From: a virus | IMG/VR virus record: IMGVR_UViG_3300035703_000049 | Span: 1 to 64,000 of that record | DNA: 64,000 bases | Strand: one strand, 5' to 3' | Part shown: positions 1 through 64,000 of the stretch, piece after piece | Layout: the number at the start of each line of letters is the position of its first letter | Numbering within the stretch: the stretch's first letter is position 1 | Translations under genes and position numbers: made by a program | The notes under the pieces: generated by a model | What the model was told of the DNA's origin: nothing | Database searches by the model: none | Seen by the model: the letters and a program-made list of their open reading frames with translations, nothing else

Positions 1-26
1 AGTTAGCATATTATTAAGAGGACAAT

Positions 27-242
27 ATGGAAAAACAAGAATCTTTAAATTTAAATGATTTAAAACTAATGGCGCAACTTATTAAAGTTGTGTCTACAAG
101 AGGTGCTATTCAAGCAGAAGAAATGGCGCCAGTTGGTATGTTATACGAAAAACTAGTATCGTTTATTAAAGCAACAAGTCCTCCACAGGAAGTTGCTGAT
201 GACAAAACAAATGAAGCAACAGCTTCAACGGAAGGAAATTAA
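27..242 (+). CDS. Hypothetical small phage protein (71 aa)
   Basis: I do not recognise this protein. It has a helical N-terminal half with alternating Leu/Ile, and a polar, Thr/Ala/Glu-rich tail after about residue 50 that looks disordered. The ATG is preceded by AAGAGGACA, a fair ribosome binding site. It ends two bases before the start of the next gene, and that gene's Shine-Dalgarno (GGAAGGAAAT) lies inside its 3' end, so the two are probably translated together. It heads a plus-strand run that continues into frd and td; the promoter lies outside the window. Confidence 0.6.
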   Translation: MEKQESLNLNDLKLMAQLIKVVSTRGAIQAEEMAPVGMLYEKLVSFIKATSPPQEVADDKTNEATASTEGN

Positions 243-243
243 T

Positions 244-894
244 ATGGCACGTTTTTTTAAGCATGTAGGCGAACACAATGGCAAGAAGGTAGTTATTATT
301 GAAAAACAAATACCTGGCGAACCGCATATGTGCGCTGTAATTTATTCAACTAATATCCCAAGCAAGTTCCATGATGATATTATGAAACTACTAGAAAGTC
401 CAGAAGGACAATCTGAAAAAGAGTTTGGTCTTATTCTAAATCGTCGTCAAGGATCTGATGGTCGTAACTTGCTACAAGCCATCGCCCAGGAAGGATTCTT
501 AAAGAAGGCACCAACTAATCAAGTTATTGTTAAGCCAAATGCATCAAGTGCTATTCGTTTAGATGAATTAAACAATCTACTACGTATGGCTGGTGAAGGT
601 GAACATGCAATTCAAAAGCTTGAACAACTCGAGCGTGAGTCTGGACTAAAGGATACACGCAAGATTGCACCACAAGGTAACAATCCTATTAATGCACCAA
701 CCACTAGCGTTGATGTAATGGATGATGCTGCACTTGCGGCAAATTATATTTCACAAAGCACTCGTATGAAAGCAGAAGCACAGTCTCTTCTAGCAGAAGC
801 ACAGCGTCTTGAAGAAGAAGCAGCAAAACTAAATCCTGCTTTAGTTAAAAAGAAAGTTTCAAAGAGTGGCAAGAATACCAAGGTCACTGCCTAA
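244..894 (+). CDS. Conserved phage hypothetical protein with C-terminal coiled coil (216 aa)
   Basis: The function is unknown. An in-frame start at 193 is possible, but the ATG at 244 is preferred because GGAAGGAAAT sits just upstream and its product begins with a compact globular sequence (MARFFKHVGEHNG). Residues 1-90 look like a mixed alpha/beta domain. From about residue 155 there is a helix rich in Ala, Glu and Leu, probably a coiled coil, followed by a Lys-rich tail. The tail is long enough to overlap the GTG start of the next gene by 29 bases. The gene sits in the small-gene lead-in to the nucleotide genes frd and td. Confidence 0.65.
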   Translation: MARFFKHVGEHNGKKVVIIEKQIPGEPHMCAVIYSTNIPSKFHDDIMKLLESPEGQSEKEFGLILNRRQGSDGRNLLQAIAQEGFLKKAPTNQVIVKPNASSAIRLDELNNLLRMAGEGEHAIQKLEQLERESGLKDTRKIAPQGNNPINAPTTSVDVMDDAALAANYISQSTRMKAEAQSLLAEAQRLEEEAAKLNPALVKKKVSKSGKNTKVTA

Positions 895-1192
895 AGATTT
901 CGATGATGGGGAAGATTGGCAACAGTTGTTAGAAACAATTGATGCTAGCGAAGTTCCAATAGAGATGTTAAAAAGCTTAAAAGCTCATCTCAACAACGGA
1001 ACAAGTTTTATCTTCCCCATCAAAGAATGGATTGAAGCAGGCGCAGATATCGATGAGATTGATGAAGCAATTATTCGTTGGTATAAATTAAAAGACAAAG
1101 AAATTCTCGGTACTGACTTTGTAATTGATTTACAAAAAGTTAAAGAAGAAGTAATTCCCCAAACAAAGCTAACATTAAAAGATCTTAAATGA
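866..1192 (+). CDS. Hypothetical acidic protein (108 aa)
   Basis: I do not recognise this protein. It starts at a GTG inside the end of the preceding gene, with only a weak purine stretch upstream. No better in-frame start lies near the N-terminus, and the following sequence is a convincing acidic alpha-helical protein (clusters such as DFDDGEDW and ADIDEIDEAI). It ends with ATGA, shared with the start of frd, so it is translationally coupled to nucleotide metabolism genes. A role as a small regulator or transcription co-activator is possible, but nothing in the sequence proves it. Confidence 0.55.
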   Translation: MARIPRSLPKDFDDGEDWQQLLETIDASEVPIEMLKSLKAHLNNGTSFIFPIKEWIEAGADIDEIDEAIIRWYKLKDKEILGTDFVIDLQKVKEEVIPQTKLTLKDLK

Positions 1193-1677
1193 TAAACGCA
1201 ATTTTCGCAATAGACGAAGAAGGTGGTATGGGGCTAGATGGTTCTATGCCTTGGCCAAAAAATCTAAAAGATCTAAATTGGTTTAAGGTTCATACTATAG
1301 GACACATTGTAGTAATGGGGCGAGGTACGTGGGATGCAACTGACATGCCAAGCCCACTACCTAATCGCACTAATTGGGTTGTAACTTCAACAGTTGGACC
1401 AGCATTAGATGGTGCACAAATATGGCATAAAGATCCTGTCAAGCTACTGTATAAGCTTGAACGTGAAAATCCTTCAAAGATAGTTTGGGTTATAGGCGGG
1501 GCAAAACTTTTGTCTAGCGTGGACGGCGTATTTGATAGACTATATGTTACACGTTTCTATGGCACGTATGGTTGTAATGTGAAAATTAATTTTGAAGAAT
1601 TAACTTCAGGGTATAAAAAAATATACAGCGATCAAAGTTTTGAAATGGAATTGTCGATATATGGAAAACTATCATAA
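1189..1677 (+). CDS. frd: Dihydrofolate reductase
   Basis: Reduces 7,8-dihydrofolate to tetrahydrofolate with NADPH, recycling the dihydrofolate made by thymidylate synthase. At 162 residues it is close to the usual bacterial length (about 159). Visible features are the Met20-loop region GMGLDGSMPWP (residues 13-23), the active-site acid D28 in LKDLNWFK, the NADPH-binding VVMGRGTW segment, and VIGGAKLL near residue 105. It overlaps the upstream gene by ATGA and overlaps td by 17 bases, forming the frd-td pair typical of T4-like phages. The chemistry implies extra dTMP supply for AT-rich phage DNA. Confidence 0.95.
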   Translation: MINAIFAIDEEGGMGLDGSMPWPKNLKDLNWFKVHTIGHIVVMGRGTWDATDMPSPLPNRTNWVVTSTVGPALDGAQIWHKDPVKLLYKLERENPSKIVWVIGGAKLLSSVDGVFDRLYVTRFYGTYGCNVKINFEELTSGYKKIYSDQSFEMELSIYGKLS

Positions 1678-2509
1678 CTTACTAACCAAAATTTTAAACG
1701 AAGGTGAGTTGCGACATGACCGCACTGGTGTTGGCACACTTAGTTTGTTTGGTGAGCAACTCAAATATGATTTATCGCAAGGGTTCCCAGCAATTACAAC
1801 TAAAAAACTTGCATGGCGTTCAGTTGTTTCAGAACTACTATGGTTCCTAGAAGGATCAAGTGATGAAAGACGTCTTGCAGAAATCTTACACGGTACGCGA
1901 GATACTGACAAGAAAACTATTTGGACTGCTAATGCAGAAGCAGATTACTGGAAACCTAAAGCGCGTTACTGGCGTGATCTTGGTCGAGTTTATGGTGTAC
2001 AATGGCGTCATTGGAAAACTCCCAAAGGTTACCAAACAGTAGATCAAGTACAAAAACTAATTGATGGGTTAAAAAATGACCCACACGGACGTAGACATAT
2101 ACTAACAGCATGGAACCCAGGTGAACTAGATCAAATGGCTCTACCACCTTGTCATATGTTTGCTCAATTCTATGTTACAAATAATAATAAATTAAGCTGT
2201 TTGATGCACCAGCGTAGCTGTGACATGTTTCTCGGTGTCCCCTTTAACATTGCGAGTTACAGCTTGCTGACGCATATACTCGCACGGGAATGCAACTTGG
2301 GAGTCGGTGAATTTATCTGGAGTGGAGGTGATTGTCATATCTACGCTAATCACGTAGATGCCGTTAGGCAACAACTGATCCGTACCACACGAGCGCTGCC
2401 GTTGTTGAGTATTCGTGAGGATCGTTCATTAGGTAATTATGAAGTTGATGACTTCACCCTAGTTGGTTACGATCCTCACGACGCTATTAAAGCAGATATG
2501 GCTGTATGA
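1661..2509 (+). CDS. td: Thymidylate synthase (ThyA type)
   Basis: Makes dTMP from dUMP with methylene-tetrahydrofolate as carbon and hydride donor. It has 282 residues from the ATG at 1661; a TTG at 1640 would add seven residues but is less likely. Visible motifs are the phosphate-binding RHDRTG (residues 18-23), the catalytic cysteine C164 in LPPCHMFAQF, QRSCDMFLGVPFN with the dUMP-binding N196, and the C-terminal GGDCHIYANHVDA. No intron or inserted homing nuclease is present, unlike T4 td. It overlaps frd upstream and shares ATGA with the deacetylase-like gene downstream. Confidence 0.96.
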   Translation: MENYHNLLTKILNEGELRHDRTGVGTLSLFGEQLKYDLSQGFPAITTKKLAWRSVVSELLWFLEGSSDERRLAEILHGTRDTDKKTIWTANAEADYWKPKARYWRDLGRVYGVQWRHWKTPKGYQTVDQVQKLIDGLKNDPHGRRHILTAWNPGELDQMALPPCHMFAQFYVTNNNKLSCLMHQRSCDMFLGVPFNIASYSLLTHILARECNLGVGEFIWSGGDCHIYANHVDAVRQQLIRTTRALPLLSIREDRSLGNYEVDDFTLVGYDPHDAIKADMAV

Positions 2510-3129
2510 AAATTACAGTAATTTCTGCTCATCCTGATGATTTAGAAGTAGCTTGTGCAGGCACGCTTAAGCGATTGCAAGATGATGGTGCACAAGTTAC
2601 TTCTATTATCACAGTTTGCCCAAGTGAAGAAATTAATCCTAAAAGAAACAAAGCAATTGTAGAACGTGAACGCAGAGAAAGTTATTACAAATCAAACTTT
2701 CGTTGCTTTATAATGAACACACAGCTACATGAGGATGGACGTCCTAATCTAATATGCGATAATCAAACGATTACAAATCTATCAACTTATCTAGAAGAAT
2801 GCGACATTGCTATTATTCCTAATCCATTAGATTCACATCAAGATCATCGCAATACGTATAACATTGCATTTCCTCTTGTTAAAAAACTAGCAAAAGAGGT
2901 ATGGTTAATGGAATCTTATCCATATTGCTTAACAACTAACTCGTTTCCAAACTTGTTTTATGATATTACTCATCAATGGCAATTTAAGAAGGAACTGCTA
3001 CAATGTTACAACAGTTACTTTACCATTGATGATATTGAAAAAATTAAAACAGTTAACAAATATCATGGACTACAAAACAATACAGATTTAGCAGAAGCGT
3101 TTACTATAGTTAAAAAGCATGTCCGATAG
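2506..3129 (+). CDS. PIG-L/LmbE-family N-acetyl-sugar deacetylase
   Basis: Members of this zinc-dependent family remove acetyl groups from N-acetylglucosaminyl substrates or related amides. The family signature AHPDD is present at residues 8-12 (metal-binding H9 and D12, catalytic D11), followed by the E14 and GT pattern. The second metal-site block, DSHQDH, occurs at residues 109-114. At 207 residues it is a normal single-domain length. It is joined by ATGA to td upstream and overlaps a DegT-type aminotransferase by 11 bases, which suggests it works on a nucleotide- or lipid-linked amino sugar. The exact substrate cannot be read from the sequence. Confidence 0.88.
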   Translation: MKITVISAHPDDLEVACAGTLKRLQDDGAQVTSIITVCPSEEINPKRNKAIVERERRESYYKSNFRCFIMNTQLHEDGRPNLICDNQTITNLSTYLEECDIAIIPNPLDSHQDHRNTYNIAFPLVKKLAKEVWLMESYPYCLTTNSFPNLFYDITHQWQFKKELLQCYNSYFTIDDIEKIKTVNKYHGLQNNTDLAEAFTIVKKHVR

Positions 3130-4150
3130 AATTAAACTATTTCAACTAGATCGTTTATGGAAAGAAGTTCATCTTGATTTAACTCGCCTTGCAGCCGCAG
3201 AAATGAAAAAAGGGTTTGCTCAAAAAGGTCCTTTTGTAGAAAAATTAGAAAATCGCATTGCAGAATACTTTGATAGAAAACATTGTATTACAACCGCATC
3301 ATGTACTGATGCATTGTATATAGGAGTGACCGCATTAGGTCTTCCATCACATTCTAGAATAGCAGTTAACAACTATACCTTTGTTGCTAGTGCTCATGCA
3401 ATTAGAAAAGCAGGACATATACCAGTCCCAATTGATATCGATGATCGCTATTCCATGAATATCGAACTAATAAACAATTGCGATGCTGCAATTGTTGTTG
3501 ATCTATTTGGAAATATGAGTCCTTTACCATATATACCAACTATAGTAGATGCCGCACAAAGTTTTGAAAGTATGGAAGATTGCATCACTAGTGCAAATAG
3601 AGGAAAAATTGCTTGCGTTAGCTTTTCTCCAACCAAAACTATTTCAAGTTGGGGCAGCGGCGGAGCAATATTAACAGACGATGATGACATAGCAGAAAAA
3701 TGCTATAGATTAAGGTTACACGGTAAACTTAAAAACAGCGATGATGCTATCGAAGCTGGCAGTAACAGTATGATAAGTGTTTTTGAAGCTGCTGCGATTT
3801 GGACTGGAATGAATAAAATGCATCGTTGGCGAGATCGTCGAGATTTAATTGCACGATATATAGCTAAAGAAAGCAGTTACGAGTGTGGAATCGATTTAAG
3901 TCAAGATAGACATACACATAGCAAATTAGTTTTTACATCTAAAGATGCACCTGCTATAATTAAAAAACTAAATGATGAAAATATTGAAGCGTGTTTAACG
4001 TATTCAAGACTTATAAGTGAGGAAACGTTATACAAAAATAATAACGATTATCCAAACAGTGTAAGATTAAGGAACACAACATTTACAGTTCCAAATCAAC
4101 ATACACTAACCGATGATGAAGTAGAAAGGATTGCAAAGGCATTGAAATGA
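3119..4150 (+). CDS. DegT/DnrJ/EryC1-type PLP-dependent sugar aminotransferase
   Basis: This family transfers an amino group to keto-nucleotide sugars. It has 343 residues, with the fold-type I pattern: an early SCTDALYIG segment at residues 61-69 for cofactor phosphate binding, VDAAQSFE with D144 contacting the PLP ring nitrogen, and SFSPTKTISSWGSGG with K173 as the likely Schiff-base lysine. It lies between a PIG-L-type deacetylase and an extended SDR, all overlapping, a grouping typical of amino-sugar synthesis. The product probably decorates a glycan; the substrate is inferred only at the class level. Confidence 0.88.
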   Translation: MSDRIKLFQLDRLWKEVHLDLTRLAAAEMKKGFAQKGPFVEKLENRIAEYFDRKHCITTASCTDALYIGVTALGLPSHSRIAVNNYTFVASAHAIRKAGHIPVPIDIDDRYSMNIELINNCDAAIVVDLFGNMSPLPYIPTIVDAAQSFESMEDCITSANRGKIACVSFSPTKTISSWGSGGAILTDDDDIAEKCYRLRLHGKLKNSDDAIEAGSNSMISVFEAAAIWTGMNKMHRWRDRRDLIARYIAKESSYECGIDLSQDRHTHSKLVFTSKDAPAIIKKLNDENIEACLTYSRLISEETLYKNNNDYPNSVRLRNTTFTVPNQHTLTDDEVERIAKALK

Positions 4151-5112
4151 GAATTTTAGTTTGTGGCGGACATGGATTTATTGGAAACAATATCACATAT
4201 AAACTAATGCAGCAAGGACATGATGTTGCTGTAGTGGATAATCATAATAACTACGGTGAAACCCCAAATTGGGAATACAATTCTGTTATGTCATCTAGAT
4301 TAAATCATATTGGAACTCACACTTTTTATACAGTGGACGTTACATCTGCTGTCGCGTTAGATAATATCTTTAAAAAATGTAATCCTGAAATAGTAATTTA
4401 TCTTGCAACTTACCCAAATGCACGAATGGTTAAGCGTAATGTAGTTGATGCTACGCATAATATGGTTGGTGCTGTTGCCACTACTCTTGATCTATGTGTA
4501 AAGTATAAAATTAAACGTTTTGTAATGGCAAGCAGCAGCATGGTTTATGGTGATTTTGGCGAAGCTGCCCCGGTTGAAACTATCAACTGCAACCCACTTA
4601 CGCTTTATGGTAGCTATAAGCTACAAGGCGAGCAAATGTGTAAGATATGGCACAAAGAACATGGTCTTGAATACACATTGTTAAGACCAAGTGCCATTTA
4701 CGGTGTACGTGATGTTATAGTACGTGCCATTTCTAAAATGACTGTAAACGCACTAACAACAAAAACTATTAAAGTTATTGGTGTTAACAATCGTTTGGAC
4801 TTTACGTGGGTTGAAGATGTTGCAGATGGTTTTATTACAGCAGCATTTGCACCAGAGGCAGCAAATGAAATTTACAACTGCACAAGAGGTTATGGACGAA
4901 GTTTACGAGAAGCTGCTGAATTAGTTGCACGTCGAGTACCAGCAGAAATTATCGAACTACCTGCAGATAACTTTTATCCAAATCGTGATACCCTTAACAG
5001 CGACAAGCTTAAAGCACTTGGTTGGAATCCTAGTGTTGATATTGAAGAAGGCGTCAATCGTTATTTAGATTGGTTCTTAGCTCAACCTTTTATTGATAAG
5101 TTGAAACCATAA
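4147..5112 (+). CDS. Extended SDR NAD-dependent epimerase/dehydratase
   Basis: The N-terminus carries a Rossmann glycine motif (GGHGFIG, residues 7-13) with D31 ending beta-2. A catalytic triad is visible as S131 region SSSMVYG, Y154 and K158 in YGSYK. The 321-residue length fits UDP-sugar epimerases and dehydratases of the GalE/WcaG type. It shares ATGA with the aminotransferase before it and is the last gene of the plus-strand run. Its stop lies inside the end of the convergent minus-strand gene, a 31-base tail-to-tail coding overlap with no terminator visible between them. Confidence 0.88.
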   Translation: MRILVCGGHGFIGNNITYKLMQQGHDVAVVDNHNNYGETPNWEYNSVMSSRLNHIGTHTFYTVDVTSAVALDNIFKKCNPEIVIYLATYPNARMVKRNVVDATHNMVGAVATTLDLCVKYKIKRFVMASSSMVYGDFGEAAPVETINCNPLTLYGSYKLQGEQMCKIWHKEHGLEYTLLRPSAIYGVRDVIVRAISKMTVNALTTKTIKVIGVNNRLDFTWVEDVADGFITAAFAPEAANEIYNCTRGYGRSLREAAELVARRVPAEIIELPADNFYPNRDTLNSDKLKALGWNPSVDIEEGVNRYLDWFLAQPFIDKLKP

Positions 5113-6389
5113 AGAGAATAATAGTAATCCTCTAACCATTTCCAATCAAAACTTAATTGCAATTTATCTAAAGCGCCATTAACACTGTTATAGTAGTTGA
5201 TGGCGTCTTTTGCACCTTGTAAGCAATACTCAGCATTATCACCTTCAGCATATGTTAACCAAACATGCAATCTATGTTGTATTTCTATGTCAGTCCCTGC
5301 ATCAACTTCTTGTTTCAGTTTTAACACTTCCCTAAAAGCACTACGCCATGTTATCCAAGGATCTGTATTAAATCTAGATATACTTGCACAAATTGGTATA
5401 ACTGCATGAGCGGAACTTAATGTAAAATCAATACCTGGGTTAGTATCAAGCACTAATTGTTTATTATATAAATTGATATTCATTGCACCGTATTCTAATC
5501 CATTTAAAGGATTGCGACTATGAAAAATGTAATGCTTTGGTTCTTGCCAATAGTCTGGACTAAAATCAAACTTAAAACTAGATAATACTTCTGTTTTAGC
5601 AAATACAGCAAAGAACCATGGTGTATCGCTTAACATTGCTGCTGCTTTATAAGCAGCTTCTCGCCCAGTTATTCCATCACTGCGTTTTGCTCTTGGACAT
5701 AACGTTTTTAGATTATTCCAATTTGTTTCTGCTATTGGTTCATTATTGGAAATAAAAATAACATCGCTAAGTGTATTGTCTATTATTTGTTTCTTTTCAA
5801 GATATGGATAATCATATACTTGTTTTTGTAAGTAAGTTTTAACGTCTCTTGGCACTAAAGAAACTCTATTATCATTGCTTATTCCGTAAGCAATACGTTT
5901 ATGCCATAAATTAGGTTCAATATTTGTAGTACCGTTTAATGACAAATACAATGAGGGGAAATTAGCATTTATAATTTCTTGTGTTATATTTTCTGTAGTA
6001 GTGTTAATAACTGGCCAAGGTAATCTCTGTACACCGTTACTATGCCAATTAATATCATTATACCATTCTAATAATTCAACATTTTCCTGTTTCTTAAATT
6101 CTTTTACATTAACTAAAAATGTATCACCAAACTTTTGATTACCGCTTGCCCAACAATGTATTTGCTTTTGTTCCCACGGTGTTGGAATGTAATTAAAATC
6201 AAAGTTAGCGTAATCACAGCAACTAGAAATAAGCCAAAAGAATTCTGTACGTGATCTGTTTGAAGCACGTTTTACCATTTCTAGATGTGTAGTCATATAA
6301 CGCATAGTTTGGGCATGTGGCAGCTTCGACAATATCTGCTTAACGTTTTCATCATGTCCACCCATATCCATTATAAACACATCAAACAT
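5082..6389 (-). CDS. Two-domain glycosyltransferase-like protein lacking DxD
   Basis: The C-terminal domain (about residues 208-435) is homologous to the protein at 16347-17258: both have an opening (F/Y)(I/L)S..EP, then PRAKRSDGITG versus PWAKRVDGVKG, AAYKAAA versus AAHKAAA, and a later WR(S/A)(A/G)FRE. The N-terminal domain (about 1-165) is a weaker copy of the same unit, visible in the pair FDFNYIPTPWEQ and FKFDFSPDYWQE. Where the relative has VDGDN, this protein has FAKTE (domain 2) and SSCCD (domain 1), so both copies lack the metal-binding DxD. It may be a non-catalytic partner. It is the last gene of the minus-strand operon and overlaps its neighbour by 8 bases. Confidence 0.65.
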   Translation of the reverse strand: MFDVFIMDMGGHDENVKQILSKLPHAQTMRYMTTHLEMVKRASNRSRTEFFWLISSCCDYANFDFNYIPTPWEQKQIHCWASGNQKFGDTFLVNVKEFKKQENVELLEWYNDINWHSNGVQRLPWPVINTTTENITQEIINANFPSLYLSLNGTTNIEPNLWHKRIAYGISNDNRVSLVPRDVKTYLQKQVYDYPYLEKKQIIDNTLSDVIFISNNEPIAETNWNNLKTLCPRAKRSDGITGREAAYKAAAMLSDTPWFFAVFAKTEVLSSFKFDFSPDYWQEPKHYIFHSRNPLNGLEYGAMNINLYNKQLVLDTNPGIDFTLSSAHAVIPICASISRFNTDPWITWRSAFREVLKLKQEVDAGTDIEIQHRLHVWLTYAEGDNAEYCLQGAKDAINYYNSVNGALDKLQLSFDWKWLEDYYYSLYGFNLSIKG

Positions 6390-7542
6390 TTGAACTGTGC
6401 CTGTATCCTGGTTGCAAGAACTTTATTTGCTGCTCACGCCAATCCCAATCTGACCAATGATAGTCGTATGTTGCGCTTACATCATCTACTTCTATCTTGT
6501 ATATGTCTAAGTAATCCCCCATACGATCAATAATGTATTGGAAATCTTTAGTACCAAAGCTACCTTGCAAATCAACTTGACCAAGTGGCAAGTAGCCTAA
6601 ACTTAACTCAGCATTATTAGGTGTATATCCGTTTACACGTAACCATGTATCAAAACCATACATTTCATCACGATGCCATTGATCATGTCGTGTTACACTG
6701 CGTCCCCACTCAATGTCAAACTCACCTGAATAGTACTGTAACTCTGTAATTGCATCGCATGTAGTCTTATCTATTCTAGGTGCGCCCTCGTCTCGATATA
6801 CTTCGTAAAGTGTTTTACCAATTTGACACCAATGCATATAAACACCGCCAAATTCTCTATCGTATTGATTAATGTTAAACAACTCTCTGTCTGACGTTGT
6901 TAAGTTGTAGCGAGGTGCGCTTAACCATGTAGTAATTTGACTTGGCCGTATCCAATTTGGATCAAATGCCTTTTTACGTTGGCTTAAGCATAAGCTTTCT
7001 ACCTCATGGCATAAGTTGTTTAGTTGTCTTATTGCCCACTTAGCATCATCAGTTGCATGTTTATAATAAGGACTTAATTGCTCAACAGTACCTTGCAATA
7101 TTTCAAAGTGATTATGCAGCTTATTCATAATACCGTGCTTTAATGCAAGAGAAAGGGCTAACTCTTCTCTAATACCTTTTGCATACAATTCTTCTGTCAT
7201 CCCCATACCATATACATTGGGGAAACGAACAGCATCAGGCGTAAAGTGTTCCTCAATAACATATGGGTCTAAACCTGCATTTATCCAAGTACTTTGCACA
7301 TGCGGCATGTTTATAGCTTGTATATTACGATTAAGTTCATTACACAAATAAACTAATGTACGTGGACTATTTGGCCAACCATGCCAACAGTAATTCTTTT
7401 CTAATATGTTGCCGCTAGTTAGTAATTCCTTTAAAGCAACTATCCATTTGTGTGATAACTCGTGATCTAGTGAAAAAATGTTATAATCAATTGTATGACC
7501 TGTTCTATAGTCTCGCAATACTACTTTTACTTTAGATGGCAT
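6382..7542 (-). CDS. Unknown conserved protein in the radical-SAM operon (386 aa)
   Basis: I do not recognise a family. The protein is rich in His, Trp and Tyr. Its middle part (about 120-220) looks all-helical, and the C-terminal part has several acidic/aromatic stretches such as HWSDWDWREQQ near residue 366. There is no signal peptide, membrane segment or classical cysteine cluster. It overlaps the radical-SAM gene upstream by 11 bases and the GT-like gene downstream by 8, so it is co-translated with them. Its position suggests a partner or substrate-handling protein of the cassette; that is inference only. Confidence 0.6.
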   Translation of the reverse strand: MPSKVKVVLRDYRTGHTIDYNIFSLDHELSHKWIVALKELLTSGNILEKNYCWHGWPNSPRTLVYLCNELNRNIQAINMPHVQSTWINAGLDPYVIEEHFTPDAVRFPNVYGMGMTEELYAKGIREELALSLALKHGIMNKLHNHFEILQGTVEQLSPYYKHATDDAKWAIRQLNNLCHEVESLCLSQRKKAFDPNWIRPSQITTWLSAPRYNLTTSDRELFNINQYDREFGGVYMHWCQIGKTLYEVYRDEGAPRIDKTTCDAITELQYYSGEFDIEWGRSVTRHDQWHRDEMYGFDTWLRVNGYTPNNAELSLGYLPLGQVDLQGSFGTKDFQYIIDRMGDYLDIYKIEVDDVSATYDYHWSDWDWREQQIKFLQPGYRHSSNV

Positions 7543-8845
7543 CCCACCATTCCTTTATTTTTGGTATGAAAGATAGTGCGTCACTCATAGTGAAACTATC
7601 GCCGCGCCTTTTTTCAAGTTCTAATATTCTAGCTTTACCTTGCCATAATCCAATTATGTATTGCTCAGGCCACTGCTCTTGAAAAGTTGGTCGTTTAAGT
7701 AAATTCTCTAACGTATCAATTAATGAACCGTGTCGCTTATATCTTAGTTCTAAATCACTTATCCAATACTCAACCAGATCTGTTAGTAATGGGCGAGGCA
7801 GCGCAAGCGGACTCATAATAATGTCTGAAGTAAATGCAAACACTACTTTAGTTAGGATATCTACACTATACTGATCTGCAAACCTAACATAATCATTAAG
7901 TACCATCATACCCGGTAACGTAAGTGTTAAATCTAAACGTAATTGTCGTGGGTGTGTTACATATTTTGATCCTATACTAAGATTGTGAGAAAATACATCA
8001 AAATTTAATCCAGTACGTATGTATTCACCAACTGGACCTGTAGCATCTAAACTTGCACATACTTGCCAATCCTTAAAGTATGACAATAGTTCAAACAAAC
8101 ACACAGATTTTGAATGATCTTTGCTTATATGCTCTGTGTGCCAAACACTATGTAAGTTAGTGTTATATCGTACATAAACATTTTTACTAATACCATGTTT
8201 AACCATGTACTTCATCATTTCCCAATGCTCTGGCCAGTCCAACGGTTCTCCACCAACCCAATATATTTCCTCTATGCGTTCTTCTTTAATAGCACGCCAT
8301 AGTTCTTCAATAGCTACTGTCCGCTGAAACTGGGTAATTTGCCTTCTAACGTTTGACACAGCCCATGGATTATCTTGTTCAAAGTTTGTATTGTGTTGAC
8401 GTTCTTCGCTTTCCCATGCACTGCTTAATGGTGGCCCGCACATACGACATTTAAATGTGCATAAGTTAGATATGCGATAATCATAACTTATAGGTAATCC
8501 TTTGTGTGTGCCATCTGGTAGTGTTTGTGCAAGCAGTTGTTCACGCTTGCTACCAAACATTCCTTCAAAGTAATCTCTATATACGCTAGTGTTTAACAGC
8601 TTCTTGTTGCACACTTCACATTCAGGCAGTTCTTCACCCGCCATCATGCGTTTACGAACACTTTTCATGTGATTGCTGTTCCAATGTTCCTCTAGCGTAG
8701 TTGGACGATATTCATTCGTGCCTGCACTTGTGTCTATGTATTGTTTAAAGTTCTGTGCCGGTTCGCGACTTGCACAGCACAAACGCCTTTCAGTTTGTGG
8801 AGATAGATATGTGTGAGTCCAAGGTGCTAAACAATGCTTATTCAT
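7532..8845 (-). CDS. Radical SAM protein with N-terminal twitch-like domain (copy 1)
   Basis: Radical SAM enzymes cut S-adenosylmethionine at a 4Fe-4S cluster to make a 5'-deoxyadenosyl radical. The cluster motif CxxxCxxC is at C129, C133 and C136. Before it lies a cysteine domain with CLAPW (C5), CC (C23, C24) and CEVC (C76, C79), matching the N-terminal twitch/SPASM-like arrangement that can bind an auxiliary Fe-S cluster. WVGGEPL follows as the GGE SAM-binding motif. A later block reads DATGPVGEYIRTG, shared in pattern with its paralogues. It overlaps the SGNH gene upstream by 8 bases. Family assignment is secure; the substrate is unknown. Confidence 0.88.
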   Translation of the reverse strand: MNKHCLAPWTHTYLSPQTERRLCCASREPAQNFKQYIDTSAGTNEYRPTTLEEHWNSNHMKSVRKRMMAGEELPECEVCNKKLLNTSVYRDYFEGMFGSKREQLLAQTLPDGTHKGLPISYDYRISNLCTFKCRMCGPPLSSAWESEERQHNTNFEQDNPWAVSNVRRQITQFQRTVAIEELWRAIKEERIEEIYWVGGEPLDWPEHWEMMKYMVKHGISKNVYVRYNTNLHSVWHTEHISKDHSKSVCLFELLSYFKDWQVCASLDATGPVGEYIRTGLNFDVFSHNLSIGSKYVTHPRQLRLDLTLTLPGMMVLNDYVRFADQYSVDILTKVVFAFTSDIIMSPLALPRPLLTDLVEYWISDLELRYKRHGSLIDTLENLLKRPTFQEQWPEQYIIGLWQGKARILELEKRRGDSFTMSDALSFIPKIKEWWDAI

Positions 8846-9401
8846 CTGCTATAGGAAATTCTTTATCTAAAGATATAATTTTGGCAACCCAAGTATGCCA
8901 TAACGGCGCATAGTGAGTCTTAGTTTTATTTAATGGCCATCTATCCGGATAATCTATGTAAGGATGCAAATCATAAAATGACATATGTGTTAATGATACA
9001 TTATACTTTGCACAAATATCTTTCATTTTTTGAACTTGATTCTTAAAATTTTGTAAGCACCAATTTTCATCATATTTTTCCATCAAGTTAATTCTATCTT
9101 TTGTAGTAGGAAGTATTTGTCGAAATCCATTTTGCTCTTTAAGTTCAAATCTTCTCCAATTAGGCCATAACACATAAATTTTATTTGGTTTATAGTGAGG
9201 AATGATTTCCTCACTCATTCTTACAAGTTGATCTGCGGAGGATCCTCTAATTCCTAAATTTATTAAATTTAATAATGCAGGCCATGCTTCGTGTTCCTCA
9301 ACTCCCCATCCCCATGTATGACTATCACCAATTGCAAAATTTTTATCTTCAATTGGAAATTGCCTAGTATTGTAGTTGAAAATCATATTATTAAATTCCA
9401 A
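8838..9401 (-). CDS. SGNH/GDSL-like hydrolase (187 aa)
   Basis: SGNH enzymes are serine esterases or acetyl-hydrolases, often acting on acylated sugars. Block I is seen as FAIGDSHTWG with the nucleophile S27, block II as the glycine in NLGIRGSS (G50-G53), block III as PNW with N81, and a C-terminal histidine near H163 in THYAP. The Asp normally three residues before that His is not evident, so activity is uncertain. It lies between two radical-SAM genes with overlaps of 19 and 8 bases. It could remove or add an acyl group on the product of the cassette. Confidence 0.65.
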   Translation of the reverse strand: MEFNNMIFNYNTRQFPIEDKNFAIGDSHTWGWGVEEHEAWPALLNLINLGIRGSSADQLVRMSEEIIPHYKPNKIYVLWPNWRRFELKEQNGFRQILPTTKDRINLMEKYDENWCLQNFKNQVQKMKDICAKYNVSLTHMSFYDLHPYIDYPDRWPLNKTKTHYAPLWHTWVAKIISLDKEFPIADE

Positions 9402-10525
9402 ATTTCTAAATGACTATCAGAAAATGATTGTTTCCTATATTCATCACTTTTTAAAATTCGTTCTTTAAAAATAGATAACATATTTTTCCCTGGAAGTTCC
9501 ATAAATTTAATAACAGAGTTAATTTTATTTTTATTTTGGCATTGCTTCATACGTTCACTGTAAATATATTTTACATTGTCTGGTAAGTTACGCAAGTTAA
9601 ACATTGGTGGTTCATGCAAGATATTATAATGTATATCAGTTATACCTTGCTCGAGAATCCAAGCTTCTGTTTCAGGCCAATAGTAAGAATTTTGAATATT
9701 AAATGTAGTACAAACTTGTAACTTATAAGAACTATCGATTGCTTTACGTATCACTTCTTGTGTTTCATTCCATCTAGCACCGTACCTTTGATATTCAAAA
9801 CGTTTACCAGTATCATCAATACTAAAAGCTATTTCAACTTTTTTGAAGTGTTTCCAAAGATTATTTCGTACCGGCCATATTGTTCCATTAGTATTATAAT
9901 GTATATCAATTTTAGAAGAATACCCTTTTTCAACTAATTTTTCTAATAAATCAAAATGTTCATTAATTAAAAATGGTTCGCCCCCTGTAAATTCTAAATA
10001 TTCAATATGTGGCAACGCATCTTCAAGTGCTTCCCACCAACTAGGTATCTTACGAGGCCATTGACCTTGCTTTAGTTGCTGTAATGCAAGTTCATTATTT
10101 CCATTAGCAATATCAATTTCTTCTTGAGCCCACTTACTACTACTCCAACTACCACATATACGACATTTTAAATTACAAATGTTTCCAAGTTTTAGATCTA
10201 GAAAAATGGGAGTTACATCTGTTTCCTTATATCTAATTTTTACATCTTTTAGTTTAACAAATGTAGCTTTACGTTTGCTCATTCTTCCAATAATTGATTC
10301 TTCTTGCCAACACATGTTACATCCTTTTGGTTTTTCACCTGCTAGAAATTGTTGACGCAAGTTCCTCATATAATCGCTATGTTGTGCATCATGAATAGAA
10401 TGTCCGTTATGAACACTAATTCCAGGTATACTTTCATTATATAAGCAACATGGGCGATAAGTTCCCATTGGTGTAACTTCCATACTTACCCATGGCAGCA
10501 TACAAATAGTTTTAGGCGTATCCAC
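9383..10525 (-). CDS. Radical SAM protein with N-terminal twitch-like domain (copy 2)
   Basis: The radical-SAM motif CNLKCRIC has C117, C121 and C124. The upstream cysteine domain has CMLPW (C8), CC (C26, C27) and CNMC (C69, C72), like copies 1 and 3. FTGGEPF provides the GGE motif, and DDTGKRFEYQRYG matches the shared post-GGE block. At 380 residues it is the shortest of the five twitch-type paralogues, being shorter at both ends. It overlaps the next radical-SAM gene upstream by 14 bases. The substrate cannot be deduced. Confidence 0.88.
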   Translation of the reverse strand: MDTPKTICMLPWVSMEVTPMGTYRPCCLYNESIPGISVHNGHSIHDAQHSDYMRNLRQQFLAGEKPKGCNMCWQEESIIGRMSKRKATFVKLKDVKIRYKETDVTPIFLDLKLGNICNLKCRICGSWSSSKWAQEEIDIANGNNELALQQLKQGQWPRKIPSWWEALEDALPHIEYLEFTGGEPFLINEHFDLLEKLVEKGYSSKIDIHYNTNGTIWPVRNNLWKHFKKVEIAFSIDDTGKRFEYQRYGARWNETQEVIRKAIDSSYKLQVCTTFNIQNSYYWPETEAWILEQGITDIHYNILHEPPMFNLRNLPDNVKYIYSERMKQCQNKNKINSVIKFMELPGKNMLSIFKERILKSDEYRKQSFSDSHLEIWNLII

Positions 10526-11822
10526 GCAAATCTCCGTATTCTAGAAATACATCCTCAAACTTTTCCTTACGAAGAGAATCTAATTGATCTGTAATTAAGA
10601 AAAATTGTTTGAGAGTATTGCTGTTATCATTACTGTTTATAAAATTAATTAATCCTTGATACCCGCTAGTTGCCCGTGTTAAGTGATCTTTATCTTTTAA
10701 CCATTCTAGTGTGCTTTGTATTTTAGAGATAGCAATATCTTTATACTTCTTTGGTAGTATATCTGATCTATAATACAATGGACTATGTAGAATGTTTATA
10801 TTAAAATCTTGTGCTTTGATAAACCCGCGTTCTGTCCAATCTCTATGAAAATCCGTAATGTGTAACAAATTAAAAACATTAACAGTTGCACTTATATAGA
10901 AATCTACGTTAGGACAAATTTGCAACATCTCTTTACGGTTATCCTCAATGTCTGTCCATATTGTACCTTTACGCATATATTCAGCACGCGAACCCATCGC
11001 ATCTAAACTAGCACCAACACTAACGCTGTCAAATTTTTTCCACCACTCTAATACGTTTTGTTTTTTAAACTTAAGTTCACTGAAGTTAGTATTGTATATC
11101 AAACGAACATTTGTACGATTGTTTTCCACTAACCACTTAAGCAGCTTGTAATGCTCTTCCATAATAAGAGGCTCGCCGCCAGCAAAATAAATTTGTTCAA
11201 TGTATGGAAGATGTGGTTGCATTTGTTCCCAAATGTCATCTTTATTTTTACCAGCATGTAAAAACTTGTTATGTCCTATTTTTTCAACACCGTATAATGC
11301 GGCTTTGTCTTCCCACCAATTGCTGCTAAAATTAGGTCCGCAATAACGACATTTAAAGTTACATATGTTGCTAAAGCGAACGTCCCAATACCTTATCTTA
11401 AATTTTGGATTAGTGCCATCTTCTGTTGTTGCACTTACATCTTTAATATGATGACCAAAGTGTTTGTTACTGCTGTTACGCATACTAAACAATCCAACTT
11501 TTTCATCATCATAGCAGCGTTTGCATTCAGCACAAGGTTTATCTTGTAACATATTGCGTCTTACAGTTTTATACTGCTCGTTATTCCAAACAGTTTCCAT
11601 TGAATCTTTTTGAAGATTACCAACTGGTATATTTGACATACAACATAAAAAAGCTTCGCCTGTTGGCCAACCATGCATATGCAACCAAGGCAACATACAA
11701 AAATGTTTGCTTTCAATTAAGTTGTATTTTTCTTCTTCGCTTAAATCATCTAATGAGATATTGATAGGAATACGAGAACCATAGTTATAAGTTTCGTAGT
11801 ACTTTTTTATTTCATCACTCAT
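10512..11822 (-). CDS. Radical SAM protein with N-terminal twitch-like domain (copy 3)
   Basis: The start is placed at 11822 because this ATG overlaps the upstream stop as ATGA; the frame stays open 10 codons further. Radical-SAM cysteines are C154, C158 and C161 in CNFKCRYCGP. Auxiliary cysteines are C42 (CMLPW), C60/C61, and a CxxCxxC run C97, C100, C103. FAGGEPL is the GGE motif, and DAMGSRAEYMRKG is the shared downstream block. Before the cysteine domain it has about 40 extra residues, acidic and with a YNYGSRIP stretch, not present in copies 1 and 2. It belongs with them to the CC subgroup. Confidence 0.88.
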   Translation of the reverse strand: MSDEIKKYYETYNYGSRIPINISLDDLSEEEKYNLIESKHFCMLPWLHMHGWPTGEAFLCCMSNIPVGNLQKDSMETVWNNEQYKTVRRNMLQDKPCAECKRCYDDEKVGLFSMRNSSNKHFGHHIKDVSATTEDGTNPKFKIRYWDVRFSNICNFKCRYCGPNFSSNWWEDKAALYGVEKIGHNKFLHAGKNKDDIWEQMQPHLPYIEQIYFAGGEPLIMEEHYKLLKWLVENNRTNVRLIYNTNFSELKFKKQNVLEWWKKFDSVSVGASLDAMGSRAEYMRKGTIWTDIEDNRKEMLQICPNVDFYISATVNVFNLLHITDFHRDWTERGFIKAQDFNINILHSPLYYRSDILPKKYKDIAISKIQSTLEWLKDKDHLTRATSGYQGLINFINSNDNSNTLKQFFLITDQLDSLRKEKFEDVFLEYGDLRGYA

Positions 11823-13141
11823 ATATCTAACCATTCTGCAATTTCTGGACAAGATGCTTTGACATCTTTCGTGCGACGACTATCATATTGCCTTAAAAAG
11901 TTTTTTAAATCTATTTTTAATTTATCAGTTGGGCTTGCACCATCATGTGCTACTGTTACTGTTCTTAGATAGTTAGCTAGTCTCGCTACGTGGTCTTTTT
12001 CCATATTGTGTAGCAATTCATGACCATTTTCATCTAGCCAACGCTCTAGAGAACGAGCAGCTTGATATCGCATACCTTCTGGTAATACTGTTACGCTTTG
12101 AAAACTTGGGAAACGTAATATGTTTAACGTAAAAGTTAAACTATCACGTCCATATAGTTGCTTAAAATACAAACACCAATCTAAGAAATTAGTAATTTCC
12201 ATAATACTTAATACACTTGGTGTGCCCATAACATGTAACCCACGTAGCTTTGCTTCTTTAACTAATCGATGCATATTGTTGGTCCACTGTTCCCAATCCA
12301 TGCCGTCACGTATATATTCAGCTCTATGTGCTATTGCTTCTGCACTTGTATAAATGTCTAACGCTTCAACATCATGACTTAATTGTATTAGTTTATCGAT
12401 AAGTTCTGTCTTTGCACATAAGTTAGTATTGATTGCTAACCGCGTCTTGCTCTTTCCTTTATTTGCTTTATACCAATCAACAAGTCGCCATGTCTCTGAG
12501 GACATAAGCGGTTCTCCCCCGGTAATTCGTAATTCGTCGAGGGTTGCATGGAGGTTTGATTCCCACCATTTGAAGAATGCTTCGACATACGGATTTGTCT
12601 CTCCAATCTTATATAACTGGCTACCGTTATGATTATGAGTGAAATGGTTCCTACCATCGGTAACCAAGTCTGTATATGGTCCATTGTTGTTTATATCCTT
12701 TGCCCATGTTGTTGAAAATGCTGGATTACAATAGCTACACGCAAAGTTGCAAGTGCGGTCAAAGCTGATCTCAAGCGTTTTAAGATTAACGTCCTGCTCG
12801 TACGGCATTTGACTAGCATATAGTAAATCTGTCTGGTTATAAATTTTACTTTTATATACGCGATCGCTTATTGTTCCAGCATCCTCTAGTTTCCAACAAT
12901 ACTCACAACCTGATGGGCGTTTGCCTAGTTGCATTTGTTGGCGCTGTTGTTTCTTTTCGATTGTGTTATGTATAGCACTTGGATTGTTTTTAATTGTATC
13001 CAAATTAATCTTATGAGCTGGCGGATGATGACAGCTTGTAGTCATTCCACTACCTAACCAAATAGTAGCGTTGTACCACTTAGCTGCACAAAAACTTGGA
13101 CTTATTTCATCTAATATCTTTTTAGTCTCTTCATTATCCAT
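11819..13141 (-). CDS. Radical SAM protein with variant N-terminal domain (copy 4)
   Basis: The start at 13141 is chosen because it gives an 8-base overlap with the gene upstream; the frame is open for 28 more codons. Radical-SAM cysteines are C131, C135 and C138 in CNFACSYCNP. The N-terminal cysteine domain differs from copies 1-3: CAAKW (C18) is followed by SCHHPPAH (C37, H38, H39) instead of a CC pair, then CEYC (C79, C82). ITGGEPL is the GGE motif, and EAIAHRAEYIRDG the shared block. NPSAIHNT and ISDRVYKS are nearly identical in copy 5, so the two form a second subgroup with possible Cys/His ligation of an auxiliary cluster. Confidence 0.88.
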   Translation of the reverse strand: MDNEETKKILDEISPSFCAAKWYNATIWLGSGMTTSCHHPPAHKINLDTIKNNPSAIHNTIEKKQQRQQMQLGKRPSGCEYCWKLEDAGTISDRVYKSKIYNQTDLLYASQMPYEQDVNLKTLEISFDRTCNFACSYCNPAFSTTWAKDINNNGPYTDLVTDGRNHFTHNHNGSQLYKIGETNPYVEAFFKWWESNLHATLDELRITGGEPLMSSETWRLVDWYKANKGKSKTRLAINTNLCAKTELIDKLIQLSHDVEALDIYTSAEAIAHRAEYIRDGMDWEQWTNNMHRLVKEAKLRGLHVMGTPSVLSIMEITNFLDWCLYFKQLYGRDSLTFTLNILRFPSFQSVTVLPEGMRYQAARSLERWLDENGHELLHNMEKDHVARLANYLRTVTVAHDGASPTDKLKIDLKNFLRQYDSRRTKDVKASCPEIAEWLDI

Positions 13142-13553
13142 GTAATATTGCCATATCTCTTGATAGTATAAACAATGGTTTTTGAATTTTAAATTTAAAT
13201 ACACCCTTAAACGCCATAAATCCACCAGTACCGGTTATGATTTGATTGTCATTTGTAGTGTATGTACCAAGTTCATCTATTTCAGGCCAAAAATCAAAAC
13301 CTCTATGGTCTATACGTTTAATTATCACTGCTAAATCTTCAATAATTTGTCCGTTTACAACTTTAGTATCATTTCGTTCTTTATTTAGAAATTCAATATC
13401 AAAACAACGATTTTGTAACGTAAGTATAAATGGGATGACAGTTCGTTCTTTTAAATCAATTGTTTGACTTTGATCTGATGTTGTAATTTTAATTAATGGA
13501 CATTTATTAGGCAAACAAATTGGTTCTAAAGTAATTTCAATTTTTTCACCCAT
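13134..13553 (-). CDS. Beta-rich hypothetical protein, related to the 60028 gene
   Basis: A 139-residue protein with alternating hydrophobic strands and no catalytic motif that I recognise. It resembles the protein at 60028-60495: both begin with a short beta stretch followed by CP or PCC and (I/L)xKI or CKII, contain NGQIIED/NGKIIRD, continue with a strand ending GFDF/YDFENLIW, and finish with a (T/G)GxGGF or GPNGSF turn before an aromatic strand. Both sit between carbohydrate or radical enzyme genes. A small beta-sandwich module that binds or carries the modified substrate is possible but not shown. It overlaps its neighbours by 8 bases on each side. Confidence 0.55.
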   Translation of the reverse strand: MGEKIEITLEPICLPNKCPLIKITTSDQSQTIDLKERTVIPFILTLQNRCFDIEFLNKERNDTKVVNGQIIEDLAVIIKRIDHRGFDFWPEIDELGTYTTNDNQIITGTGGFMAFKGVFKFKIQKPLFILSRDMAILHG

Positions 13554-15006
13554 GTATGCCTCCTTGATTGTTTATCATCTTCATGTGTCCATCGACCATA
13601 TTTTCAAAATCACTAATGAAATCTAATTCCTTGCACAGCTCAACTAATCGCTTAAAGCGTTCAGCTCTTACATTGAAAGTGTTTTCGGGATACTTGTTAC
13701 TTACCCAATTATAAGTTTGGTATCCGTTAACTATATGCTGTTCTATTTCTAATTCCTCAAGCATCTTAGGACTAGTTGATGGCGTGCCATCAAGTAACTG
13801 AAATACCCCAGTTGGAATAATTTGAAGCATTTGATCTTTAGCTAAATGTTTATATTTCTTTATGAGATTAAGAGTGTCCTCATAATCTTGTTCTGTCTCA
13901 GTTGGATACCCTACAAACATAAACCAACTTTGTTTAATATTATTATTAAACAATTGATACGTACAATAATCAATATCAGCATTACTAAACTTTTTACCCA
14001 TGTGATCTCGTACTGATTCGCTACCGCTTTCAATTCCTATCTGCACACGATAAGCGCCACCTTTTGCCATTAATTTGAAATCATTTTTAGGCATTTGATT
14101 TTGAGGACGACAAATAAGTTGTCCTCTGTATTTTATAGTATATGGAATTTCTTCTGCTAGTTTTGTGTTCATAGCACGTAATTCTTTAGTATTGCCATTA
14201 ATCAAACTATCAGTAAATCTAAAATATTTAAAGTTATAGTTCTTATAATAATGTATCAATTCTTCTGCAACTCTTGTACCATTTCTATAACGAAATTTTG
14301 GCCAGTGTTTTCCTATATCACAAAACGTACATTTACGTACACATCCTTTACTAGCTGTAATTGGTATAGCAAAGTATTCATCATCAAGATCATGCATATA
14401 AGAACTAAGATTATAATCACTAAAGTCAGGTAGTGGGACTACATCTAGTTCGTTATTTGTTAACTGTGGTATTTGTACAACACCTGTTAAATTGTTTTTA
14501 ATTACATCAACAATTGCTTTTTCGCCTTCACCAAGAACAACCACATCTGCAATACCAGAATCAAGCATAAGTTGATACCAATTGCTTTGCCATTGTGATT
14601 GATATACATTTGTTCCTTGACCACCTAGTACAATTTTCTTAGCAGGGTTTTCTTGCTTAATAAAATACGCTAAATCCTCTGCTGCACGCTGACTATCTTT
14701 AGTAAACACGCTAATACCAATATAAGGAATATTTGTTTGTGCTATTACTTTTGCATGTTGATGCATCCAATCTTTATAGTTTTCCCATTCAGTAATATTT
14801 GGTTTTGATATAGGATGTTGCATCCAAGCAATAATTGAATCCGTACTTATCTTAGAGTTAATGAAATCAATATTTAAATCCAATGCTTTAGCGTTAATGC
14901 CGTGTTGCGCTAAACACGCTTTTAATAAAGGCGCGGCCATTGGAGGATTAGTATTAAACATGTATGGAACATGAACTAAAAGTATATCGTGTATTAAGTT
15001 AGGCAT
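13546..15006 (-). CDS. B12-binding-type radical SAM protein
   Basis: Architecture matches the cobalamin-binding radical SAM group: an N-terminal Rossmann-like domain (VHVPYMFNTN, AAPLLKACLAQHGI, then IVLGGQGTN near residue 127) and a radical SAM domain with KGCVRKCTFCDIG (C222, C226, C229). The classical DxHxxG cobalamin motif is not visible, so B12 use is unproven. QIGIESGSE near residue 325 is typical of the family. The ATG at 15006 overlaps the upstream stop by 8 bases; an ATG 24 bases earlier is also possible. It lies among the twitch-type radical-SAM genes and may act on the same product, for example as a methylase or C-C bond enzyme. Confidence 0.85.
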   Translation of the reverse strand: MPNLIHDILLVHVPYMFNTNPPMAAPLLKACLAQHGINAKALDLNIDFINSKISTDSIIAWMQHPISKPNITEWENYKDWMHQHAKVIAQTNIPYIGISVFTKDSQRAAEDLAYFIKQENPAKKIVLGGQGTNVYQSQWQSNWYQLMLDSGIADVVVLGEGEKAIVDVIKNNLTGVVQIPQLTNNELDVVPLPDFSDYNLSSYMHDLDDEYFAIPITASKGCVRKCTFCDIGKHWPKFRYRNGTRVAEELIHYYKNYNFKYFRFTDSLINGNTKELRAMNTKLAEEIPYTIKYRGQLICRPQNQMPKNDFKLMAKGGAYRVQIGIESGSESVRDHMGKKFSNADIDYCTYQLFNNNIKQSWFMFVGYPTETEQDYEDTLNLIKKYKHLAKDQMLQIIPTGVFQLLDGTPSTSPKMLEELEIEQHIVNGYQTYNWVSNKYPENTFNVRAERFKRLVELCKELDFISDFENMVDGHMKMINNQGGIHG

Positions 15007-16357
15007 TTTCTGTCCAATATTTACAATCATCCCAAAACATTTTCATTTCTGGAAACGTATTAAGAAAATTTAAACGGTGTCTTTTATCATGCTCGCTAAA
15101 AAATCTATAAAAGTCCGCTTTTAGCTTTTTATCATCATTGTGCTGTTTCATCATAGCTATAACACGATTCATACGTTGAACTTCATAGTCCTTAAATCCT
15201 TCTAGTTCCTTCATTGGAGTAGCCTGCATCCAGTCTCGGACTTGTTCAAGCTTCCACGCATATGCTTCTGGAAGTATTTGTAAGCTTTGCCAACTTGGAC
15301 TACGCAACAAAGGCGTGTCAAACCACACACGTTGATAACTGAAACTGTGCTTGATACGTAACTGCAATATCCACTCAAGCAATTCTTGTATACCAGGTAC
15401 CACTAAATTATTCATTGTAATGATAAATGTAAGACTATTACGACCTGGTATTTCAGTTAGAAAACGTTCAACATTATTTTGCAACTTCTTAAACTGCAAT
15501 CCAGGTCTAATATACTCCGCTTGATCTCCCCAAGTATCAACACTTACATACTGCATAAAATGCTCTACGTTCTCACCATCACAAATCTTTTTTACATAAT
15601 CAAGATAATGATTAAATAATCCATCATCGACACTAAAGTTTGATGTTACATTTAGGTGTAGATCTGGTTTAGGATTTTCCAATACATAATTAAAAACACG
15701 GTAAGTATTTTTATCAAGTATAGGTTCACCACCAGTCATACGGAAATGTTTTAGTTTCGGATACAAGTCTGGCCACCAACGCCAAAATGCTTCTACATAA
15801 GGGTTAAACTCCCTATTAGGTATTACACGTCTACGACCTTGGAAATGTTCGGGAGCATTATGAGGTACGGAAGTTGGATATGCCCCATACCGTTCTGCCT
15901 GTGCGGCCCATGTGGTGCTAAATTGCGGACTGCAATAACTACAAGCAAGATTACACGCATTACTAAAATTGACTTCAACGTAGTTTGGAATCTCATCTAC
16001 GGTAAACGGTTGATTACGAATTCTATCAAGATGGATAGCAGCCCAAGGCTCGCCGCTACGATAATGCCGGTCACTAAGGTTACCAGTCCGCTCGATATTC
16101 CAACAATAATTACATTCGTCACACTTAATTCCATTAAGCATTTCCTTTCTACGTTCTTTTTTATAAGGCGTGTTGTGCAAAGCACTAGGGTTAGAATCTA
16201 ATAAACTTGCATCAATTTCATGCAGTGGTGGGTGATAACAACTGTTGGTTAATCCGTTAGTTAGATGAAGACTAACTTGTTGCCACTTAGCAAGACACAA
16301 TGCATCACCAAGTTCTGCTTTCATCTTTTCTGCATCATTTAAAAAATCACTGCCCAT
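14999..16357 (-). CDS. Radical SAM protein with variant N-terminal domain (copy 5)
   Basis: Radical-SAM cysteines are C135, C139 and C142 in CNLACSYCSP. The N-terminal domain has CLAKW (C21), SCYHPPLH (C40, H42) and CDECNYC (C79, C82, C85). The second-subgroup signature NPSALHNT and LSDRHYRS matches copy 4 nearly residue for residue, so the two probably arose by duplication. MTGGEPI is the GGE motif, and DTWGDQAEYIRPG the shared block. At 452 residues it is the longest twitch-type copy. It overlaps the GT-like gene upstream by 11 bases. The substrate is unknown. Confidence 0.88.
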   Translation of the reverse strand: MGSDFLNDAEKMKAELGDALCLAKWQQVSLHLTNGLTNSCYHPPLHEIDASLLDSNPSALHNTPYKKERRKEMLNGIKCDECNYCWNIERTGNLSDRHYRSGEPWAAIHLDRIRNQPFTVDEIPNYVEVNFSNACNLACSYCSPQFSTTWAAQAERYGAYPTSVPHNAPEHFQGRRRVIPNREFNPYVEAFWRWWPDLYPKLKHFRMTGGEPILDKNTYRVFNYVLENPKPDLHLNVTSNFSVDDGLFNHYLDYVKKICDGENVEHFMQYVSVDTWGDQAEYIRPGLQFKKLQNNVERFLTEIPGRNSLTFIITMNNLVVPGIQELLEWILQLRIKHSFSYQRVWFDTPLLRSPSWQSLQILPEAYAWKLEQVRDWMQATPMKELEGFKDYEVQRMNRVIAMMKQHNDDKKLKADFYRFFSEHDKRHRLNFLNTFPEMKMFWDDCKYWTENA

Positions 16358-17258
16358 CTAATATCATTATACCTTTGTTTTTATGCGGGGTTGCATACTT
16401 TTTAAAAAAACTACTAAAATTTGAATCATCATAGATGATATCTAAACCAAGCTTTATACTAAGTTGATCACCAAAAAATTCAAAATCTCTAGCTTCAACA
16501 TATTCATGGTGTATTAAATGATCGTTAAAAACTTTCTTTAATTCATCAAAATCATGTACTAACTTGTGATCCCAATTATCAAACATAGTCAAGTGTGTTC
16601 CCATGCGAGCACCTAACATTGCCCAATCTCCGTATTCAACATCACTTCCAATGTTATGCCATATGCTTAAATTACGCATGTTGCCAAGACTTACTCTTGT
16701 TTGGAAATCCATTAAGCTTGGTTTAACTCCTCGATCTAAGCACATCTTAACACCTTCACGAAAACCAGCACGCCATGCATGATAAGGAGATTGATTTGGA
16801 TATGTTTTGCTCCACACATCATTCATTGCTATATACCCATCGTTCCAACAAAATTCAACTGCTGTATGATCTTCACCCAAGCTTGCTTCATGGGTACGCA
16901 TATTGTTTATGAACGTTTTAGTCCAACAACTTAAACCGCCATTGCCGTATGTAAGTCCATTTATAATATTGTAAGCTTTCCAACGGAAAACATAATTTTT
17001 ATTAGTTTCATTTAATATTAATTGCTGATCAAAAAATTTTGGTTCAGGAAAGTTATCCCCATCAACTAAAACAAAACGTTCAGTATCGCTTGCTGCGGCT
17101 GCTGCTTTATGCGCTGCATCGCTGCCCTTGACTCCATCTACACGTTTAGCCCACGGAACCATAGCAGATATTTTAGCCCAAAATTCTTCTTTTCGAGGTT
17201 CATCATATGACAAATAAATGCAGTCTAAATCTGCAATATCAACTATCTCTTCTTTCAT
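16347..17258 (-). CDS. GT-A-like glycosyltransferase with DxD motif
   Basis: The N-terminus starts with an I(Y/F)LSYDEP strand-loop, then PWAKRVDGVKG, a KAAAAASD helix and FVLVDGDNF with D66-G-D68, which fits the metal-binding DxD of GT-A nucleotide-sugar transferases. A second half with WRAGFREGVKM and HNIGSDVEYG is shared with the protein at 5082-6389. The ATG at 17258 is preferred because GAGG is spaced five bases upstream; an ATG at 17273 is also possible. This is the only member of the pair with an intact DxD, so it is the likely active enzyme. Donor and acceptor are unknown. Confidence 0.7.
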   Translation of the reverse strand: MKEEIVDIADLDCIYLSYDEPRKEEFWAKISAMVPWAKRVDGVKGSDAAHKAAAAASDTERFVLVDGDNFPEPKFFDQQLILNETNKNYVFRWKAYNIINGLTYGNGGLSCWTKTFINNMRTHEASLGEDHTAVEFCWNDGYIAMNDVWSKTYPNQSPYHAWRAGFREGVKMCLDRGVKPSLMDFQTRVSLGNMRNLSIWHNIGSDVEYGDWAMLGARMGTHLTMFDNWDHKLVHDFDELKKVFNDHLIHHEYVEARDFEFFGDQLSIKLGLDIIYDDSNFSSFFKKYATPHKNKGIMILDGQ

Positions 17259-17580
17259 CCCATCCTCGTTCATTACCTATAATAAGCATATTACCTTTTG
17301 TAGTGTACCAAGTTGTACCTTCAACTAATGGTAACTTTTTTAAACGTATTCTTGGTATTTCTTCTAATTTTCCGTTAACAACTTTTAATTTTTTATGTTG
17401 TATATTTTGATTATATTGTTCTCTAGTTATTTCTATCCAAGGTTTATCAGTATCTTCAAATGTCCAACCATCAACTATATTGGTATCAGGATCATACGTT
17501 AATTTTATAACTATTGGTTTTGATACAGGCGCTTTATATTCAGCTAGAGCTTGTAACAAATTTTTGGTAGTTTCGTTCAT
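17239..17580 (-). CDS. Hypothetical protein of the radical-SAM/GT operon (113 aa)
   Basis: I do not recognise a function. The coding part starts at about 17580 (MNETTKNLL); ATG codons at 17592-17595 and one at 17655 are alternatives, but the last would add a hydrophobic stretch encoded inside the upstream gene. The body contains short predicted beta strands (PIVIKLTYD, KLKVVNGKLEEI) and a WIEITREQY segment like those in many small phage structural or accessory proteins. It overlaps both neighbouring glycosyltransferase-like genes, so it belongs to the same transcript. Confidence 0.5.
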   Translation of the reverse strand: MNETTKNLLQALAEYKAPVSKPIVIKLTYDPDTNIVDGWTFEDTDKPWIEITREQYNQNIQHKKLKVVNGKLEEIPRIRLKKLPLVEGTTWYTTKGNMLIIGNERGWDERRDS

Positions 17581-18394
17581 ATTCTCTAATGACATCATCT
17601 GTAATCCAATCTTTATGATGATAATGTAAAGGTAATCTTTGTTTGTAATGACCAATTAAAGGAACATGTTCATCCCATTCTGTAAAAAGTTGTTCATACC
17701 AAAGTTGCTGTTCGCTAAAACCCCATAAACCTTCTTTGCCGTGTACAAAAGTTGGAATTGATATTGGTAACGTTACATTTTGCATACCATAAATTCTTGC
17801 TGCTATTGCAAATACTTCATCAATTCTAACTCTCATATCTTCATTTTTAATTAAAAATTCTTTAGCAAACCAATTCCATTCGTTAATAATAAGTCTTATA
17901 ACGAAGAAAAATTCGCTTGCTAATTCACTATATCTAAAATACATAAACCCCGCATAAACATCAGGTAAATTGTTTACATCAAATAGTTTTCTGTGTTTTC
18001 TACTTGTAATTATGTTTTCTCTAAAATCCTTAACTTCAGTAGTTAAACAAACGTCGCGCAATCGCATTGCATTCCACCAATGATCTATTGAATGAGTTAA
18101 TAAAATATCAGCTTCAATTAATACTGTTTCTCGCCATGGTGTCAATGCAAATGCTCTGTAATATTGTGTCATATCCCAATCTTGTGGAGTATAATCTACT
18201 ACAATGACTTTATCAAAAACTTTTAAAAATTGAGGATTATTGTCTGCTGATACTTTATCTACAATTACAGCACAGTTATTAATTTTTTGAGTAAATTTAA
18301 TACTCATTGCTTGAACATACGCAAGTCTCAAATACTTTTCACCTAGTGCGAATGTTAAGTAACCTTGATCTTTTTGAAATTCACGCTGTGGCAT
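17540..18394 (-). CDS. GT8-like glycosyltransferase (284 aa)
   Basis: The pattern fits GT-A enzymes of the GT8 kind: an N-terminal YLTFALGEKYLRLA strand-helix, a helix with Y(Q/R)AFALTPW, then VLIEADILLTHS, where E94-A-D96 replaces the usual DxD. DVYAGFMYFR near residue 146 and HYHHKDW near residue 258 resemble the acceptor and C-terminal histidine regions of that family. The incomplete DxD may still bind metal through D96. The start shares a 14-base overlap with the upstream GT-like gene. The sugar donor cannot be named. Confidence 0.6.
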   Translation of the reverse strand: MPQREFQKDQGYLTFALGEKYLRLAYVQAMSIKFTQKINNCAVIVDKVSADNNPQFLKVFDKVIVVDYTPQDWDMTQYYRAFALTPWRETVLIEADILLTHSIDHWWNAMRLRDVCLTTEVKDFRENIITSRKHRKLFDVNNLPDVYAGFMYFRYSELASEFFFVIRLIINEWNWFAKEFLIKNEDMRVRIDEVFAIAARIYGMQNVTLPISIPTFVHGKEGLWGFSEQQLWYEQLFTEWDEHVPLIGHYKQRLPLHYHHKDWITDDVIREYERNYQKFVTSSS

Positions 18395-19217
18395 TATTCA
18401 ACCTTAATTGATTCATTAAGTTTGTGTCAATCGCGTAGTTTTTATTCATTATATGTAAATCATAGTTCCATAACACTGTTTCATTATCAATAGTTAAAGC
18501 CCAATGATTGGAATTATCTAATCGTGTAACGTGACCATTAACGGGTAAATTCCAAAGACCCATATTATCGTAAGTTGGAACGTTATGTAAATGACAAGCA
18601 ATACTAAAAGCTAAATCGTTTCTATATACATGTTGTGGCATGCCACACATTAACGCATAAAAAGGATAATTATCTCTCACCATTTTAGCAGTATCAAAAA
18701 TAACTTTTGACTCCATGCTATGATCATAACAAATAGCCGTTGCCCAGCGTTGTATTATATCATTGCTAGGTAAATAATCATCTAATTCCATACCAGCAGA
18801 GTTTAAGTTATATGATTTATTAAAGATACAAAAATGCGAATCAATCTTTAACCATTCCTCTAATTGATTTGAAACAATCATATAATCAGCATCTAACAAT
18901 AAAACTCTATCTGCCCACCCATAAGTATATTGAAAAACATCGATTCTTAAATCATTTTTCCATTCGTATTGAATTAAGTCGTTCCCGGCTCTTACATGTC
19001 TTTGAGAAATTTTTGTTGGTTCAGCAAATAAAATTTTAGAAAAAATTGGATATTTTTCTGCTGCAAAAATATCGTTAGTTAGTATAAATGTATCTAATCC
19101 CAAATAATACTTTACTCGTTCTGCTGCTATACTAGCTAAAGCTATATAATCTATTTCTTTACCATCAACTGTTATAGAATTATTGGCTGCGATTACACAA
19201 ATTTTACTCAAGGACAT
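18381..19217 (-). CDS. GT8-like glycosyltransferase (278 aa)
   Basis: Residues 1-50 form a likely Rossmann-like start (ICVIAANNS, AAERVKYYLGLDTFILTND). VLLLDADYMIVS holds a complete DxD at D109 and D111, with the flanking hydrophobic strand and the following turn typical of GT-A enzymes. HWALTIDN near residue 237 and WNYDLH near residue 250 could belong to the C-terminal donor-binding part. Length is normal for a small GT8-type enzyme. It sits one gene after the operon promoter and overlaps both neighbours by 14 bases. Confidence 0.65.
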   Translation of the reverse strand: MSLSKICVIAANNSITVDGKEIDYIALASIAAERVKYYLGLDTFILTNDIFAAEKYPIFSKILFAEPTKISQRHVRAGNDLIQYEWKNDLRIDVFQYTYGWADRVLLLDADYMIVSNQLEEWLKIDSHFCIFNKSYNLNSAGMELDDYLPSNDIIQRWATAICYDHSMESKVIFDTAKMVRDNYPFYALMCGMPQHVYRNDLAFSIACHLHNVPTYDNMGLWNLPVNGHVTRLDNSNHWALTIDNETVLWNYDLHIMNKNYAIDTNLMNQLRLNNATA

Positions 19218-19524
19218 GTCTAATTGTCCTTACTTTAGCTAATTGATTGTATTCAATTAACCAATCATTTAGAACTTCTTGGTATCGAGCTTTTGATATA
19301 TCTAACAACTCTTTGGTATTCACTTTTCTTGGAATTTTATTACTATCAAGTAGAATAATCTCATCTTGATTTTGAAATGAATAAAGCAAACAAATTAATT
19401 CTGTATTACAAACCCAAAGCCCATTGGAGTAAGAAACAACTAGTCTGCTTAATTGTTTTTCTTCTAACATTTTTTGAGTCAAAGTTCTATTATAAGAAGT
19501 TTTAGCTAATTCTTGAATATCCAT
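19204..19524 (-). CDS. Small protein, first gene of the radical-SAM operon (106 aa)
   Basis: The function is unknown. It is mostly helical, with a central beta stretch (LVVSYSNGLWVCNTELICLLY) of modest hydrophobicity that is not a clear membrane helix, then a KIPRKV(N)TKELLDISKARYQEVL segment typical of small phage proteins. The ATG lies exactly six bases downstream of a perfect TATAAT box, and no Shine-Dalgarno can exist between them, so the mRNA is predicted to be leaderless. As the first gene of a 14.4-kb operon of radical-SAM and GT genes, it could have a regulatory or scaffold role. Confidence 0.6.
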   Translation of the reverse strand: MDIQELAKTSYNRTLTQKMLEEKQLSRLVVSYSNGLWVCNTELICLLYSFQNQDEIILLDSNKIPRKVNTKELLDISKARYQEVLNDWLIEYNQLAKVRTIRHVLE

Positions 19525-19530
19525 TCAACT

Positions 19531-19558
19531 ATTATAATAGATTTAGTAAAATAATCAA
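19531..19558 (-). promoter_or_regulatory. Sigma70-like promoter of the radical-SAM operon, leaderless
   Basis: On the minus strand, TTGATT (19558-19553) is followed by a 16-base spacer and a perfect TATAAT (19536-19531), then six bases (AGTTGA) and the ATG of the first gene. The predicted start site coincides with the ATG. The promoter lies in the 39 bases separating this operon from the tail-fibre operon. Confidence 0.7.
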
Positions 19559-19563
19559 TATTT

Positions 19564-20472
19564 TTAAGCTTGAGTATTTGTAATTGTAGTTGGTGTTACT
19601 GATCCCCAAACATTACTAATAAAAACTGATGAAGGAGGAACTACAGAAACATCGAATATTACGTTACCTTGAACGTTATTACCTCCCACTGGTAATGCTT
19701 CGTCTGCAGATGCATCAGTTAAATCAACGTCTACATATAAAATAGTAGCCGATCCTGCACTAGCATCTAATCTAGCTTTGAACACTGCATTATTAGTATT
19801 ATACCCACCAGTAGCAGTAGTACTAAATTGTTGTATAATTGTTTGATAACCAGTAGTTAAATCATAAAATCCTAAATTAGTGTTATTAACTGTAGGTGAT
19901 CCTGAACCGCCAATTTTTCCGCTTGTTTGAGCTGTTATTCTTGCAGTACCACAAGCCGCCAATAATGCATCCCAATCAGTTGACTTTGTATTACCAGACA
20001 AAACAGAGTTAGCAAGGGTAAAATCTATATAACCCCCAGCATTGAAAAAGTAGCGCATTGCGCTTGCATTTGCCCAAGTTAAACTTATTTCTTTAGTTGC
20101 TGAAGTTACCCAAGTAGTTGTGTTTGAAATTGTAGTGTTTGCTGCTGTACCAAATGCAACTGCTGTTAATCTATTTGTAGTTAGGGTAGAAATTACAGAA
20201 CTTAATGTACTTAAATATGTGATAGTATCTCCAGCAATAGGACTAGTTAATCCTGTTAAGGAATTAGTTTGATGTCTAGACATACTATCAAGTCTGCTTA
20301 ATAATGTCGCCCATTGAGTAGCAGTAACCGTATTACCTGCTGCCACCGTAGACAAAGTGGTAGATTGACCGTAACCGCTATCTCCAGAACCAACTCCCCA
20401 AATTGCATTTACAGATGCAACGAACCCATTATAATCTGTTGCCTCAATCAATCCACCACTTGCATAAGTCAT
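19564..20472 (-). CDS. Phage tail-fibre or virion-associated protein (302 aa)
   Basis: Low-complexity, Thr/Ser/Ala/Asn-rich protein typical of phage fibres. It opens with ASGGLIEATDYNGF and IWG(V)GSGDSGYGQ, a pattern common in small marine phage fibre proteins, and has a hydrophobic C-terminal PPSSVFISNVWG region suited to assembly. There is no enzyme motif. It is the last gene of the long minus-strand tail operon, with the radical-SAM operon promoter just downstream. The upstream GGGAAAATGTAG is a plausible binding site. Host-recognition or assembly function is inferred. Confidence 0.6.
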   Translation of the reverse strand: MTYASGGLIEATDYNGFVASVNAIWGVGSGDSGYGQSTTLSTVAAGNTVTATQWATLLSRLDSMSRHQTNSLTGLTSPIAGDTITYLSTLSSVISTLTTNRLTAVAFGTAANTTISNTTTWVTSATKEISLTWANASAMRYFFNAGGYIDFTLANSVLSGNTKSTDWDALLAACGTARITAQTSGKIGGSGSPTVNNTNLGFYDLTTGYQTIIQQFSTTATGGYNTNNAVFKARLDASAGSATILYVDVDLTDASADEALPVGGNNVQGNVIFDVSVVPPSSVFISNVWGSVTPTTITNTQA

Positions 20473-20485
20473 CTACATTTTCCCT

Positions 20486-21961
20486 TTATTGTACCTTAAC
20501 TATTGCGTTAATAATTCCTACATCAATAGTGTTCTTTGTTTCTAGTGATCTTCCAATTACGTTAAAGCTTGTAGCTTCGCCTACGTTAGCTGCACGGGCT
20601 AGTCCGTTACCAGCTGATACAAGTCTGTCGCCACGATTAACTTTTCCAATTACTTTAACTGGTACACGACCACTTAATGCAACGGCTGGATGTGTGTCAT
20701 TTTTACCAGCACGACCGTTTAGTAAGAAACCTGGTTGTGTTGAAATAACACCAAATACTTTATCGCTTAGTTCACTTTCTACAGCAGTAATTTCTTTTTC
20801 GCCACCAAGTTCTACAACTGTACCTGGTTCATAAACACTGTCTGCTTCAAAACGTTCTGCCAAGTCGGCGTATTCTGCTTCGGTAGCAGTACCAAACAAG
20901 TTTACGCAATAAATGTCTGCATATTTTCTAATAGAACTACCTAGATTACGTGTACTATCAGCATCTGGAATTAAATTACCAGCTAATGCTGTTGAACCGT
21001 TTGCTCTTAAGAATCCAGTAGTTGAGTTATCAACATAAGCAGTAGTTGCCAATCTTGTTGAATTGTCACCAGCTGTTGGAGTTGCAAATGCGCTTACAAA
21101 TCCTGTTGCACCATCAACAGTTAGTGCTGTTGTTACACCACCAGTTGATCTGTTAATACGCAATAGTATATCGCCATCTGGGGTATTATTTGAAACAAAT
21201 GCATCAGAACCAGTAACAGACAATCTTAAATCACTGTCTACACCAAGTGTTACTCCATTATCGTTTGCAACAGTTAGTGAACCTGACATACTGGCGTTTG
21301 CGTCAGAACGAACAAATTGTGTGCTATTTAAGTTATCAAGTAAATCTGCATTAGTAGCTGTACCAACTAAAGATGCACCTACAACCGCACTTGATATTTG
21401 TATACCAGGACTAATAGTAGCAAAACCTGGAATTGAAGTTTGAGGAGTAAATGTCGAATCTTTTGAAACAATTGCAACAATTACTTCGTTTACGAAAAAT
21501 TGGACGACAACGTGACTTGCGCCAGTATTGTCAACAACAGTAGTAATAACTGCACCCGAAACACCAGTTCCAGCAGTAAAGCTTGGACCAATTAGTGTCC
21601 AACTTGCACCGTTATAAACTCTAAGCTGTGCATTAACAGTATCAAACCAAAGATCACCAAGTGTAGCACCAGTTGGTTGTGTAGCACTTGCTGTTGAACC
21701 TGAGATAATCTTAAAACCTGAACCTGTATAAACTTTTAATGAGTTATTTGAAAGATCCCACCAAAGTTGTCCTGCTAATGGGCTTGCTGGCTGACTGCTT
21801 GAAGCAAAATTTTCCATTAATTTAACAAAGTTTTCGTTTAAAATTTCACCGTAACCGCTGTAGTTTTTACCAATTAAGGTAATGTCTGAAGTGTTGTCAA
21901 TTGTACCATCAGCAATTGTTGTTAACACCCCACCGTTAGTCTTGTTTATAGTATATGCCAT
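20486..21961 (-). CDS. Tail-fibre protein with conserved C-terminal domain (491 aa)
   Basis: Repeated WWDLSNNSLKVY and LWFDTVNAQLRVYNG units near residues 67 and 105 are typical of phage fibre or collar repeats. The C-terminal part has YADLAERFEAD, GTVVELGG and GRVPVKVIG, a domain also found at the end of the 22665-25364 protein, so the two share a terminal module. The module resembles fibre regions linked to trimerisation or autoproteolysis in other phages; whether cleavage happens is not shown. A late-promoter-like TAATAAATA lies about 35 bases upstream, and GCAGGAG is the ribosome binding site. Confidence 0.72.
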   Translation of the reverse strand: MAYTINKTNGGVLTTIADGTIDNTSDITLIGKNYSGYGEILNENFVKLMENFASSSQPASPLAGQLWWDLSNNSLKVYTGSGFKIISGSTASATQPTGATLGDLWFDTVNAQLRVYNGASWTLIGPSFTAGTGVSGAVITTVVDNTGASHVVVQFFVNEVIVAIVSKDSTFTPQTSIPGFATISPGIQISSAVVGASLVGTATNADLLDNLNSTQFVRSDANASMSGSLTVANDNGVTLGVDSDLRLSVTGSDAFVSNNTPDGDILLRINRSTGGVTTALTVDGATGFVSAFATPTAGDNSTRLATTAYVDNSTTGFLRANGSTALAGNLIPDADSTRNLGSSIRKYADIYCVNLFGTATEAEYADLAERFEADSVYEPGTVVELGGEKEITAVESELSDKVFGVISTQPGFLLNGRAGKNDTHPAVALSGRVPVKVIGKVNRGDRLVSAGNGLARAANVGEATSFNVIGRSLETKNTIDVGIINAIVKVQ

Positions 21962-21994
21962 TTAATTGAATCTCCTGCGTATAGCTGCTGTACG

Positions 21995-22003
21995 TATTTA
22001 TTA
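21995..22003 (-). promoter_or_regulatory. T4-type late promoter motif (TAATAAATA)
   Basis: The minus strand reads TAATAAATA, close to the T4 late -10 box TATAAATA recognised with gp55. It lies about 35 bases upstream of the fibre gene at 20486-21961, whose leader contains GCAGGAG. It stands in one of the few true gaps of the tail operon. Confidence 0.5.
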
Positions 22004-22023
22004 CTGAAATAATATACACATAT

Positions 22024-22683
22024 TTATGCGATTGTTCCTAAGTTAGTTAATGTTTGTATCCTAACTGTATAATCAATTTGTATTAATCTATTTAAGCTTT
22101 TTTGAATAGGATGAAAAATAACATGCGTTAGTAGTTTACCTGCACCCTCATCTCCGCCCCAAGATTTTAATCCTAATTCATCAAATACGAAATCATCATC
22201 TAAACCAATACTATTGTCAAATGCTTGTTGCCCAGCTGGTTCACCGTAATCTAATAAACAAGTAACAAAAACGTCACTGTAAATTAAACCGGGAGTATGT
22301 CTAATTTCAATTTTGTTTCTACTTGGATCAGTATTTAAAGAACTATTGTCATCAACTACTTTATAATAAGTTGGGTTATATAAATCGGCATTAGCACCTG
22401 TTGTGTTTGATGGTAGATATGTAATAATACCAGTAGTATCTACGCTAGTGCCGCCATTTCCAAAATGCATTTCATGGACAAATCCTACACCTTTATTTCC
22501 TAAACTAAGTGCTAATGCTTCACTCATATTTTCATAGTGAATTGCATTTCGTTTATCAACAAACACTTCATTAGTTTTAGGGTCAAATATTTTAATATGA
22601 CCTTGAACTTGAATGCTTGAAGCTTCGTCTGGTTTGTATTCGTTCATTTTTTTATCCAATTTGTTTAAATTATTACTGCCCAT
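22024..22683 (-). CDS. Virion structural protein of marine T4-like phage type (219 aa)
   Basis: Recognisable as a conserved structural protein of marine T4-like phages rather than by a named domain: it has QGHIKIFDPKTNEVFVDKR near residue 27, HYENMSEALA, EMHFGNGGTSV, and a C-terminal VIFHPIQKSLNR. The sequence suggests a compact beta-rich fibre-associated or baseplate-peripheral protein. ATG codons at 22683 and 22647 both have acceptable upstream purine stretches (AGG at 7 bases; GGA at 7 bases), so the exact N-terminus is uncertain. It lies between two fibre genes. Confidence 0.65.
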   Translation of the reverse strand: MGSNNLNKLDKKMNEYKPDEASSIQVQGHIKIFDPKTNEVFVDKRNAIHYENMSEALALSLGNKGVGFVHEMHFGNGGTSVDTTGIITYLPSNTTGANADLYNPTYYKVVDDNSSLNTDPSRNKIEIRHTPGLIYSDVFVTCLLDYGEPAGQQAFDNSIGLDDDFVFDELGLKSWGGDEGAGKLLTHVIFHPIQKSLNRLIQIDYTVRIQTLTNLGTIA

Positions 22684-25364
22684 ACGTATACCTGTTCGTT
22701 TGTTTTATTGGAAATAGCTTTTGCAAAAACAGCATTTCCTAAATCATTTTTCCCAACACTAATTGCATACCCATGGGTTTCACTAGTAATTAGCAAATCT
22801 CCTTTAGTAACTGTTCCAACACACTTAACTTTTACTTTGCCGCGTAATGCTATTGGAGGGAATAAATCGTTATTATCAGTATCATTCATTATATATGCTG
22901 GATTTTCTGATACAACACCTGCAACAGAAACATCACCTTGTATATTAGTTGTAGTTATTTCTTTATTACCACCAAACACAACTACTGTGCCAACATCATA
23001 TACGACATCAGCTTCATATTTTTCTGCTAAGTCGGCATATTGAGCACTTGAAGAAACACCCCAAATATTTGCGAATCTTAAGGATGTTGACCCTAAATTG
23101 TATGTTACGTTTGCTGTTGGTAAAATATTTGCTGTAACATTTACAGAAGTATCAATTGCCATACGTGTTACAGCAGCATTTAACGCTGAACTGCTAGTGC
23201 TTGCATTAGCTGTTTGGAAAATTAATGTTCCACCAGAACCTGTACCAGTACCTCTGCCGGATCTTATTGTTAAGTTAGCACCTGTTATATTTGTACCACT
23301 TGCATCGGTTGCTCTAATTGTAGAAGCTACTGGTGTAGCACTTGTATCTGATGCACCAAATATATGTGTTGGGTTTCTATGAATTGCTGTACCGGATGTA
23401 GCACCGACTGTCAAGGTAGTAGCTGCACCTGCAAAATTTACAGTTGTTGCAGTAGTGTTTATTAAATTAGTTGTAGCTGCACCAGTAATTAAATCACCAC
23501 CAGCAAATGTAATATCACCCTGAGCGTATATATCTTTCCATCTCAGTGAATCTGATCCTAAATCAAATGTGTTTGTTGTAGTAGGTAAAATATTTGAATT
23601 TACGCCCGACGCACTAAATGTTGTAGTTCCATCTACATTTAAATTACCACTTAAAAAAATACTTCTAAATTTGTTTGAGTTAGAACCTAAATCTATTGCG
23701 CTTGTTGATGGAATTAATGCTGCTGAAAAACGCCCTAATAAATTTATTGTATCAGATGACGATGCACCAAGCGTTAAGCTTCCTGACAGAGAACTTATTC
23801 CATTTACTGCTAATCCAGTTGAAGTTATAGTGCCATTTACATCTAAAGCGGTTGTTGGGTTGGTTTTCTTTATACCAACATTACCGGTACCATTTGGTAA
23901 AATTTGAATATTACCATTTGAATTAGTTGATTCAAGATTGCCGTTTATTAATCTTAAATTACCGCCATTAACTGTAGTACCATTTAATGTAGTTACATTT
24001 GCTGTTCCTGTTACTATTAATGTAGTACCGTCAAATGTTAAATTTGAGCTATCTACAAGTGCATCATTTGCACCTACATAAACAACACGATTAGTTGTTA
24101 AATCAGTAACAGCAAGTGTTGAAGCAATTACTTCACCACTACCATTTGGAGTTAAATTAATATTACCATTAGTATCAGTTGATATAATAGTATTGTCATT
24201 GATTTGTATGTTATCAATATTAGCTATTGTTAAATTGCCAACACTAGTAATATTTGGTTGCGCTGCACTTGTAACTGTGCTAGTTGTTCCTGCTGAGGCA
24301 GCATTTAAGTTAGCTACTTGTGTAGTTGAATTAACTACAAAAGGAGCAGTACCTGTTGCAACGTTACTAATTAGTCTAGATGCTGTTACAACATTAGATA
24401 CGTTAATATCTGTTACATTAGCACTTCCAGTAACTGTTAAGGTTGTTCCACTAAAGCTTAAATTGGAACTGGTTAAAATCTCTTTAGCTGCCCCTGCATA
24501 AAAAATACCTGCTGCACTTACTGATCCAGTATCTATGATTACGTTTCCGGTTCCGTTTGGATCTAATGTTATATTTCCATCCACATTTGTAGAAACTAAA
24601 CTATTTGTAGTAAGTTGTAAATTGCCGCCACTTACGGTCAAAAATACAGTATTAGCAGAACTGCTTATGTCTTGTGAATTTGAAATAGTAATAACATTTG
24701 AGACGGGAGAAGAAATATCAATACCATTGCTGCCAGCAAGTGTATAAAATCTTAAATCTTGAGCAACTTTAACAGCAAAGATACCTTGTCCTGCACCAAT
24801 ATTACTACCAGTATTTGCTTCGCCACCTGTTGCTCCCGGTGGTTGAGCTGGTTCCCAAACTTGGTTAATAACATTCCAAGTTAACACGTCTCCTGTTGCT
24901 GGAGGTGTAGTATATTCAACATCCGCTAAATCATCTGCTGTAGCTAAAGCAATCCTGTCATCAACTCTAGAGTTTGTAAAATATAAATTTGAACCTTCAG
25001 CGACATTACTAGTAGTAGTATTTAATGATATAGTACCAGTAGTTGAACTATAACTTATACCTGTTCCGGCAACTAAACTTTCTCTTGCCCTGCCCTGTGT
25101 AAAATATACATTAGTTGTGCCTTCTGTTAATGCATCAGTAGTTTTTGTTGAAAAATCAGTATTAAATCTAGATGTTGTATAATATTGATTGGTTCCTTCA
25201 GCAATATTTGAAGTCGTTAAAACTACAACACCAGATTGCCCGTTTACACTTATAACTTCTGCATTTTCAAGCGTTGCGATACGTGTATCTAAATCAGAAA
25301 AGTTTCCATCTAATTCATCATATGTTAAAGGGGAACCCTTTTCTGTTCGCAATGTAATAGTCAT
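22665..25364 (-). CDS. Long repetitive tail-fibre protein (899 aa)
   Basis: It has clear internal repeats: EGTNQYYTTSRF, EGTTNVYFTQGRA and EGSNLYFTNSRV near the N-terminus, then three NGNIxLxPNG(T/S)Gx(V) units, and repeats of SNL(T/S)F(D/S)GTTL(I/T)VTG. The C-terminus, from about residue 760, has YADLAEKYEAD and GTVVVFGG, matching the fibre at 20486-21961. It is Thr/Asn/Gly-rich with no cysteine-based motif, as expected of a trimeric beta fibre. The start has GGAG upstream. Host recognition is likely but inferred. Confidence 0.75.
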   Translation of the reverse strand: MTITLRTEKGSPLTYDELDGNFSDLDTRIATLENAEVISVNGQSGVVVLTTSNIAEGTNQYYTTSRFNTDFSTKTTDALTEGTTNVYFTQGRARESLVAGTGISYSSTTGTISLNTTTSNVAEGSNLYFTNSRVDDRIALATADDLADVEYTTPPATGDVLTWNVINQVWEPAQPPGATGGEANTGSNIGAGQGIFAVKVAQDLRFYTLAGSNGIDISSPVSNVITISNSQDISSSANTVFLTVSGGNLQLTTNSLVSTNVDGNITLDPNGTGNVIIDTGSVSAAGIFYAGAAKEILTSSNLSFSGTTLTVTGSANVTDINVSNVVTASRLISNVATGTAPFVVNSTTQVANLNAASAGTTSTVTSAAQPNITSVGNLTIANIDNIQINDNTIISTDTNGNINLTPNGSGEVIASTLAVTDLTTNRVVYVGANDALVDSSNLTFDGTTLIVTGTANVTTLNGTTVNGGNLRLINGNLESTNSNGNIQILPNGTGNVGIKKTNPTTALDVNGTITSTGLAVNGISSLSGSLTLGASSSDTINLLGRFSAALIPSTSAIDLGSNSNKFRSIFLSGNLNVDGTTTFSASGVNSNILPTTTNTFDLGSDSLRWKDIYAQGDITFAGGDLITGAATTNLINTTATTVNFAGAATTLTVGATSGTAIHRNPTHIFGASDTSATPVASTIRATDASGTNITGANLTIRSGRGTGTGSGGTLIFQTANASTSSSALNAAVTRMAIDTSVNVTANILPTANVTYNLGSTSLRFANIWGVSSSAQYADLAEKYEADVVYDVGTVVVFGGNKEITTTNIQGDVSVAGVVSENPAYIMNDTDNNDLFPPIALRGKVKVKCVGTVTKGDLLITSETHGYAISVGKNDLGNAVFAKAISNKTNEQVYVWAVII

Positions 25365-25382
25365 TTAATTCTCCAACAGTAT

Positions 25383-28300
25383 TTAATATAAATTACCCAC
25401 AACATATCCATTAATTACATAACTTGCCTCAAGATACTTTACGTCAAACACTTTACTTATTGGTAACGCAGTATCCTGTAACAAGAATTTAACTTGTTCT
25501 GTTGTGCTATATTGTAAACCAAGTCCATTTGTAGCGTCAAACTCGCCTTGATCATACCAAACTTTATTATGAGCATTTGGTATTCGCTGTAAGAAGCTCG
25601 CATCTTGAACTAATGTATTAAGTGGAATTGCTAATACTGCACCAGTTCCATCAATCCCTCTCCTAATTTGTGTTAATTTATTATTTTCTAAATCTACACC
25701 ATAATACAGAATTCTCTCTCCACCAACCATTATTATTCCTGGGATTGCTAATTCTGTGTTTGGTTGAGCCAAGACGCTAGCATCTTTTACAAATATTTCT
25801 GTATCAGTAATATTCAAAGTACGTGCTAGTTCTGTAGTAGATCTTGCACCAATTCTGTAGTAATTCCAGTTATCATTTAAATCCTTAAACAATCTAAATG
25901 CAACAGCGGGTATTTGTTGATTTTCTCCAAATTGCGTAATTACTAACAATGATTCATCAAACATAGTAATGTTATTAGATAATTTTATCTTTGTACCATT
26001 TTCAATTAATTCATAATCATTATTAGGCAATAGATATCGTCCGCCATCGATTGCATCTTGATCTAATGTTACCCAAAGATAATTAATATTATTAACAGGT
26101 GTTGGTAAATCATAAATTTTTGTGTTTATTAAATTAGCTTGAACGCTATCATAATTTACAGAATCAAAACCAACGTCATCAAACCCAATCAAAGTAAGAA
26201 CGTTAGATTCTACAGTTCCTTGATAAACACTAGTTTTAATTCCTAGTCTTTCATCATTAGTAAATGTTGTAACACGAATAACATCATTTGTATCTAAACT
26301 TATACTTTGAGAAATTATTATAGTTTTTTCATCAAGTAGTGAATATTCAGCCTTGTTTGTTAAGCTTATAGTTAGTAAATCTAAATCTGTTGGGACTAGA
26401 GAATATAAAATTATTCTAGGTATTGAGCTACCATCAGTTGGTAATAAATCCCAATCGATTGTTGGTAATAGTTGTTCTCCATTTAAAGCTACTCTAACAG
26501 TAGATTCATTAATTGAATTTATATCTATATCTCTTGTATACGGAATATCAAATTCAATAGTTGAATTATCACCAATATAATATTTTTGATTTGGTGGTCT
26601 TAATCTATTATTGTTTAATTCAACTATTATTTTTTCTGCACTTGGATAACTATAACCAATTTCATTAGCTAGTGTAAATGTATAGTTTGTTGGATAAACG
26701 TTACCTGTTACATTAAACAATTCCGTGTTTAAATCAACAAATTGCTGTTCAGTTGATTCAGTATAGAATAAATGAACATGTATAGTATCATTGTCTGTTA
26801 AAGTTATTGAATCGTCAATTGTTAAAGTTGTTAACCCTTGACTAAACAAAGCTAATTCGTAATCTTCAATTTTTTCACCGTTTAGCGTAACTAAAGATTG
26901 ATAAATTAAATCTAAATCAATTTGAAGTGTGTAGCTGTTTATGTTTTCTTGGCAAGCAATTTCTTGATCATAAATTAATCCTTCGCCGCCGCCATTGATT
27001 GCATAAATGTACAATACATCATTTGTTAACAATGATTTTAACATTGTAATAGTTTTATTTTTAAAGTTAATTGTGTAATCTATGTTTTGATCTAATCTAC
27101 CATAATTTTTTGATATAACAATTAAATCGTCACCTTTAGTAATCGTTGTATTAAAAGGATAAACATTGTCAGTATTAACATCATATACTGTAGTAGTAAT
27201 TAATAAACCAAGACCTTTGTCAGCAAAGTCACTTGCTGGTACTGTAAACACTCTAATATCTAATGTATCATAAACTCTACCTGGTATTGCTTCTTCTGGT
27301 GCATGACTTGAGTAAGTATCAACAAATTTTCCACCATGCGTAATAATATCTTCAGGTTTAGTACCTAATGTAGTATCCAAGAAGTTGCTATATATTGTTT
27401 GATCTAGTACGCTTTCGTCAAGAACACTAACGCCTTCAGGACCAATGATAAATTGATCTAGTCCGCTTATATCGTAAGCACCAACATCAAATCCAGGTTC
27501 GTCTCTAAAACTTGCTCCCTGAACTTTAACGCCTGGATATTCTACACCAGCAAACAATTGTCCTAAATCTTTTCCTGGTAGCCCCGCAGCAGGTTGATAA
27601 TAAGCCCAAGTTCTGTTTAAATGACTTTCAAATTCATCTGCATTTAATTCTCTAAAATCTGTTATTTCAAAAGTTTCGCCAGTAGTCGTAACTGGAACAG
27701 AATCTCTTAAAGTATATGCTTTATTATTGTAAACAATAATATCTCCGCGATCATATCGTGTTTCTAATTGCCACTCTAATACTGTTGGAGCATACAGACT
27801 CATATTTCCATCAACACTAACAACTGTGCCGCTTATATCTAATTCATCTGCACCAACAAAATATCCTAACGATCTTAAGTATGCTTGTAAGAACTCAGCA
27901 GTCCAACCCCCAGGTAACTTTTTATATTGTACTTGTATTCTTCCTGAATCATCCGGGAAAATTCTATAGTTACTTGCGTTTTCAACTGGCCATCCAATTT
28001 GACTTGCTTCTTCTTTAATCCACTCAAATCCGCTGAGTGCGTCTAACAGTTCATCTAACACGCCTTGTTCACCAAATACTCTAGATTTCTTTTGATCTCT
28101 AATATCAACTGGATTTTCAAATTCGTCCAAGAATTGTATTAAGAATCCACCGTTGTTTGGAACACGGTCAAACTTAATTACATCTTTAATACTACGAACT
28201 TTTTTATTACCCATAATTGGTACAAGCACTGCACCTTCGCCGCTTGAATCTTCAATCTCTATAATTGGAGTAGTAATATAACCTATGCCTGAATTTACGT

Positions 28301-31300
28301 GAACTTTTGTTATTTCTCCGTTAACAACAGTAGCATCTAATGTTGTACCGCTTCCTGTTGTACCAACTAAAGTTAATGTAGGAGGAGCAGTATATCCTTC
28401 TCCTGAATTATGAACTAAAATTGATTCTACTTCTAATGTAAAGTTGTTTAACCAAGCAGAATACTCAGGACGTTCAAATATTATGTCATCAATTTCATCT
28501 AACCCAGTTGGACTACGATACTTACCATTTGTTTCATTGTAGTAAGCAGGTATATCAAAATCTGTTACACCTGTATTAGCTGTATCTAAACCTTCATGAC
28601 TGTTAACAAATTCGCGTATTTTTGTATGATAAGGTTTAATTTCTTCAATATATTTGCGTAAATTATCTTGTCTATCTTTTTGTAAGGTTGGTATTTGACT
28701 AATAGCTTGTTGATTACGGTGTTCAACTTTAATAAAACTTGTCTTAAAAATATAATCAACATACTTTTGTTCAGCAAGTAGATGCTGCATCATTAATAAG
28801 AACCAACGATTCTTTTCAATTTGTTCAGTTCCTGAGAATATGTCATTATAAACTGAGCGAAGTATGTTTTGTATTTCAGCAGTTGGCCAATCATCAAAAA
28901 TTTGTATATCAAATGTTTCAATATCAAATCCTTGTGCAAATTTTGTTTGATCCCATATAGCATCAATTATTTTATAAGTAGCTGATTCTTGCTTGATTAT
29001 CTCATAGTTATTATTTGTATATTGTAGTATTACGTATCTACCATTGCCAGCATCTTTTACTTTTACAGTGTCCCCTTCACTTGGGATAATGCTAATAAGT
29101 TGATAACTAAAATCAATAGTATAGTCAGTTACAATTGGATCTATCGCACCTGGTTTTAACCAATCAGCAGTTGTTATATATCTTCTATTATCAAAACTTT
29201 GAACTTTCTCAAGTATCCAATTATTATTAACTTTTTTATAGATAGTCCACTTATCACTTACTTCTTCATCAACTTGAACTAAAACTCTATAGTTTTCAGG
29301 ATAAAGTGAAATATTTAAATATCCTAATTCTGTTCTATCGTTCACTACTTCATCATAAGCATCTGTATAAACGTTCGGAATTTCTTCAAAAGACAATAAG
29401 TTAGTTGTATTTTTATTCTCTCTTGCAGGTATACGACTCAATATTAAATTGACATATTCAACAGCAGATTTTAATGCTGATTTTCTATCTCTATATATTG
29501 TTTGACGTGGTCGGTAAGCAATTCCATATTTTTCACCTAGTGTTAATTTAGGATCTGGAACTAAGTTACCTTGTATATCAGAACCTGCTAAACTGTCAAT
29601 TAATTTTTGAACAACTCTATCATTTGGGATACTTTGTGCATCATTTTCTGATATAAGTTGGAATTCAGCATGTATTGAATTTTCATTGAAAACAACATCA
29701 TACTCAATGCTTAAAACTATATTTTTATCTTGTAGTAAGTTTGAACAATTATAAAGAGCTACTGCATTTGATGCTACAAAAGCTATAAACGGTACGCCAG
29801 TTGAACGTGGATTAGCAATTAAGTTTTCTAAATCAACTGTACTGTATCTACGATTCTTAACGTTTGGTATTGTTCTTTTACCTGCGACCCAATAATAATA
29901 TCTATTAGTTACTATTCCAGTATTTGGATCAATATCAGATACTAGATTAAAATTATTTGATCTTGGGAAAGAAGTTGGATCTTTTTCATCCACAAATTGT
30001 GTAGGAGGCAATATACTTTCTGCCCATTCATAACAAATAATAGTTGATCCAGGAAATGCACTGTTCCAATTTATTCCTCTGTTACTAATGTTCCCTTGTT
30101 CGTAATCAATCCATCTAGTTTGACTAATATCCCACCAAACTTGACCTACGTGTTCTTTACCCCACACTCTTCCAGAAGAATTATTGTTGTAAACTGCTGG
30201 ATCAAATGATGTTTGATACGTTATTTCTTGAGCTGCTAAACCGCTTATTTTTCCTTTTACTGGATCAATAAAATCTAAATCAGTAACAATTTGTTGTGTT
30301 TCTTTGTTATAAAGGAAAACACGGTTAATAAGGTTAATGTCAACTTTAGGACTATTACTTCTAATAGTGTTCCATGGTTTTTTATTTTCATTGTTGTTAA
30401 ATGAGAATATCAAACCTGTATTGTTTCCAGTTGTATCATCGCCTGGAGCACCAATATAAATTGTACTAGCGTTAATTGCTATTGATTTACCGTATTCATC
30501 AAAGCTATCAATTAATGGATTGGTTAGTTTTTGTGCTGACACAAATTGTCCTGGATTTGTAATTGATGAATTTGCTACTGGTATAAATTGATACATCCAA
30601 GCAGCACCGCTTTGCTTTTTAATATCATTAAAGCTAGTTGCGCGTGCATCAAAGTAAGTTGTTTTGTTATCAATAGTTGTTTCTAATCTTGTACTTGCGC
30701 GTGCGCTTCCAACTACTAGTATATCTGCTTCTGGACCAATTGCAAGAGATTTACCAAATTCTACATAATGATCATCTGTTGGGCTGTTAATAGTTTGTTG
30801 ATGAGGGAATATTTCTAAACCAATATCAACTAATGGTTGACCTAACGCTGAAGTTATCAATAATCTTTCACCAGTTATCAAACTGTTAGTTTCTAAGTAA
30901 AGATATCCGTTATCGTTTATTGCTGTGACACCTGGGATAGCTGTCTCATTTATTGCATCAACAATTGCATCTAAATCATACCCGGTTTCAAGGAATACAA
31001 AAAAGTCATTTATAACTAAAACACTATCATCCGTTATAATTGGATCTTGTACGGTTCCCGTAATTACACCAAAGAAACGACCTTGATTAATAAATCTATA
31101 AACTTTTCCTGAATTTATCTTACCACTATCTTTTCTTGGTGCACCGATGTATACAGAGCAATTAGTTGGGCATACTTGTATGCTTTCGCCAAATCCAGAA
31201 TCATCTTCTAAATCATCATTAGCGGATTCTAAAGTTAACTCAGTAGTTTGAACTACATTGTTAGTTTCAATTTTTACTAAAGCGCCGGCATCTGGAGGAG

Positions 31301-34300
31301 TAAACAATGTTATTGTATCAATTGTATAGGTATACTCTTCACCTTCAACTAACTTTTTATTGTCAACGTAAACGTATGGCATACCTAAAATATTAGCGGC
31401 AGTGAAAAATTCTACCGTATCACCATCTGCATAGTAAGTTTCTGCAAGTCTATCAAACACATAAACTTTGCCTGCGTTTTCTGCTAATATTGTGCTACCA
31501 TCTTCATCTATTATATTTGTGTTTGGTGCACCAATAATGATTTGTCTTCCGCCATCGGTTAATTCTAATGATTGTCCAAATCTATCATCAACATTAGCAC
31601 TATCGCTAGTGAAGGCAGTAACTAATTCAAAGTGTGTTCTTTGCTCAATGTAAATCTCAACATTAATTGGAGGCACATCATTAAAAGTAACATAATATTG
31701 GTTTCCAATTAGGTCTAATGTATAATCTCTAAATGGAACTTGTATTACACCATCAACTTCAACAAATAGTGCATATATACTTGTTGGTGTTGCGTTATCA
31801 CCTGTTAGACCGTAAGACACTGTTGAACCATCACTAATTATTGTTTGTTGTGGTAACCCTCTCGATACAGTAACAACTATATTACTTCCAAATAAAGGAG
31901 CTGCTGATAACACTAAGTTGCTACCAACTAAAGTATAATCAACGCTTGGTATTAGTGCAATCCCATCTTGTGTAACTATAACATTAGCTACATCATTTGG
32001 ATTAGCAACATCTCCAATTAAAGCAAATATAGTTGAACTACCATCACCTGTAAACGTTACACTCGCTGATGGTAATATAGAAACAAATCTTCTTTGATAA
32101 AGATATACATATCCTTCATCTGCACCTGGTTGACCAACTGCTAGCCAATTTCCGTCATTACTCAGTACAACATTATATCCAAATTCACCATTTAAGTCCA
32201 GTGTATCGGAAGCGATAATTTGTTGAGTTCTAAATTCGCCTGTTTCTGCCGATGGTGCAAGTATTACAACAAACCCTATATCGTCTGAATTTGGGGCGCC
32301 AGCTGCGAAAGTTGCATCATTACTTGCAGAAACAGATTCGCCAACTCCAATAACGCCAACACTATCTGTGGTTAAATTAGCTATTTCTTCTAAAGATCCG
32401 TTAGTAGTAATACTGTAAATTACAACAGAACCAATACCATTATTTGATCCTGGCCTACCGGCTATCATATAATAATTTTGATCATCTGTATCAACAGCAT
32501 ATCCTAGATTATCATTTTCATCAGCAAATGTAGCGCGATAGTTTGTTCCAACTTCCCAAACTTTTTGATTTTCGTAGATTCTCCAACCATTATTGTTTGC
32601 ATTGTCAATAAAGAGTTTATCACCTTCTTGCCAACCTTTGAGTGGTTCTTGTGCTGCAACATCCTGAGATGAGTTAAACTTCATACTCTTTAATTTAAAA
32701 ACAAATCCGCTGAATGGATTAATTTGTATTGATCCGTAACCAGTACCTACTACAAAAGTTCTTGCATCAACAATAGTCGTAACAGTATAAAATCCAAAAA
32801 CATTTGGATTAGTGTTGTCTGATTTAATAAAAATTAGATCATTTTTTTCTAAGTTATGATTGTTAACACAACGTATTGTAGCGTTACCATTTGAAATAAC
32901 ATTTAGCGATTCTAAACGTATATCAGTTTCATCAATGCGATAAACATTCCATTGATTGTTTCTATCTGCTGCTATCCAAATTAAATCACCTGCACCAACA
33001 TCACTTCCTGTTACATAAGAATTTAATGCAGCGCGTGTTGGACTAGCGTAGTCGACATCAGATAATTGAGCATATCCTGCTGTATATAGATCATTAGTAT
33101 TTTTACTATATTCTCTATTATTAATAAAGTTTTTATCATAAGGAACATGCTTTATGAATATATCTTTACTCTTTAAACCTTTGTGACCGTTTGGAAATGC
33201 ATCGTTGTCGCCTAATAACTCAATTACTAGAGGATCTTTAACTGCCCAACTTTCATCTAGCTCAATTTGTAAGTTGCGTGTGTTATCAGTTGAACCATAC
33301 GTACCTAAACGTAATGCCCATTCTTCATAAGAGTTAACAATACCACCAAAGTTATCTACTTTAGCTTTAAGCAGTTTATCTAAGTTTGAGTTAGTTCCTT
33401 TTTGACTAAGCATGCCTTGATAGAACTTAAATTGGCTAGTGTCACTGATACCTAAGTCTTCCATGTAACTTCTAGATTCAAATCCAATTAAATTCTTAGC
33501 TAACTTTTGTGCATCTTGCTCTAAGTTAACTTGATTTGTATCATAGTATTGCTTAAACAATCCTGCTCTGTTTGCTAAGTTTGGCAACAATCCTTTCTTA
33601 ATAGTATTGTAATCAATCTTAATCCATTTATCTAATTCAAAATTAATGCTTGCTGGTATCTTATCGCTAGCAGTGAAGTATTCTTCTTTAAAGAATATGA
33701 TGTCACCTTTATTGTAGTTTACGCCAGATTTCCATTCTTCAACATTATCTTCGTTAATAACGAATCCAGCTGCGCTATAAGATCCATCCCAATCATTAGT
33801 TTTAAATCCTTGAATTCTTAAACGGTGCTGTCTATCACCAATAATTGGTTCGTAAATGATATCATTAAATCTTGTTATGTTGTTGAATAATAGTATGTGT
33901 TCATATTCAACAACATCCAAATCTATCAAGTAGATGCCATGGGTGTTATCAATCTTTGCGTTAAAGTCTCTTCCGTTTCTATATACAGTATACTCGCTCG
34001 CACGAACAATTTTAAAATCTTCATCAAGTATGCGTGTGCTAAGTGGGCGATTACTTAATCCATCTACAACACCAAATGCGCTGCGATAATTAATTTTACT
34101 ACCAACTGGGCTCAAACTGATTGCTACATCAACATCCCATCCCTGTTGTACATAGAATAAAAACTCACGCACAGCAAGATCCCAATCTAGATACCAACTT
34201 GCGTCTTCATCTAATTTGTCAGTAAATTGAAAACCTTGTCGTGTTAGGTAACGACCATAGCTTATTAAGAAATCACCAACTTGATCAATACTAAAGAATT

Positions 34301-37300
34301 CAGTACCGTAAGGAACCCTATAAAGTTCTCCAGTACCATCGTTGTACTTTATAATTGCTAACTTACCAACTTTAATATAAGTTTTATTTTCGTTTTCTGC
34401 ACTTGCTTCTATAGTAAAATATGGTTTATTATCATCATACCCAGTTACGCTATAACCATCAACTGTTTTAGTTACGATAACACCACTGTATGTTAGATTA
34501 AATATTGGTGCACTCTTGTTTAATACAATATCAAAATCATCATCTGGGATAATAACACCTGGGTTATTGCTCGCTGGGGTATATTGCTCAGTAATAATCT
34601 TTAAGTATTTTTTATCAGTATAACCAGCAACTTTATATCCTAGTTTTGATTCTAGTTTTCTAATAATTTGACCAATATTTTTAGTAATGTCAAGTCCGCG
34701 ACACTTACAATAATCGCTTATCCAGTTAATATAACTGTGAACTCGTGCAACATTACCTTCTAGATCAATTTCATTTTGTACAAATTCGTTAGAGAAATCT
34801 CTAATTCCCGTCTTGCTAAAAATTCTTTGCTCGTCATCTAAATCAATTATTTGATTGTTTGTATCTATATTAACACCAAAATATTCTGCTGGTTTCATTA
34901 AAGCAATAGCAAGTTGAATTACGAATGGATATTCACTGCTTTGTCTCCATGCATTTTCAACTGGTCCGATATCACCAAACTTAAAGAATCCACTAACATC
35001 AAGCTCGTTTATATCTTTTGTTACACAATCAATTGGACTTAAAAGTTCACCGCTGCCATCAACAGGAAGTATTTTACTTAAACTAGGTCTTTCGAATCTA
35101 GCATCAATTCCTGCTCTTTCTCCAAATAGTATTTTACCAGCTTCAATATCGTCCCATAAAACAGTGTTGCCACTTGTGTATGGAGCAGGACCATAACTTT
35201 CTTCCCACCAATCTGGTTTATCAGCAAATCCTAACATTTCCCAAGGACGAAGGTGAGGTGCATCTGTATCAAAGTAATATTTGTAAATACCTCTCCAACT
35301 TGAAGCAGGCATTAATTCTCCATCAACACGATTTGTAAATCTACCATAGTTGTAAGTGAAAGGATCGTTTGCTACAAATTGTCTGTAATCGCTTACTGCT
35401 ATTGCATTTGCACCAGACCATGCGCTAAAGTGACTACTTAAAATACTGTTAAATTCTGCTGTAGTGTAATCTGTTTGTCTAAATGCACCTGCGATATAAT
35501 CCCAAATATCAAAACGATTAACATCATATTTTACTTTAATATTATTGTATATTCTTGTTTCAAATTCCAATAACACAGCATCTCTAATATCACCAAACAA
35601 AGCAGTTAAACTACCGTCATGTCCGCGAATCATTTGACGTGTATTTTCACCGTAACCGTCATTTACTATCATAGGAATATACAATGGATATAAACCTAAC
35701 TTAGTCGGAGTAGCAGGAATATAACTACCATCAGTAGTAGTGTATTCTCTAATTTCAAGAATATCACCTTCAACAAGTGTTATTGATGTTAAATCTAATT
35801 CAATAACAGGACGAGTTGTTGAGAAAATATAATCTCTGTTTATCAATAATTGAACATTATTTAGATATACTAAAACTGCTTTATTTGATGCAACTGTTGG
35901 ATCAAATATTTCTGTAAGATCATAGGTATCTAAACGATTATCAACTACTTGATAAATTCTTCTTGTATAATCGTTACCATAAGGTATCATATCGCTTGTA
36001 AAATAAGGGAAATTCTTATTTTTATTAGCAACAATTTCAGATAATGCCCTATCTAAAGTTTGATTTGCAGGTTCACCAACAACATATAGTTCGTTTATTA
36101 ATTGTAGTAATCTATTTTTGTATCGAGCATATTCTCGTTGAGCATTAATAGTTGCGTTAACAAAATTTGCTTGCGGAGAATTCAAGAAGAAATTTGCTAA
36201 ATGTGATGCGCCATCATGCTGTAATATATTACCTCTAAATGTTTTTACATCCAGTGTATCTCGTAAATTAAATTCTGATAAAGACTCATCACTTAGGTTT
36301 GGTATATCTTCTAAACACTTGATAATATGAGTACGCATTTGACCAAGTGTAAGTTCAGTAATTTCTTTGTTAAAAGGATTATTAGTGTAGTTTAATGGTG
36401 GTTCATAAACACTATTTTCATTTGATTCCAAAGACGCAACTTTAATATCAATCTTATCACCAACATTTAAATTTCGATCTAATAGTAGGTATGCTATGTT
36501 ATCTTCAATTTGAAGATCGTAGTGATTTGTATACAACAAATTATTGTTAACATAAACTATAACGTTTGTTAACATCTCTTGATTTGTGCCCATTGGAAAT
36601 GCATTAAGTCTAAACAAATTTCTTTGATATTCTGTCGCAAAATATGTTTGTAATTGTAGTTGTCTAGATTTTTGTCTAACTTTTCTCCACTGATTTCTAA
36701 AAGTAAAAGTTCTATCTGGGGCATTAACTTTTACTTTTCCTCCAATAGTTGATTTTGTAATACTTTGTTGATTTTGACGATATATAAAAGAATCTTTTGT
36801 AATAAAATCAGAGAATACAATGTCACCAATATTATTAATATTACGATACTTTAACTTAAACCCAAGCACAGGATCAACTATGCTAGTACCAGTTTCATAA
36901 CCAAATAAGTTGTTTCCATTAAACGTACTACTAGTATAAACGTTTACGTCACCAAAACTTTTTTTGTTTTGATCATATAAATCAAATTTTGGTGATTGAT
37001 TAACTTTAGTCTTTTGTTGACTAACAACCCAAACACCATTTACAAAATGATAAGTTTTTCCTTGATTGTTTAAACCTTGCTTAATTAAAACAGTGTCGCC
37101 TTCAACAACGTCGTCGCCGTCATCTGCTAAAACCAAGTGAATTTGATCTTCAAATTCAATGCTAACTGATATAATAGATTCGTCAGGTGGTATAGTTGAT
37201 GAAAATACTAAACTTTGTGTACTTGCTACATATGACCAAAAATAACCTTGTGCACCTGCGCTAATCCCGTTTACAAAAACCTTTAATCTTGAAGGTTCAT

Positions 37301-39707
37301 CAATATCAAAATTTAAATCATAGCTATTTGTACTTCCGTCAGAAATAAAAGACCAACTTTTATCATTTGTTTCGCTTTGCGGCCTAATCCATTCAACTTT
37401 GTAAATTTTGTTTCTTACATCGGGATTAGTATCTGCTGTAAAAATTACTCTCATGCCTGGATAAAGAGGAATATCATCAACATAAAATCCTCCTAATCCA
37501 CCTAACTTCATTTGAATAGTTACAACACCGTCAATTGAAGCTGTTTGCTTTACAACCGTATAACCTTCACGTTCTTTTTCAATTTTAAATTCTTCAACCG
37601 CAGAAACAGATCCAGAAAAATTAATAATATTTTCTTCTCTGATTACTATTGGTTGTCCTTCAACTGTGCTTAAAGCATCCAGTGTTACGTTATCAATAAC
37701 ATCAACTGCTTTTTTAGCAATTTGTCCAAAGTTGTATAGTTGTAAGTTTGGATCAAATTCTAATATTGGTCTTTTAGCTCTAGCACTTGAATCAATCGTT
37801 GATAAATAATTATTATATTTTGCAGTGAGGTCTATAACATCTTTATGAAACCAACGGTTATGCCTTACCCATGCGCTTTGCTCAATACTGTTTCTTTTAA
37901 TTACAAAGTAATCTGGAGTTAGTGGAGCGTTAGTTGAGGCAGCAAATTTTTCTGTATCATAAAAATCAGTATCAAATGATATTTCAACAACATCCATCCA
38001 TGTTTCATTAGCAATTAAATCATCAATATCAACTAGTGATATAGATTCTCCTACTCCTTCTACATAATAAGATTTGTTAGCATATTCGCTTTGTATTACA
38101 TCTTCTAAAAATCTTATTTTTAATCCGTTTGTAAACCTAACACCGTTTGGACTTTCATAAGATCTTTTACCTAAGATACTACCTAAAACATCAATCTTTA
38201 AATTATTATTTTGATCAACAATTTCAATTACACCGCCAATATTTGGATCAAGTGAATCAGTATAATAAAGTCGATCTAGAGTAGATGTTATAAGTGGGAT
38301 AACTGTTAAGTCATCATTGCTATCTCTATAGATTTTTTTGTTACCATAAGCAATACCTTCCAAAACAGTAACTTTGTTATTTCTTGGAATAACTGTGCTT
38401 GGTCTTAAAACTATATAACCTTCAGAGTTAATAGTTACATCAAATAGTCCTTTTTGTTGTTCAAAAGATACAGTATCTCCTTGATCAAAACCAGTAGCAT
38501 CAAATGAAAAATCAACAGAGTCAAATGGTTCAGGATTATACCAAGATTGTTGTAAATCATATAATTCTAATTTATTAGCGTTAAAAACGGTACCAGTGAT
38601 AAAATCTTCTAATACACGATAAACATTATTTCCATACTGTATTAATTCCCCTTCAGCATATGCTTTAAATTGCTGCCAAGGTTGAGGATTTTGTCCGCTA
38701 GCTGGATCTTTCAAAAATACTAATTTTTTACCATCAAGCATTCTCTGACCATCAATGCCGCCAAATAAAGTAATGATGTCATCGTACTTTTTATAATGCA
38801 CTTCATTATAACGCAATGCTCGATTTCTATTACTCGCATACGCAACTAAGTTTGTATTTGTAAAATCTGGCATACGCAAGAAGAAATCTTGTGCATCTGC
38901 TTCTGGAACTCTAAATGTAATTGTTCCTACATCGTCCCCGTTATTTTCAACACCAAAAACATCTCTAGTGCTTAAGTTATTTTGCCAAGATAGCTGTTCA
39001 GTTGTGCCAGGTGCAGTTTGTATAAAGAATCCGTGCCCCGTTTGATTAACTTGGAATGTATAAGTTCCGCCTCTAGCCAAACGTATAGTTGGATTTAACT
39101 TAGTACCAGTAATGTTAAACTTAATTCCATCTTCTCTAACACGTTGAAAAACATTTTCGCTAGTGTCAAATCCTTTTAAATCAAAATTTTCTTTTTCGTA
39201 TTCACCGTTAACAATTTGATACAGTGTTGGAGGTGTAACAGTTATATCTAATTCTAATGGTATTTCTGTAGCAAATACTGTAACAGAATCTGGTCCATTT
39301 GGTAACCAATAGTAAGAGCTGTAGTTTAAAAATTTATCATAATCAATAAATGCGTCGTAGTTATATGTAAAATCATCAAATAATCTAGAATGATTGTTAG
39401 TAAATCCACCAAGCACGTCAATGCGTCTTAATAAATCAACATACCCGGATGTAAATGATACTTTACCATTTTCATCAACATAAGTTGTATGTGGTTCAAG
39501 TTGATAGTTTTGTCTTAGATCGCTAAATTCGTTGATAAAAGAATCGTTAGCACCAGCAACTGGACTAAATCTACGCCCAACATAACCATCTAATCTTCTT
39601 AGTTCTGGTTCACTAATTAATTGATCTACAGTGGCATGTAAAAATTTATCATTTACTTCAGTCCTGAAGACGTTTGGTAAAAAGTCTAAAGATCTTCTAT
39701 ATGCCAT
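25383..39707 (-). CDS. Giant mosaic baseplate/tail structural protein (4774 aa)
   Basis: One uninterrupted frame of 14.3 kb. Around residues 200-290 there is a cupredoxin-like beta domain (PTIRLARGGTYTFQVN, GTITFRVPEADA). Modules with W....Y..G(D/E).I.Y recur near residues 340, 1990 and 3975, reminiscent of carbohydrate-binding CBM5/12-type motifs. Between about 2400 and 3090 seven FG-GAP-like repeats are visible (such as FGYNVVLSNDGNWLAVGQPG, FGQSLELTDG..IIIGAPN, EYGKSIAINAS.IYIGAPGDD), with a beta-domain insertion after the third. GEGYTAPPTLTLVG lies near 3760. It directly follows gp6, where T4 has gp7, so a baseplate-periphery or adhesion role is inferred. Length and coding are certain; function is not. 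Confidence 0.85.
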   Translation of the reverse strand: MAYRRSLDFLPNVFRTEVNDKFLHATVDQLISEPELRRLDGYVGRRFSPVAGANDSFINEFSDLRQNYQLEPHTTYVDENGKVSFTSGYVDLLRRIDVLGGFTNNHSRLFDDFTYNYDAFIDYDKFLNYSSYYWLPNGPDSVTVFATEIPLELDITVTPPTLYQIVNGEYEKENFDLKGFDTSENVFQRVREDGIKFNITGTKLNPTIRLARGGTYTFQVNQTGHGFFIQTAPGTTEQLSWQNNLSTRDVFGVENNGDDVGTITFRVPEADAQDFFLRMPDFTNTNLVAYASNRNRALRYNEVHYKKYDDIITLFGGIDGQRMLDGKKLVFLKDPASGQNPQPWQQFKAYAEGELIQYGNNVYRVLEDFITGTVFNANKLELYDLQQSWYNPEPFDSVDFSFDATGFDQGDTVSFEQQKGLFDVTINSEGYIVLRPSTVIPRNNKVTVLEGIAYGNKKIYRDSNDDLTVIPLITSTLDRLYYTDSLDPNIGGVIEIVDQNNNLKIDVLGSILGKRSYESPNGVRFTNGLKIRFLEDVIQSEYANKSYYVEGVGESISLVDIDDLIANETWMDVVEISFDTDFYDTEKFAASTNAPLTPDYFVIKRNSIEQSAWVRHNRWFHKDVIDLTAKYNNYLSTIDSSARAKRPILEFDPNLQLYNFGQIAKKAVDVIDNVTLDALSTVEGQPIVIREENIINFSGSVSAVEEFKIEKEREGYTVVKQTASIDGVVTIQMKLGGLGGFYVDDIPLYPGMRVIFTADTNPDVRNKIYKVEWIRPQSETNDKSWSFISDGSTNSYDLNFDIDEPSRLKVFVNGISAGAQGYFWSYVASTQSLVFSSTIPPDESIISVSIEFEDQIHLVLADDGDDVVEGDTVLIKQGLNNQGKTYHFVNGVWVVSQQKTKVNQSPKFDLYDQNKKSFGDVNVYTSSTFNGNNLFGYETGTSIVDPVLGFKLKYRNINNIGDIVFSDFITKDSFIYRQNQQSITKSTIGGKVKVNAPDRTFTFRNQWRKVRQKSRQLQLQTYFATEYQRNLFRLNAFPMGTNQEMLTNVIVYVNNNLLYTNHYDLQIEDNIAYLLLDRNLNVGDKIDIKVASLESNENSVYEPPLNYTNNPFNKEITELTLGQMRTHIIKCLEDIPNLSDESLSEFNLRDTLDVKTFRGNILQHDGASHLANFFLNSPQANFVNATINAQREYARYKNRLLQLINELYVVGEPANQTLDRALSEIVANKNKNFPYFTSDMIPYGNDYTRRIYQVVDNRLDTYDLTEIFDPTVASNKAVLVYLNNVQLLINRDYIFSTTRPVIELDLTSITLVEGDILEIREYTTTDGSYIPATPTKLGLYPLYIPMIVNDGYGENTRQMIRGHDGSLTALFGDIRDAVLLEFETRIYNNIKVKYDVNRFDIWDYIAGAFRQTDYTTAEFNSILSSHFSAWSGANAIAVSDYRQFVANDPFTYNYGRFTNRVDGELMPASSWRGIYKYYFDTDAPHLRPWEMLGFADKPDWWEESYGPAPYTSGNTVLWDDIEAGKILFGERAGIDARFERPSLSKILPVDGSGELLSPIDCVTKDINELDVSGFFKFGDIGPVENAWRQSSEYPFVIQLAIALMKPAEYFGVNIDTNNQIIDLDDEQRIFSKTGIRDFSNEFVQNEIDLEGNVARVHSYINWISDYCKCRGLDITKNIGQIIRKLESKLGYKVAGYTDKKYLKIITEQYTPASNNPGVIIPDDDFDIVLNKSAPIFNLTYSGVIVTKTVDGYSVTGYDDNKPYFTIEASAENENKTYIKVGKLAIIKYNDGTGELYRVPYGTEFFSIDQVGDFLISYGRYLTRQGFQFTDKLDEDASWYLDWDLAVREFLFYVQQGWDVDVAISLSPVGSKINYRSAFGVVDGLSNRPLSTRILDEDFKIVRASEYTVYRNGRDFNAKIDNTHGIYLIDLDVVEYEHILLFNNITRFNDIIYEPIIGDRQHRLRIQGFKTNDWDGSYSAAGFVINEDNVEEWKSGVNYNKGDIIFFKEEYFTASDKIPASINFELDKWIKIDYNTIKKGLLPNLANRAGLFKQYYDTNQVNLEQDAQKLAKNLIGFESRSYMEDLGISDTSQFKFYQGMLSQKGTNSNLDKLLKAKVDNFGGIVNSYEEWALRLGTYGSTDNTRNLQIELDESWAVKDPLVIELLGDNDAFPNGHKGLKSKDIFIKHVPYDKNFINNREYSKNTNDLYTAGYAQLSDVDYASPTRAALNSYVTGSDVGAGDLIWIAADRNNQWNVYRIDETDIRLESLNVISNGNATIRCVNNHNLEKNDLIFIKSDNTNPNVFGFYTVTTIVDARTFVVGTGYGSIQINPFSGFVFKLKSMKFNSSQDVAAQEPLKGWQEGDKLFIDNANNNGWRIYENQKVWEVGTNYRATFADENDNLGYAVDTDDQNYYMIAGRPGSNNGIGSVVIYSITTNGSLEEIANLTTDSVGVIGVGESVSASNDATFAAGAPNSDDIGFVVILAPSAETGEFRTQQIIASDTLDLNGEFGYNVVLSNDGNWLAVGQPGADEGYVYLYQRRFVSILPSASVTFTGDGSSTIFALIGDVANPNDVANVIVTQDGIALIPSVDYTLVGSNLVLSAAPLFGSNIVVTVSRGLPQQTIISDGSTVSYGLTGDNATPTSIYALFVEVDGVIQVPFRDYTLDLIGNQYYVTFNDVPPINVEIYIEQRTHFELVTAFTSDSANVDDRFGQSLELTDGGRQIIIGAPNTNIIDEDGSTILAENAGKVYVFDRLAETYYADGDTVEFFTAANILGMPYVYVDNKKLVEGEEYTYTIDTITLFTPPDAGALVKIETNNVVQTTELTLESANDDLEDDSGFGESIQVCPTNCSVYIGAPRKDSGKINSGKVYRFINQGRFFGVITGTVQDPIITDDSVLVINDFFVFLETGYDLDAIVDAINETAIPGVTAINDNGYLYLETNSLITGERLLITSALGQPLVDIGLEIFPHQQTINSPTDDHYVEFGKSLAIGPEADILVVGSARASTRLETTIDNKTTYFDARATSFNDIKKQSGAAWMYQFIPVANSSITNPGQFVSAQKLTNPLIDSFDEYGKSIAINASTIYIGAPGDDTTGNNTGLIFSFNNNENKKPWNTIRSNSPKVDINLINRVFLYNKETQQIVTDLDFIDPVKGKISGLAAQEITYQTSFDPAVYNNNSSGRVWGKEHVGQVWWDISQTRWIDYEQGNISNRGINWNSAFPGSTIICYEWAESILPPTQFVDEKDPTSFPRSNNFNLVSDIDPNTGIVTNRYYYWVAGKRTIPNVKNRRYSTVDLENLIANPRSTGVPFIAFVASNAVALYNCSNLLQDKNIVLSIEYDVVFNENSIHAEFQLISENDAQSIPNDRVVQKLIDSLAGSDIQGNLVPDPKLTLGEKYGIAYRPRQTIYRDRKSALKSAVEYVNLILSRIPARENKNTTNLLSFEEIPNVYTDAYDEVVNDRTELGYLNISLYPENYRVLVQVDEEVSDKWTIYKKVNNNWILEKVQSFDNRRYITTADWLKPGAIDPIVTDYTIDFSYQLISIIPSEGDTVKVKDAGNGRYVILQYTNNNYEIIKQESATYKIIDAIWDQTKFAQGFDIETFDIQIFDDWPTAEIQNILRSVYNDIFSGTEQIEKNRWFLLMMQHLLAEQKYVDYIFKTSFIKVEHRNQQAISQIPTLQKDRQDNLRKYIEEIKPYHTKIREFVNSHEGLDTANTGVTDFDIPAYYNETNGKYRSPTGLDEIDDIIFERPEYSAWLNNFTLEVESILVHNSGEGYTAPPTLTLVGTTGSGTTLDATVVNGEITKVHVNSGIGYITTPIIEIEDSSGEGAVLVPIMGNKKVRSIKDVIKFDRVPNNGGFLIQFLDEFENPVDIRDQKKSRVFGEQGVLDELLDALSGFEWIKEEASQIGWPVENASNYRIFPDDSGRIQVQYKKLPGGWTAEFLQAYLRSLGYFVGADELDISGTVVSVDGNMSLYAPTVLEWQLETRYDRGDIIVYNNKAYTLRDSVPVTTTGETFEITDFRELNADEFESHLNRTWAYYQPAAGLPGKDLGQLFAGVEYPGVKVQGASFRDEPGFDVGAYDISGLDQFIIGPEGVSVLDESVLDQTIYSNFLDTTLGTKPEDIITHGGKFVDTYSSHAPEEAIPGRVYDTLDIRVFTVPASDFADKGLGLLITTTVYDVNTDNVYPFNTTITKGDDLIVISKNYGRLDQNIDYTINFKNKTITMLKSLLTNDVLYIYAINGGGEGLIYDQEIACQENINSYTLQIDLDLIYQSLVTLNGEKIEDYELALFSQGLTTLTIDDSITLTDNDTIHVHLFYTESTEQQFVDLNTELFNVTGNVYPTNYTFTLANEIGYSYPSAEKIIVELNNNRLRPPNQKYYIGDNSTIEFDIPYTRDIDINSINESTVRVALNGEQLLPTIDWDLLPTDGSSIPRIILYSLVPTDLDLLTISLTNKAEYSLLDEKTIIISQSISLDTNDVIRVTTFTNDERLGIKTSVYQGTVESNVLTLIGFDDVGFDSVNYDSVQANLINTKIYDLPTPVNNINYLWVTLDQDAIDGGRYLLPNNDYELIENGTKIKLSNNITMFDESLLVITQFGENQQIPAVAFRLFKDLNDNWNYYRIGARSTTELARTLNITDTEIFVKDASVLAQPNTELAIPGIIMVGGERILYYGVDLENNKLTQIRRGIDGTGAVLAIPLNTLVQDASFLQRIPNAHNKVWYDQGEFDATNGLGLQYSTTEQVKFLLQDTALPISKVFDVKYLEASYVINGYVVGNLY

Positions 39708-39710
39708 TTA

Positions 39711-42700
39711 TTAATAACCCCCAATAACAGTTCTATTTTGTAAAGCAAAACCAGTTGACACTGTCGAACTTAGCGTTGCTTTTAATTTTGATGCAGTAAT
39801 TGCATCTATTAATTCTACGTCATCTACAGTCGCAGCAGAAATTAGTATTTCATCTGCTCTTGCTTTTATCTGCATAAAATCACTAAACAATAGTGTGTCA
39901 AGTTTAGGTACAATTACTATTGCTGCAAGGTCTGTACTTAATTCTTTATGCAGATATCCAGCTAATTCTGAGAAGTAAAATGTATCTCCAAAATCCCAAT
40001 TTTCTAATGCAAAGTATTTATCTATTGCATTTATTACATTATTTCTAATTTGTGTATTTGTTAGTCTTGTGCTTTCGCTTCTAACAACTTTAAAAGTTGC
40101 TTGAAGAGTTGCTTCTGCTTTTGATCCAAACAATGGTTTATATTTTACTGGATTGAACACAATTGCATCGCTTGTAGCTTTAAACTTTTCTAAACCTTGG
40201 AATAACAAAGCCATGTCTATTGTAGACATTGGACTTGGTTCCATTAGTGTGCCAGTTAAATCTTTTAGATATCTTCTATATTCTGCATCGTATGAACTTG
40301 TTAAGATATACATATCAATTATGTTTGTTGGACTTGGATCAATACGTCTATCATTTGGGCTATTATGTCTGTATTGAAACTTTAAGTAAGATCTACCAAC
40401 ACGAACAACATAATCTGTTGTTTCTCTAATTACACGCTCATCTTCATCTAATAATAATATATAAAATACTTGATCTTCATATGCGTAAAACACAGTGCCA
40501 ACAGGGTTAGCGTTTCTTCCCTCAAGTTCTATATCACTTATTGTTGGATAAGCGACCGATACTGTATTTGGATCTCTCCAACGTAATCTTTCTATATTAT
40601 CAAAATCTAAATATTTTTCTAAAAACACAAGTTTATCTAAATCAAATATAGATACATTTTCGCCTACTACTAAATCAAATACACTAGGATCATCTGGTAT
40701 ACCATCATTGTCACTGTCTGCAAATGTTACTTTAACAATAGTATCATCTTTATACCCATCTGGATAACCAACAGTGTCTGTAATTTCCATTGACAAATCT
40801 TTACCTAATGATGTAAGCCCATCTGCTGATTCATTAAACTTTAGAAACTTAACAGTATCTTTAATTACAGAACTTGTACGCGGATCATAAATCCTAGTTG
40901 CACTATCAAAATAGAATCTTGTATCTAATACGCTGCCAAAGATAAAATCTATACCTCTAGTTAATACAGTATATGTATTGCCGTTGTTTATCATTGCAAT
41001 AAACCAGTTTTCTCCTTCAATTCCTAAATTAAATTCAGAATCAACATTTAAAACCGCAGGAGAAATTGTTAACCAACGTTGAGTTAGTACATCATACTTA
41101 AGACCAAAATCTTGATTGTTTGTTATGTAATTAACAATCTCTTGCTCAACATCGTTTGTTAAATTAGTGTTATATGGTGCGTACAAACTTTCCGCAATCG
41201 CATTTGTTGGAATATTTTTGCTTAACAAAATTCCACCTACACCTGCATCATTTAGACCAAGATTATTAGTTGTGCCATCATCAACAACTGAAATTACACT
41301 TGCCCAAATTGTTGTTGTTTCGCCTAGTAGCGTTGGGACACCTGTACTTAACTGTCCTTCAACATCAAAAAACTGCCCTGTTGGTGCAACGAATTTAATT
41401 AAACAACCTGGTTTAATAAACTTTCTATTACTAGTAACAGTATCTCCAACTTGCCAAGGAATTAAGCTTTCATTTCCAAAATAACCTGTACTTACACCGC
41501 TTTCAGCAGTGCCTCTTACCCAAAATGTATTTGATAGATTATTTTTTGGAAATAGTCCATAATACAAATGTAAACTTGATTTTTTGTTAATAATTGTTCG
41601 TACATTGTTCCTAATAAATCTTCTTATATCATTTAAGTTTGTCCAAACAAATTGTGACCCTTCAGTAATCGTTGTTCGATAAATGTATCCGTCTTCACAA
41701 AATATATTAGTGCTTGAATATTTACCAGTAACATCTTTTACATCTAAGAATCTACTAATACCACTTGCTGTTCTGTTAACTGATTTAACTTTTGTTATTT
41801 CGTTGTAGCGAGTATAAGGAAACACATTATAGTCTTGTCCATTTATCATACGATTTTGTGTATAATAAAATTGTGGAGCGTTTGCTTTAATTTCTGATAA
41901 TTCTTCTCTGCCTTCTGCATTATTGATTGTATATTGCAGTGCTGCACGGATTGTAAGACCTTCAATTCTATTTTGCTTGCTAATATAGGCAATTGACAAG
42001 TTAATTCCTTGCATTGCTGCAGGAGGTATATTGTATTCAAGTGCGTTACTTACACGCACGGTTGCTCTAAATCTTCCTGTTGGAATATCAGAGAAAATAC
42101 CATCACCAAAAATTAAATCAACTTGATCATTTAATCTTGAAGATACAGAGTAAATGTTTCTTTGTTCCTGCGATATAGAATTGTAAATGATGTTGTTATC
42201 TCTTAAATTTTCAACCTTACCCCATTCTCTAAGAATGCCGCCTGCATCGCTTAATTCAAATAACCAAACATCATTATTGTTGATATTATCTAAGTTTAGT
42301 CCAACTAAACGATTTGGTAATGATTCGGTTAGAGAAAAGTCTAAATTGTTTAGTTGTCCTTGTTTGAAACCAATAAAGAATCCAGTGTTAGCACTACCAT
42401 TTCCTCGCCCATCACTTCTAAAAAGCATACCAAAGCTATCGCTAGTTTGCGGACTAACTTCATAAATTCCTTTATCAGTATCTAATCCAACATTGTAAGC
42501 TTCAAATGGGAATGTATTTCCGTTTACTGTTGCGTTGAACGGGAATACTGGAACTAAATTTGGACGCAATCTAAATTGATATAATTCGTTTAATATATCT
42601 CCAACTATTAAACTACCGCTTGGTCTGCTAATACGTTGACCTGGTTGAAGTGCGGCATTTATTACTGTAGTAAACTGTTCTTGCCAATCTAAATTAGTTG

Positions 42701-43139
42701 GATCATCCCAAAATATTGTTTGATTTGCTAAGTTTCTGCCTGAACTATCTCTTAACAATTCAGTAGTGTTTACACTAATAATTTTAAGCATTCCACTAGC
42801 ATTGATATGTCGTTTTGGACTGTAACCAAGCATAGAAGCTAAACGATAAACACTATCTCTACGTTCAGCAGTTGATAAAAAATTCTCTCTAGAATTTAAA
42901 TCCCCACGGAAAGCAAGACTTTGCCCCATAAATGCAATAAGATCAAGCATTGCGATAAATTCACTTGATTCAATGTAGTCGTTGAAATCCTCAGGATAAT
43001 AAGTCCTGAGATAATCTACCATGCTTTTTCTTAATGTTTCGTAATCATAGCTTTGAAAATCAGCAGTTCTAAATGTTGTGTAAAGTCTTTTCCAATCTTC
43101 AGCAGCAAACAAATTTGATTGACGAGTGGTTACAGCCAT
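39711..43139 (-). CDS. gp6: Baseplate wedge protein gp6
   Basis: gp6 joins neighbouring wedges into the ring of the T4 baseplate. The N-terminus shows the conserved pattern of this family in marine phages: a DY.TLR.SM..YLRTYYPEDFNDYIESSEF block (in short segments, near residues 32-62), IAMLDLIAFMGQSLAFR, then LNSRENFLSTAERR and LASMLGYSPKR. At 1142 residues it is much longer than T4 gp6 (about 660), as in cyanophage versions. It follows gp25 downstream of a possible late promoter and precedes the giant structural gene after only three bases. Confidence 0.9.
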   Translation of the reverse strand: MAVTTRQSNLFAAEDWKRLYTTFRTADFQSYDYETLRKSMVDYLRTYYPEDFNDYIESSEFIAMLDLIAFMGQSLAFRGDLNSRENFLSTAERRDSVYRLASMLGYSPKRHINASGMLKIISVNTTELLRDSSGRNLANQTIFWDDPTNLDWQEQFTTVINAALQPGQRISRPSGSLIVGDILNELYQFRLRPNLVPVFPFNATVNGNTFPFEAYNVGLDTDKGIYEVSPQTSDSFGMLFRSDGRGNGSANTGFFIGFKQGQLNNLDFSLTESLPNRLVGLNLDNINNNDVWLFELSDAGGILREWGKVENLRDNNIIYNSISQEQRNIYSVSSRLNDQVDLIFGDGIFSDIPTGRFRATVRVSNALEYNIPPAAMQGINLSIAYISKQNRIEGLTIRAALQYTINNAEGREELSEIKANAPQFYYTQNRMINGQDYNVFPYTRYNEITKVKSVNRTASGISRFLDVKDVTGKYSSTNIFCEDGYIYRTTITEGSQFVWTNLNDIRRFIRNNVRTIINKKSSLHLYYGLFPKNNLSNTFWVRGTAESGVSTGYFGNESLIPWQVGDTVTSNRKFIKPGCLIKFVAPTGQFFDVEGQLSTGVPTLLGETTTIWASVISVVDDGTTNNLGLNDAGVGGILLSKNIPTNAIAESLYAPYNTNLTNDVEQEIVNYITNNQDFGLKYDVLTQRWLTISPAVLNVDSEFNLGIEGENWFIAMINNGNTYTVLTRGIDFIFGSVLDTRFYFDSATRIYDPRTSSVIKDTVKFLKFNESADGLTSLGKDLSMEITDTVGYPDGYKDDTIVKVTFADSDNDGIPDDPSVFDLVVGENVSIFDLDKLVFLEKYLDFDNIERLRWRDPNTVSVAYPTISDIELEGRNANPVGTVFYAYEDQVFYILLLDEDERVIRETTDYVVRVGRSYLKFQYRHNSPNDRRIDPSPTNIIDMYILTSSYDAEYRRYLKDLTGTLMEPSPMSTIDMALLFQGLEKFKATSDAIVFNPVKYKPLFGSKAEATLQATFKVVRSESTRLTNTQIRNNVINAIDKYFALENWDFGDTFYFSELAGYLHKELSTDLAAIVIVPKLDTLLFSDFMQIKARADEILISAATVDDVELIDAITASKLKATLSSTVSTGFALQNRTVIGGY

Positions 43140-43164
43140 CTTTGATGTCTTTCTTTATATTAAC

Positions 43165-43173
43165 TTATTTATT
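43165..43173 (-). promoter_or_regulatory. Possible late promoter upstream of gp6
   Basis: The minus strand reads AATAAATAA 26 bases upstream of the gp6 ATG, in the 53-base gap after gp25. The leader contains AAAGAAAGACATCAAAG. It resembles the T4 late box, but the surroundings are very AT-rich, so support is modest. Confidence 0.35.
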
Positions 43174-43192
43174 TTGAAAATAATATGGTGTT

Positions 43193-43561
43193 TTAAATGC
43201 GTTCAACAACACGACGATCAAATATAAGTTTAAGTGTTTCTGTTTCGTTGCTAGAAACATACTCCAAGCGTAATTCAATTAGTATTCCGTGTTCAAATTG
43301 ATCCACTAAAATTTGATCTACACGCAGTCTTGGATCGTACCGTGCTATCCTAGTTACATCATCTACAATAGCAGCGCGTAATTGTTCTGTGTAAGGTTCA
43401 AAAATACTGTCCCAAATAATAGTCCCAAAATTTGGTTGCATTAGCTTTTCGCCCCTGCGTATGTAAAAATGATTAATTAAATCACGCTTAATTAAGTCTG
43501 CGTCTGTAAGTGTTACGCTTTTGTTTTGATCAATTGTAGAATAACCAACATATAGTGCCAT
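43193..43561 (-). CDS. gp25: Baseplate wedge protein gp25 (gpW/gp25 family)
   Basis: gp25 is the small sheath-initiating wedge protein conserved in contractile tails and type VI secretion. It has 122 residues (T4 gp25 has 132). The family pattern is clear: DLI(K)RDLINHFYIRRGEKLMQP with the RxGEkl..P motif, FGTIIWDSIFEP, and RYDPRLRVD, then an alternating beta C-terminus (ILIELRLEYV). Its ATG is five bases from an AATAAATA box with no room for a Shine-Dalgarno, so the late transcript may start at the ATG. gp6 follows. Confidence 0.92.
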   Translation of the reverse strand: MALYVGYSTIDQNKSVTLTDADLIKRDLINHFYIRRGEKLMQPNFGTIIWDSIFEPYTEQLRAAIVDDVTRIARYDPRLRVDQILVDQFEHGILIELRLEYVSSNETETLKLIFDRRVVERI

Positions 43562-43566
43562 AGTTC

Positions 43567-43575
43567 TATTTATTA
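43567..43575 (-). promoter_or_regulatory. Late promoter of gp25, predicted leaderless
   Basis: The minus strand reads TAATAAATA, then five bases (GAACT) and the gp25 ATG. T4 late transcription starts about six bases after the last A of TATAAATA, so the first transcribed base would be the A of the ATG. It is back to back with the sigma70-like promoter at 43577-43604. Confidence 0.55.
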
Positions 43576-43576
43576 G

Positions 43577-43604
43577 TTGACAATAGCGTATTTTCTAATA
43601 AAAT
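43577..43604 (+). promoter_or_regulatory. Sigma70-like promoter of the 62-aa gene, leaderless
   Basis: A consensus TTGACA (43577-43582), a 16-base spacer and TAAAAT (43599-43604) are followed after six bases by the ATG at 43611. The predicted transcription start falls on the ATG, matching the layout found before gp46, gp47 and the radical-SAM operon. Confidence 0.62.
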
Positions 43605-43610
43605 TTTAGT

Positions 43611-43799
43611 ATGAAACAAGATCAAATTTATTCAACAACATTTAATTTACTTAAAAGAAGTCATAATCAACCAATTGAAATGACGTTTGCTGACTTAGTG
43701 GATGAGTTAGAAAAGCTAAACGCCTTACCAAAAGAAACTGTTTGGCAAATGCGTTTAGCTATCTTACATACTGAACAAGAAAGAGTTATGGCCACCTAG
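43611..43799 (+). CDS. Small unknown protein between gp25 and gp5 (62 aa)
   Basis: I do not recognise a family. It is short, largely helical and amphipathic (FADLVDELEKLNALPKETVWQMRLAIL). It is the only plus-strand gene inside the minus-strand baseplate block, and it has its own good promoter with no leader. Its end overlaps the end of gp5 by 14 bases, tail to tail. The isolated sigma70-like promoter suggests expression apart from, and probably before, the late tail genes; a regulatory role is a guess. Confidence 0.6.
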   Translation: MKQDQIYSTTFNLLKRSHNQPIEMTFADLVDELEKLNALPKETVWQMRLAILHTEQERVMAT

Positions 43800-46623
43800 C
43801 ACCAGGATAGAATCTGCTTGCACCAATTCTAGTTGGTAGTACACCTGCTCTATTTGTTGGCATTCTACCTGCGGTATAAGCAGCTGGATTTGCTGCATCA
43901 AAGTAGTAATTGGTCTTTGGTACAGAACTTAAAATATTTGTCATACTACCATTAATGCTAGCTGCTCTAGTTGGGGTTGGTCCTCTAAGGAAGTTTGGTC
44001 TACCTTTACCAGTAACAGCTTCAAATTGGTTTCTTTCTGCTAATACTGATTGTACAGTTGCGTTGGGCCCTCTTGCTCTTGTTCTATTTAGAATTGTACC
44101 TGAAACCCATGCCTGCTCAGTTTGATTTGTTCCTGCTTCAGCGGCTGTTGCAGCTACAAGAGCATTATATTCTGAATCTGACATAGGTCTACCTAAGTAA
44201 GCTTCTGCTGCTGCTTTGCCTTCAGGATCGTTTGATGCATAATTTGTTTGTCCTGCATTTGCATTTGGATCTCCATCAAATCCTTGTCCTCCTCCAGTTT
44301 CATCTGCTGGTCTATCGCAATTATCACCAGTAGCAAAGCAACCTGTGCCTCCACCACCAGGAGCAGCAGGAAGATCACTTGAAGGAGATTGCCCAAACGC
44401 TTGATCCAGTGCTGTATTTGCTTCCTGTGCGGGAGTTGCACCTGTTAGTTGTTGATCTGCTGGATTTGGCGATCCAAAAACACCTGCAGGTTGTTGTCCT
44501 GGTGTTTCAACGTTTGCTAATGCTGGGTCCGCACCAACAGGTTGCGCACCTCCTCTGCCAAGATATGGATTTGCAGCTGGACTACTAACAGGAATAGTTG
44601 TAGAACTAGTAGTAGGAGCATTAGCATAATTTGTTGTAAAACTACCACTTAAAGCTGCATCGGCTGTTACTACTGAATTTGTTGGAGTTGTTGTGTTTAC
44701 TGTTATAGTTGATGGTTTATTAACCCCATAGTTTGTTGTAAAACTGCCACTCAATGCTGCATTGGCAGTAACATTTGTATTATTAACTGAGGTTGCAGGT
44801 TTATAAGTTGAAGACACTGTTGATCCAGAACTAGTTCTTACTGCACCTTGTAAATTAGTCGTTCTTGCAGCAGCGGGAGCAACAGCAGGAGATGAAGGTT
44901 GAGTAATTGAAGAGTTACCTTGTTGAATACCAGTAAAACTCATACCCATTGATGAACCAGTAGCCGTTCTTGATTGTGTAAGAGTTGTTCCAGCATCTCT
45001 TGGTTGTGTTTGTCCTGCCCCTGATCCCCAATTGTTTGCTCCAGATCCTACTGCATTTCCTGGCAACCCAGTTCTAATAGGTAAACTAAAATTGTTACCA
45101 AGAGATGTATTAGGATTATTGCCTGTTAGTCCAGTTTCAAATCCTAAACTAAAATTATTTCCTAAAGATGTTTGTCCAGTATCTGTTCCAGTTGTGCCGC
45201 CGCCATCAAACATCCCCCCTGGACCTGTTCCGCTTGCACTACCATCTGGGGCTGCTCCGCCGCCGCCGCCAGCACCTTGTCCCCCATCATGTTCTTTGTA
45301 TGGTTCTTTACTTGGTGCGCGAGCTACTGTTGTTTGATATCCGCTGACGTCTTCTGGTTGTTCTGGCGGAACTTGCTCTGCTTCTTTTGCGGTACAACTA
45401 TTCCAGTAAAAACATTTTCCTTTTAAACAAAAATAATTGAATGCTTTCATATGTATATCACCAAATGATGTAAACATCATTTCTTTACAACTATGAACAT
45501 GTAAGCTGTCAACCCCCTCAATCATAGTCTTAGCACCATGTAATTGAAGTTCTTCTCCACCTTGCACTTTAGTTCCTTTCATGCCAACAATCTTTACGCA
45601 TTCGCCTGCATGAATGTTAACATTTTTATCTGCATGAAAGTTAACATCACCATTGGTTGCCATGTTTATACCAGCTGCACCAAATACATCTATTTGTCCA
45701 CTTGGGCTTAGCTCTATCCAACCTGTTCCCTGCGCGTTAATAAGATAAATCATACCAGTATCATCGTGCATAGTAATTTGATTACCACCAGATGTTCTTA
45801 ATCTAATGAGCTTGCTTGTTCCTTCTTGCGACCCATCATCCATAACAAATGTATGACCACCTTTAGAACTAATACCAAAAACATTTGACGGTGCTTCTCT
45901 AAAACTACTTGAAGTAATTGGTCCCCTTAGTGGATCTTCTTGTAAACCTTGTGCTGTTAACGAATCAACTAAAGGTTGGTATGGTTGTCTTTGTATACTA
46001 GTTAAATCCTGAGTAACTGGCACTTGCGGATCAATTGGATTAAATTCAGCCATAGGCGTTTTACCATCAGGTGCGCCAATGGCTGGTACCATGCCGTGTG
46101 CCACAGTTGGAACACAAGCAAACCAAAATCCTCTATTTAAGTTTCCGCCAATAAACATAACAAGAACAGTAACACCAAGATCAGGAGGAACTGCCCACAT
46201 GCCATAACTTGTAATTACTTCCTGACCTTGGCTACCTACAGCACCTTCACCCTGTCTTTGACTTTGACCGTTATTAACTAAATTGTCAACAGTACCTGCT
46301 AAAGGAGAACCTTCAAGTTGCCTAAATTGACTAGGAGATATTGATCCTGCTGCTTGTGCTTCCTGTGCTGTTTGTAAAGGTGTTGGATTAAATGCATTAT
46401 CTCTGTATGGTGTAATACCATAAAAAGGACTAGCATATCTTACTGTTACCCAACTTTTTGGATCATCAATGTTACCACCTACTTCTGGAATATAAACAGC
46501 AAGTCGCCCCATATACAAAGCATCTTTATTTTCTCTAACTACACCTTCGTATATACCAGTGTAAATGTTTAGCCCAGTTCTGCTATCTGGATTTGCTGAA
46601 TCGTATTGATTAAGTATAGTCAT
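43786..46623 (-). CDS. gp5: Baseplate hub spike gp5 with C-terminal SleB-like hydrolase
   Basis: gp5 forms the puncturing spike and hydrolyses peptidoglycan on entry. Residues about 20-170 give an OB-fold part (IYEGVVRENKDALYMGRLAVYIP, VTVRYASPFYG). The spike beta-helix runs from about 250 to 400 (TFVMDDGS, GGNQITMHDD, INMATNGDVNFHADKNVNIHAGE). A long Ser/Thr/Gly-rich linker follows, containing duplicated TSLGNNFSL and ALSGSFTTNY units. From about residue 800, ALVAATAAEAG and TILNRT, SVLAERNQFEAVTG match cell-wall hydrolases of the SleB/CwlJ kind. T4 instead has its lysozyme between the OB-fold and the helix. GGAAC lies upstream of the start. Confidence 0.85.
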   Translation of the reverse strand: MTILNQYDSANPDSRTGLNIYTGIYEGVVRENKDALYMGRLAVYIPEVGGNIDDPKSWVTVRYASPFYGITPYRDNAFNPTPLQTAQEAQAAGSISPSQFRQLEGSPLAGTVDNLVNNGQSQRQGEGAVGSQGQEVITSYGMWAVPPDLGVTVLVMFIGGNLNRGFWFACVPTVAHGMVPAIGAPDGKTPMAEFNPIDPQVPVTQDLTSIQRQPYQPLVDSLTAQGLQEDPLRGPITSSSFREAPSNVFGISSKGGHTFVMDDGSQEGTSKLIRLRTSGGNQITMHDDTGMIYLINAQGTGWIELSPSGQIDVFGAAGINMATNGDVNFHADKNVNIHAGECVKIVGMKGTKVQGGEELQLHGAKTMIEGVDSLHVHSCKEMMFTSFGDIHMKAFNYFCLKGKCFYWNSCTAKEAEQVPPEQPEDVSGYQTTVARAPSKEPYKEHDGGQGAGGGGGAAPDGSASGTGPGGMFDGGGTTGTDTGQTSLGNNFSLGFETGLTGNNPNTSLGNNFSLPIRTGLPGNAVGSGANNWGSGAGQTQPRDAGTTLTQSRTATGSSMGMSFTGIQQGNSSITQPSSPAVAPAAARTTNLQGAVRTSSGSTVSSTYKPATSVNNTNVTANAALSGSFTTNYGVNKPSTITVNTTTPTNSVVTADAALSGSFTTNYANAPTTSSTTIPVSSPAANPYLGRGGAQPVGADPALANVETPGQQPAGVFGSPNPADQQLTGATPAQEANTALDQAFGQSPSSDLPAAPGGGGTGCFATGDNCDRPADETGGGQGFDGDPNANAGQTNYASNDPEGKAAAEAYLGRPMSDSEYNALVAATAAEAGTNQTEQAWVSGTILNRTRARGPNATVQSVLAERNQFEAVTGKGRPNFLRGPTPTRAASINGSMTNILSSVPKTNYYFDAANPAAYTAGRMPTNRAGVLPTRIGASRFYPGARWP

Positions 46624-46635
46624 TTTTAGTTCCTG

Positions 46636-49335
46636 TTATCTTGGATTGCCAGGTAAAGTTGGATTTGATATTGATCCTGGACTTGGTTTTTCATTTTCTT
46701 CTTGATTTGGTATCTTTACCATGTTTAACTTACAAGTGTATCTGCCACTTTCAAATAAGTTTTCAACAGTAATAACTTGATAAACTCCTCCAACAAAAGA
46801 AGAATCTGTGTTTAAATCCATTAAACCAGTAGTATCGTTATAATCCCTTGGTGTTCTTAATCGTAGTTTGGCATAAACACCTGCAACGTCTATAGCAAGA
46901 CTATTCCACTGGTCTAATTTACTATTAAAATTACCTACTGTTATAGGCCCACCCCTTACGCTAGCGTCTTGAGGAATCCAATCAGGATCGCCAATTATAT
47001 CCATGTCTAAAGTGATGTTATCCGCATAGCTGTTGTTCATTTTTAAATCAAAAAATTCAGCAGCTAAACTTGAATTAATATAGCGTGATGGTTCGTTTGG
47101 AAAAGTTTTTCCAATACTTCCTGGTTTAGATGACTGTTCTGAAAACTTATTTGGATTAGCAAGACCAGGAGTGCTTGTTCTAGCAGCTTCCATTCCTGTC
47201 ATTATTAACCCTAATTCGTTTTTATCAGTAAAAAATCTTGTATAGTATAGTAAATTGAAATTGATATCTACATTAATAATGTCTTCATTTTTTCCAGTAA
47301 AAATCCAATCATATACTTTTGAATAGCCCCAATCACGTATCGGTGCTAATCCACCATTTTTAAAATTTTCACCAAATAACAAAGTATTAAAAACATGGAA
47401 AGTTATTTCTTTTGCATATTCGTTTCTTTTTTTATCCCATTGATTGGTAATCAATTTAATTTGAGGGATAATTTTTATTAGTTGTGCTGGATCGCTGTTG
47501 CTTTCTTGTGCTGCTGGTTTCATTTTAGTATTGAAGTATTCACTTGCTAATACTAAATCTTTAATCGCTTCTTTTATTAATGTGCCGTTAGCAAGTTTAT
47601 ATCCTTGTATAGTTGGATCATTGTTATCGATCACACGCTCATTTATAGATGTTGCTTCACCTCCATTTTTTAGAGGAAATGCAACTTTGCTGTTTTGTAA
47701 TTCTTCTGTTCTAGATCCTGTTTTATTAAAACTATAAAATTCTATTTTATATTTGTCAGGGTATTCTTGTTTTTGATCTTTAGTAACTTTTTCTACTTCA
47801 CTTAAATTTAATCTACCAATTAATCCACTTTCTCCAGGACCAGCAATTTCAAGTAAAGTTTTTCCTTGCACATATTCGCCTTTTGTTAATGAAGCACGCT
47901 TAGGAGTATATTGGTAAAACCCATAAGGCACCATACCAAGTGTATATTTTGCTCCACCTGAATCTAGTTTCATATCAATAGAAATAATCTTTACTGGAAT
48001 ATATTTTTTCCCTTTATCTAAAATACTTTCGACTGGCACACCTGCATCAGTATAACCAGTAAAATCTATTTCTAACAAGTAAGGATTTTCAGCTAGAGTT
48101 ATATTAATCCCGTTTACTTCACCAGCAAGCGCGGCTAATTCCCCAACAAAACTTGCACCGTATGGTTCTGTGATTTCCATTGATAAATCAATATTGTTAG
48201 TTGCTGTGCCTGTTAATCTATTACCTATCACACTAGTAAAACGTAAACTATCAATAGAGAAATCTTTTTCAAAATTTATACCACCCTGCTGCCGTTGATA
48301 ACCGCCTGACTTAGCAATAGTGTATTGTCTAGCACCTTCTGGTATCACGCCGCCTTCCATAATTGAATTATAATCATTTAGTCCTAACAAATATAAACTA
48401 ATTTTATAAGTCCAGTTGGCATAATTGTGTAAAATATTTGGACGAAGTGGTACGTTTGGATTATTTGGTGTGCCCGCTGCTTGATTTGGTACATTAATAC
48501 CTTGTGAAGTAGTACCAATTGTAACTCCGCCAGTACCAATTGTAGCTGCATCAGAATTAACTGTTATTGCATCTGGATTTATAAAACCATTAAAAGCAGT
48601 ACCAAATGGCACATTTCTAGGTTTACCTGCATCATCTGTGTTACCACTTTTGCGGCTATCGGATATTGCAGGTTCTCTTAAAAATTCATCACTTAACCTG
48701 CCAGGTAAATTATTTGTTGTAGGTAATTGATTTAGATTTTCATTAACTATTCCAGTTTGATTTTGTGTTGATTGATTTTTATTGTTAGACTCAATCGCTG
48801 CCCCAATTTGTTCAGCTTCTTTAGCACCCGTATTTGTTCCACTTGCTAGTGGTGTTTCAGGTTGAACTTGTTGAGATTGCGTTGCTGTTACTGGTGCAGA
48901 TTCAATTGCAGTGCTTTGATCAGTTTTTGCTGCTTTAGGATTAACGCCTTGTGGATTAGGATTACTAGTAACGCTTGTGCCAGTATTAGATGGAATTGCA
49001 GCATCGTCTTGGTTTACTGTTGTTTTTGATTCTGGAGAAAATGTAACTTTTGTGTCATCCCCAAAACCTTTAACAAAAAATCCGCTGCCACCTATATACA
49101 ACTCACCAGGTTCTAATTTAACACTAGGAGGAGGTGGTAGTTGACCATAATCTACATAATCATATTTTGCAGCTATACTTTGAGCTTCTCTGTCTAGAGT
49201 AGCTAACGTAACATCTTTACCTGCATATTTTTGATTAATAATTTGTTTATATTCTTGTTGTGCTCTGGCTAATTGTTCATTTGCTATTCTAATTTCCGTT
49301 GGCGAACTAGAAGGAGTAATTTGCTTTTTTGCCAT
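46636..49335 (-). CDS. Large virion structural protein, probable baseplate hub component (899 aa)
   Basis: The N-terminal quarter is low-complexity (Gln, Asn, Thr, Ser) and likely disordered, with PPPPSVKLEPGELYIGGSGFFVKG near residue 65. The remaining part looks globular: NYANWTYKISLYLLGLNDYN near residue 305, SLRFTSVIG, LSMEITEPYGASF and a C-terminal GGVYQVITVENLF(E)SGRYTCKLNMVKIP. Such proteins lie beside gp5 and gp53 in marine T4-like phages and are virion proteins. Its place next to the spike suggests a hub-like role like T4 gp27, but sequence similarity to gp27 is not evident by eye. Confidence 0.65.
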   Translation of the reverse strand: MAKKQITPSSSPTEIRIANEQLARAQQEYKQIINQKYAGKDVTLATLDREAQSIAAKYDYVDYGQLPPPPSVKLEPGELYIGGSGFFVKGFGDDTKVTFSPESKTTVNQDDAAIPSNTGTSVTSNPNPQGVNPKAAKTDQSTAIESAPVTATQSQQVQPETPLASGTNTGAKEAEQIGAAIESNNKNQSTQNQTGIVNENLNQLPTTNNLPGRLSDEFLREPAISDSRKSGNTDDAGKPRNVPFGTAFNGFINPDAITVNSDAATIGTGGVTIGTTSQGINVPNQAAGTPNNPNVPLRPNILHNYANWTYKISLYLLGLNDYNSIMEGGVIPEGARQYTIAKSGGYQRQQGGINFEKDFSIDSLRFTSVIGNRLTGTATNNIDLSMEITEPYGASFVGELAALAGEVNGINITLAENPYLLEIDFTGYTDAGVPVESILDKGKKYIPVKIISIDMKLDSGGAKYTLGMVPYGFYQYTPKRASLTKGEYVQGKTLLEIAGPGESGLIGRLNLSEVEKVTKDQKQEYPDKYKIEFYSFNKTGSRTEELQNSKVAFPLKNGGEATSINERVIDNNDPTIQGYKLANGTLIKEAIKDLVLASEYFNTKMKPAAQESNSDPAQLIKIIPQIKLITNQWDKKRNEYAKEITFHVFNTLLFGENFKNGGLAPIRDWGYSKVYDWIFTGKNEDIINVDINFNLLYYTRFFTDKNELGLIMTGMEAARTSTPGLANPNKFSEQSSKPGSIGKTFPNEPSRYINSSLAAEFFDLKMNNSYADNITLDMDIIGDPDWIPQDASVRGGPITVGNFNSKLDQWNSLAIDVAGVYAKLRLRTPRDYNDTTGLMDLNTDSSFVGGVYQVITVENLFESGRYTCKLNMVKIPNQEENEKPSPGSISNPTLPGNPR

Positions 49336-49336
49336 A

Positions 49337-49636
49337 TTATAGACCTAATACCCTTTTTAGTGTAGTTGATTTTGGTAAAAATATAGTAACACCAGATTGA
49401 AAATCAAATATTGGATCTTCAATAGAATTAGGATTCCTAACCATGAACACCCACCACAAATTTGCATCGCCGTATAAATCATACGCTAAAAGATCAGGTC
49501 GTAATGCGTGCTGTGGTTTTATTGTATAAACAATATCATCTACTTCTTTAGGTATATTTCTGTATGTTAATACATCTAAATATTCACCAAATTGTTCTGT
49601 GTTGAAGTAAGGGCTACTACTCAAATATTCAACCAT
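49337..49636 (-). CDS. gp53: Baseplate wedge protein gp53
   Basis: At 99 residues it is shorter than T4 gp53 (196) but keeps the recognisable core: an N-terminal FNTEQFGEYLDVLTYRNIP segment, then RPDLLAYDLYGDANLWWVFMVRNP and DPIFDFQSG, with a final ILP-type hydrophobic stretch. gp53 locks wedge parts together late in wedge assembly. It is one base from the hub-like gene downstream and its start overlaps the stop of the gp48-like gene by one base, consistent with a cotranslated baseplate cassette. Confidence 0.8.
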   Translation of the reverse strand: MVEYLSSSPYFNTEQFGEYLDVLTYRNIPKEVDDIVYTIKPQHALRPDLLAYDLYGDANLWWVFMVRNPNSIEDPIFDFQSGVTIFLPKSTTLKRVLGL

Positions 49637-50796
49637 TAAATAAATCCTCCTCTAGTTGAGTTTGCTAACAAGCTGCCGGCAGCAAAATTTCTAAATCCAA
49701 AATCTTGACTAATACTTCTACGACTGTAAAGAGGCTTACAAGTTATGCTAAATTGTTGAACGATTGGAACTCTTGTTAACGTATTATTTGCTGCGTTTGA
49801 TGCTGCTGCCGCAGCAGCATTTACTGAACCAGCAGAAGGATTAGTTGAAATATAATCAACATCTTCTGGTAAGCTTACACCAAAACTTTCTATTATAATT
49901 GGCACACCACCAACTTGATCTTTATGTGATCCAAATTGATAATCACCATGCCCTTCTAATCTTAATACTGGCGGAGGAAGCCCTGCCTCAGCATCTTGCC
50001 CATAAAACATTTTAGTTACTGTTCTAAAGAAATGTTGCGCTGCTACAACATAATTTGCATCTTCACTATTTTTACAAGCAAACGTAGCAGTAATGCTTAT
50101 TGACTCTGTGTCGCTGCTTTGATAAAAATGATATGCGTAATTACTATGTGTTAAATTTTCAGAATTATATCGTGCACCGTGATTAACAGAAATGTTAGGA
50201 GTGTAAGGAAATAACACACCATTTGTTGCCCTAAGTGGATATAATACCGGACCTTGTAAAAGTATACCTTGTAATGCACCTGACGGAACTAAAATTCGAA
50301 CTCTAGTATCTTCACCTTTTTCGCTAGTGAATTTTACTAATGGTGTTCCGTTAGATCCTCTAGAATTTTGTGCACCGGCCGGCAATCCAGCATTAGTTCT
50401 GCGTGAATTACTTGGATCAAATGTGTTTGAAGGAACGGTTTCTACTCTAACACGATCAGTGCCAGCTGAACTTACTTCTGGTTGCTTATTTTTTCCTAAC
50501 AAATTAGCAAAACCGTTTAAGCTTTCTAATGCTTGTGCTGCTTCCGCACTTTGAAGCCTATCATCTATAATCTGTGCTTTTTCTCTTGCATTTAGCAATA
50601 TTCCATACAAAGGAACAATACTTGTTGTAAAGTTGCCGCGTTCTGTTCTAACACTAATTGTTTCAGGTATATCGTTTTTAATAAGTGCAGAATTAATTTC
50701 ATCATACGCAATATTCAACTGTTTTGCAGCCGCTGAAACAATTTCTTGTTGCCTTATATTAAAAGAATCTTTGTTTATAGGTCCGTTGGTTGCCAT
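49636..50796 (-). CDS. gp48: Probable baseplate tail-tube cap protein, gp48-like
   Basis: The C-terminal half is typical of the tube-initiator family in T4-like phages: FPYTPNISVNHGARY near residue 197, HSNYAYHFYQSSDTESISITATF, NYVVAAQHFFRTV, PPVLRLEGHGDYQF, then PIIIESFGVSLPEDVDYI. The N-terminus (1-130) is helical and then Ser/Thr-rich. gp48 and gp54 cap the hub and start tube polymerisation in T4; the present protein could serve either role. It is the first gene of the tail operon and lies about 20 bases after a late-promoter box within a perfect inverted repeat. Confidence 0.65.
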   Translation of the reverse strand: MATNGPINKDSFNIRQQEIVSAAAKQLNIAYDEINSALIKNDIPETISVRTERGNFTTSIVPLYGILLNAREKAQIIDDRLQSAEAAQALESLNGFANLLGKNKQPEVSSAGTDRVRVETVPSNTFDPSNSRRTNAGLPAGAQNSRGSNGTPLVKFTSEKGEDTRVRILVPSGALQGILLQGPVLYPLRATNGVLFPYTPNISVNHGARYNSENLTHSNYAYHFYQSSDTESISITATFACKNSEDANYVVAAQHFFRTVTKMFYGQDAEAGLPPPVLRLEGHGDYQFGSHKDQVGGVPIIIESFGVSLPEDVDYISTNPSAGSVNAAAAAASNAANNTLTRVPIVQQFSITCKPLYSRRSISQDFGFRNFAAGSLLANSTRGGFI

Positions 50797-50804
50797 GATA
50801 TATC

Positions 50805-50832
50805 CAATAAATATTGTCCATAATATTTATTG
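50805..50832. promoter_or_regulatory. Inverted repeat carrying two crossed divergent late promoters
   Basis: Arms CAATAAATATT (50805-50815) and its exact complement (50822-50832) flank a 6-base loop GTCCAT. Each arm contains AATAAATA, the T4-type late box. The plus-strand box (50806-50813) would start RNA near 50819 toward gp55; the minus-strand box (50824-50831) near 50818 toward gp48. Each transcript would run through the other's box. Confidence 0.6.
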
Positions 50833-50842
50833 ACAATATAAT
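50814..50842 (+). promoter_or_regulatory. Sigma70-like promoter of gp55
   Basis: TTGTCC (50814-50819), a 17-base spacer and a perfect TATAAT (50837-50842) would start transcription near 50849, ahead of the AGGAG ribosome binding site (50856-50860). It overlaps the late-promoter inverted repeat, so gp55 could be made early by host polymerase and again later. Confidence 0.6.
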
Positions 50843-50866
50843 ATGCTGTTATTTTAGGAGATTTTG

Positions 50867-51658
50867 TTGATTCGCGTAAATTATTTAAACAACAGGGATT
50901 TGTTAAGAGAGATCCATAAAAGTAAAAACAGCTATTGCTCTTACTTAGCCCCAGAAGATGGGCAGTATGACATTATATTGCCTAGTTTAAGCAAAATTAA
51001 TAGAAATACTATAGCACAAGCAAAGAAAAATAGAGCAGATCGTTTAACTAGAGAAGCATGGGAAGCGGGACTAAAATTAGACTCAAAAGTTAAACAAGAA
51101 CAATTTAGAGTAGATTATAAAAAAATACAAAAAACTGAACTAGTGTTTAGGATAATGACATTTGATCATATACCGTTAGCGCCAGGTCGTAAAAAAACAC
51201 CAAAAATTAAAAGCGATCATCACGTTAAAGTTAACTTTCCCCCTTTTCAACATTATCGTTTAGATGAAAATGATCAACCATTTTGTGTTGGCAAAAGTCA
51301 TTGGGTAGGTGGTATGCAAAATGGGTACTTTAGCAAGGAGCAGGGAAAGATTACAAACGAACTTGCTAAAATGTTTATGAAGCTCTGTGAACGTTATGGT
51401 ACTAGAGGTAACTGGAGAGGTTATACATATAATGATGAAATGCGTAGCCAAGCCCTACTACAGTTAAGTCAAGTAGGATTGCAGTTTGATGAATCAAAAT
51501 CATCAAACCCATTTGCATATTATACTGCAACAATTACAAACAGCTTTACTCGTATCTTAAACATCGAAAAGAAAAATCAAAACATACGTGATGACATACT
51601 TGAAATGAATAATATGAATCCAAGCTATTCAAGACAAAACGACTGGCATCAAGAATAA
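50867..51658 (+). CDS. gp55: Late-transcription sigma factor gp55
   Basis: gp55 is the T4 sigma-like factor that recognises TATAAATA late promoters. The core matches T4 gp55 around its sigma-2-like part: [21 protein letters not shown] parallels NFSGYTQSWKQEMIADG, and [21 protein letters not shown] parallels [36 protein letters not shown] start resembles the N-terminal helix of T4 gp55. It has 263 residues against T4's 185, because about 100 basic residues are inserted after the first helix. The TTG at 50867 is six bases from AGGAG, so it is preferred over the TTG at 50864. Confidence 0.85.
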   Translation: [263 protein letters not shown]

Positions 51659-51660
51659 AG

Positions 51661-51690
51661 TTGTTTAACAGGAGTTTAAGAGCTTAAAAT
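51661..51690 (+). promoter_or_regulatory. Putative sigma70-like leaderless promoter of gp47
   Basis: TAAAAT (51685-51690) is followed by six bases (TAATGC) and the gp47 ATG. A weak TTGTTT (51661-51666) lies 18 bases upstream of the -10. An AGGAG exists at 51670-51674 but is 22 bases from the ATG, too far to be its binding site. Confidence 0.5.
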
Positions 51691-51696
51691 TAATGC

Positions 51697-52710
51697 ATGA
51701 GCAACCCTTTTAATCGAGCACTTGTTTTTACAGATATACATTTTGGAAAGAAATCGAACAGTCAACAATTTAATCAAGACTGCTTAGATTTTGTCGATTG
51801 GGCTACTAAGCTTGGTGTAGAAAAAGGATGCGATAGAGTTATATTTTGTGGTGATTGGCATCATAATCGAGCTAGTATTAGTTTATATACACTTACTGCT
51901 AGTCTAAAAGCACTGGAGTTAATTAATGACAGATTTCATCGCGCTGATTTCATTGTGGGCAATCATGATTTATATTATCGTGATAAGAGAACGATTGCCT
52001 CTATGGAGTGGGCAAACCATATTCCTAACATTCATGTTCATAGTGATACCTACCGCGAAGGTGATATGGTCATGGTACCGTGGTTAGTTCAAGACGAATA
52101 TAAGACAATGCGTAAGCTTACTGCAAAGCACGTATTTGGACACTTCGAACTGCCTAAATTTAAAATGAATAGCATGATTGAAATGCCAGACCATGGTGAA
52201 ATTCAAGCTGAGGATTTAGGTAATGTGGAGTATGTATGGACCGGACACTTCCATAAACGACAAGATCGCAATAACATACATTACATTGGCAATGCTTTTC
52301 CGCATGATTATAGCGATGCATGGGATGATGAACGTGGTGTTATGATTCTTAACTGGGATGGCGATCACGACTATTATGCATGGGACGCGGCTCCTAAATA
52401 TCGTGTCATTAAACTTAGCGAGCTACTAGATAATCCAGATTATCACTTAAAAGCTGAAAGCTATCTACGTGTCAATATCGATATTCCAATTAGCTATGAA
52501 GAAGCTAACTTTATACGCGAAACATTTGACTCACAATATCAGCCACGCGAACTTGCTTTGATCCCGCAAAGACAGGATGATTTTGCAATGGATGCTGATC
52601 TTAATATAAAATTTGAATCAGTCGATCAAATTGTCCATTCTCAATTAACCCAAGTTGACAGTAATTTTTATGATTCAAAACTGTTAATGCAAATTTACGA
52701 AAGATTATAA
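51697..52710 (+). CDS. gp47: Recombination endonuclease subunit gp47 (SbcD/Mre11 type)
   Basis: A calcineurin-like metallophosphoesterase that forms with gp46 the Mre11-Rad50-like nuclease for DNA end processing and phage recombination. All metal motifs are visible: D13 and H15 in FTDIHFG, GD at 52-53 in FCGDWHH, GNHD at residues 88-91, H149 in FGHFE, and GHFH at 183-186. The length is 337, near T4 gp47 (339). It overlaps the following SDR gene by one base. Unlike T4, three other genes separate it from gp46. Confidence 0.94.
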   Translation: MSNPFNRALVFTDIHFGKKSNSQQFNQDCLDFVDWATKLGVEKGCDRVIFCGDWHHNRASISLYTLTASLKALELINDRFHRADFIVGNHDLYYRDKRTIASMEWANHIPNIHVHSDTYREGDMVMVPWLVQDEYKTMRKLTAKHVFGHFELPKFKMNSMIEMPDHGEIQAEDLGNVEYVWTGHFHKRQDRNNIHYIGNAFPHDYSDAWDDERGVMILNWDGDHDYYAWDAAPKYRVIKLSELLDNPDYHLKAESYLRVNIDIPISYEEANFIRETFDSQYQPRELALIPQRQDDFAMDADLNIKFESVDQIVHSQLTQVDSNFYDSKLLMQIYERL

Positions 52711-53519
52711 TGAAATATTTGATATTAGGATCTGAAGGACAAATAGGAAAATATTTGTGTAAAACTTTAACTAACTGCGGTGATGAAGTTATTAACTTCG
52801 ATATATCTATAGATGCTAATCAAGATTTAAGGATACCAAATAATAGATTGTTACACTCTGCAGTTAAAAGCTGTGATAAAATTTTTTTTTTAGCATTTGA
52901 TTGCGGTGGAGCAAAATATTTAAAAGAAAATCAACACAAAAAGCAATTTATCGACAATAACATTCGTATAATGTTGAATACATTTGAATGCATTAGTAAT
53001 TATAATAAACCATTTGTATTTGCTAGCAGCCAAATGTCAAATAATTTTGAATCGAGTTATGGTTCATTAAAATTAATTGGAGATCATTATACAAAATCTT
53101 TAAATGGTATAATTGCAAAATTTTGGAACGTGTACGGAAAAGAAGATTTTGGTGTCCATAGTCATGTAATTACCGACTTTGTAAAAGGTGCAAAAGAAAA
53201 ACAACATATTCAAATGTTAACTACCGGTAAAGAAAAAAGACAATTTTTACATGCGACTGATTGTTCAGAAGCACTTAAAACACTAATCGATCGATACGAT
53301 CAAACAGCAGGACTAGAATATCATATAACAAGTTTTGAATGGACTAGTATTCAGACACTTGCGATTTTAATTTCTTCAATTATTCCCTGTAAAATTACTA
53401 ATTGTGATTTTTATGATGAATTACAAAGTAACTATTTGTTTGAACCAAAAAAAGATATATTGTCGTTTTGGAAACCTCGCATTTCTCTGTTAGATGGATT
53501 AAAGGAAATGTGTGAATGA
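52710..53519 (+). CDS. NAD-dependent epimerase/dehydratase (SDR, 269 aa)
   Basis: The N-terminus has a Rossmann GSEGQIG (G7, G10, G13), and D31 at the end of beta-2 fits NAD binding. FASSQMS (105-110) and Y117/K121 in SSYGSLK form the catalytic set. The middle FDCGGAKYL resembles the substrate-loop region of nucleotide-sugar epimerases such as the one at 57267. At 269 residues it is slightly short. It starts inside the stop of gp47 and overlaps the next gene by ATGA, so the sugar genes are translationally coupled to a recombination gene. The substrate is unknown. Confidence 0.82.
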   Translation: MKYLILGSEGQIGKYLCKTLTNCGDEVINFDISIDANQDLRIPNNRLLHSAVKSCDKIFFLAFDCGGAKYLKENQHKKQFIDNNIRIMLNTFECISNYNKPFVFASSQMSNNFESSYGSLKLIGDHYTKSLNGIIAKFWNVYGKEDFGVHSHVITDFVKGAKEKQHIQMLTTGKEKRQFLHATDCSEALKTLIDRYDQTAGLEYHITSFEWTSIQTLAILISSIIPCKITNCDFYDELQSNYLFEPKKDILSFWKPRISLLDGLKEMCE

Positions 53520-54301
53520 AATTTTTATTAACTCAGTTTGCAGAAGGTTCAGGCGGAAGTTTTTTAATGTGTGTGCTTGCAGCTAGTAATTCTGTATGGC
53601 ACTGGGACGAAAAAACACAAAACAATAAAACTGAAGATAAATCATTATCTTATATTAAATCTAAATTTCAAAAGGATTATACACTTTGGATAGCCAGGGA
53701 TCCTAAACCGCAAAATGATTATAATTTACATTTTTTAAGTACCAAATACCCTCGCGGTGATGATTTAACTTTAGAAGAATTTAAATCGTTATGCAAATTA
53801 AATGGCAGCGATCATTTTATTAATGGAATAAACTCCAATCTTTATCAAATTTTACCTTGGCATAAAATAACAATACCAGGATTTTTTAATAATCCACTTG
53901 TTTGTACAATTATAATTGATAAATCTTCTTTACGGTGGTATCACCGTTCATTATGGAATAAAAAATTTGGTATAAAAGATAACTTAATACACATAAAAGC
54001 AGATGACCCAAGTTATAATCCTGAAAGAGAAAGATATTTTCAAATTTTTAATAATCCATATCTTGTAAATAAACCGTTTTTTAATTTCGTAAAAGAAAAT
54101 ATAATACTAAACAAACAAAAATTGTTATTCTTGAATCCTACTATTTCATCAAACAATTCATCAATATTTTTAAGCGAATTAATTGATGAAAAAAAATTTG
54201 TTCAAAAAGTACAAAAAATATGCAGAGAACTTAATCTAGAGTTATTATCAAAAAATTATTTAATTGAATGCCATAAATATTGGAAACAATGTCATGAGTG
54301 A
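53516..54301 (+). CDS. Hypothetical protein between gp47 and gp46 (261 aa)
   Basis: I do not recognise a family. It begins with KFLLTQFAEGSGGSFL, a strand followed by a glycine-rich turn that superficially resembles nucleotide-binding or sulfotransferase-type starts, but the rest (ITIPGFFNNPLVCTIIID, LLFLNPTISSNNSS) gives no confirming motif. It is linked by ATGA to the SDR gene before it and overlaps the next gene by 8 bases. The neighbourhood suggests a role in glycan or surface modification; this is inference. Confidence 0.55.
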   Translation: MKFLLTQFAEGSGGSFLMCVLAASNSVWHWDEKTQNNKTEDKSLSYIKSKFQKDYTLWIARDPKPQNDYNLHFLSTKYPRGDDLTLEEFKSLCKLNGSDHFINGINSNLYQILPWHKITIPGFFNNPLVCTIIIDKSSLRWYHRSLWNKKFGIKDNLIHIKADDPSYNPERERYFQIFNNPYLVNKPFFNFVKENIILNKQKLLFLNPTISSNNSSIFLSELIDEKKFVQKVQKICRELNLELLSKNYLIECHKYWKQCHE

Positions 54302-55451
54302 AACTTTTTTACTTCCACAAACTAAAACAATTTTAGCGTCGCATTTTAATATTATTGATATAATAGATTTAAATCATTATACAAGATCTCCAAATTTACT
54401 GTTAGCAAGATTACAAAAAAACGTAAAAAAAATTTATCATTCTACAGATCGTTTTATTTTTCTACTAGAAGATCACGACTTTTACTTAGACGGAAAAGGT
54501 CCTGGTTTTATATTATACAACTTACAATTGTCGCTTGCTTATTTAAATATACCTAATTATTTCTGTTTGTTATTAACAGGACAACCTAATTACAACGATT
54601 ACACTGAATATGTATGCAAACAATTAACTTGTGACACTATTCCAATTCGATCTATTAACACTATGTTATTTGAAAGTTTTGTTTCCCCAGCAAAAAAAAG
54701 AAACATAAATGAAGAATTAATTAAAAAATCGTTTTGCGTATTAAGCCGTGTAGAAAGGAGTCATAGGACATATTTTATGTCAAAACTTTTTGAAGAACAT
54801 TTAGAAAATCAAGGGATTATTGGTTATAATAATCTTCAAATTAGTGTTGAAACTAAAAAAAATACTGGAGAAGAAGTAAATTATAATTTAGGGTTTTTAA
54901 CTTGCCCAGATGCATTACCGCCAATGATATTATTTAAAGAGCATAATCGTAATGTGTTTGAGAAATTTAAAAAACAGTATAACAATTTTAAAAATTTTAC
55001 TGAGGAAACTGACTTATTTTCACAAAGACAAAGCGCAGAGATTGACTCGCGTAATCCTATACAACGTGGGTTAGTGTATGTAGGATTAGAAACTTTTACT
55101 AATTTAGAGAAAATATTTATATCTAGAATAAGTTTTCGAGGTTTTGTTGAAAATCGACCTTTTGTTTTACTAGCTATTCCTGGATCGCTAAACTTTCTTA
55201 GAGAACAAGGATTCAAAACTTTTAATAATTTTTGGGATGAAGATTACGATTTAATTACAGATTTTGAAACTAGAGTTGATCATATCATTTCTATTTTAAA
55301 AGATATTTCAAATAAAAATTTATTAATGCTTATCGATAAAATGCGTCCTTTGATAGTACATAATCACAACTATTACCATAATGATTTCGCTCTGTCTGAA
55401 CAAAAAAAATTATCCATTGCGTGCATCAATAACTTAAAAGGTTTATATTGA
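54294..55451 (+). CDS. Hypothetical phage protein, possibly glycosyl-transfer related (385 aa)
   Basis: The start at 54294 (MSETFLL) is chosen because it overlaps the upstream stop by 8 bases, the arrangement seen throughout this window. There is no catalytic motif that I can assign. The C-terminal part, with SRISFRGFVENRPFVLLAIPGSLNFLREQGFKTF (in short pieces, near residues 280-315) and FNNFWDEDYDLITDFETRVDHII, has the look of proteins found beside sugar genes in marine phages. It precedes the gp46 promoter by only a few bases. Confidence 0.55.
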   Translation: MSETFLLPQTKTILASHFNIIDIIDLNHYTRSPNLLLARLQKNVKKIYHSTDRFIFLLEDHDFYLDGKGPGFILYNLQLSLAYLNIPNYFCLLLTGQPNYNDYTEYVCKQLTCDTIPIRSINTMLFESFVSPAKKRNINEELIKKSFCVLSRVERSHRTYFMSKLFEEHLENQGIIGYNNLQISVETKKNTGEEVNYNLGFLTCPDALPPMILFKEHNRNVFEKFKKQYNNFKNFTEETDLFSQRQSAEIDSRNPIQRGLVYVGLETFTNLEKIFISRISFRGFVENRPFVLLAIPGSLNFLREQGFKTFNNFWDEDYDLITDFETRVDHIISILKDISNKNLLMLIDKMRPLIVHNHNYYHNDFALSEQKKLSIACINNLKGLY

Positions 55452-55476
55452 CTGCTTGTTAAATTTTTTTTAAAGT
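55448..55476 (+). promoter_or_regulatory. Sigma70-like leaderless promoter of gp46
   Basis: TTGACT (55448-55453), a 17-base spacer and TAAAGT (55471-55476) are followed by six bases (TATATT) and the gp46 ATG at 55483. The -35 starts inside the end of the preceding gene. No Shine-Dalgarno can fit between the -10 and the ATG. Confidence 0.6.
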
Positions 55477-55482
55477 TATATT

Positions 55483-57270
55483 ATGTTTAAAATTAAATCA
55501 CTTTCTGTTAAAAATTTTATGAGTGTTGGTAATGTTACTCAAAGTGTAAATTTTGATAGAAACGACTTAACACTTGTGTTGGGACAAAATATGGATCTTG
55601 GTGGAGATGATGCTGGTGCAAGAAATGGTACTGGTAAAACTACTATGATCAATGCGTTAAGTTACGGACTATATGGACTCGCATTAACTAATATCAAAAA
55701 GGATAACTTAGTCAACAAAACTAATAGCAAAGCTATGGTCGTTACTGTTGATTTTCAAATTAATAACAATTTATACCGAATTGAGCGTGGTCGTAAACCT
55801 ACTTTTTTAAAATTTTATGCAAATGGAATTGCTCAAAAAGAAGATGCTCAAAATGAAGATGATTCGCAAGGCGATAGTCGAGAAACTCAGAAAGAAATTG
55901 AATTACTTTTAGGTATGAGTCATGACATGTTTAAGCATGTTTTAGCATTAAACACCTACACTGAACCATTTTTATCAATGCGTGCTAATGATCAAAGAGA
56001 GATCATTGAGCAATTGCTTGGTATTACACAACTTTCAGCAAAAGCAGAAAAGCTTAAAGAATTAGTTAAGAAAACTAAAGATTCTATAACAGAAGAAGAG
56101 TATCGCATTAAAGCTATTCAAGATGCTAATAAGAAAATACAAGAGCAGATTGAAAGTTTGGAGCGGCGTCAACGTCTTTGGGAAACAAAGCGCGAAGAAG
56201 ATATCAATAATCTTGTACAAGCTTTAGAAGATCTAAAAGATATTGACATTGAAAAAGAAATTAAAAATCATAAGTTGCTTGCAGATTACCACACTAAAGT
56301 AAAACGTAAGCAAGAAGCAGATAAGTGGCTTAAGAGTTTACGCAACGATTATGCTAAAGAAGAAAAGATCTATGAAAAACTCAATAAAGAAATAGTAGAT
56401 CTTCAAGATCACAAGTGTTTTGCTTGCGGTAGTAAACTGCACGATAGTAAACAAGAATCAATTCTTGAAGGTAAGTTAAAACAAAAAGATGACAGCGAAA
56501 AGCATATGCTTAAGCTACAGTCTCAAGCAGATGAATACGAAACTATACTAACAGAACTTGGTGATATTGGCAAAGCACCTAAAGTTTTTTATGATACAAT
56601 TGAACAAGCTATGGAACATAGAAATAGTATAGATAAATTAAGTTCACAGCTGGAGCATAGGCTGGCAGAGCAGGATCCGTATATTGAGCAAATTGCTGAT
56701 ATGCGGATCTCTGCTGTTGAAGAAATTAGCTGGGATCATATTAATGAGCTAACTAAGTTTAAGGAGCATCAAGAATTCTTGTTTAAGCTGCTTACAAATA
56801 AGGATTCTTTCATTCGTAAGACTATTATTGATCAAAATCTTGCATACTTAAATGCACGGTTGCAATACTATTTGCAGCAAATTGGGTTACCACATAGCGT
56901 TAAATTTCAATCAGATTTGACTGTTTTAATCGAGGAACTGGGGCGGGAATTGGACTTTGACAATCTGTCAAGAGGTGAAAGAAATCGACTTATTTTAAGT
57001 TTAAGTTGGGCTTTTAGAGACGTTTGGGAAGGACTTTATCAACCTATTAACTTGTTGTTTATTGATGAAATGGTCGATAGTGGCATGGATACAAGCGGTG
57101 TAGAAGCTGCTATTGCTGTTCTAAAGAAAATGAGTCGAGAACGCAACAAAAGCATTTTCCTCGTAAGTCATAAAGATGAACTATCAAGTAGGGTAAACAA
57201 TATTTTAACAGTTATTAAAGAAAACGGGTTTACTATGTATTCAAACGACATAGAAATAAAAGAAGTATGA
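55483..57270 (+). CDS. gp46: Recombination endonuclease subunit gp46 (SbcC/Rad50 type)
   Basis: The ATPase partner of gp47. The Walker A motif GARNGTGKTT (residues 45-54) is preceded by a 10-residue acidic/glycine insertion (MDLGGDDAGA) common in marine T4-like versions. Two long coiled-coil arms flank a zinc hook, KCFACG, near residue 311. The ABC signature LSRGERNR occurs near 495 and Walker B LLFIDE near 523. At 595 residues it is a little longer than T4 gp46 (560). It overlaps the following epimerase gene by ATGA. Confidence 0.95.
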   Translation: MFKIKSLSVKNFMSVGNVTQSVNFDRNDLTLVLGQNMDLGGDDAGARNGTGKTTMINALSYGLYGLALTNIKKDNLVNKTNSKAMVVTVDFQINNNLYRIERGRKPTFLKFYANGIAQKEDAQNEDDSQGDSRETQKEIELLLGMSHDMFKHVLALNTYTEPFLSMRANDQREIIEQLLGITQLSAKAEKLKELVKKTKDSITEEEYRIKAIQDANKKIQEQIESLERRQRLWETKREEDINNLVQALEDLKDIDIEKEIKNHKLLADYHTKVKRKQEADKWLKSLRNDYAKEEKIYEKLNKEIVDLQDHKCFACGSKLHDSKQESILEGKLKQKDDSEKHMLKLQSQADEYETILTELGDIGKAPKVFYDTIEQAMEHRNSIDKLSSQLEHRLAEQDPYIEQIADMRISAVEEISWDHINELTKFKEHQEFLFKLLTNKDSFIRKTIIDQNLAYLNARLQYYLQQIGLPHSVKFQSDLTVLIEELGRELDFDNLSRGERNRLILSLSWAFRDVWEGLYQPINLLFIDEMVDSGMDTSGVEAAIAVLKKMSRERNKSIFLVSHKDELSSRVNNILTVIKENGFTMYSNDIEIKEV

Positions 57271-58229
57271 GGATATTAGTTCTTGGTGCAAGCGGATTTA
57301 TTGGAAATTATCTCGTAAATCATTTTCAAAAAAAAGGAAATTACGTATGTGGCGTTGATATCAATCAACCTAAATTCAATTTCTCTAATGTTGACGAATT
57401 TATCATAGGCGATTTGCGTGAAAAAGCATTTGTAAATTCTGTTGCTATTCGATCATGGGACTTAGTTTTTCATTTTGCTGCTGATATGGGTGGAGCAGGT
57501 TACGTTTTTACAAAAACACATGATGCTGATATCTTAAGCAGTAGTCTTCAAATTACCATTAATTTAATGGAAGCATTCAAGCACGGAAAACAAACATTAG
57601 TTTATGCTAGTAGTGCTTGCGTTTATCCTGAACATAATCAATTAGATATTAATAATTTAAAAATCAGCGAAGAAAGTGCCTATCCAGCAAGCCCTGATAG
57701 TAACTATGGTTGGGAAAAACTAACAGGTGAACGCTTGTGTCAAAGTTTTGCGAGCAACTATAATATGGATAATCGAATAATTCGTTTACATAATATCTAT
57801 GGTCCTTTATGTTCATATAATAATGGTAAAGAAAAATCACCCGCTGCACTATGTAGGAAAGTTGTTGAAAGCAACGGAAAAATTGAAGTGTGGGGAGATG
57901 GTAACCAAATTAGGAGCTATTTGTATATCAACGATTTACTTAATGCAATTGATCTTTTATTACAGCACAACATCAAAATACCAATTAATGTTGGTAACGA
58001 GCACTACATAACTATAAATGACTTAGCTAAACTTATAATTAAGATTAGCAATAAAAATATTTCAATAGTTAATAAACCTGGACCAATTGGGGTTAATGCT
58101 AGAACTAGCGATAACACATTAATTAGAAAATTAACAGGGTGGGAACCACAAACATCTTTAGAAGATGGCATAAAACAGTTATACTATTGGATTGAAAACG
58201 AAATTAAAAAGGAGAAAAATAATGAATGA
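57267..58229 (+). CDS. GDP-mannose 3,5-epimerase-like enzyme
   Basis: It resembles plant GDP-mannose 3,5-epimerase (GDP-D-mannose to GDP-L-galactose/gulose) along its length: AADMGGAGY (71-79), SSACVYPE with C118, YGWEK with Y147 and K151, HNIYGP, K190 in GKEKSPAALCRK, and WGDG.Q.RS(Y/F). C118 and K190 align with the two acid/base residues known in that enzyme. The glycine motif GASGFIG (7-13) binds NAD. This supports a specific reaction class, though nucleotide-sugar preference needs testing. It overlaps the Hc1-like gene by 8 bases. Confidence 0.8.
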   Translation: MRILVLGASGFIGNYLVNHFQKKGNYVCGVDINQPKFNFSNVDEFIIGDLREKAFVNSVAIRSWDLVFHFAADMGGAGYVFTKTHDADILSSSLQITINLMEAFKHGKQTLVYASSACVYPEHNQLDINNLKISEESAYPASPDSNYGWEKLTGERLCQSFASNYNMDNRIIRLHNIYGPLCSYNNGKEKSPAALCRKVVESNGKIEVWGDGNQIRSYLYINDLLNAIDLLLQHNIKIPINVGNEHYITINDLAKLIIKISNKNISIVNKPGPIGVNARTSDNTLIRKLTGWEPQTSLEDGIKQLYYWIENEIKKEKNNE

Positions 58230-58416
58230 GACAAGTAAAGAACTACTAAAACAAGTTGATGTGTATATTGAAGAGAACACAAAGTTTGTTGAAAAAGGAA
58301 TCAAAGCATCTGCAGGTCGTGCTCGCAAGGCACTAAACGAAATTCGTAAACTTGCTGCTACTCGTCGTAAAGAAATTACCGAAGAGAAAAATGCACTTTC
58401 TGCTAAGAAAGAATAA
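58222..58416 (+). CDS. Histone H1/Hc1-like small basic protein (64 aa)
   Basis: The start is placed at 58222, with AAAAAGGAGAAAAAT upstream, an excellent binding site. The sequence KFVEKGIKASAGRARKALNEIRKLA and the Lys/Glu-rich tail resemble the Hc1 (histone H1-like) family of chlamydial and bacterial proteins, which bind DNA. It is small, basic and helix-rich. In a phage it might bind host or phage DNA, but it could equally be a coiled-coil protein; no experiment is implied. It lies between the epimerase and the oxygenase genes. Confidence 0.6.
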   Translation: MNETSKELLKQVDVYIEENTKFVEKGIKASAGRARKALNEIRKLAATRRKEITEEKNALSAKKE

Positions 58417-58432
58417 CTAGGTTGCAACTGGT

Positions 58433-59059
58433 ATGCTATTAACTAATCAAATATCTAAAAAAACATTATCAATGTTAGAAATGTGGTTAAGTAAACAACC
58501 ATATTTTGAAAAACTAGCGCCTGATGGACAGATTTTTTACAAGTACAAACACTTAGATTATCATATTGCTAATAGCATACCTAACCAACTATTAAAACCT
58601 ATAATTGATAGTATTTTACCAAATGCCAATGTACAAACATATAATTATGTAGAATCTTATATACCATTTGATTTGCATGTTGATACTATAAAAGAATCTA
58701 TTAATAGAAATGAGTACGCATTTGATAATGCTTCATCTATTACATACAACAGTGCTGTATTAATTCCTTTAGATGAAGGAGAAAATTTAAGAACTGTGAT
58801 ATTTGATGTTAAGTGTGATGAATGGAAACCAGGTATGAGTGCAAATTACATCACTGATATTGATAATGGATTACGTGAAGATGATTTTTCACATGTAAAT
58901 GAGTTAGATCGACCAAACATTAAGTACTTACCATTGCTTGAAGATAACCAATGGAAACGTGGTGACGTTATTACTTGGGACAGAAAATATCTACATTTGG
59001 CATGTAATTTTAGAAAACATGTTCCATTTAAAAGAGCATTAACTTTATTCTTTCATTAG
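58433..59059 (+). CDS. 2-oxoglutarate/Fe(II)-dependent oxygenase-like protein
   Basis: The facial triad and 2OG anchor of this superfamily are visible: HxD at H82 and D84 (DLHVDT), the second His H188 (KYLHLACNF), and R201 (FKRALTLFF) to bind 2-oxoglutarate. The length, 208 residues, fits phage and phytanoyl-like members. Such enzymes hydroxylate amino acids, sugars or nucleobases. The start lacks a strong Shine-Dalgarno and is 16 bases after the preceding stop. It ends one base before the first PLP gene, suggesting a common pathway. Confidence 0.75.
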   Translation: MLLTNQISKKTLSMLEMWLSKQPYFEKLAPDGQIFYKYKHLDYHIANSIPNQLLKPIIDSILPNANVQTYNYVESYIPFDLHVDTIKESINRNEYAFDNASSITYNSAVLIPLDEGENLRTVIFDVKCDEWKPGMSANYITDIDNGLREDDFSHVNELDRPNIKYLPLLEDNQWKRGDVITWDRKYLHLACNFRKHVPFKRALTLFFH

Positions 59060-59060
59060 C

Positions 59061-60050
59061 ATGAATAACGGAAAATTATTTTCTTACTTGTACGGTGTAA
59101 GTAAGAATGCAAACTTTTTTGCAGCTAAAAACTCAGCTTTAAACTTGTATCAAGGATCTCGTAGTATACGTGATCCCGAAGTGTTGGATTGTTTGAACAG
59201 AATCTTTAATACCAACTACCATGACAATTGGCACATGCAAAAAACGTTTGTGAATGAATTTGCAAGTTGGCAAAAGTTAGATCTTTCAAAATACGATGTA
59301 GATTATAGTGCAGGTACTACGCAAAGTTTTGATAGCTTTTATTTTAGACACAGACACAAACGTTTTAGATGTTATGTTGGTGAATACTTCTATCATATCA
59401 AAGCATGGATATCAAACAATGTAAATTGGAGTTTTGTTAGTGACGATAATCCATTACAACAAGGTGATGCTTTAGTACTAAGTTATCCTTTCTGTGATAG
59501 TGGCAATTTTTATGAAATTAAATCAATACTTGAAGAATGTGATAGACTAAACATACCAGTACTAATTGATATGGCTTACTACAATTTAACTAGCGCGTTA
59601 CCAATAGAGTTTGAAAACAAATGCATCGATACTGTTTGTTTTAGTTTAAGCAAAACATTTCCTGTTGCTAATTATAGAATTGGTGTGCGTTATACACAAA
59701 AGCATATACAGGATGGGCAAAAATTACATGATCAAATTAACTACAACAATTATGCAAGCTGTTATATAGGTTACAAACTTATATCTAAATTTTCAAAAGA
59801 TTTTATTGCAAACAAGTATAGATCTAAACAAGTTGAAGTATGTAACTTATTTGATATTAACACAAGCAATAGCGTAATTTTTGCTATAGGCGATAGTGAT
59901 TGGGATTGCTACAGTAGGAAAACACTATTAGATCAATATCAACTATCGTTTGATAGCAAGCTTTTTAAAAATAGAATTTGTCTTAATAGCGTTTATGAAA
60001 ACTGGGATTTATTTATGGAGTTAAAGAATGAAGTTACAACTACATTTTAA
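59061..60050 (+). CDS. PLP-dependent aminotransferase-like protein (copy 1)
   Basis: Fold-type I features: SAGTTQSFDSFY (83-94) for the cofactor phosphate, VLIDMAYYNL with D170 against the pyridine nitrogen, and CFSLSKTFPVANYRIGVR with K198 as the Schiff base and R210 behind it. The next-but-one gene product (60488-61537) repeats the same motifs, so the two are paralogues. At 329 residues it lacks extra domains. Its substrate may be an amino acid or amino sugar; the 2OG oxygenase upstream and the beta-rich protein downstream suggest a shared modification pathway. Confidence 0.8.
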   Translation: MNNGKLFSYLYGVSKNANFFAAKNSALNLYQGSRSIRDPEVLDCLNRIFNTNYHDNWHMQKTFVNEFASWQKLDLSKYDVDYSAGTTQSFDSFYFRHRHKRFRCYVGEYFYHIKAWISNNVNWSFVSDDNPLQQGDALVLSYPFCDSGNFYEIKSILEECDRLNIPVLIDMAYYNLTSALPIEFENKCIDTVCFSLSKTFPVANYRIGVRYTQKHIQDGQKLHDQINYNNYASCYIGYKLISKFSKDFIANKYRSKQVEVCNLFDINTSNSVIFAIGDSDWDCYSRKTLLDQYQLSFDSKLFKNRICLNSVYENWDLFMELKNEVTTTF

Positions 60051-60495
60051 AAACATTATTGATAACCCATGCTGTAAGATTATCGTAAACAATGTAGAGC
60101 TATACGCTGGTGTTGTACACCCAAGCTATTCGTTTGTATATGAAGACGAACACAATACCGTACATCTAAAGATCGTGCATTATGATAAGAAAAATTCAGA
60201 AACAATAGTTGATTCAAATGGTAAAATTATTAGAGACCGTAGTTTTGAAATAGAAAAAATAATTGTAGATGATTATGATTTTGAAAATTTAATTTGGAAA
60301 AGTTTTTTTCAATCAACTAATAATAACGTTTATGAAAGTTGTTTGTTTTTTGGACCTAATGGTTCATTTAATATAAATTTTTACTTACCAGTTTTGGAAT
60401 GGATATTAGAAAACACTAACAACGATGAATCATGGCGCGAGGATTATGAATACTATAAACGTGCTATGAAAATTTTAGGGATACCGTGTGCTTAA
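60028..60495 (+). CDS. Beta-rich hypothetical protein, related to the 13134 gene
   Basis: A 155-residue protein with an N-terminal KLQLHFKNII strand, PCCKIIVNN, NGKIIRD, a strand ending DYDFENLIWKSFF, GPNGSF and an aromatic C-terminal strand. The order and spacing match the protein at 13134-13553 in the radical-SAM operon. It begins inside the end of PLP copy 1 (23-base overlap; GGAG six bases upstream of the ATG) and ends over the GTG of PLP copy 2. A carrier or binding module acted on by neighbouring enzymes is possible, but unproven. Confidence 0.6.
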   Translation: MKLQLHFKNIIDNPCCKIIVNNVELYAGVVHPSYSFVYEDEHNTVHLKIVHYDKKNSETIVDSNGKIIRDRSFEIEKIIVDDYDFENLIWKSFFQSTNNNVYESCLFFGPNGSFNINFYLPVLEWILENTNNDESWREDYEYYKRAMKILGIPCA

Positions 60496-61537
60496 CGTTG
60501 ATCTAATTAGAGAAATTTCATGGGTGCTTAGTGTAGCAAGTCAGCAAAATATGCTAGATGTATCTGGTGAATACATCTGGGCATATCCTAAGAACAAGTC
60601 GCTTGATGAATTAAAAGTGCGTAGTTGCACTATCTTTAGCAGTGGCAACGCTATAAAAGATGTTGAGGTTAACAGCTTTGTACAACAATCAAACATAGCT
60701 ACTCATTTAAAAGATCCATGGATCGTAAAGAAATTTGAGGAACGATTCTTCAATTGGGTAAAAGAGAATCCAAATCATAAGATAAAAAATTTAGATCTTT
60801 TTAAGTATACAGCTTTCGCAGCAGGTTCACAGGAAACATTTTCTAACTTCTACTTAAGTAATCGAAACAAACGATTTAGAGTTTTCAAAGGTGAATATTG
60901 GTGGCATATGGATGTATGGTCAAGCTTAGGGTTAAGCTGGGCATACATTGAAGATGATGAAATTAGACCAAACGATACTGTAATTTGCAGTTATCCATTT
61001 GCATTGTTTGGTCGTAAGCATCCTCAGTTTGATTGGTTATTAGATGAAGTAAAAGCAAAAAATTGCAAGCTGTTACTGGACTTTATCTATCTACCTAACA
61101 CATGCAATGAAGTTGAAGTAGACTTACAACATGAATGTATTGATGAAATTAGTTTTAGCTTTTCCAAAACGTTCCCAGTTCAATGCGCTAAGATAGCAGT
61201 TCGAATGTTAAAAAATAAACCCGTTGACATGATGCAAATAAGTAACGACGAAAACATATGCAATCGCTTAAGTGCAGGGCTAGGATTGGATATTATGAAC
61301 AACTTCCCTATGAACTATATGTATGAAAAGTACAAAGACAAGCAGCAATTTTGGTGCAGTAAACTAGGATTAACTCCAAGCCCAGTAGTCCATTTTGGAA
61401 CAGGAGATGATTATACTGCTTATGGAAAGCAACATTCTGCTCGTTGGTTCAGTGAATTCAATAATCAACAGGGAAGATACAATTTAGGTATGTTATATGA
61501 AAATGAAAATTTACTTTACAACCTAAACTATATATAG
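60488..61537 (+). CDS. PLP-dependent aminotransferase-like protein (copy 2)
   Basis: Paralogue of the 59061 protein: AAGSQETFSNFY (111-122) replaces SAGTTQSFDSFY, LLLDFIYLPNT carries D198, and SFSFSKTFPVQCAKIAVRM carries K227 and R239. KRFRVFKGEYWWH matches KRFRCYVGEYFYH upstream of the cofactor region. An extra N-terminal 30-residue stretch (MLNVDLIREISWVLSVAS) is unique to this copy. It starts at GTG, overlapping the previous stop as GTGCTTAA. Both catalytic lysines are kept, so both copies may be active, perhaps on different substrates. Confidence 0.8.
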   Translation: MLNVDLIREISWVLSVASQQNMLDVSGEYIWAYPKNKSLDELKVRSCTIFSSGNAIKDVEVNSFVQQSNIATHLKDPWIVKKFEERFFNWVKENPNHKIKNLDLFKYTAFAAGSQETFSNFYLSNRNKRFRVFKGEYWWHMDVWSSLGLSWAYIEDDEIRPNDTVICSYPFALFGRKHPQFDWLLDEVKAKNCKLLLDFIYLPNTCNEVEVDLQHECIDEISFSFSKTFPVQCAKIAVRMLKNKPVDMMQISNDENICNRLSAGLGLDIMNNFPMNYMYEKYKDKQQFWCSKLGLTPSPVVHFGTGDDYTAYGKQHSARWFSEFNNQQGRYNLGMLYENENLLYNLNYI

Positions 61538-61558
61538 TATTACATTAAGGATAAGAGG

Positions 61559-62080
61559 TTGCCAAGTAAGGGAAAAGCTAAAGGAAACGGATGGGAAAGG
61601 GAAGTCGCAGATTTTCTTTTCGAGTTGTACGGGGAAAGCTTTGTACGTGTACCCAACTCAGGTGCATTTATTGGTGGCAAAAACAGTCATCGTAAAGGAA
61701 ATTTGAGCGAACAACAAATCCGTGGCTTTAAAGGGGATATAATTCCAGGTCCCAGTTTTCCCCACTTGAACTTGGAAGCAAAGTTCTATAAGGACTTTGC
61801 TTTCCATCAAGTGCTTGCAGGAAGTTGCAAGCAACTTGATGATTGGATAAATCAAATTTTAACTACTTGTGACGAAACAGACATAAACATATTAGCGATG
61901 AAATTTAATCGCAAAGGCTCATTTATTGCATACGAAATAAAGCACATTCCAATCTTAAATTTAGGTCCAAACTACATACGATACTATAATCATAAACATA
62001 CTCATGGCACTTGGATAATTCAAGAATTCAATAATTTTTGGCAGCTTAACGGCACACAAATCAAAAATCTCTCAGCTTAA
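61559..62080 (+). CDS. PD-(D/E)XK nuclease, Holliday-junction resolvase-like (173 aa)
   Basis: It starts at TTG, with AAGGATAAGAGG upstream; no ATG is nearer. The family pattern is NGWEREVADFL with E13/E15, then GDIIPGP (D60) and LNLEAKF with E73-A-K75, the D...ExK core of this nuclease fold. VPNSGAF with a GGK..H stretch matches phage endonuclease or resolvase members. The length is normal. A role in DNA processing with gp46-gp47 is plausible. It is the last plus-strand gene before the structured intergenic region. Confidence 0.72.
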   Translation: MPSKGKAKGNGWEREVADFLFELYGESFVRVPNSGAFIGGKNSHRKGNLSEQQIRGFKGDIIPGPSFPHLNLEAKFYKDFAFHQVLAGSCKQLDDWINQILTTCDETDINILAMKFNRKGSFIAYEIKHIPILNLGPNYIRYYNHKHTHGTWIIQEFNNFWQLNGTQIKNLSA

Positions 62081-62146
62081 CAGCACACTCATTTAGGCTA
62101 AACATAGGCTATATAGCCCCATATCTACGTTCAACTTTGAAGGTTG

Positions 62147-62167
62147 GCGACACCCCGATATTGTCGC
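62147..62167. other. Hairpin GCGACA...TGTCGC
   Basis: A six-base perfect stem with loop CCCCGATAT, inside the structured region. No T-run follows on either strand, so it is not a standard terminator. Confidence 0.5.
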
Positions 62168-62290
62168 AATTGGGCACAGTAAGGCTAACTTTAGGCTAAA
62201 TGATCGCGGCTCTGTGAAAAAGATACAACCGCAACTAATACACACGTTCGCTGGTTAGGGCGTGGTGAAGTTCCGTCGCAGAAAGCTGGA

Positions 62291-62321
62291 GTAGGGGGTA
62301 CCGGGCGACCGCCTCCGCTAC
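62291..62321. other. GC-rich element with GNRA-type loop
   Basis: GTAG (62291-62294) pairs with CTAC (62318-62321). Inside, CGG and CCG enclose a GCGA loop (62305-62308), a GNRA-type tetraloop. The local GC content is much higher than in the rest of this AT-rich genome, as is typical of structured RNA. Confidence 0.45.
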
Positions 62322-62357
62322 ATGTAAATGTAAATCTCCTTTAACAATCACAACAGT

Positions 62358-62492
62358 ATGATGGAGTACTCAGATGAAGACTTCTATACTTTTCCTGGAA
62401 ACAGGAAAAGTATGACATCATATCTAGATGAATACTTTAAGTCGCTTAAGCGGTTTGCTCGTATGCAAGTAAAGTTAACACTGTGTTATTAA
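62358..62492 (+). CDS. Possible small protein in the structured region (44 aa)
   Basis: An ORF below usual length limits: it begins with two ATGs (62358 and 62361) and ends at TAA. The product starts MMEYSDEDFYTFPGN, followed by a basic helix SYLDEYFKSLKRFARM, which looks like a genuine amphipathic sequence with normal codon use. There is no Shine-Dalgarno upstream. It contains the 12-bp GAAA-capped hairpin, so either the hairpin or the protein may be the functional feature. Confidence 0.3.
   Translation: MMEYSDEDFYTFPGNRKSMTSYLDEYFKSLKRFARMQVKLTLCY
62386..62413. other. 12-bp perfect hairpin with GAAA tetraloop
   Basis: ATACTTTTCCTG (62386-62397), loop GAAA, then CAGGAAAAGTAT (62402-62413). 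No T-run follows on either strand, so a terminator is unlikely. It lies within the putative 44-aa ORF. Confidence 0.6.
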
Positions 62493-62543
62493 ATTGAAGA
62501 GAAGAAAATGTTCGAGTGTGAACGTAAGTGAACACGAAGAACA

Positions 62544-62560
62544 GATGTACGTAGTACATC
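62544..62560. other. Short perfect hairpin near the gp26-side gene end
   Basis: GATGTAC, loop GTA, GTACATC. It lies 50 bases downstream of the convergent minus-strand gene's stop. No T-run is adjacent, so a role in transcript ending is unproven. Confidence 0.4.
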
Positions 62561-62609
62561 TCAAAAGAATAGATAAGAATCAAAAAGAATATATTAGGAT
62601 AGTTACGAC

Positions 62610-62804
62610 TTAAAAGAATGGAAGACCTGACTTTTTAGTTGTTTCCATATTATCTTTTATAATTTTTCCTATTATCTCTCTTTCTTGATAATCAAGTAAA
62701 AATGCATCGTCGTAAGATAATCCTCCCCTCATATACCAACATATCCTCAATAACTCTTCTTTGAGTGATAACGATTCTTTATCCAGATTATCGAGATATT
62801 TCAC
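62610..62804 (-). CDS. Small tail-assembly chaperone-like protein (64 aa)
   Basis: It begins at GTG, with GGGG two bases upstream, a poor spacing; the frame is open further but without an ATG. The sequence WYMRGGLSYDDAFLLDYQEREIIGKIIK followed by KKSGLPFF at the C-terminus is the pattern of short proteins found after gp26-type genes in marine T4-like phages, sometimes called tail or baseplate assembly chaperones. It comes 20 bases after gp26. Its function is inferred from position only. Confidence 0.6.
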   Translation of the reverse strand: MKYLDNLDKESLSLKEELLRICWYMRGGLSYDDAFLLDYQEREIIGKIIKDNMETTKKSGLPFF

Positions 62805-62824
62805 TACCCCATCGTTATCTAATG

Positions 62825-63658
62825 TTAATAACCTGGAGCGAAAAAATTTGCAGGATCAAAATCAATAGAGGTATCATATGTTTTTGAACAACTTTCGCAT
62901 TGTGCAGTAAGTTTTGGTAACTTATAATTTGATACGTATTCATTTATCATATTTTTAACTTTATCAAACATTTCTTTATCTGCTTGCGTGATAAATTCTG
63001 TAATTTCAAAATGATCTGTAACTTTTTCGTAATCTGAAGTAATAATTGCTGCTATACTATGAGCTAACCGATTGTTTACGTTTTTAGCAATTTTCCTCAT
63101 CGTATTTCCTATTATTTCTGAACGTTGTTCGGTTGTAATATTAGGTTGACCTAACTGTTGAAGCATTCTGTTTTCTTCATAACTATCAATATTAAAAGAG
63201 TTAATTTCTTTAAAGTTAAGTGGTTTTAATTCAAAAGTTAAATCGTTAATAGTTGACATTTTTTCCCAATTTGGTTGTTGAATATTTTCCATTATCCAAC
63301 GACAATCAACTTCGTTATCATTAATAGAATTACAGTGAGGGCATTTACTTTCTAATTTTAAGTTAGGGCCATATGTTGCTATTCGTATTGCTAATAAAAT
63401 ATAATCTAAATCTGGTCTTGGTATATCCCAAGCATTCCTAATGTTTGGACAACAACTTTGAATCATATCAACTGTTGCAGATCCATTCATCAATGCATCG
63501 GCATTTTTTAAAAGTAAGTCATCTTTCCCAGTCATGCTTAACACTGGCATTTCTTTATTTTCTGGTAAATTTATCGATCCTGCTGGCCACCATTTACCAT
63601 TGCTAGGCAATTGAATGAATAATTTTGGTTGTCTAAAGTGCTTTGATAATGCTGACAT
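62825..63658 (-). CDS. gp26: Baseplate hub assembly protein gp26-like
   Basis: It has 277 residues, similar to the gp26/gp51-type hub assembly proteins of T4-like phages. Two CxxC pairs are visible: KCPHCN (C106, C109) in the middle and QCESCSK (C254, C257) near the C-terminus, which together could form a zinc ribbon. The N-terminus FIQLPSNGKWWPAGSI and PVLSMTGKDDLLLKNADALMNG are typical of this group. AAGGAATC lies upstream of the ATG. A CATAAATA late box lies 44 bases upstream, and a divergent gene starts on the other strand. Confidence 0.78.
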   Translation of the reverse strand: MSALSKHFRQPKLFIQLPSNGKWWPAGSINLPENKEMPVLSMTGKDDLLLKNADALMNGSATVDMIQSCCPNIRNAWDIPRPDLDYILLAIRIATYGPNLKLESKCPHCNSINDNEVDCRWIMENIQQPNWEKMSTINDLTFELKPLNFKEINSFNIDSYEENRMLQQLGQPNITTEQRSEIIGNTMRKIAKNVNNRLAHSIAAIITSDYEKVTDHFEITEFITQADKEMFDKVKNMINEYVSNYKLPKLTAQCESCSKTYDTSIDFDPANFFAPGY

Positions 63659-63680
63659 TTTGATTCCTTGTCTTTTTGGC

Positions 63681-63688
63681 TATAAATA
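63681..63688 (+). promoter_or_regulatory. T4-type late promoter (TATAAATA) of the tape-measure-like gene
   Basis: A perfect T4 late box. Transcription would start near 63694, 27 bases before the ATG at 63721. Confidence 0.65.
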
Positions 63689-63702
63689 TTTGCGTATATC
63701 TA

Positions 63703-63710
63703 TATTTATG
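63703..63710 (-). promoter_or_regulatory. Late promoter (CATAAATA) of gp26
   Basis: The minus strand reads CATAAATA, one base from consensus; RNA would start near 63697 and run to gp26. It lies across the start region of the plus-strand promoter, in the same crossed layout seen at 50805-50832. Confidence 0.5.
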
Positions 63711-63720
63711 TGAGCATATA

Positions 63721-64000
63721 ATGACAGTTAAAGGTACATTTGGTAAAGAAGATATTGAGTTATATAACGCCGCAGAAGAAGATACCCTGCGTAGATTATT
63801 ATATGTTACAGAACTTAATAGTAAAGCAGATAAAAAAACTCTAGATGCGATTGGAAAAGGAATATCATCATCAAATGATGGTCTTGAAGATTTAGATCGT
63901 GCAAGCAGTAGATCATCTGATGGTTTAGAAGAACTTGCATCAAGCACAAAAAATTCAAATAAAGCATTTGGGGATTTTAGTCGTGATTTTAAATGGCATT
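63721..64000 (+). CDS. Probable tail tape-measure protein, 5' part (cut by window end)
   Basis: The frame is open from an ATG at 63721 to the window end, giving 93 residues. The sequence starts MTVKGTFGKEDIELYNAAEED and continues as helical, Ser/Asp/Lys-rich text (LNSKADKKTLDAIGKG, repeated SSSNDGLEDL and SSDGLEELAS) typical of tape-measure proteins, with no stop. It lies opposite gp26, which in T4-like phages also neighbours hub and tape-measure genes. The rest is missing, so identification is tentative. Confidence 0.5.
   Translation, partial: MTVKGTFGKEDIELYNAAEEDTLRRLLYVTELNSKADKKTLDAIGKGISSSNDGLEDLDRASSRSSDGLEELASSTKNSNKAFGDFSRDFKWH

Follow-up and report, generated by a model that had tools for sequence, protein, structure and literature searches.

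An ordered array of five radical SAM enzymes beside the tail-fibre genes of giant phages, possibly a glycan-tailoring line

A run of five radical SAM genes with sugar-transferase-like partners was found beside the tail-fibre genes of more than 100 uncultured giant phages, with its order kept. We favour reading this array as a glycan-tailoring line of several steps, which probably decorates virion fibres, while giving that reading slightly less than an even chance. The array was analysed in a window of 64,000 nucleotides (positions 1 to 64,000 of IMG/VR record IMGVR_UViG_3300035703_000049, which has 88,151 bases). In order on the minus strand, its genes are E (14999..16357), D (11819..13225), C (10512..11852), B (9383..10525) and A (7532..8845). 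The original prediction described a cassette of six radical SAM genes at 7532-16357. All six open reading frames lie at those coordinates, on the minus strand, and the genes are real, but the unit is larger, also taking in 16347-19217 and 5082-7542. As read from sequence comparison, the conserved module is g4-g3-g1-E-D-C-B-A-u ... g2. Its genes overlap or nearly touch one another, and they share the minus strand with the inserts and fibre genes described below.

The profile searches that had been proposed as a check bear out the radical SAM identity. NF033640 (N_Twi_rSAM; curated cut-off 170 bits) picks out exactly five proteins of the whole record, with E-values of 1e-81 to 1e-126 and full-length scores for A, B, C, D and E of 268.5, 334.2, 416.6, 310.7 and 320.9 bits, and all five matches span nearly the whole model. 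A search of the whole record with PF04055 finds six radical SAM domains, five above the curated cut-off and that of D just below it. The N-terminus of C also matches the SPASM profile PF13186 (1.7e-10), and a sequence search of solved structures returned general radical SAM matches only. The motifs named in the original prediction were recovered: C.(A/L)PW and a CC pair in A, B and C; C(H/Y)HPP, NPSA(I/L)HNT and SDR.Y(K/R)S in D and E; and GGEP in all five. In the block given as G..(A/G/F)EY.R.G, the EY.R.G part is invariant, but D lacks the first G (AHRAEYIRDG). Two kinds of auxiliary domain had been distinguished, and a difference does exist, with A, B and C carrying one extra Cys (CC) where D and E have H or Y; both subtypes nevertheless retain four auxiliary cysteines, C ... 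C ... CxxC, and the cysteine count makes both single-cluster twitch-type domains with predicted cluster binding. Loss of these cysteines in relatives had been named as one observation that would count against the prediction. Instead, the CxxxCxxC and auxiliary cysteines are 99–100% conserved within each clade (100–133 sequences per clade; 104 for A), and C21, C40, C82, C85, C135, C139 and C142 of E are invariant. E is the most conserved member of the array, at about 63% identity in most relatives, and its relatives are encoded by 363 viral stretches.

Comparison of gene neighbourhoods across viral contigs, also suggested at the outset, found the array order fixed in relatives. E-D-C-B-A is the order in 77 of the 84 contigs that span the array, and the other seven have EDCA (4) or an extra C or D. 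Phages with EDCA were considered as lacking B, but the cases examined carry C-B fusions. Such fusions were observed at ten loci, and an E-D fusion at one (L395), with both CxxxCxxC motifs retained. In a tree the five paralogues form five orthologous clades, most of them well supported. The array is present in all 61 u-anchored loci having at least 6.5 kb upstream; three phages that seemed to have g1 and u but no array (L406, L408 and L411) proved to carry divergent N-twitch genes there.

Other genes come and go within this order. The putative B12-type radical SAM protein V (13546..15030), in the gap between E and D, had been counted as a cassette member, yet homologues occur in 8 of 152 contigs, and we regard it as an occasional insert rather than a core gene. 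V scores 66 bits with PF04055 (5e-18), 27.0 bits with PF02310 (below the cut-off of 32.1) and 112.8 bits with the RiPP C-methyltransferase model TIGR03975 (cut-off 281.85); a pattern scan of viral contigs for its close relatives found none. Beside it lies x (13134..13553), an insert of 139 aa with no family match in profile searches, which was found in one related contig only. The start codon of D is probably internal, past the stop of this open reading frame. Between B and A is a variable insert, an SGNH/GDSL-like protein (8838..9401; weak PF13472 match, E 0.022), and SGNH-like genes turn up repeatedly among the inserts. Insert types across contigs include GDSL, NAD-epimerase, DegT, UDP-glucose dehydrogenase, mannose-P isomerase, carbamoyltransferase and galactosyltransferase.

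Flanking the array are three glycosyltransferase-like genes (g4, g3 and g1) and u. Directly before E, and in almost every contig preceding it, is g1 (16347..17273), whose DxD-type motif D71-G72-D73-N74 is invariant across 21 aligned sequences. In a Foldseek search of the PDB, its predicted model (pLDDT 85.4) matched RmlT best (E 4.9e-4), then SunS, WrtF and TarS, with low TM-scores of about 0.3; all of these are GT-A or related nucleotide-sugar folds. On alignment and model, g1 is a putative GT-A-type glycosyltransferase, with sugar transfer as its predicted activity. The putative glycosyltransferases g3 (17540..18394; 128 of 152 contigs), named for its DxD-like motif LIEADILL, and g4 (18381..19217; 129 of 152), with LLLDADYM, have no significant family match, and for g4 a weak GT2 match was seen in just one homologue. 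Closing the array, the conserved 386-aa protein u (6382..7542) has a confident model (pLDDT 90.7) with no PDB match under E 1 (best E 1.1) and nine significant BFVD matches, every one an uncharacterised phage protein. In 59 of 61 loci u is followed downstream by g2 (5082..6389), which consists of degenerate GT-A-like modules, ranges from 402 to 1341 aa in length and ends the module. Two small proteins had no family match: t2 (17239..17655), with homologues in the same slot between g3 and g1, and t1 (19204..19524; 106 aa, 103 of 152 contigs), conserved between the fibre genes and g4. Before these come fibre-like f1 (19564..20472; 110 of 152 contigs, conserved pattern), at the tail end of the virion operon, the tail-fibre protein f2 (20486..21961; phrog_19602 tail fiber, 2.4e-13) and f3 (22024..22683), a conserved virion-region protein 57–58% identical to proteins at the matching position in phages Atu_ph07 and Phosso.

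The capsid is 66% identical to those of PA5oct and Phosso, and the record is probably a piece of a jumbo T4-like genome; a pelagimyophage identity was unsupported by the capsid search. All nine EDCBA-type jumbo relatives (~320–354 kb) encode IscU and two of the nine encode SAM synthetase, and genomes of this lineage hold up to about 20 radical SAM copies. Among the neighbours listed for the additional radical SAM genes dispersed through three jumbo genomes, no single recurring partner was seen. Host assignment from MAG bins (Pelagibacter, Verrucomicrobia, Rickettsiales and Betaproteobacteria; L169-L172) was rejected as inconsistent, and these contigs, which carry the phage cassette, are probably mis-binned. 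The same radical SAM clades are also found on Bdellovibrionota chromosomes. In several such loci g1 homologues adjoin N-twitch radical SAM genes, and at L258:16386-18293 a radical-SAM/SPASM protein has g1 as its C-terminal domain.

Serial modification, as originally proposed, gains indirect support from gene order, fusions between neighbours, the glycosyltransferase linkage and this bacterial radical-SAM/GT-A fusion. We infer not only serial action but also a glycan substrate, a virion carrier and the chemistry of each step. In the glycan-tailoring reading, g1, and probably g3 and g4, would build or extend a short glycan on which five non-redundant twitch radical SAM enzymes would act in turn. 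In each case the 5'-deoxyadenosyl radical from SAM, together with a single auxiliary Fe-S cluster, would serve a distinct step, either redox-neutral or oxidative, candidates being epimerisation, dehydrogenation, deoxygenation and C-C/C-X bond formation. The optional inserts (B12 radical SAM, SGNH, epimerase, aminotransferase and carbamoyltransferase types) may add phage-specific decorations, or may be no more than the usual cargo that a hypervariable region carries. The product is probably an unusual glycan or modified protein. Since the virion operon runs on from the tail-fibre genes directly into this module, its likeliest carrier would be the phage's own fibre or baseplate, with a host surface glycan as the second candidate. 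The fixed order, u linkage, clades, cysteines, fusions, g1, Vibrio phage K566 (below), sugar-type inserts and IscU argue for a glycan line; against it stand g3 and g4, with no significant family match, and Bdellovibrionota loci L174 and L226, where the A, C, D and E clades cluster without any g1. On balance it falls a little short of an even bet.

The main rival, which we consider rather unlikely, is that the five enzymes mature a virion protein directly, in a RiPP-like way: a protein of the tail fibre or baseplate, or g2, would receive crosslinks or have residues epimerised or hydroxylated, and the glycosyltransferases would add sugars to the modified residues. Peptides are the commonest substrates of SPASM/twitch enzymes. 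The array lies on the strand of the fibre genes and comes after them, a SPASM-like domain lies at the N-terminus, and the module ends in g2, a repeat protein whose length varies. Agrobacterium phage Atu_ph07 and Sinorhizobium phage Phosso carry several radical SAM genes in the same slot, after a giant virion gene and fibre. Those enzymes are not N-twitch but have a C-terminal SPASM and are DynA/PapB/DarE-like, and their cassettes adjoin a protein of ~300 aa with a Cys-His-rich, peptide-like tail ending ...CHSSCHASCHNSRSRR, which favours protein maturation. However, a credible gene with the CHxSCHxS motif was found only in those two phages, and no plausible gene in the window or the EDCBA contigs has CHxSCH. 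A conserved core-peptide motif is missing from f1, f2, t1 and t2, and with module genes overlapping or nearly touching, a hidden precursor peptide was also rejected, though a large protein may still be the substrate. No Pfam match to an RRE/PqqD-like domain was obtained in ten neighbours at E<=1 or in maturases at 0.001, and the array inserts are sugar-type enzymes.

An improbable alternative is that the module modifies the host O-antigen or another envelope glycan and so keeps out superinfecting phages, a role already suggested for the glycosyltransferases of pelagimyophages (PMC7029224). Neighbouring genes of GT-A-like, epimerase, aminotransferase and deacetylase type would fit; however, gene order places the module within the virion operon, so late expression is expected, and its core has no visible transport or lipid-carrier gene. 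A small diffusible metabolite or cofactor instead of a polymer-bound product is very improbable: a Paenibacillus relative (L187) lies, as read from its sequence, among ACP/ketosynthase-type genes, but the core here lacks genes for a carrier protein, export or resistance and adjoins fibre genes. DNA base hypermodification with glycosylation is scarcely credible: T4-like phages do glycosylate DNA, and the window has ThyA and DHFR at 1189-2509, but the array sits in the tail region, apart from the replication genes, no DNA-modification partner was seen and Bdellovibrionota carry the same clades on their chromosomes.

Although radical SAM enzymes are costly and sensitive to oxygen, the jumbo-phage lineage retains five of them in order with intact catalytic and cluster motifs, alongside IscU and up to about 20 copies per genome, an investment that suggests a product important to infection. 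It is possible, if unlikely, that this five-enzyme radical line, with its fixed order in a lineage bearing its own Fe-S scaffold, makes a previously unknown radical-modified virion glycoconjugate. If so, the same clades in Bdellovibrionota would mean a surface chemistry common to phages and predatory bacteria, and those clades offer a second, chromosomal route to it. A virion glycan product would add a new layer of phage-host recognition and a new enzyme source. The order, fusions, glycosyltransferase linkage and u, which has no known fold, define a concrete gene set for co-expression.

A set of several radical SAM enzymes is less of an oddity in a phage than originally supposed, with precedents in T4-like phages (PMC5332604, PMC7029224). 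The T4-like environmental viral genome TARA_ERS488813_N000010 has 12 radical SAM genes (PMC5332604), and the genomes described there resemble this lineage in being T4-like, with many radical SAM genes and IscU or A-type carrier genes; the main text of that study counts genes and does not describe an ordered array, glycosyltransferase linkage, fusions or bacterial counterparts. Both GT8 genes and radical SAM cassettes occur in the host-recognition clusters of pelagimyophages (PMC7029224), and their variable tail-fibre region with glycosyltransferases is similar, but by capsid the phage of the window lies closest to jumbo phages of the PA5oct/Phosso type, and its radical SAM order is fixed, not hypervariable. 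NF033640 itself is one general model that all five paralogues match, whereas here they are five orthologous clades, ordered and syntenic with glycosyltransferase-like genes and u. We found no description of this ordered five-enzyme module in the literature, and tblastn found no E, g1 or u in cultured phages. Cultured Vibrio phage K566 does carry three N-twitch radical SAM genes, two above the NF033640 cut-off and the third scoring 154 bits against 170, accompanied by a GT8 and a GT4-like gene, and KVP40 has relatives of a K566 enzyme at 25% identity. Both differ from the array in their 20–25% identity, fewer copies and other genome position.

All six predicted radical SAM ORFs were found in place: five N-twitch genes on the minus strand, here called E (14999-16357), D (11819-13225), C (10512-11852), B (9383-10525), and A (7532-8845), and a B12-type gene, V (13546-15030). 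The 88,151-base virus record encodes six PF04055 domains, and exactly five of these proteins match the N-twitch model NF033640, at 268–417 bits with a cut-off of 170 bits. The motifs described in the original prediction are present, apart from the first G of G..EY.R.G, which is absent in D. The other four N-twitch proteins share just 24–30% identity with C, so we regard the five as old paralogues, not recent duplications.

To compare gene order with the window, we fetched relatives of C and E from IMG/VR. A recurrent string was observed: the fibre-region genes f3-f2-f1, a small gene (t1), the glycosyltransferase-like genes g4 (18381-19217), g3 (17540-18394), and g1 (16347-17273), then E, D, C, B, A, and u (6382-7542), with g2 (5082-6389) farther on. 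Among 84 contigs spanning g1 to u, the array was exactly EDCBA in 77, EDCA in four, EDCCBA in two, and EDDCBA in one. Because these contigs came from C or E queries, separate tests started from u and g1 were added. The u-started test gave 79 further loci, with the array present in 61 of the 61 that had at least 6.5 kb upstream. Most g1-started loci carried EDCBAu, or a portion of it cut by the contig or locus end. Some g1 loci seemed to be without the array; the inspected cases carry divergent N-twitch genes. Neighbouring genes were also found fused: in EDCA-type contigs, the long C gene is a C-B fusion that retains both CxxxCxxC sites (ten loci), and one locus, L395, has an E-D fusion. Among open-licence PubMed Central papers on twitch radical SAM proteins in phage, jumbo phage, and Bdellovibrio, we found no description of this ordered module. 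Earlier work reported 12 radical SAM genes in one T4-like environmental genome and found IscU or A-type carriers in genomes of this kind (PMC5332604); a second study described radical SAM cassettes together with GT8 genes in the host-recognition cluster of pelagimyophages (PMC7029224).

Inserts among 152 contigs included V in eight, an SGNH-like gene (8838-9401 in the window) in seven, and a 139-aa protein (13134-13553) in one. A family scan of 98 array insert proteins gave radical SAM, GDSL, NAD-epimerase, DegT, cytidylyltransferase, carbamoyltransferase, galactosyltransferase, and UDP-glucose dehydrogenase types. A 134-member insert family of ~350 aa without a Pfam match usually occupies the E-D or g1-E interval (e.g., fetched loci L074:7649-8710, L133:11349-12416, and L138:12393-13547). 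Its motif, TEK..RPI..PF, may resemble GT10 fucosyltransferases.

In a tree of 115 proteins, array members sort into clades A to E, with some deep branches weak, and bacterial sequences are sisters or members of most clades. CxxxCxxC and the auxiliary cysteines are 99–100% conserved within each clade (100–133 sequences per clade). Four auxiliary cysteines are retained in D and E (C46, C65, C107, and C110 in D); A, B, and C possess a fifth, which is the second cysteine of a CC pair. SPASM/twitch domains have the spacing CX12-13GX4C; on reading the sequences, B, C, D, and E fit it and A is without that glycine. Given these cysteines and spacing, the likeliest reading is that all five are single-cluster twitch enzymes.

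NF033640 matches were also found in nine bacterial genomes, most of them Bdellovibrionota, at 4–33 per genome. A chromosomal contig of Bacteriovoracaceae UBA6144 carries D, A, C, B, E, and D relatives as one run flanked by housekeeping genes. Homologues of g1 adjoin N-twitch genes in several of the nine genomes, and one Oligoflexia protein is a fusion of g1 and radical SAM/SPASM domains. The phage cassette was also seen on four contigs (L169-L172) binned as Pelagibacter, Verrucomicrobia, Rickettsiales, and Betaproteobacteria MAGs, which are probably mis-binned phage in four unrelated bacterial MAGs.

The DGDN motif of g1 is invariant in the alignment. Its model (pLDDT 85) best matched GT-A transferases and nucleotidyltransferases (RmlT, WrtF, SunS, TarS) at E 5e-4 to 1e-2 and TM about 0.3, making it putatively GT-A-like by predicted structure. 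Family searches with g3 and g4 gave no significant match; both are putative glycosyltransferases. The u model is confident (pLDDT 90.7), with a best PDB match of only E 1.1 and nine significant structure matches, all to uncharacterised phage proteins; its relatives occur in at least 524 viral stretches. Repeated degenerate GT-A-like modules make up g2, whose length differs among phages (402–1341 aa; e.g., L300:16845-20870 and L290:15180-18239); at 59 of 61 loci it lies downstream of u.

The capsid protein (L007:10804-12003) shares 66% identity with its counterparts in jumbo phages PA5oct and Phosso, and f3 is 57–58% identical to Phosso and Atu_ph07 proteins. Ten large contigs (275–354 kb) have the array or a divergent form, with 7–21 NF033640 matches each; nine have a capsid match, eight at 76–81% over the full length, the ninth being a partial gene where the contig ends. 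All nine EDCBA-type large contigs encode IscU, two encode SAM synthetase, and IscA adjoins IscU in one case tested (loci of these Fe-S and SAM synthetase genes: G011:C1:291412-291783, G015:C1:31720-32127, and L430:3407-4103). Because the record that holds the window is a fragment, the absence of IscU from it is uninformative.

The fixed order, the neighbour fusions, the invariant clusters, and IscU in relatives point to a functional array whose enzymes act in series. A glycan is favoured by the GT-A-like partner, by the radical SAM/SPASM-g1 fusion in bacteria, and by inserts of sugar type, and the virion is favoured as its carrier because the array follows fibre genes. Our tentative reading is that the array may tailor a glycan, the substrate being putative. 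Direct maturation of a protein by the array seems rather unlikely, and is kept alive chiefly by cultured jumbo phages. In Atu_ph07 and Phosso, a different cassette, made up of DynA/PapB/DarE-like SPASM radical SAM genes, occupies the slot that follows the giant virion gene and fibre. It adjoins a ~300-aa virion-region protein (Atu_ph07 gp170, L423:23062-23952; Phosso 289, L424:22351-23271) with the C-terminus CHSSCHASCHNSRSRR or CHTSCHASCHSSRSRR, the strongest reason for protein maturation. That cassette looks like protein maturation, and the pair possibly represents RiPP-like modification of a phage protein. Among other cultured phages, K566, a Vibrio phage, combines three N-twitch genes with a GT8 and a GT4-like gene, and KVP40 has distant relatives.

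Elsewhere in the window's record, DHFR, ThyA, PIG-L deacetylase, DegT aminotransferase, and three NAD-epimerase genes (1189-5112 and 52710-60050) are further nucleotide and sugar genes. A long collagen-like GYTGSIGYTGS repeat protein lies at the record's end (86549-88150; L008:7549-9150).
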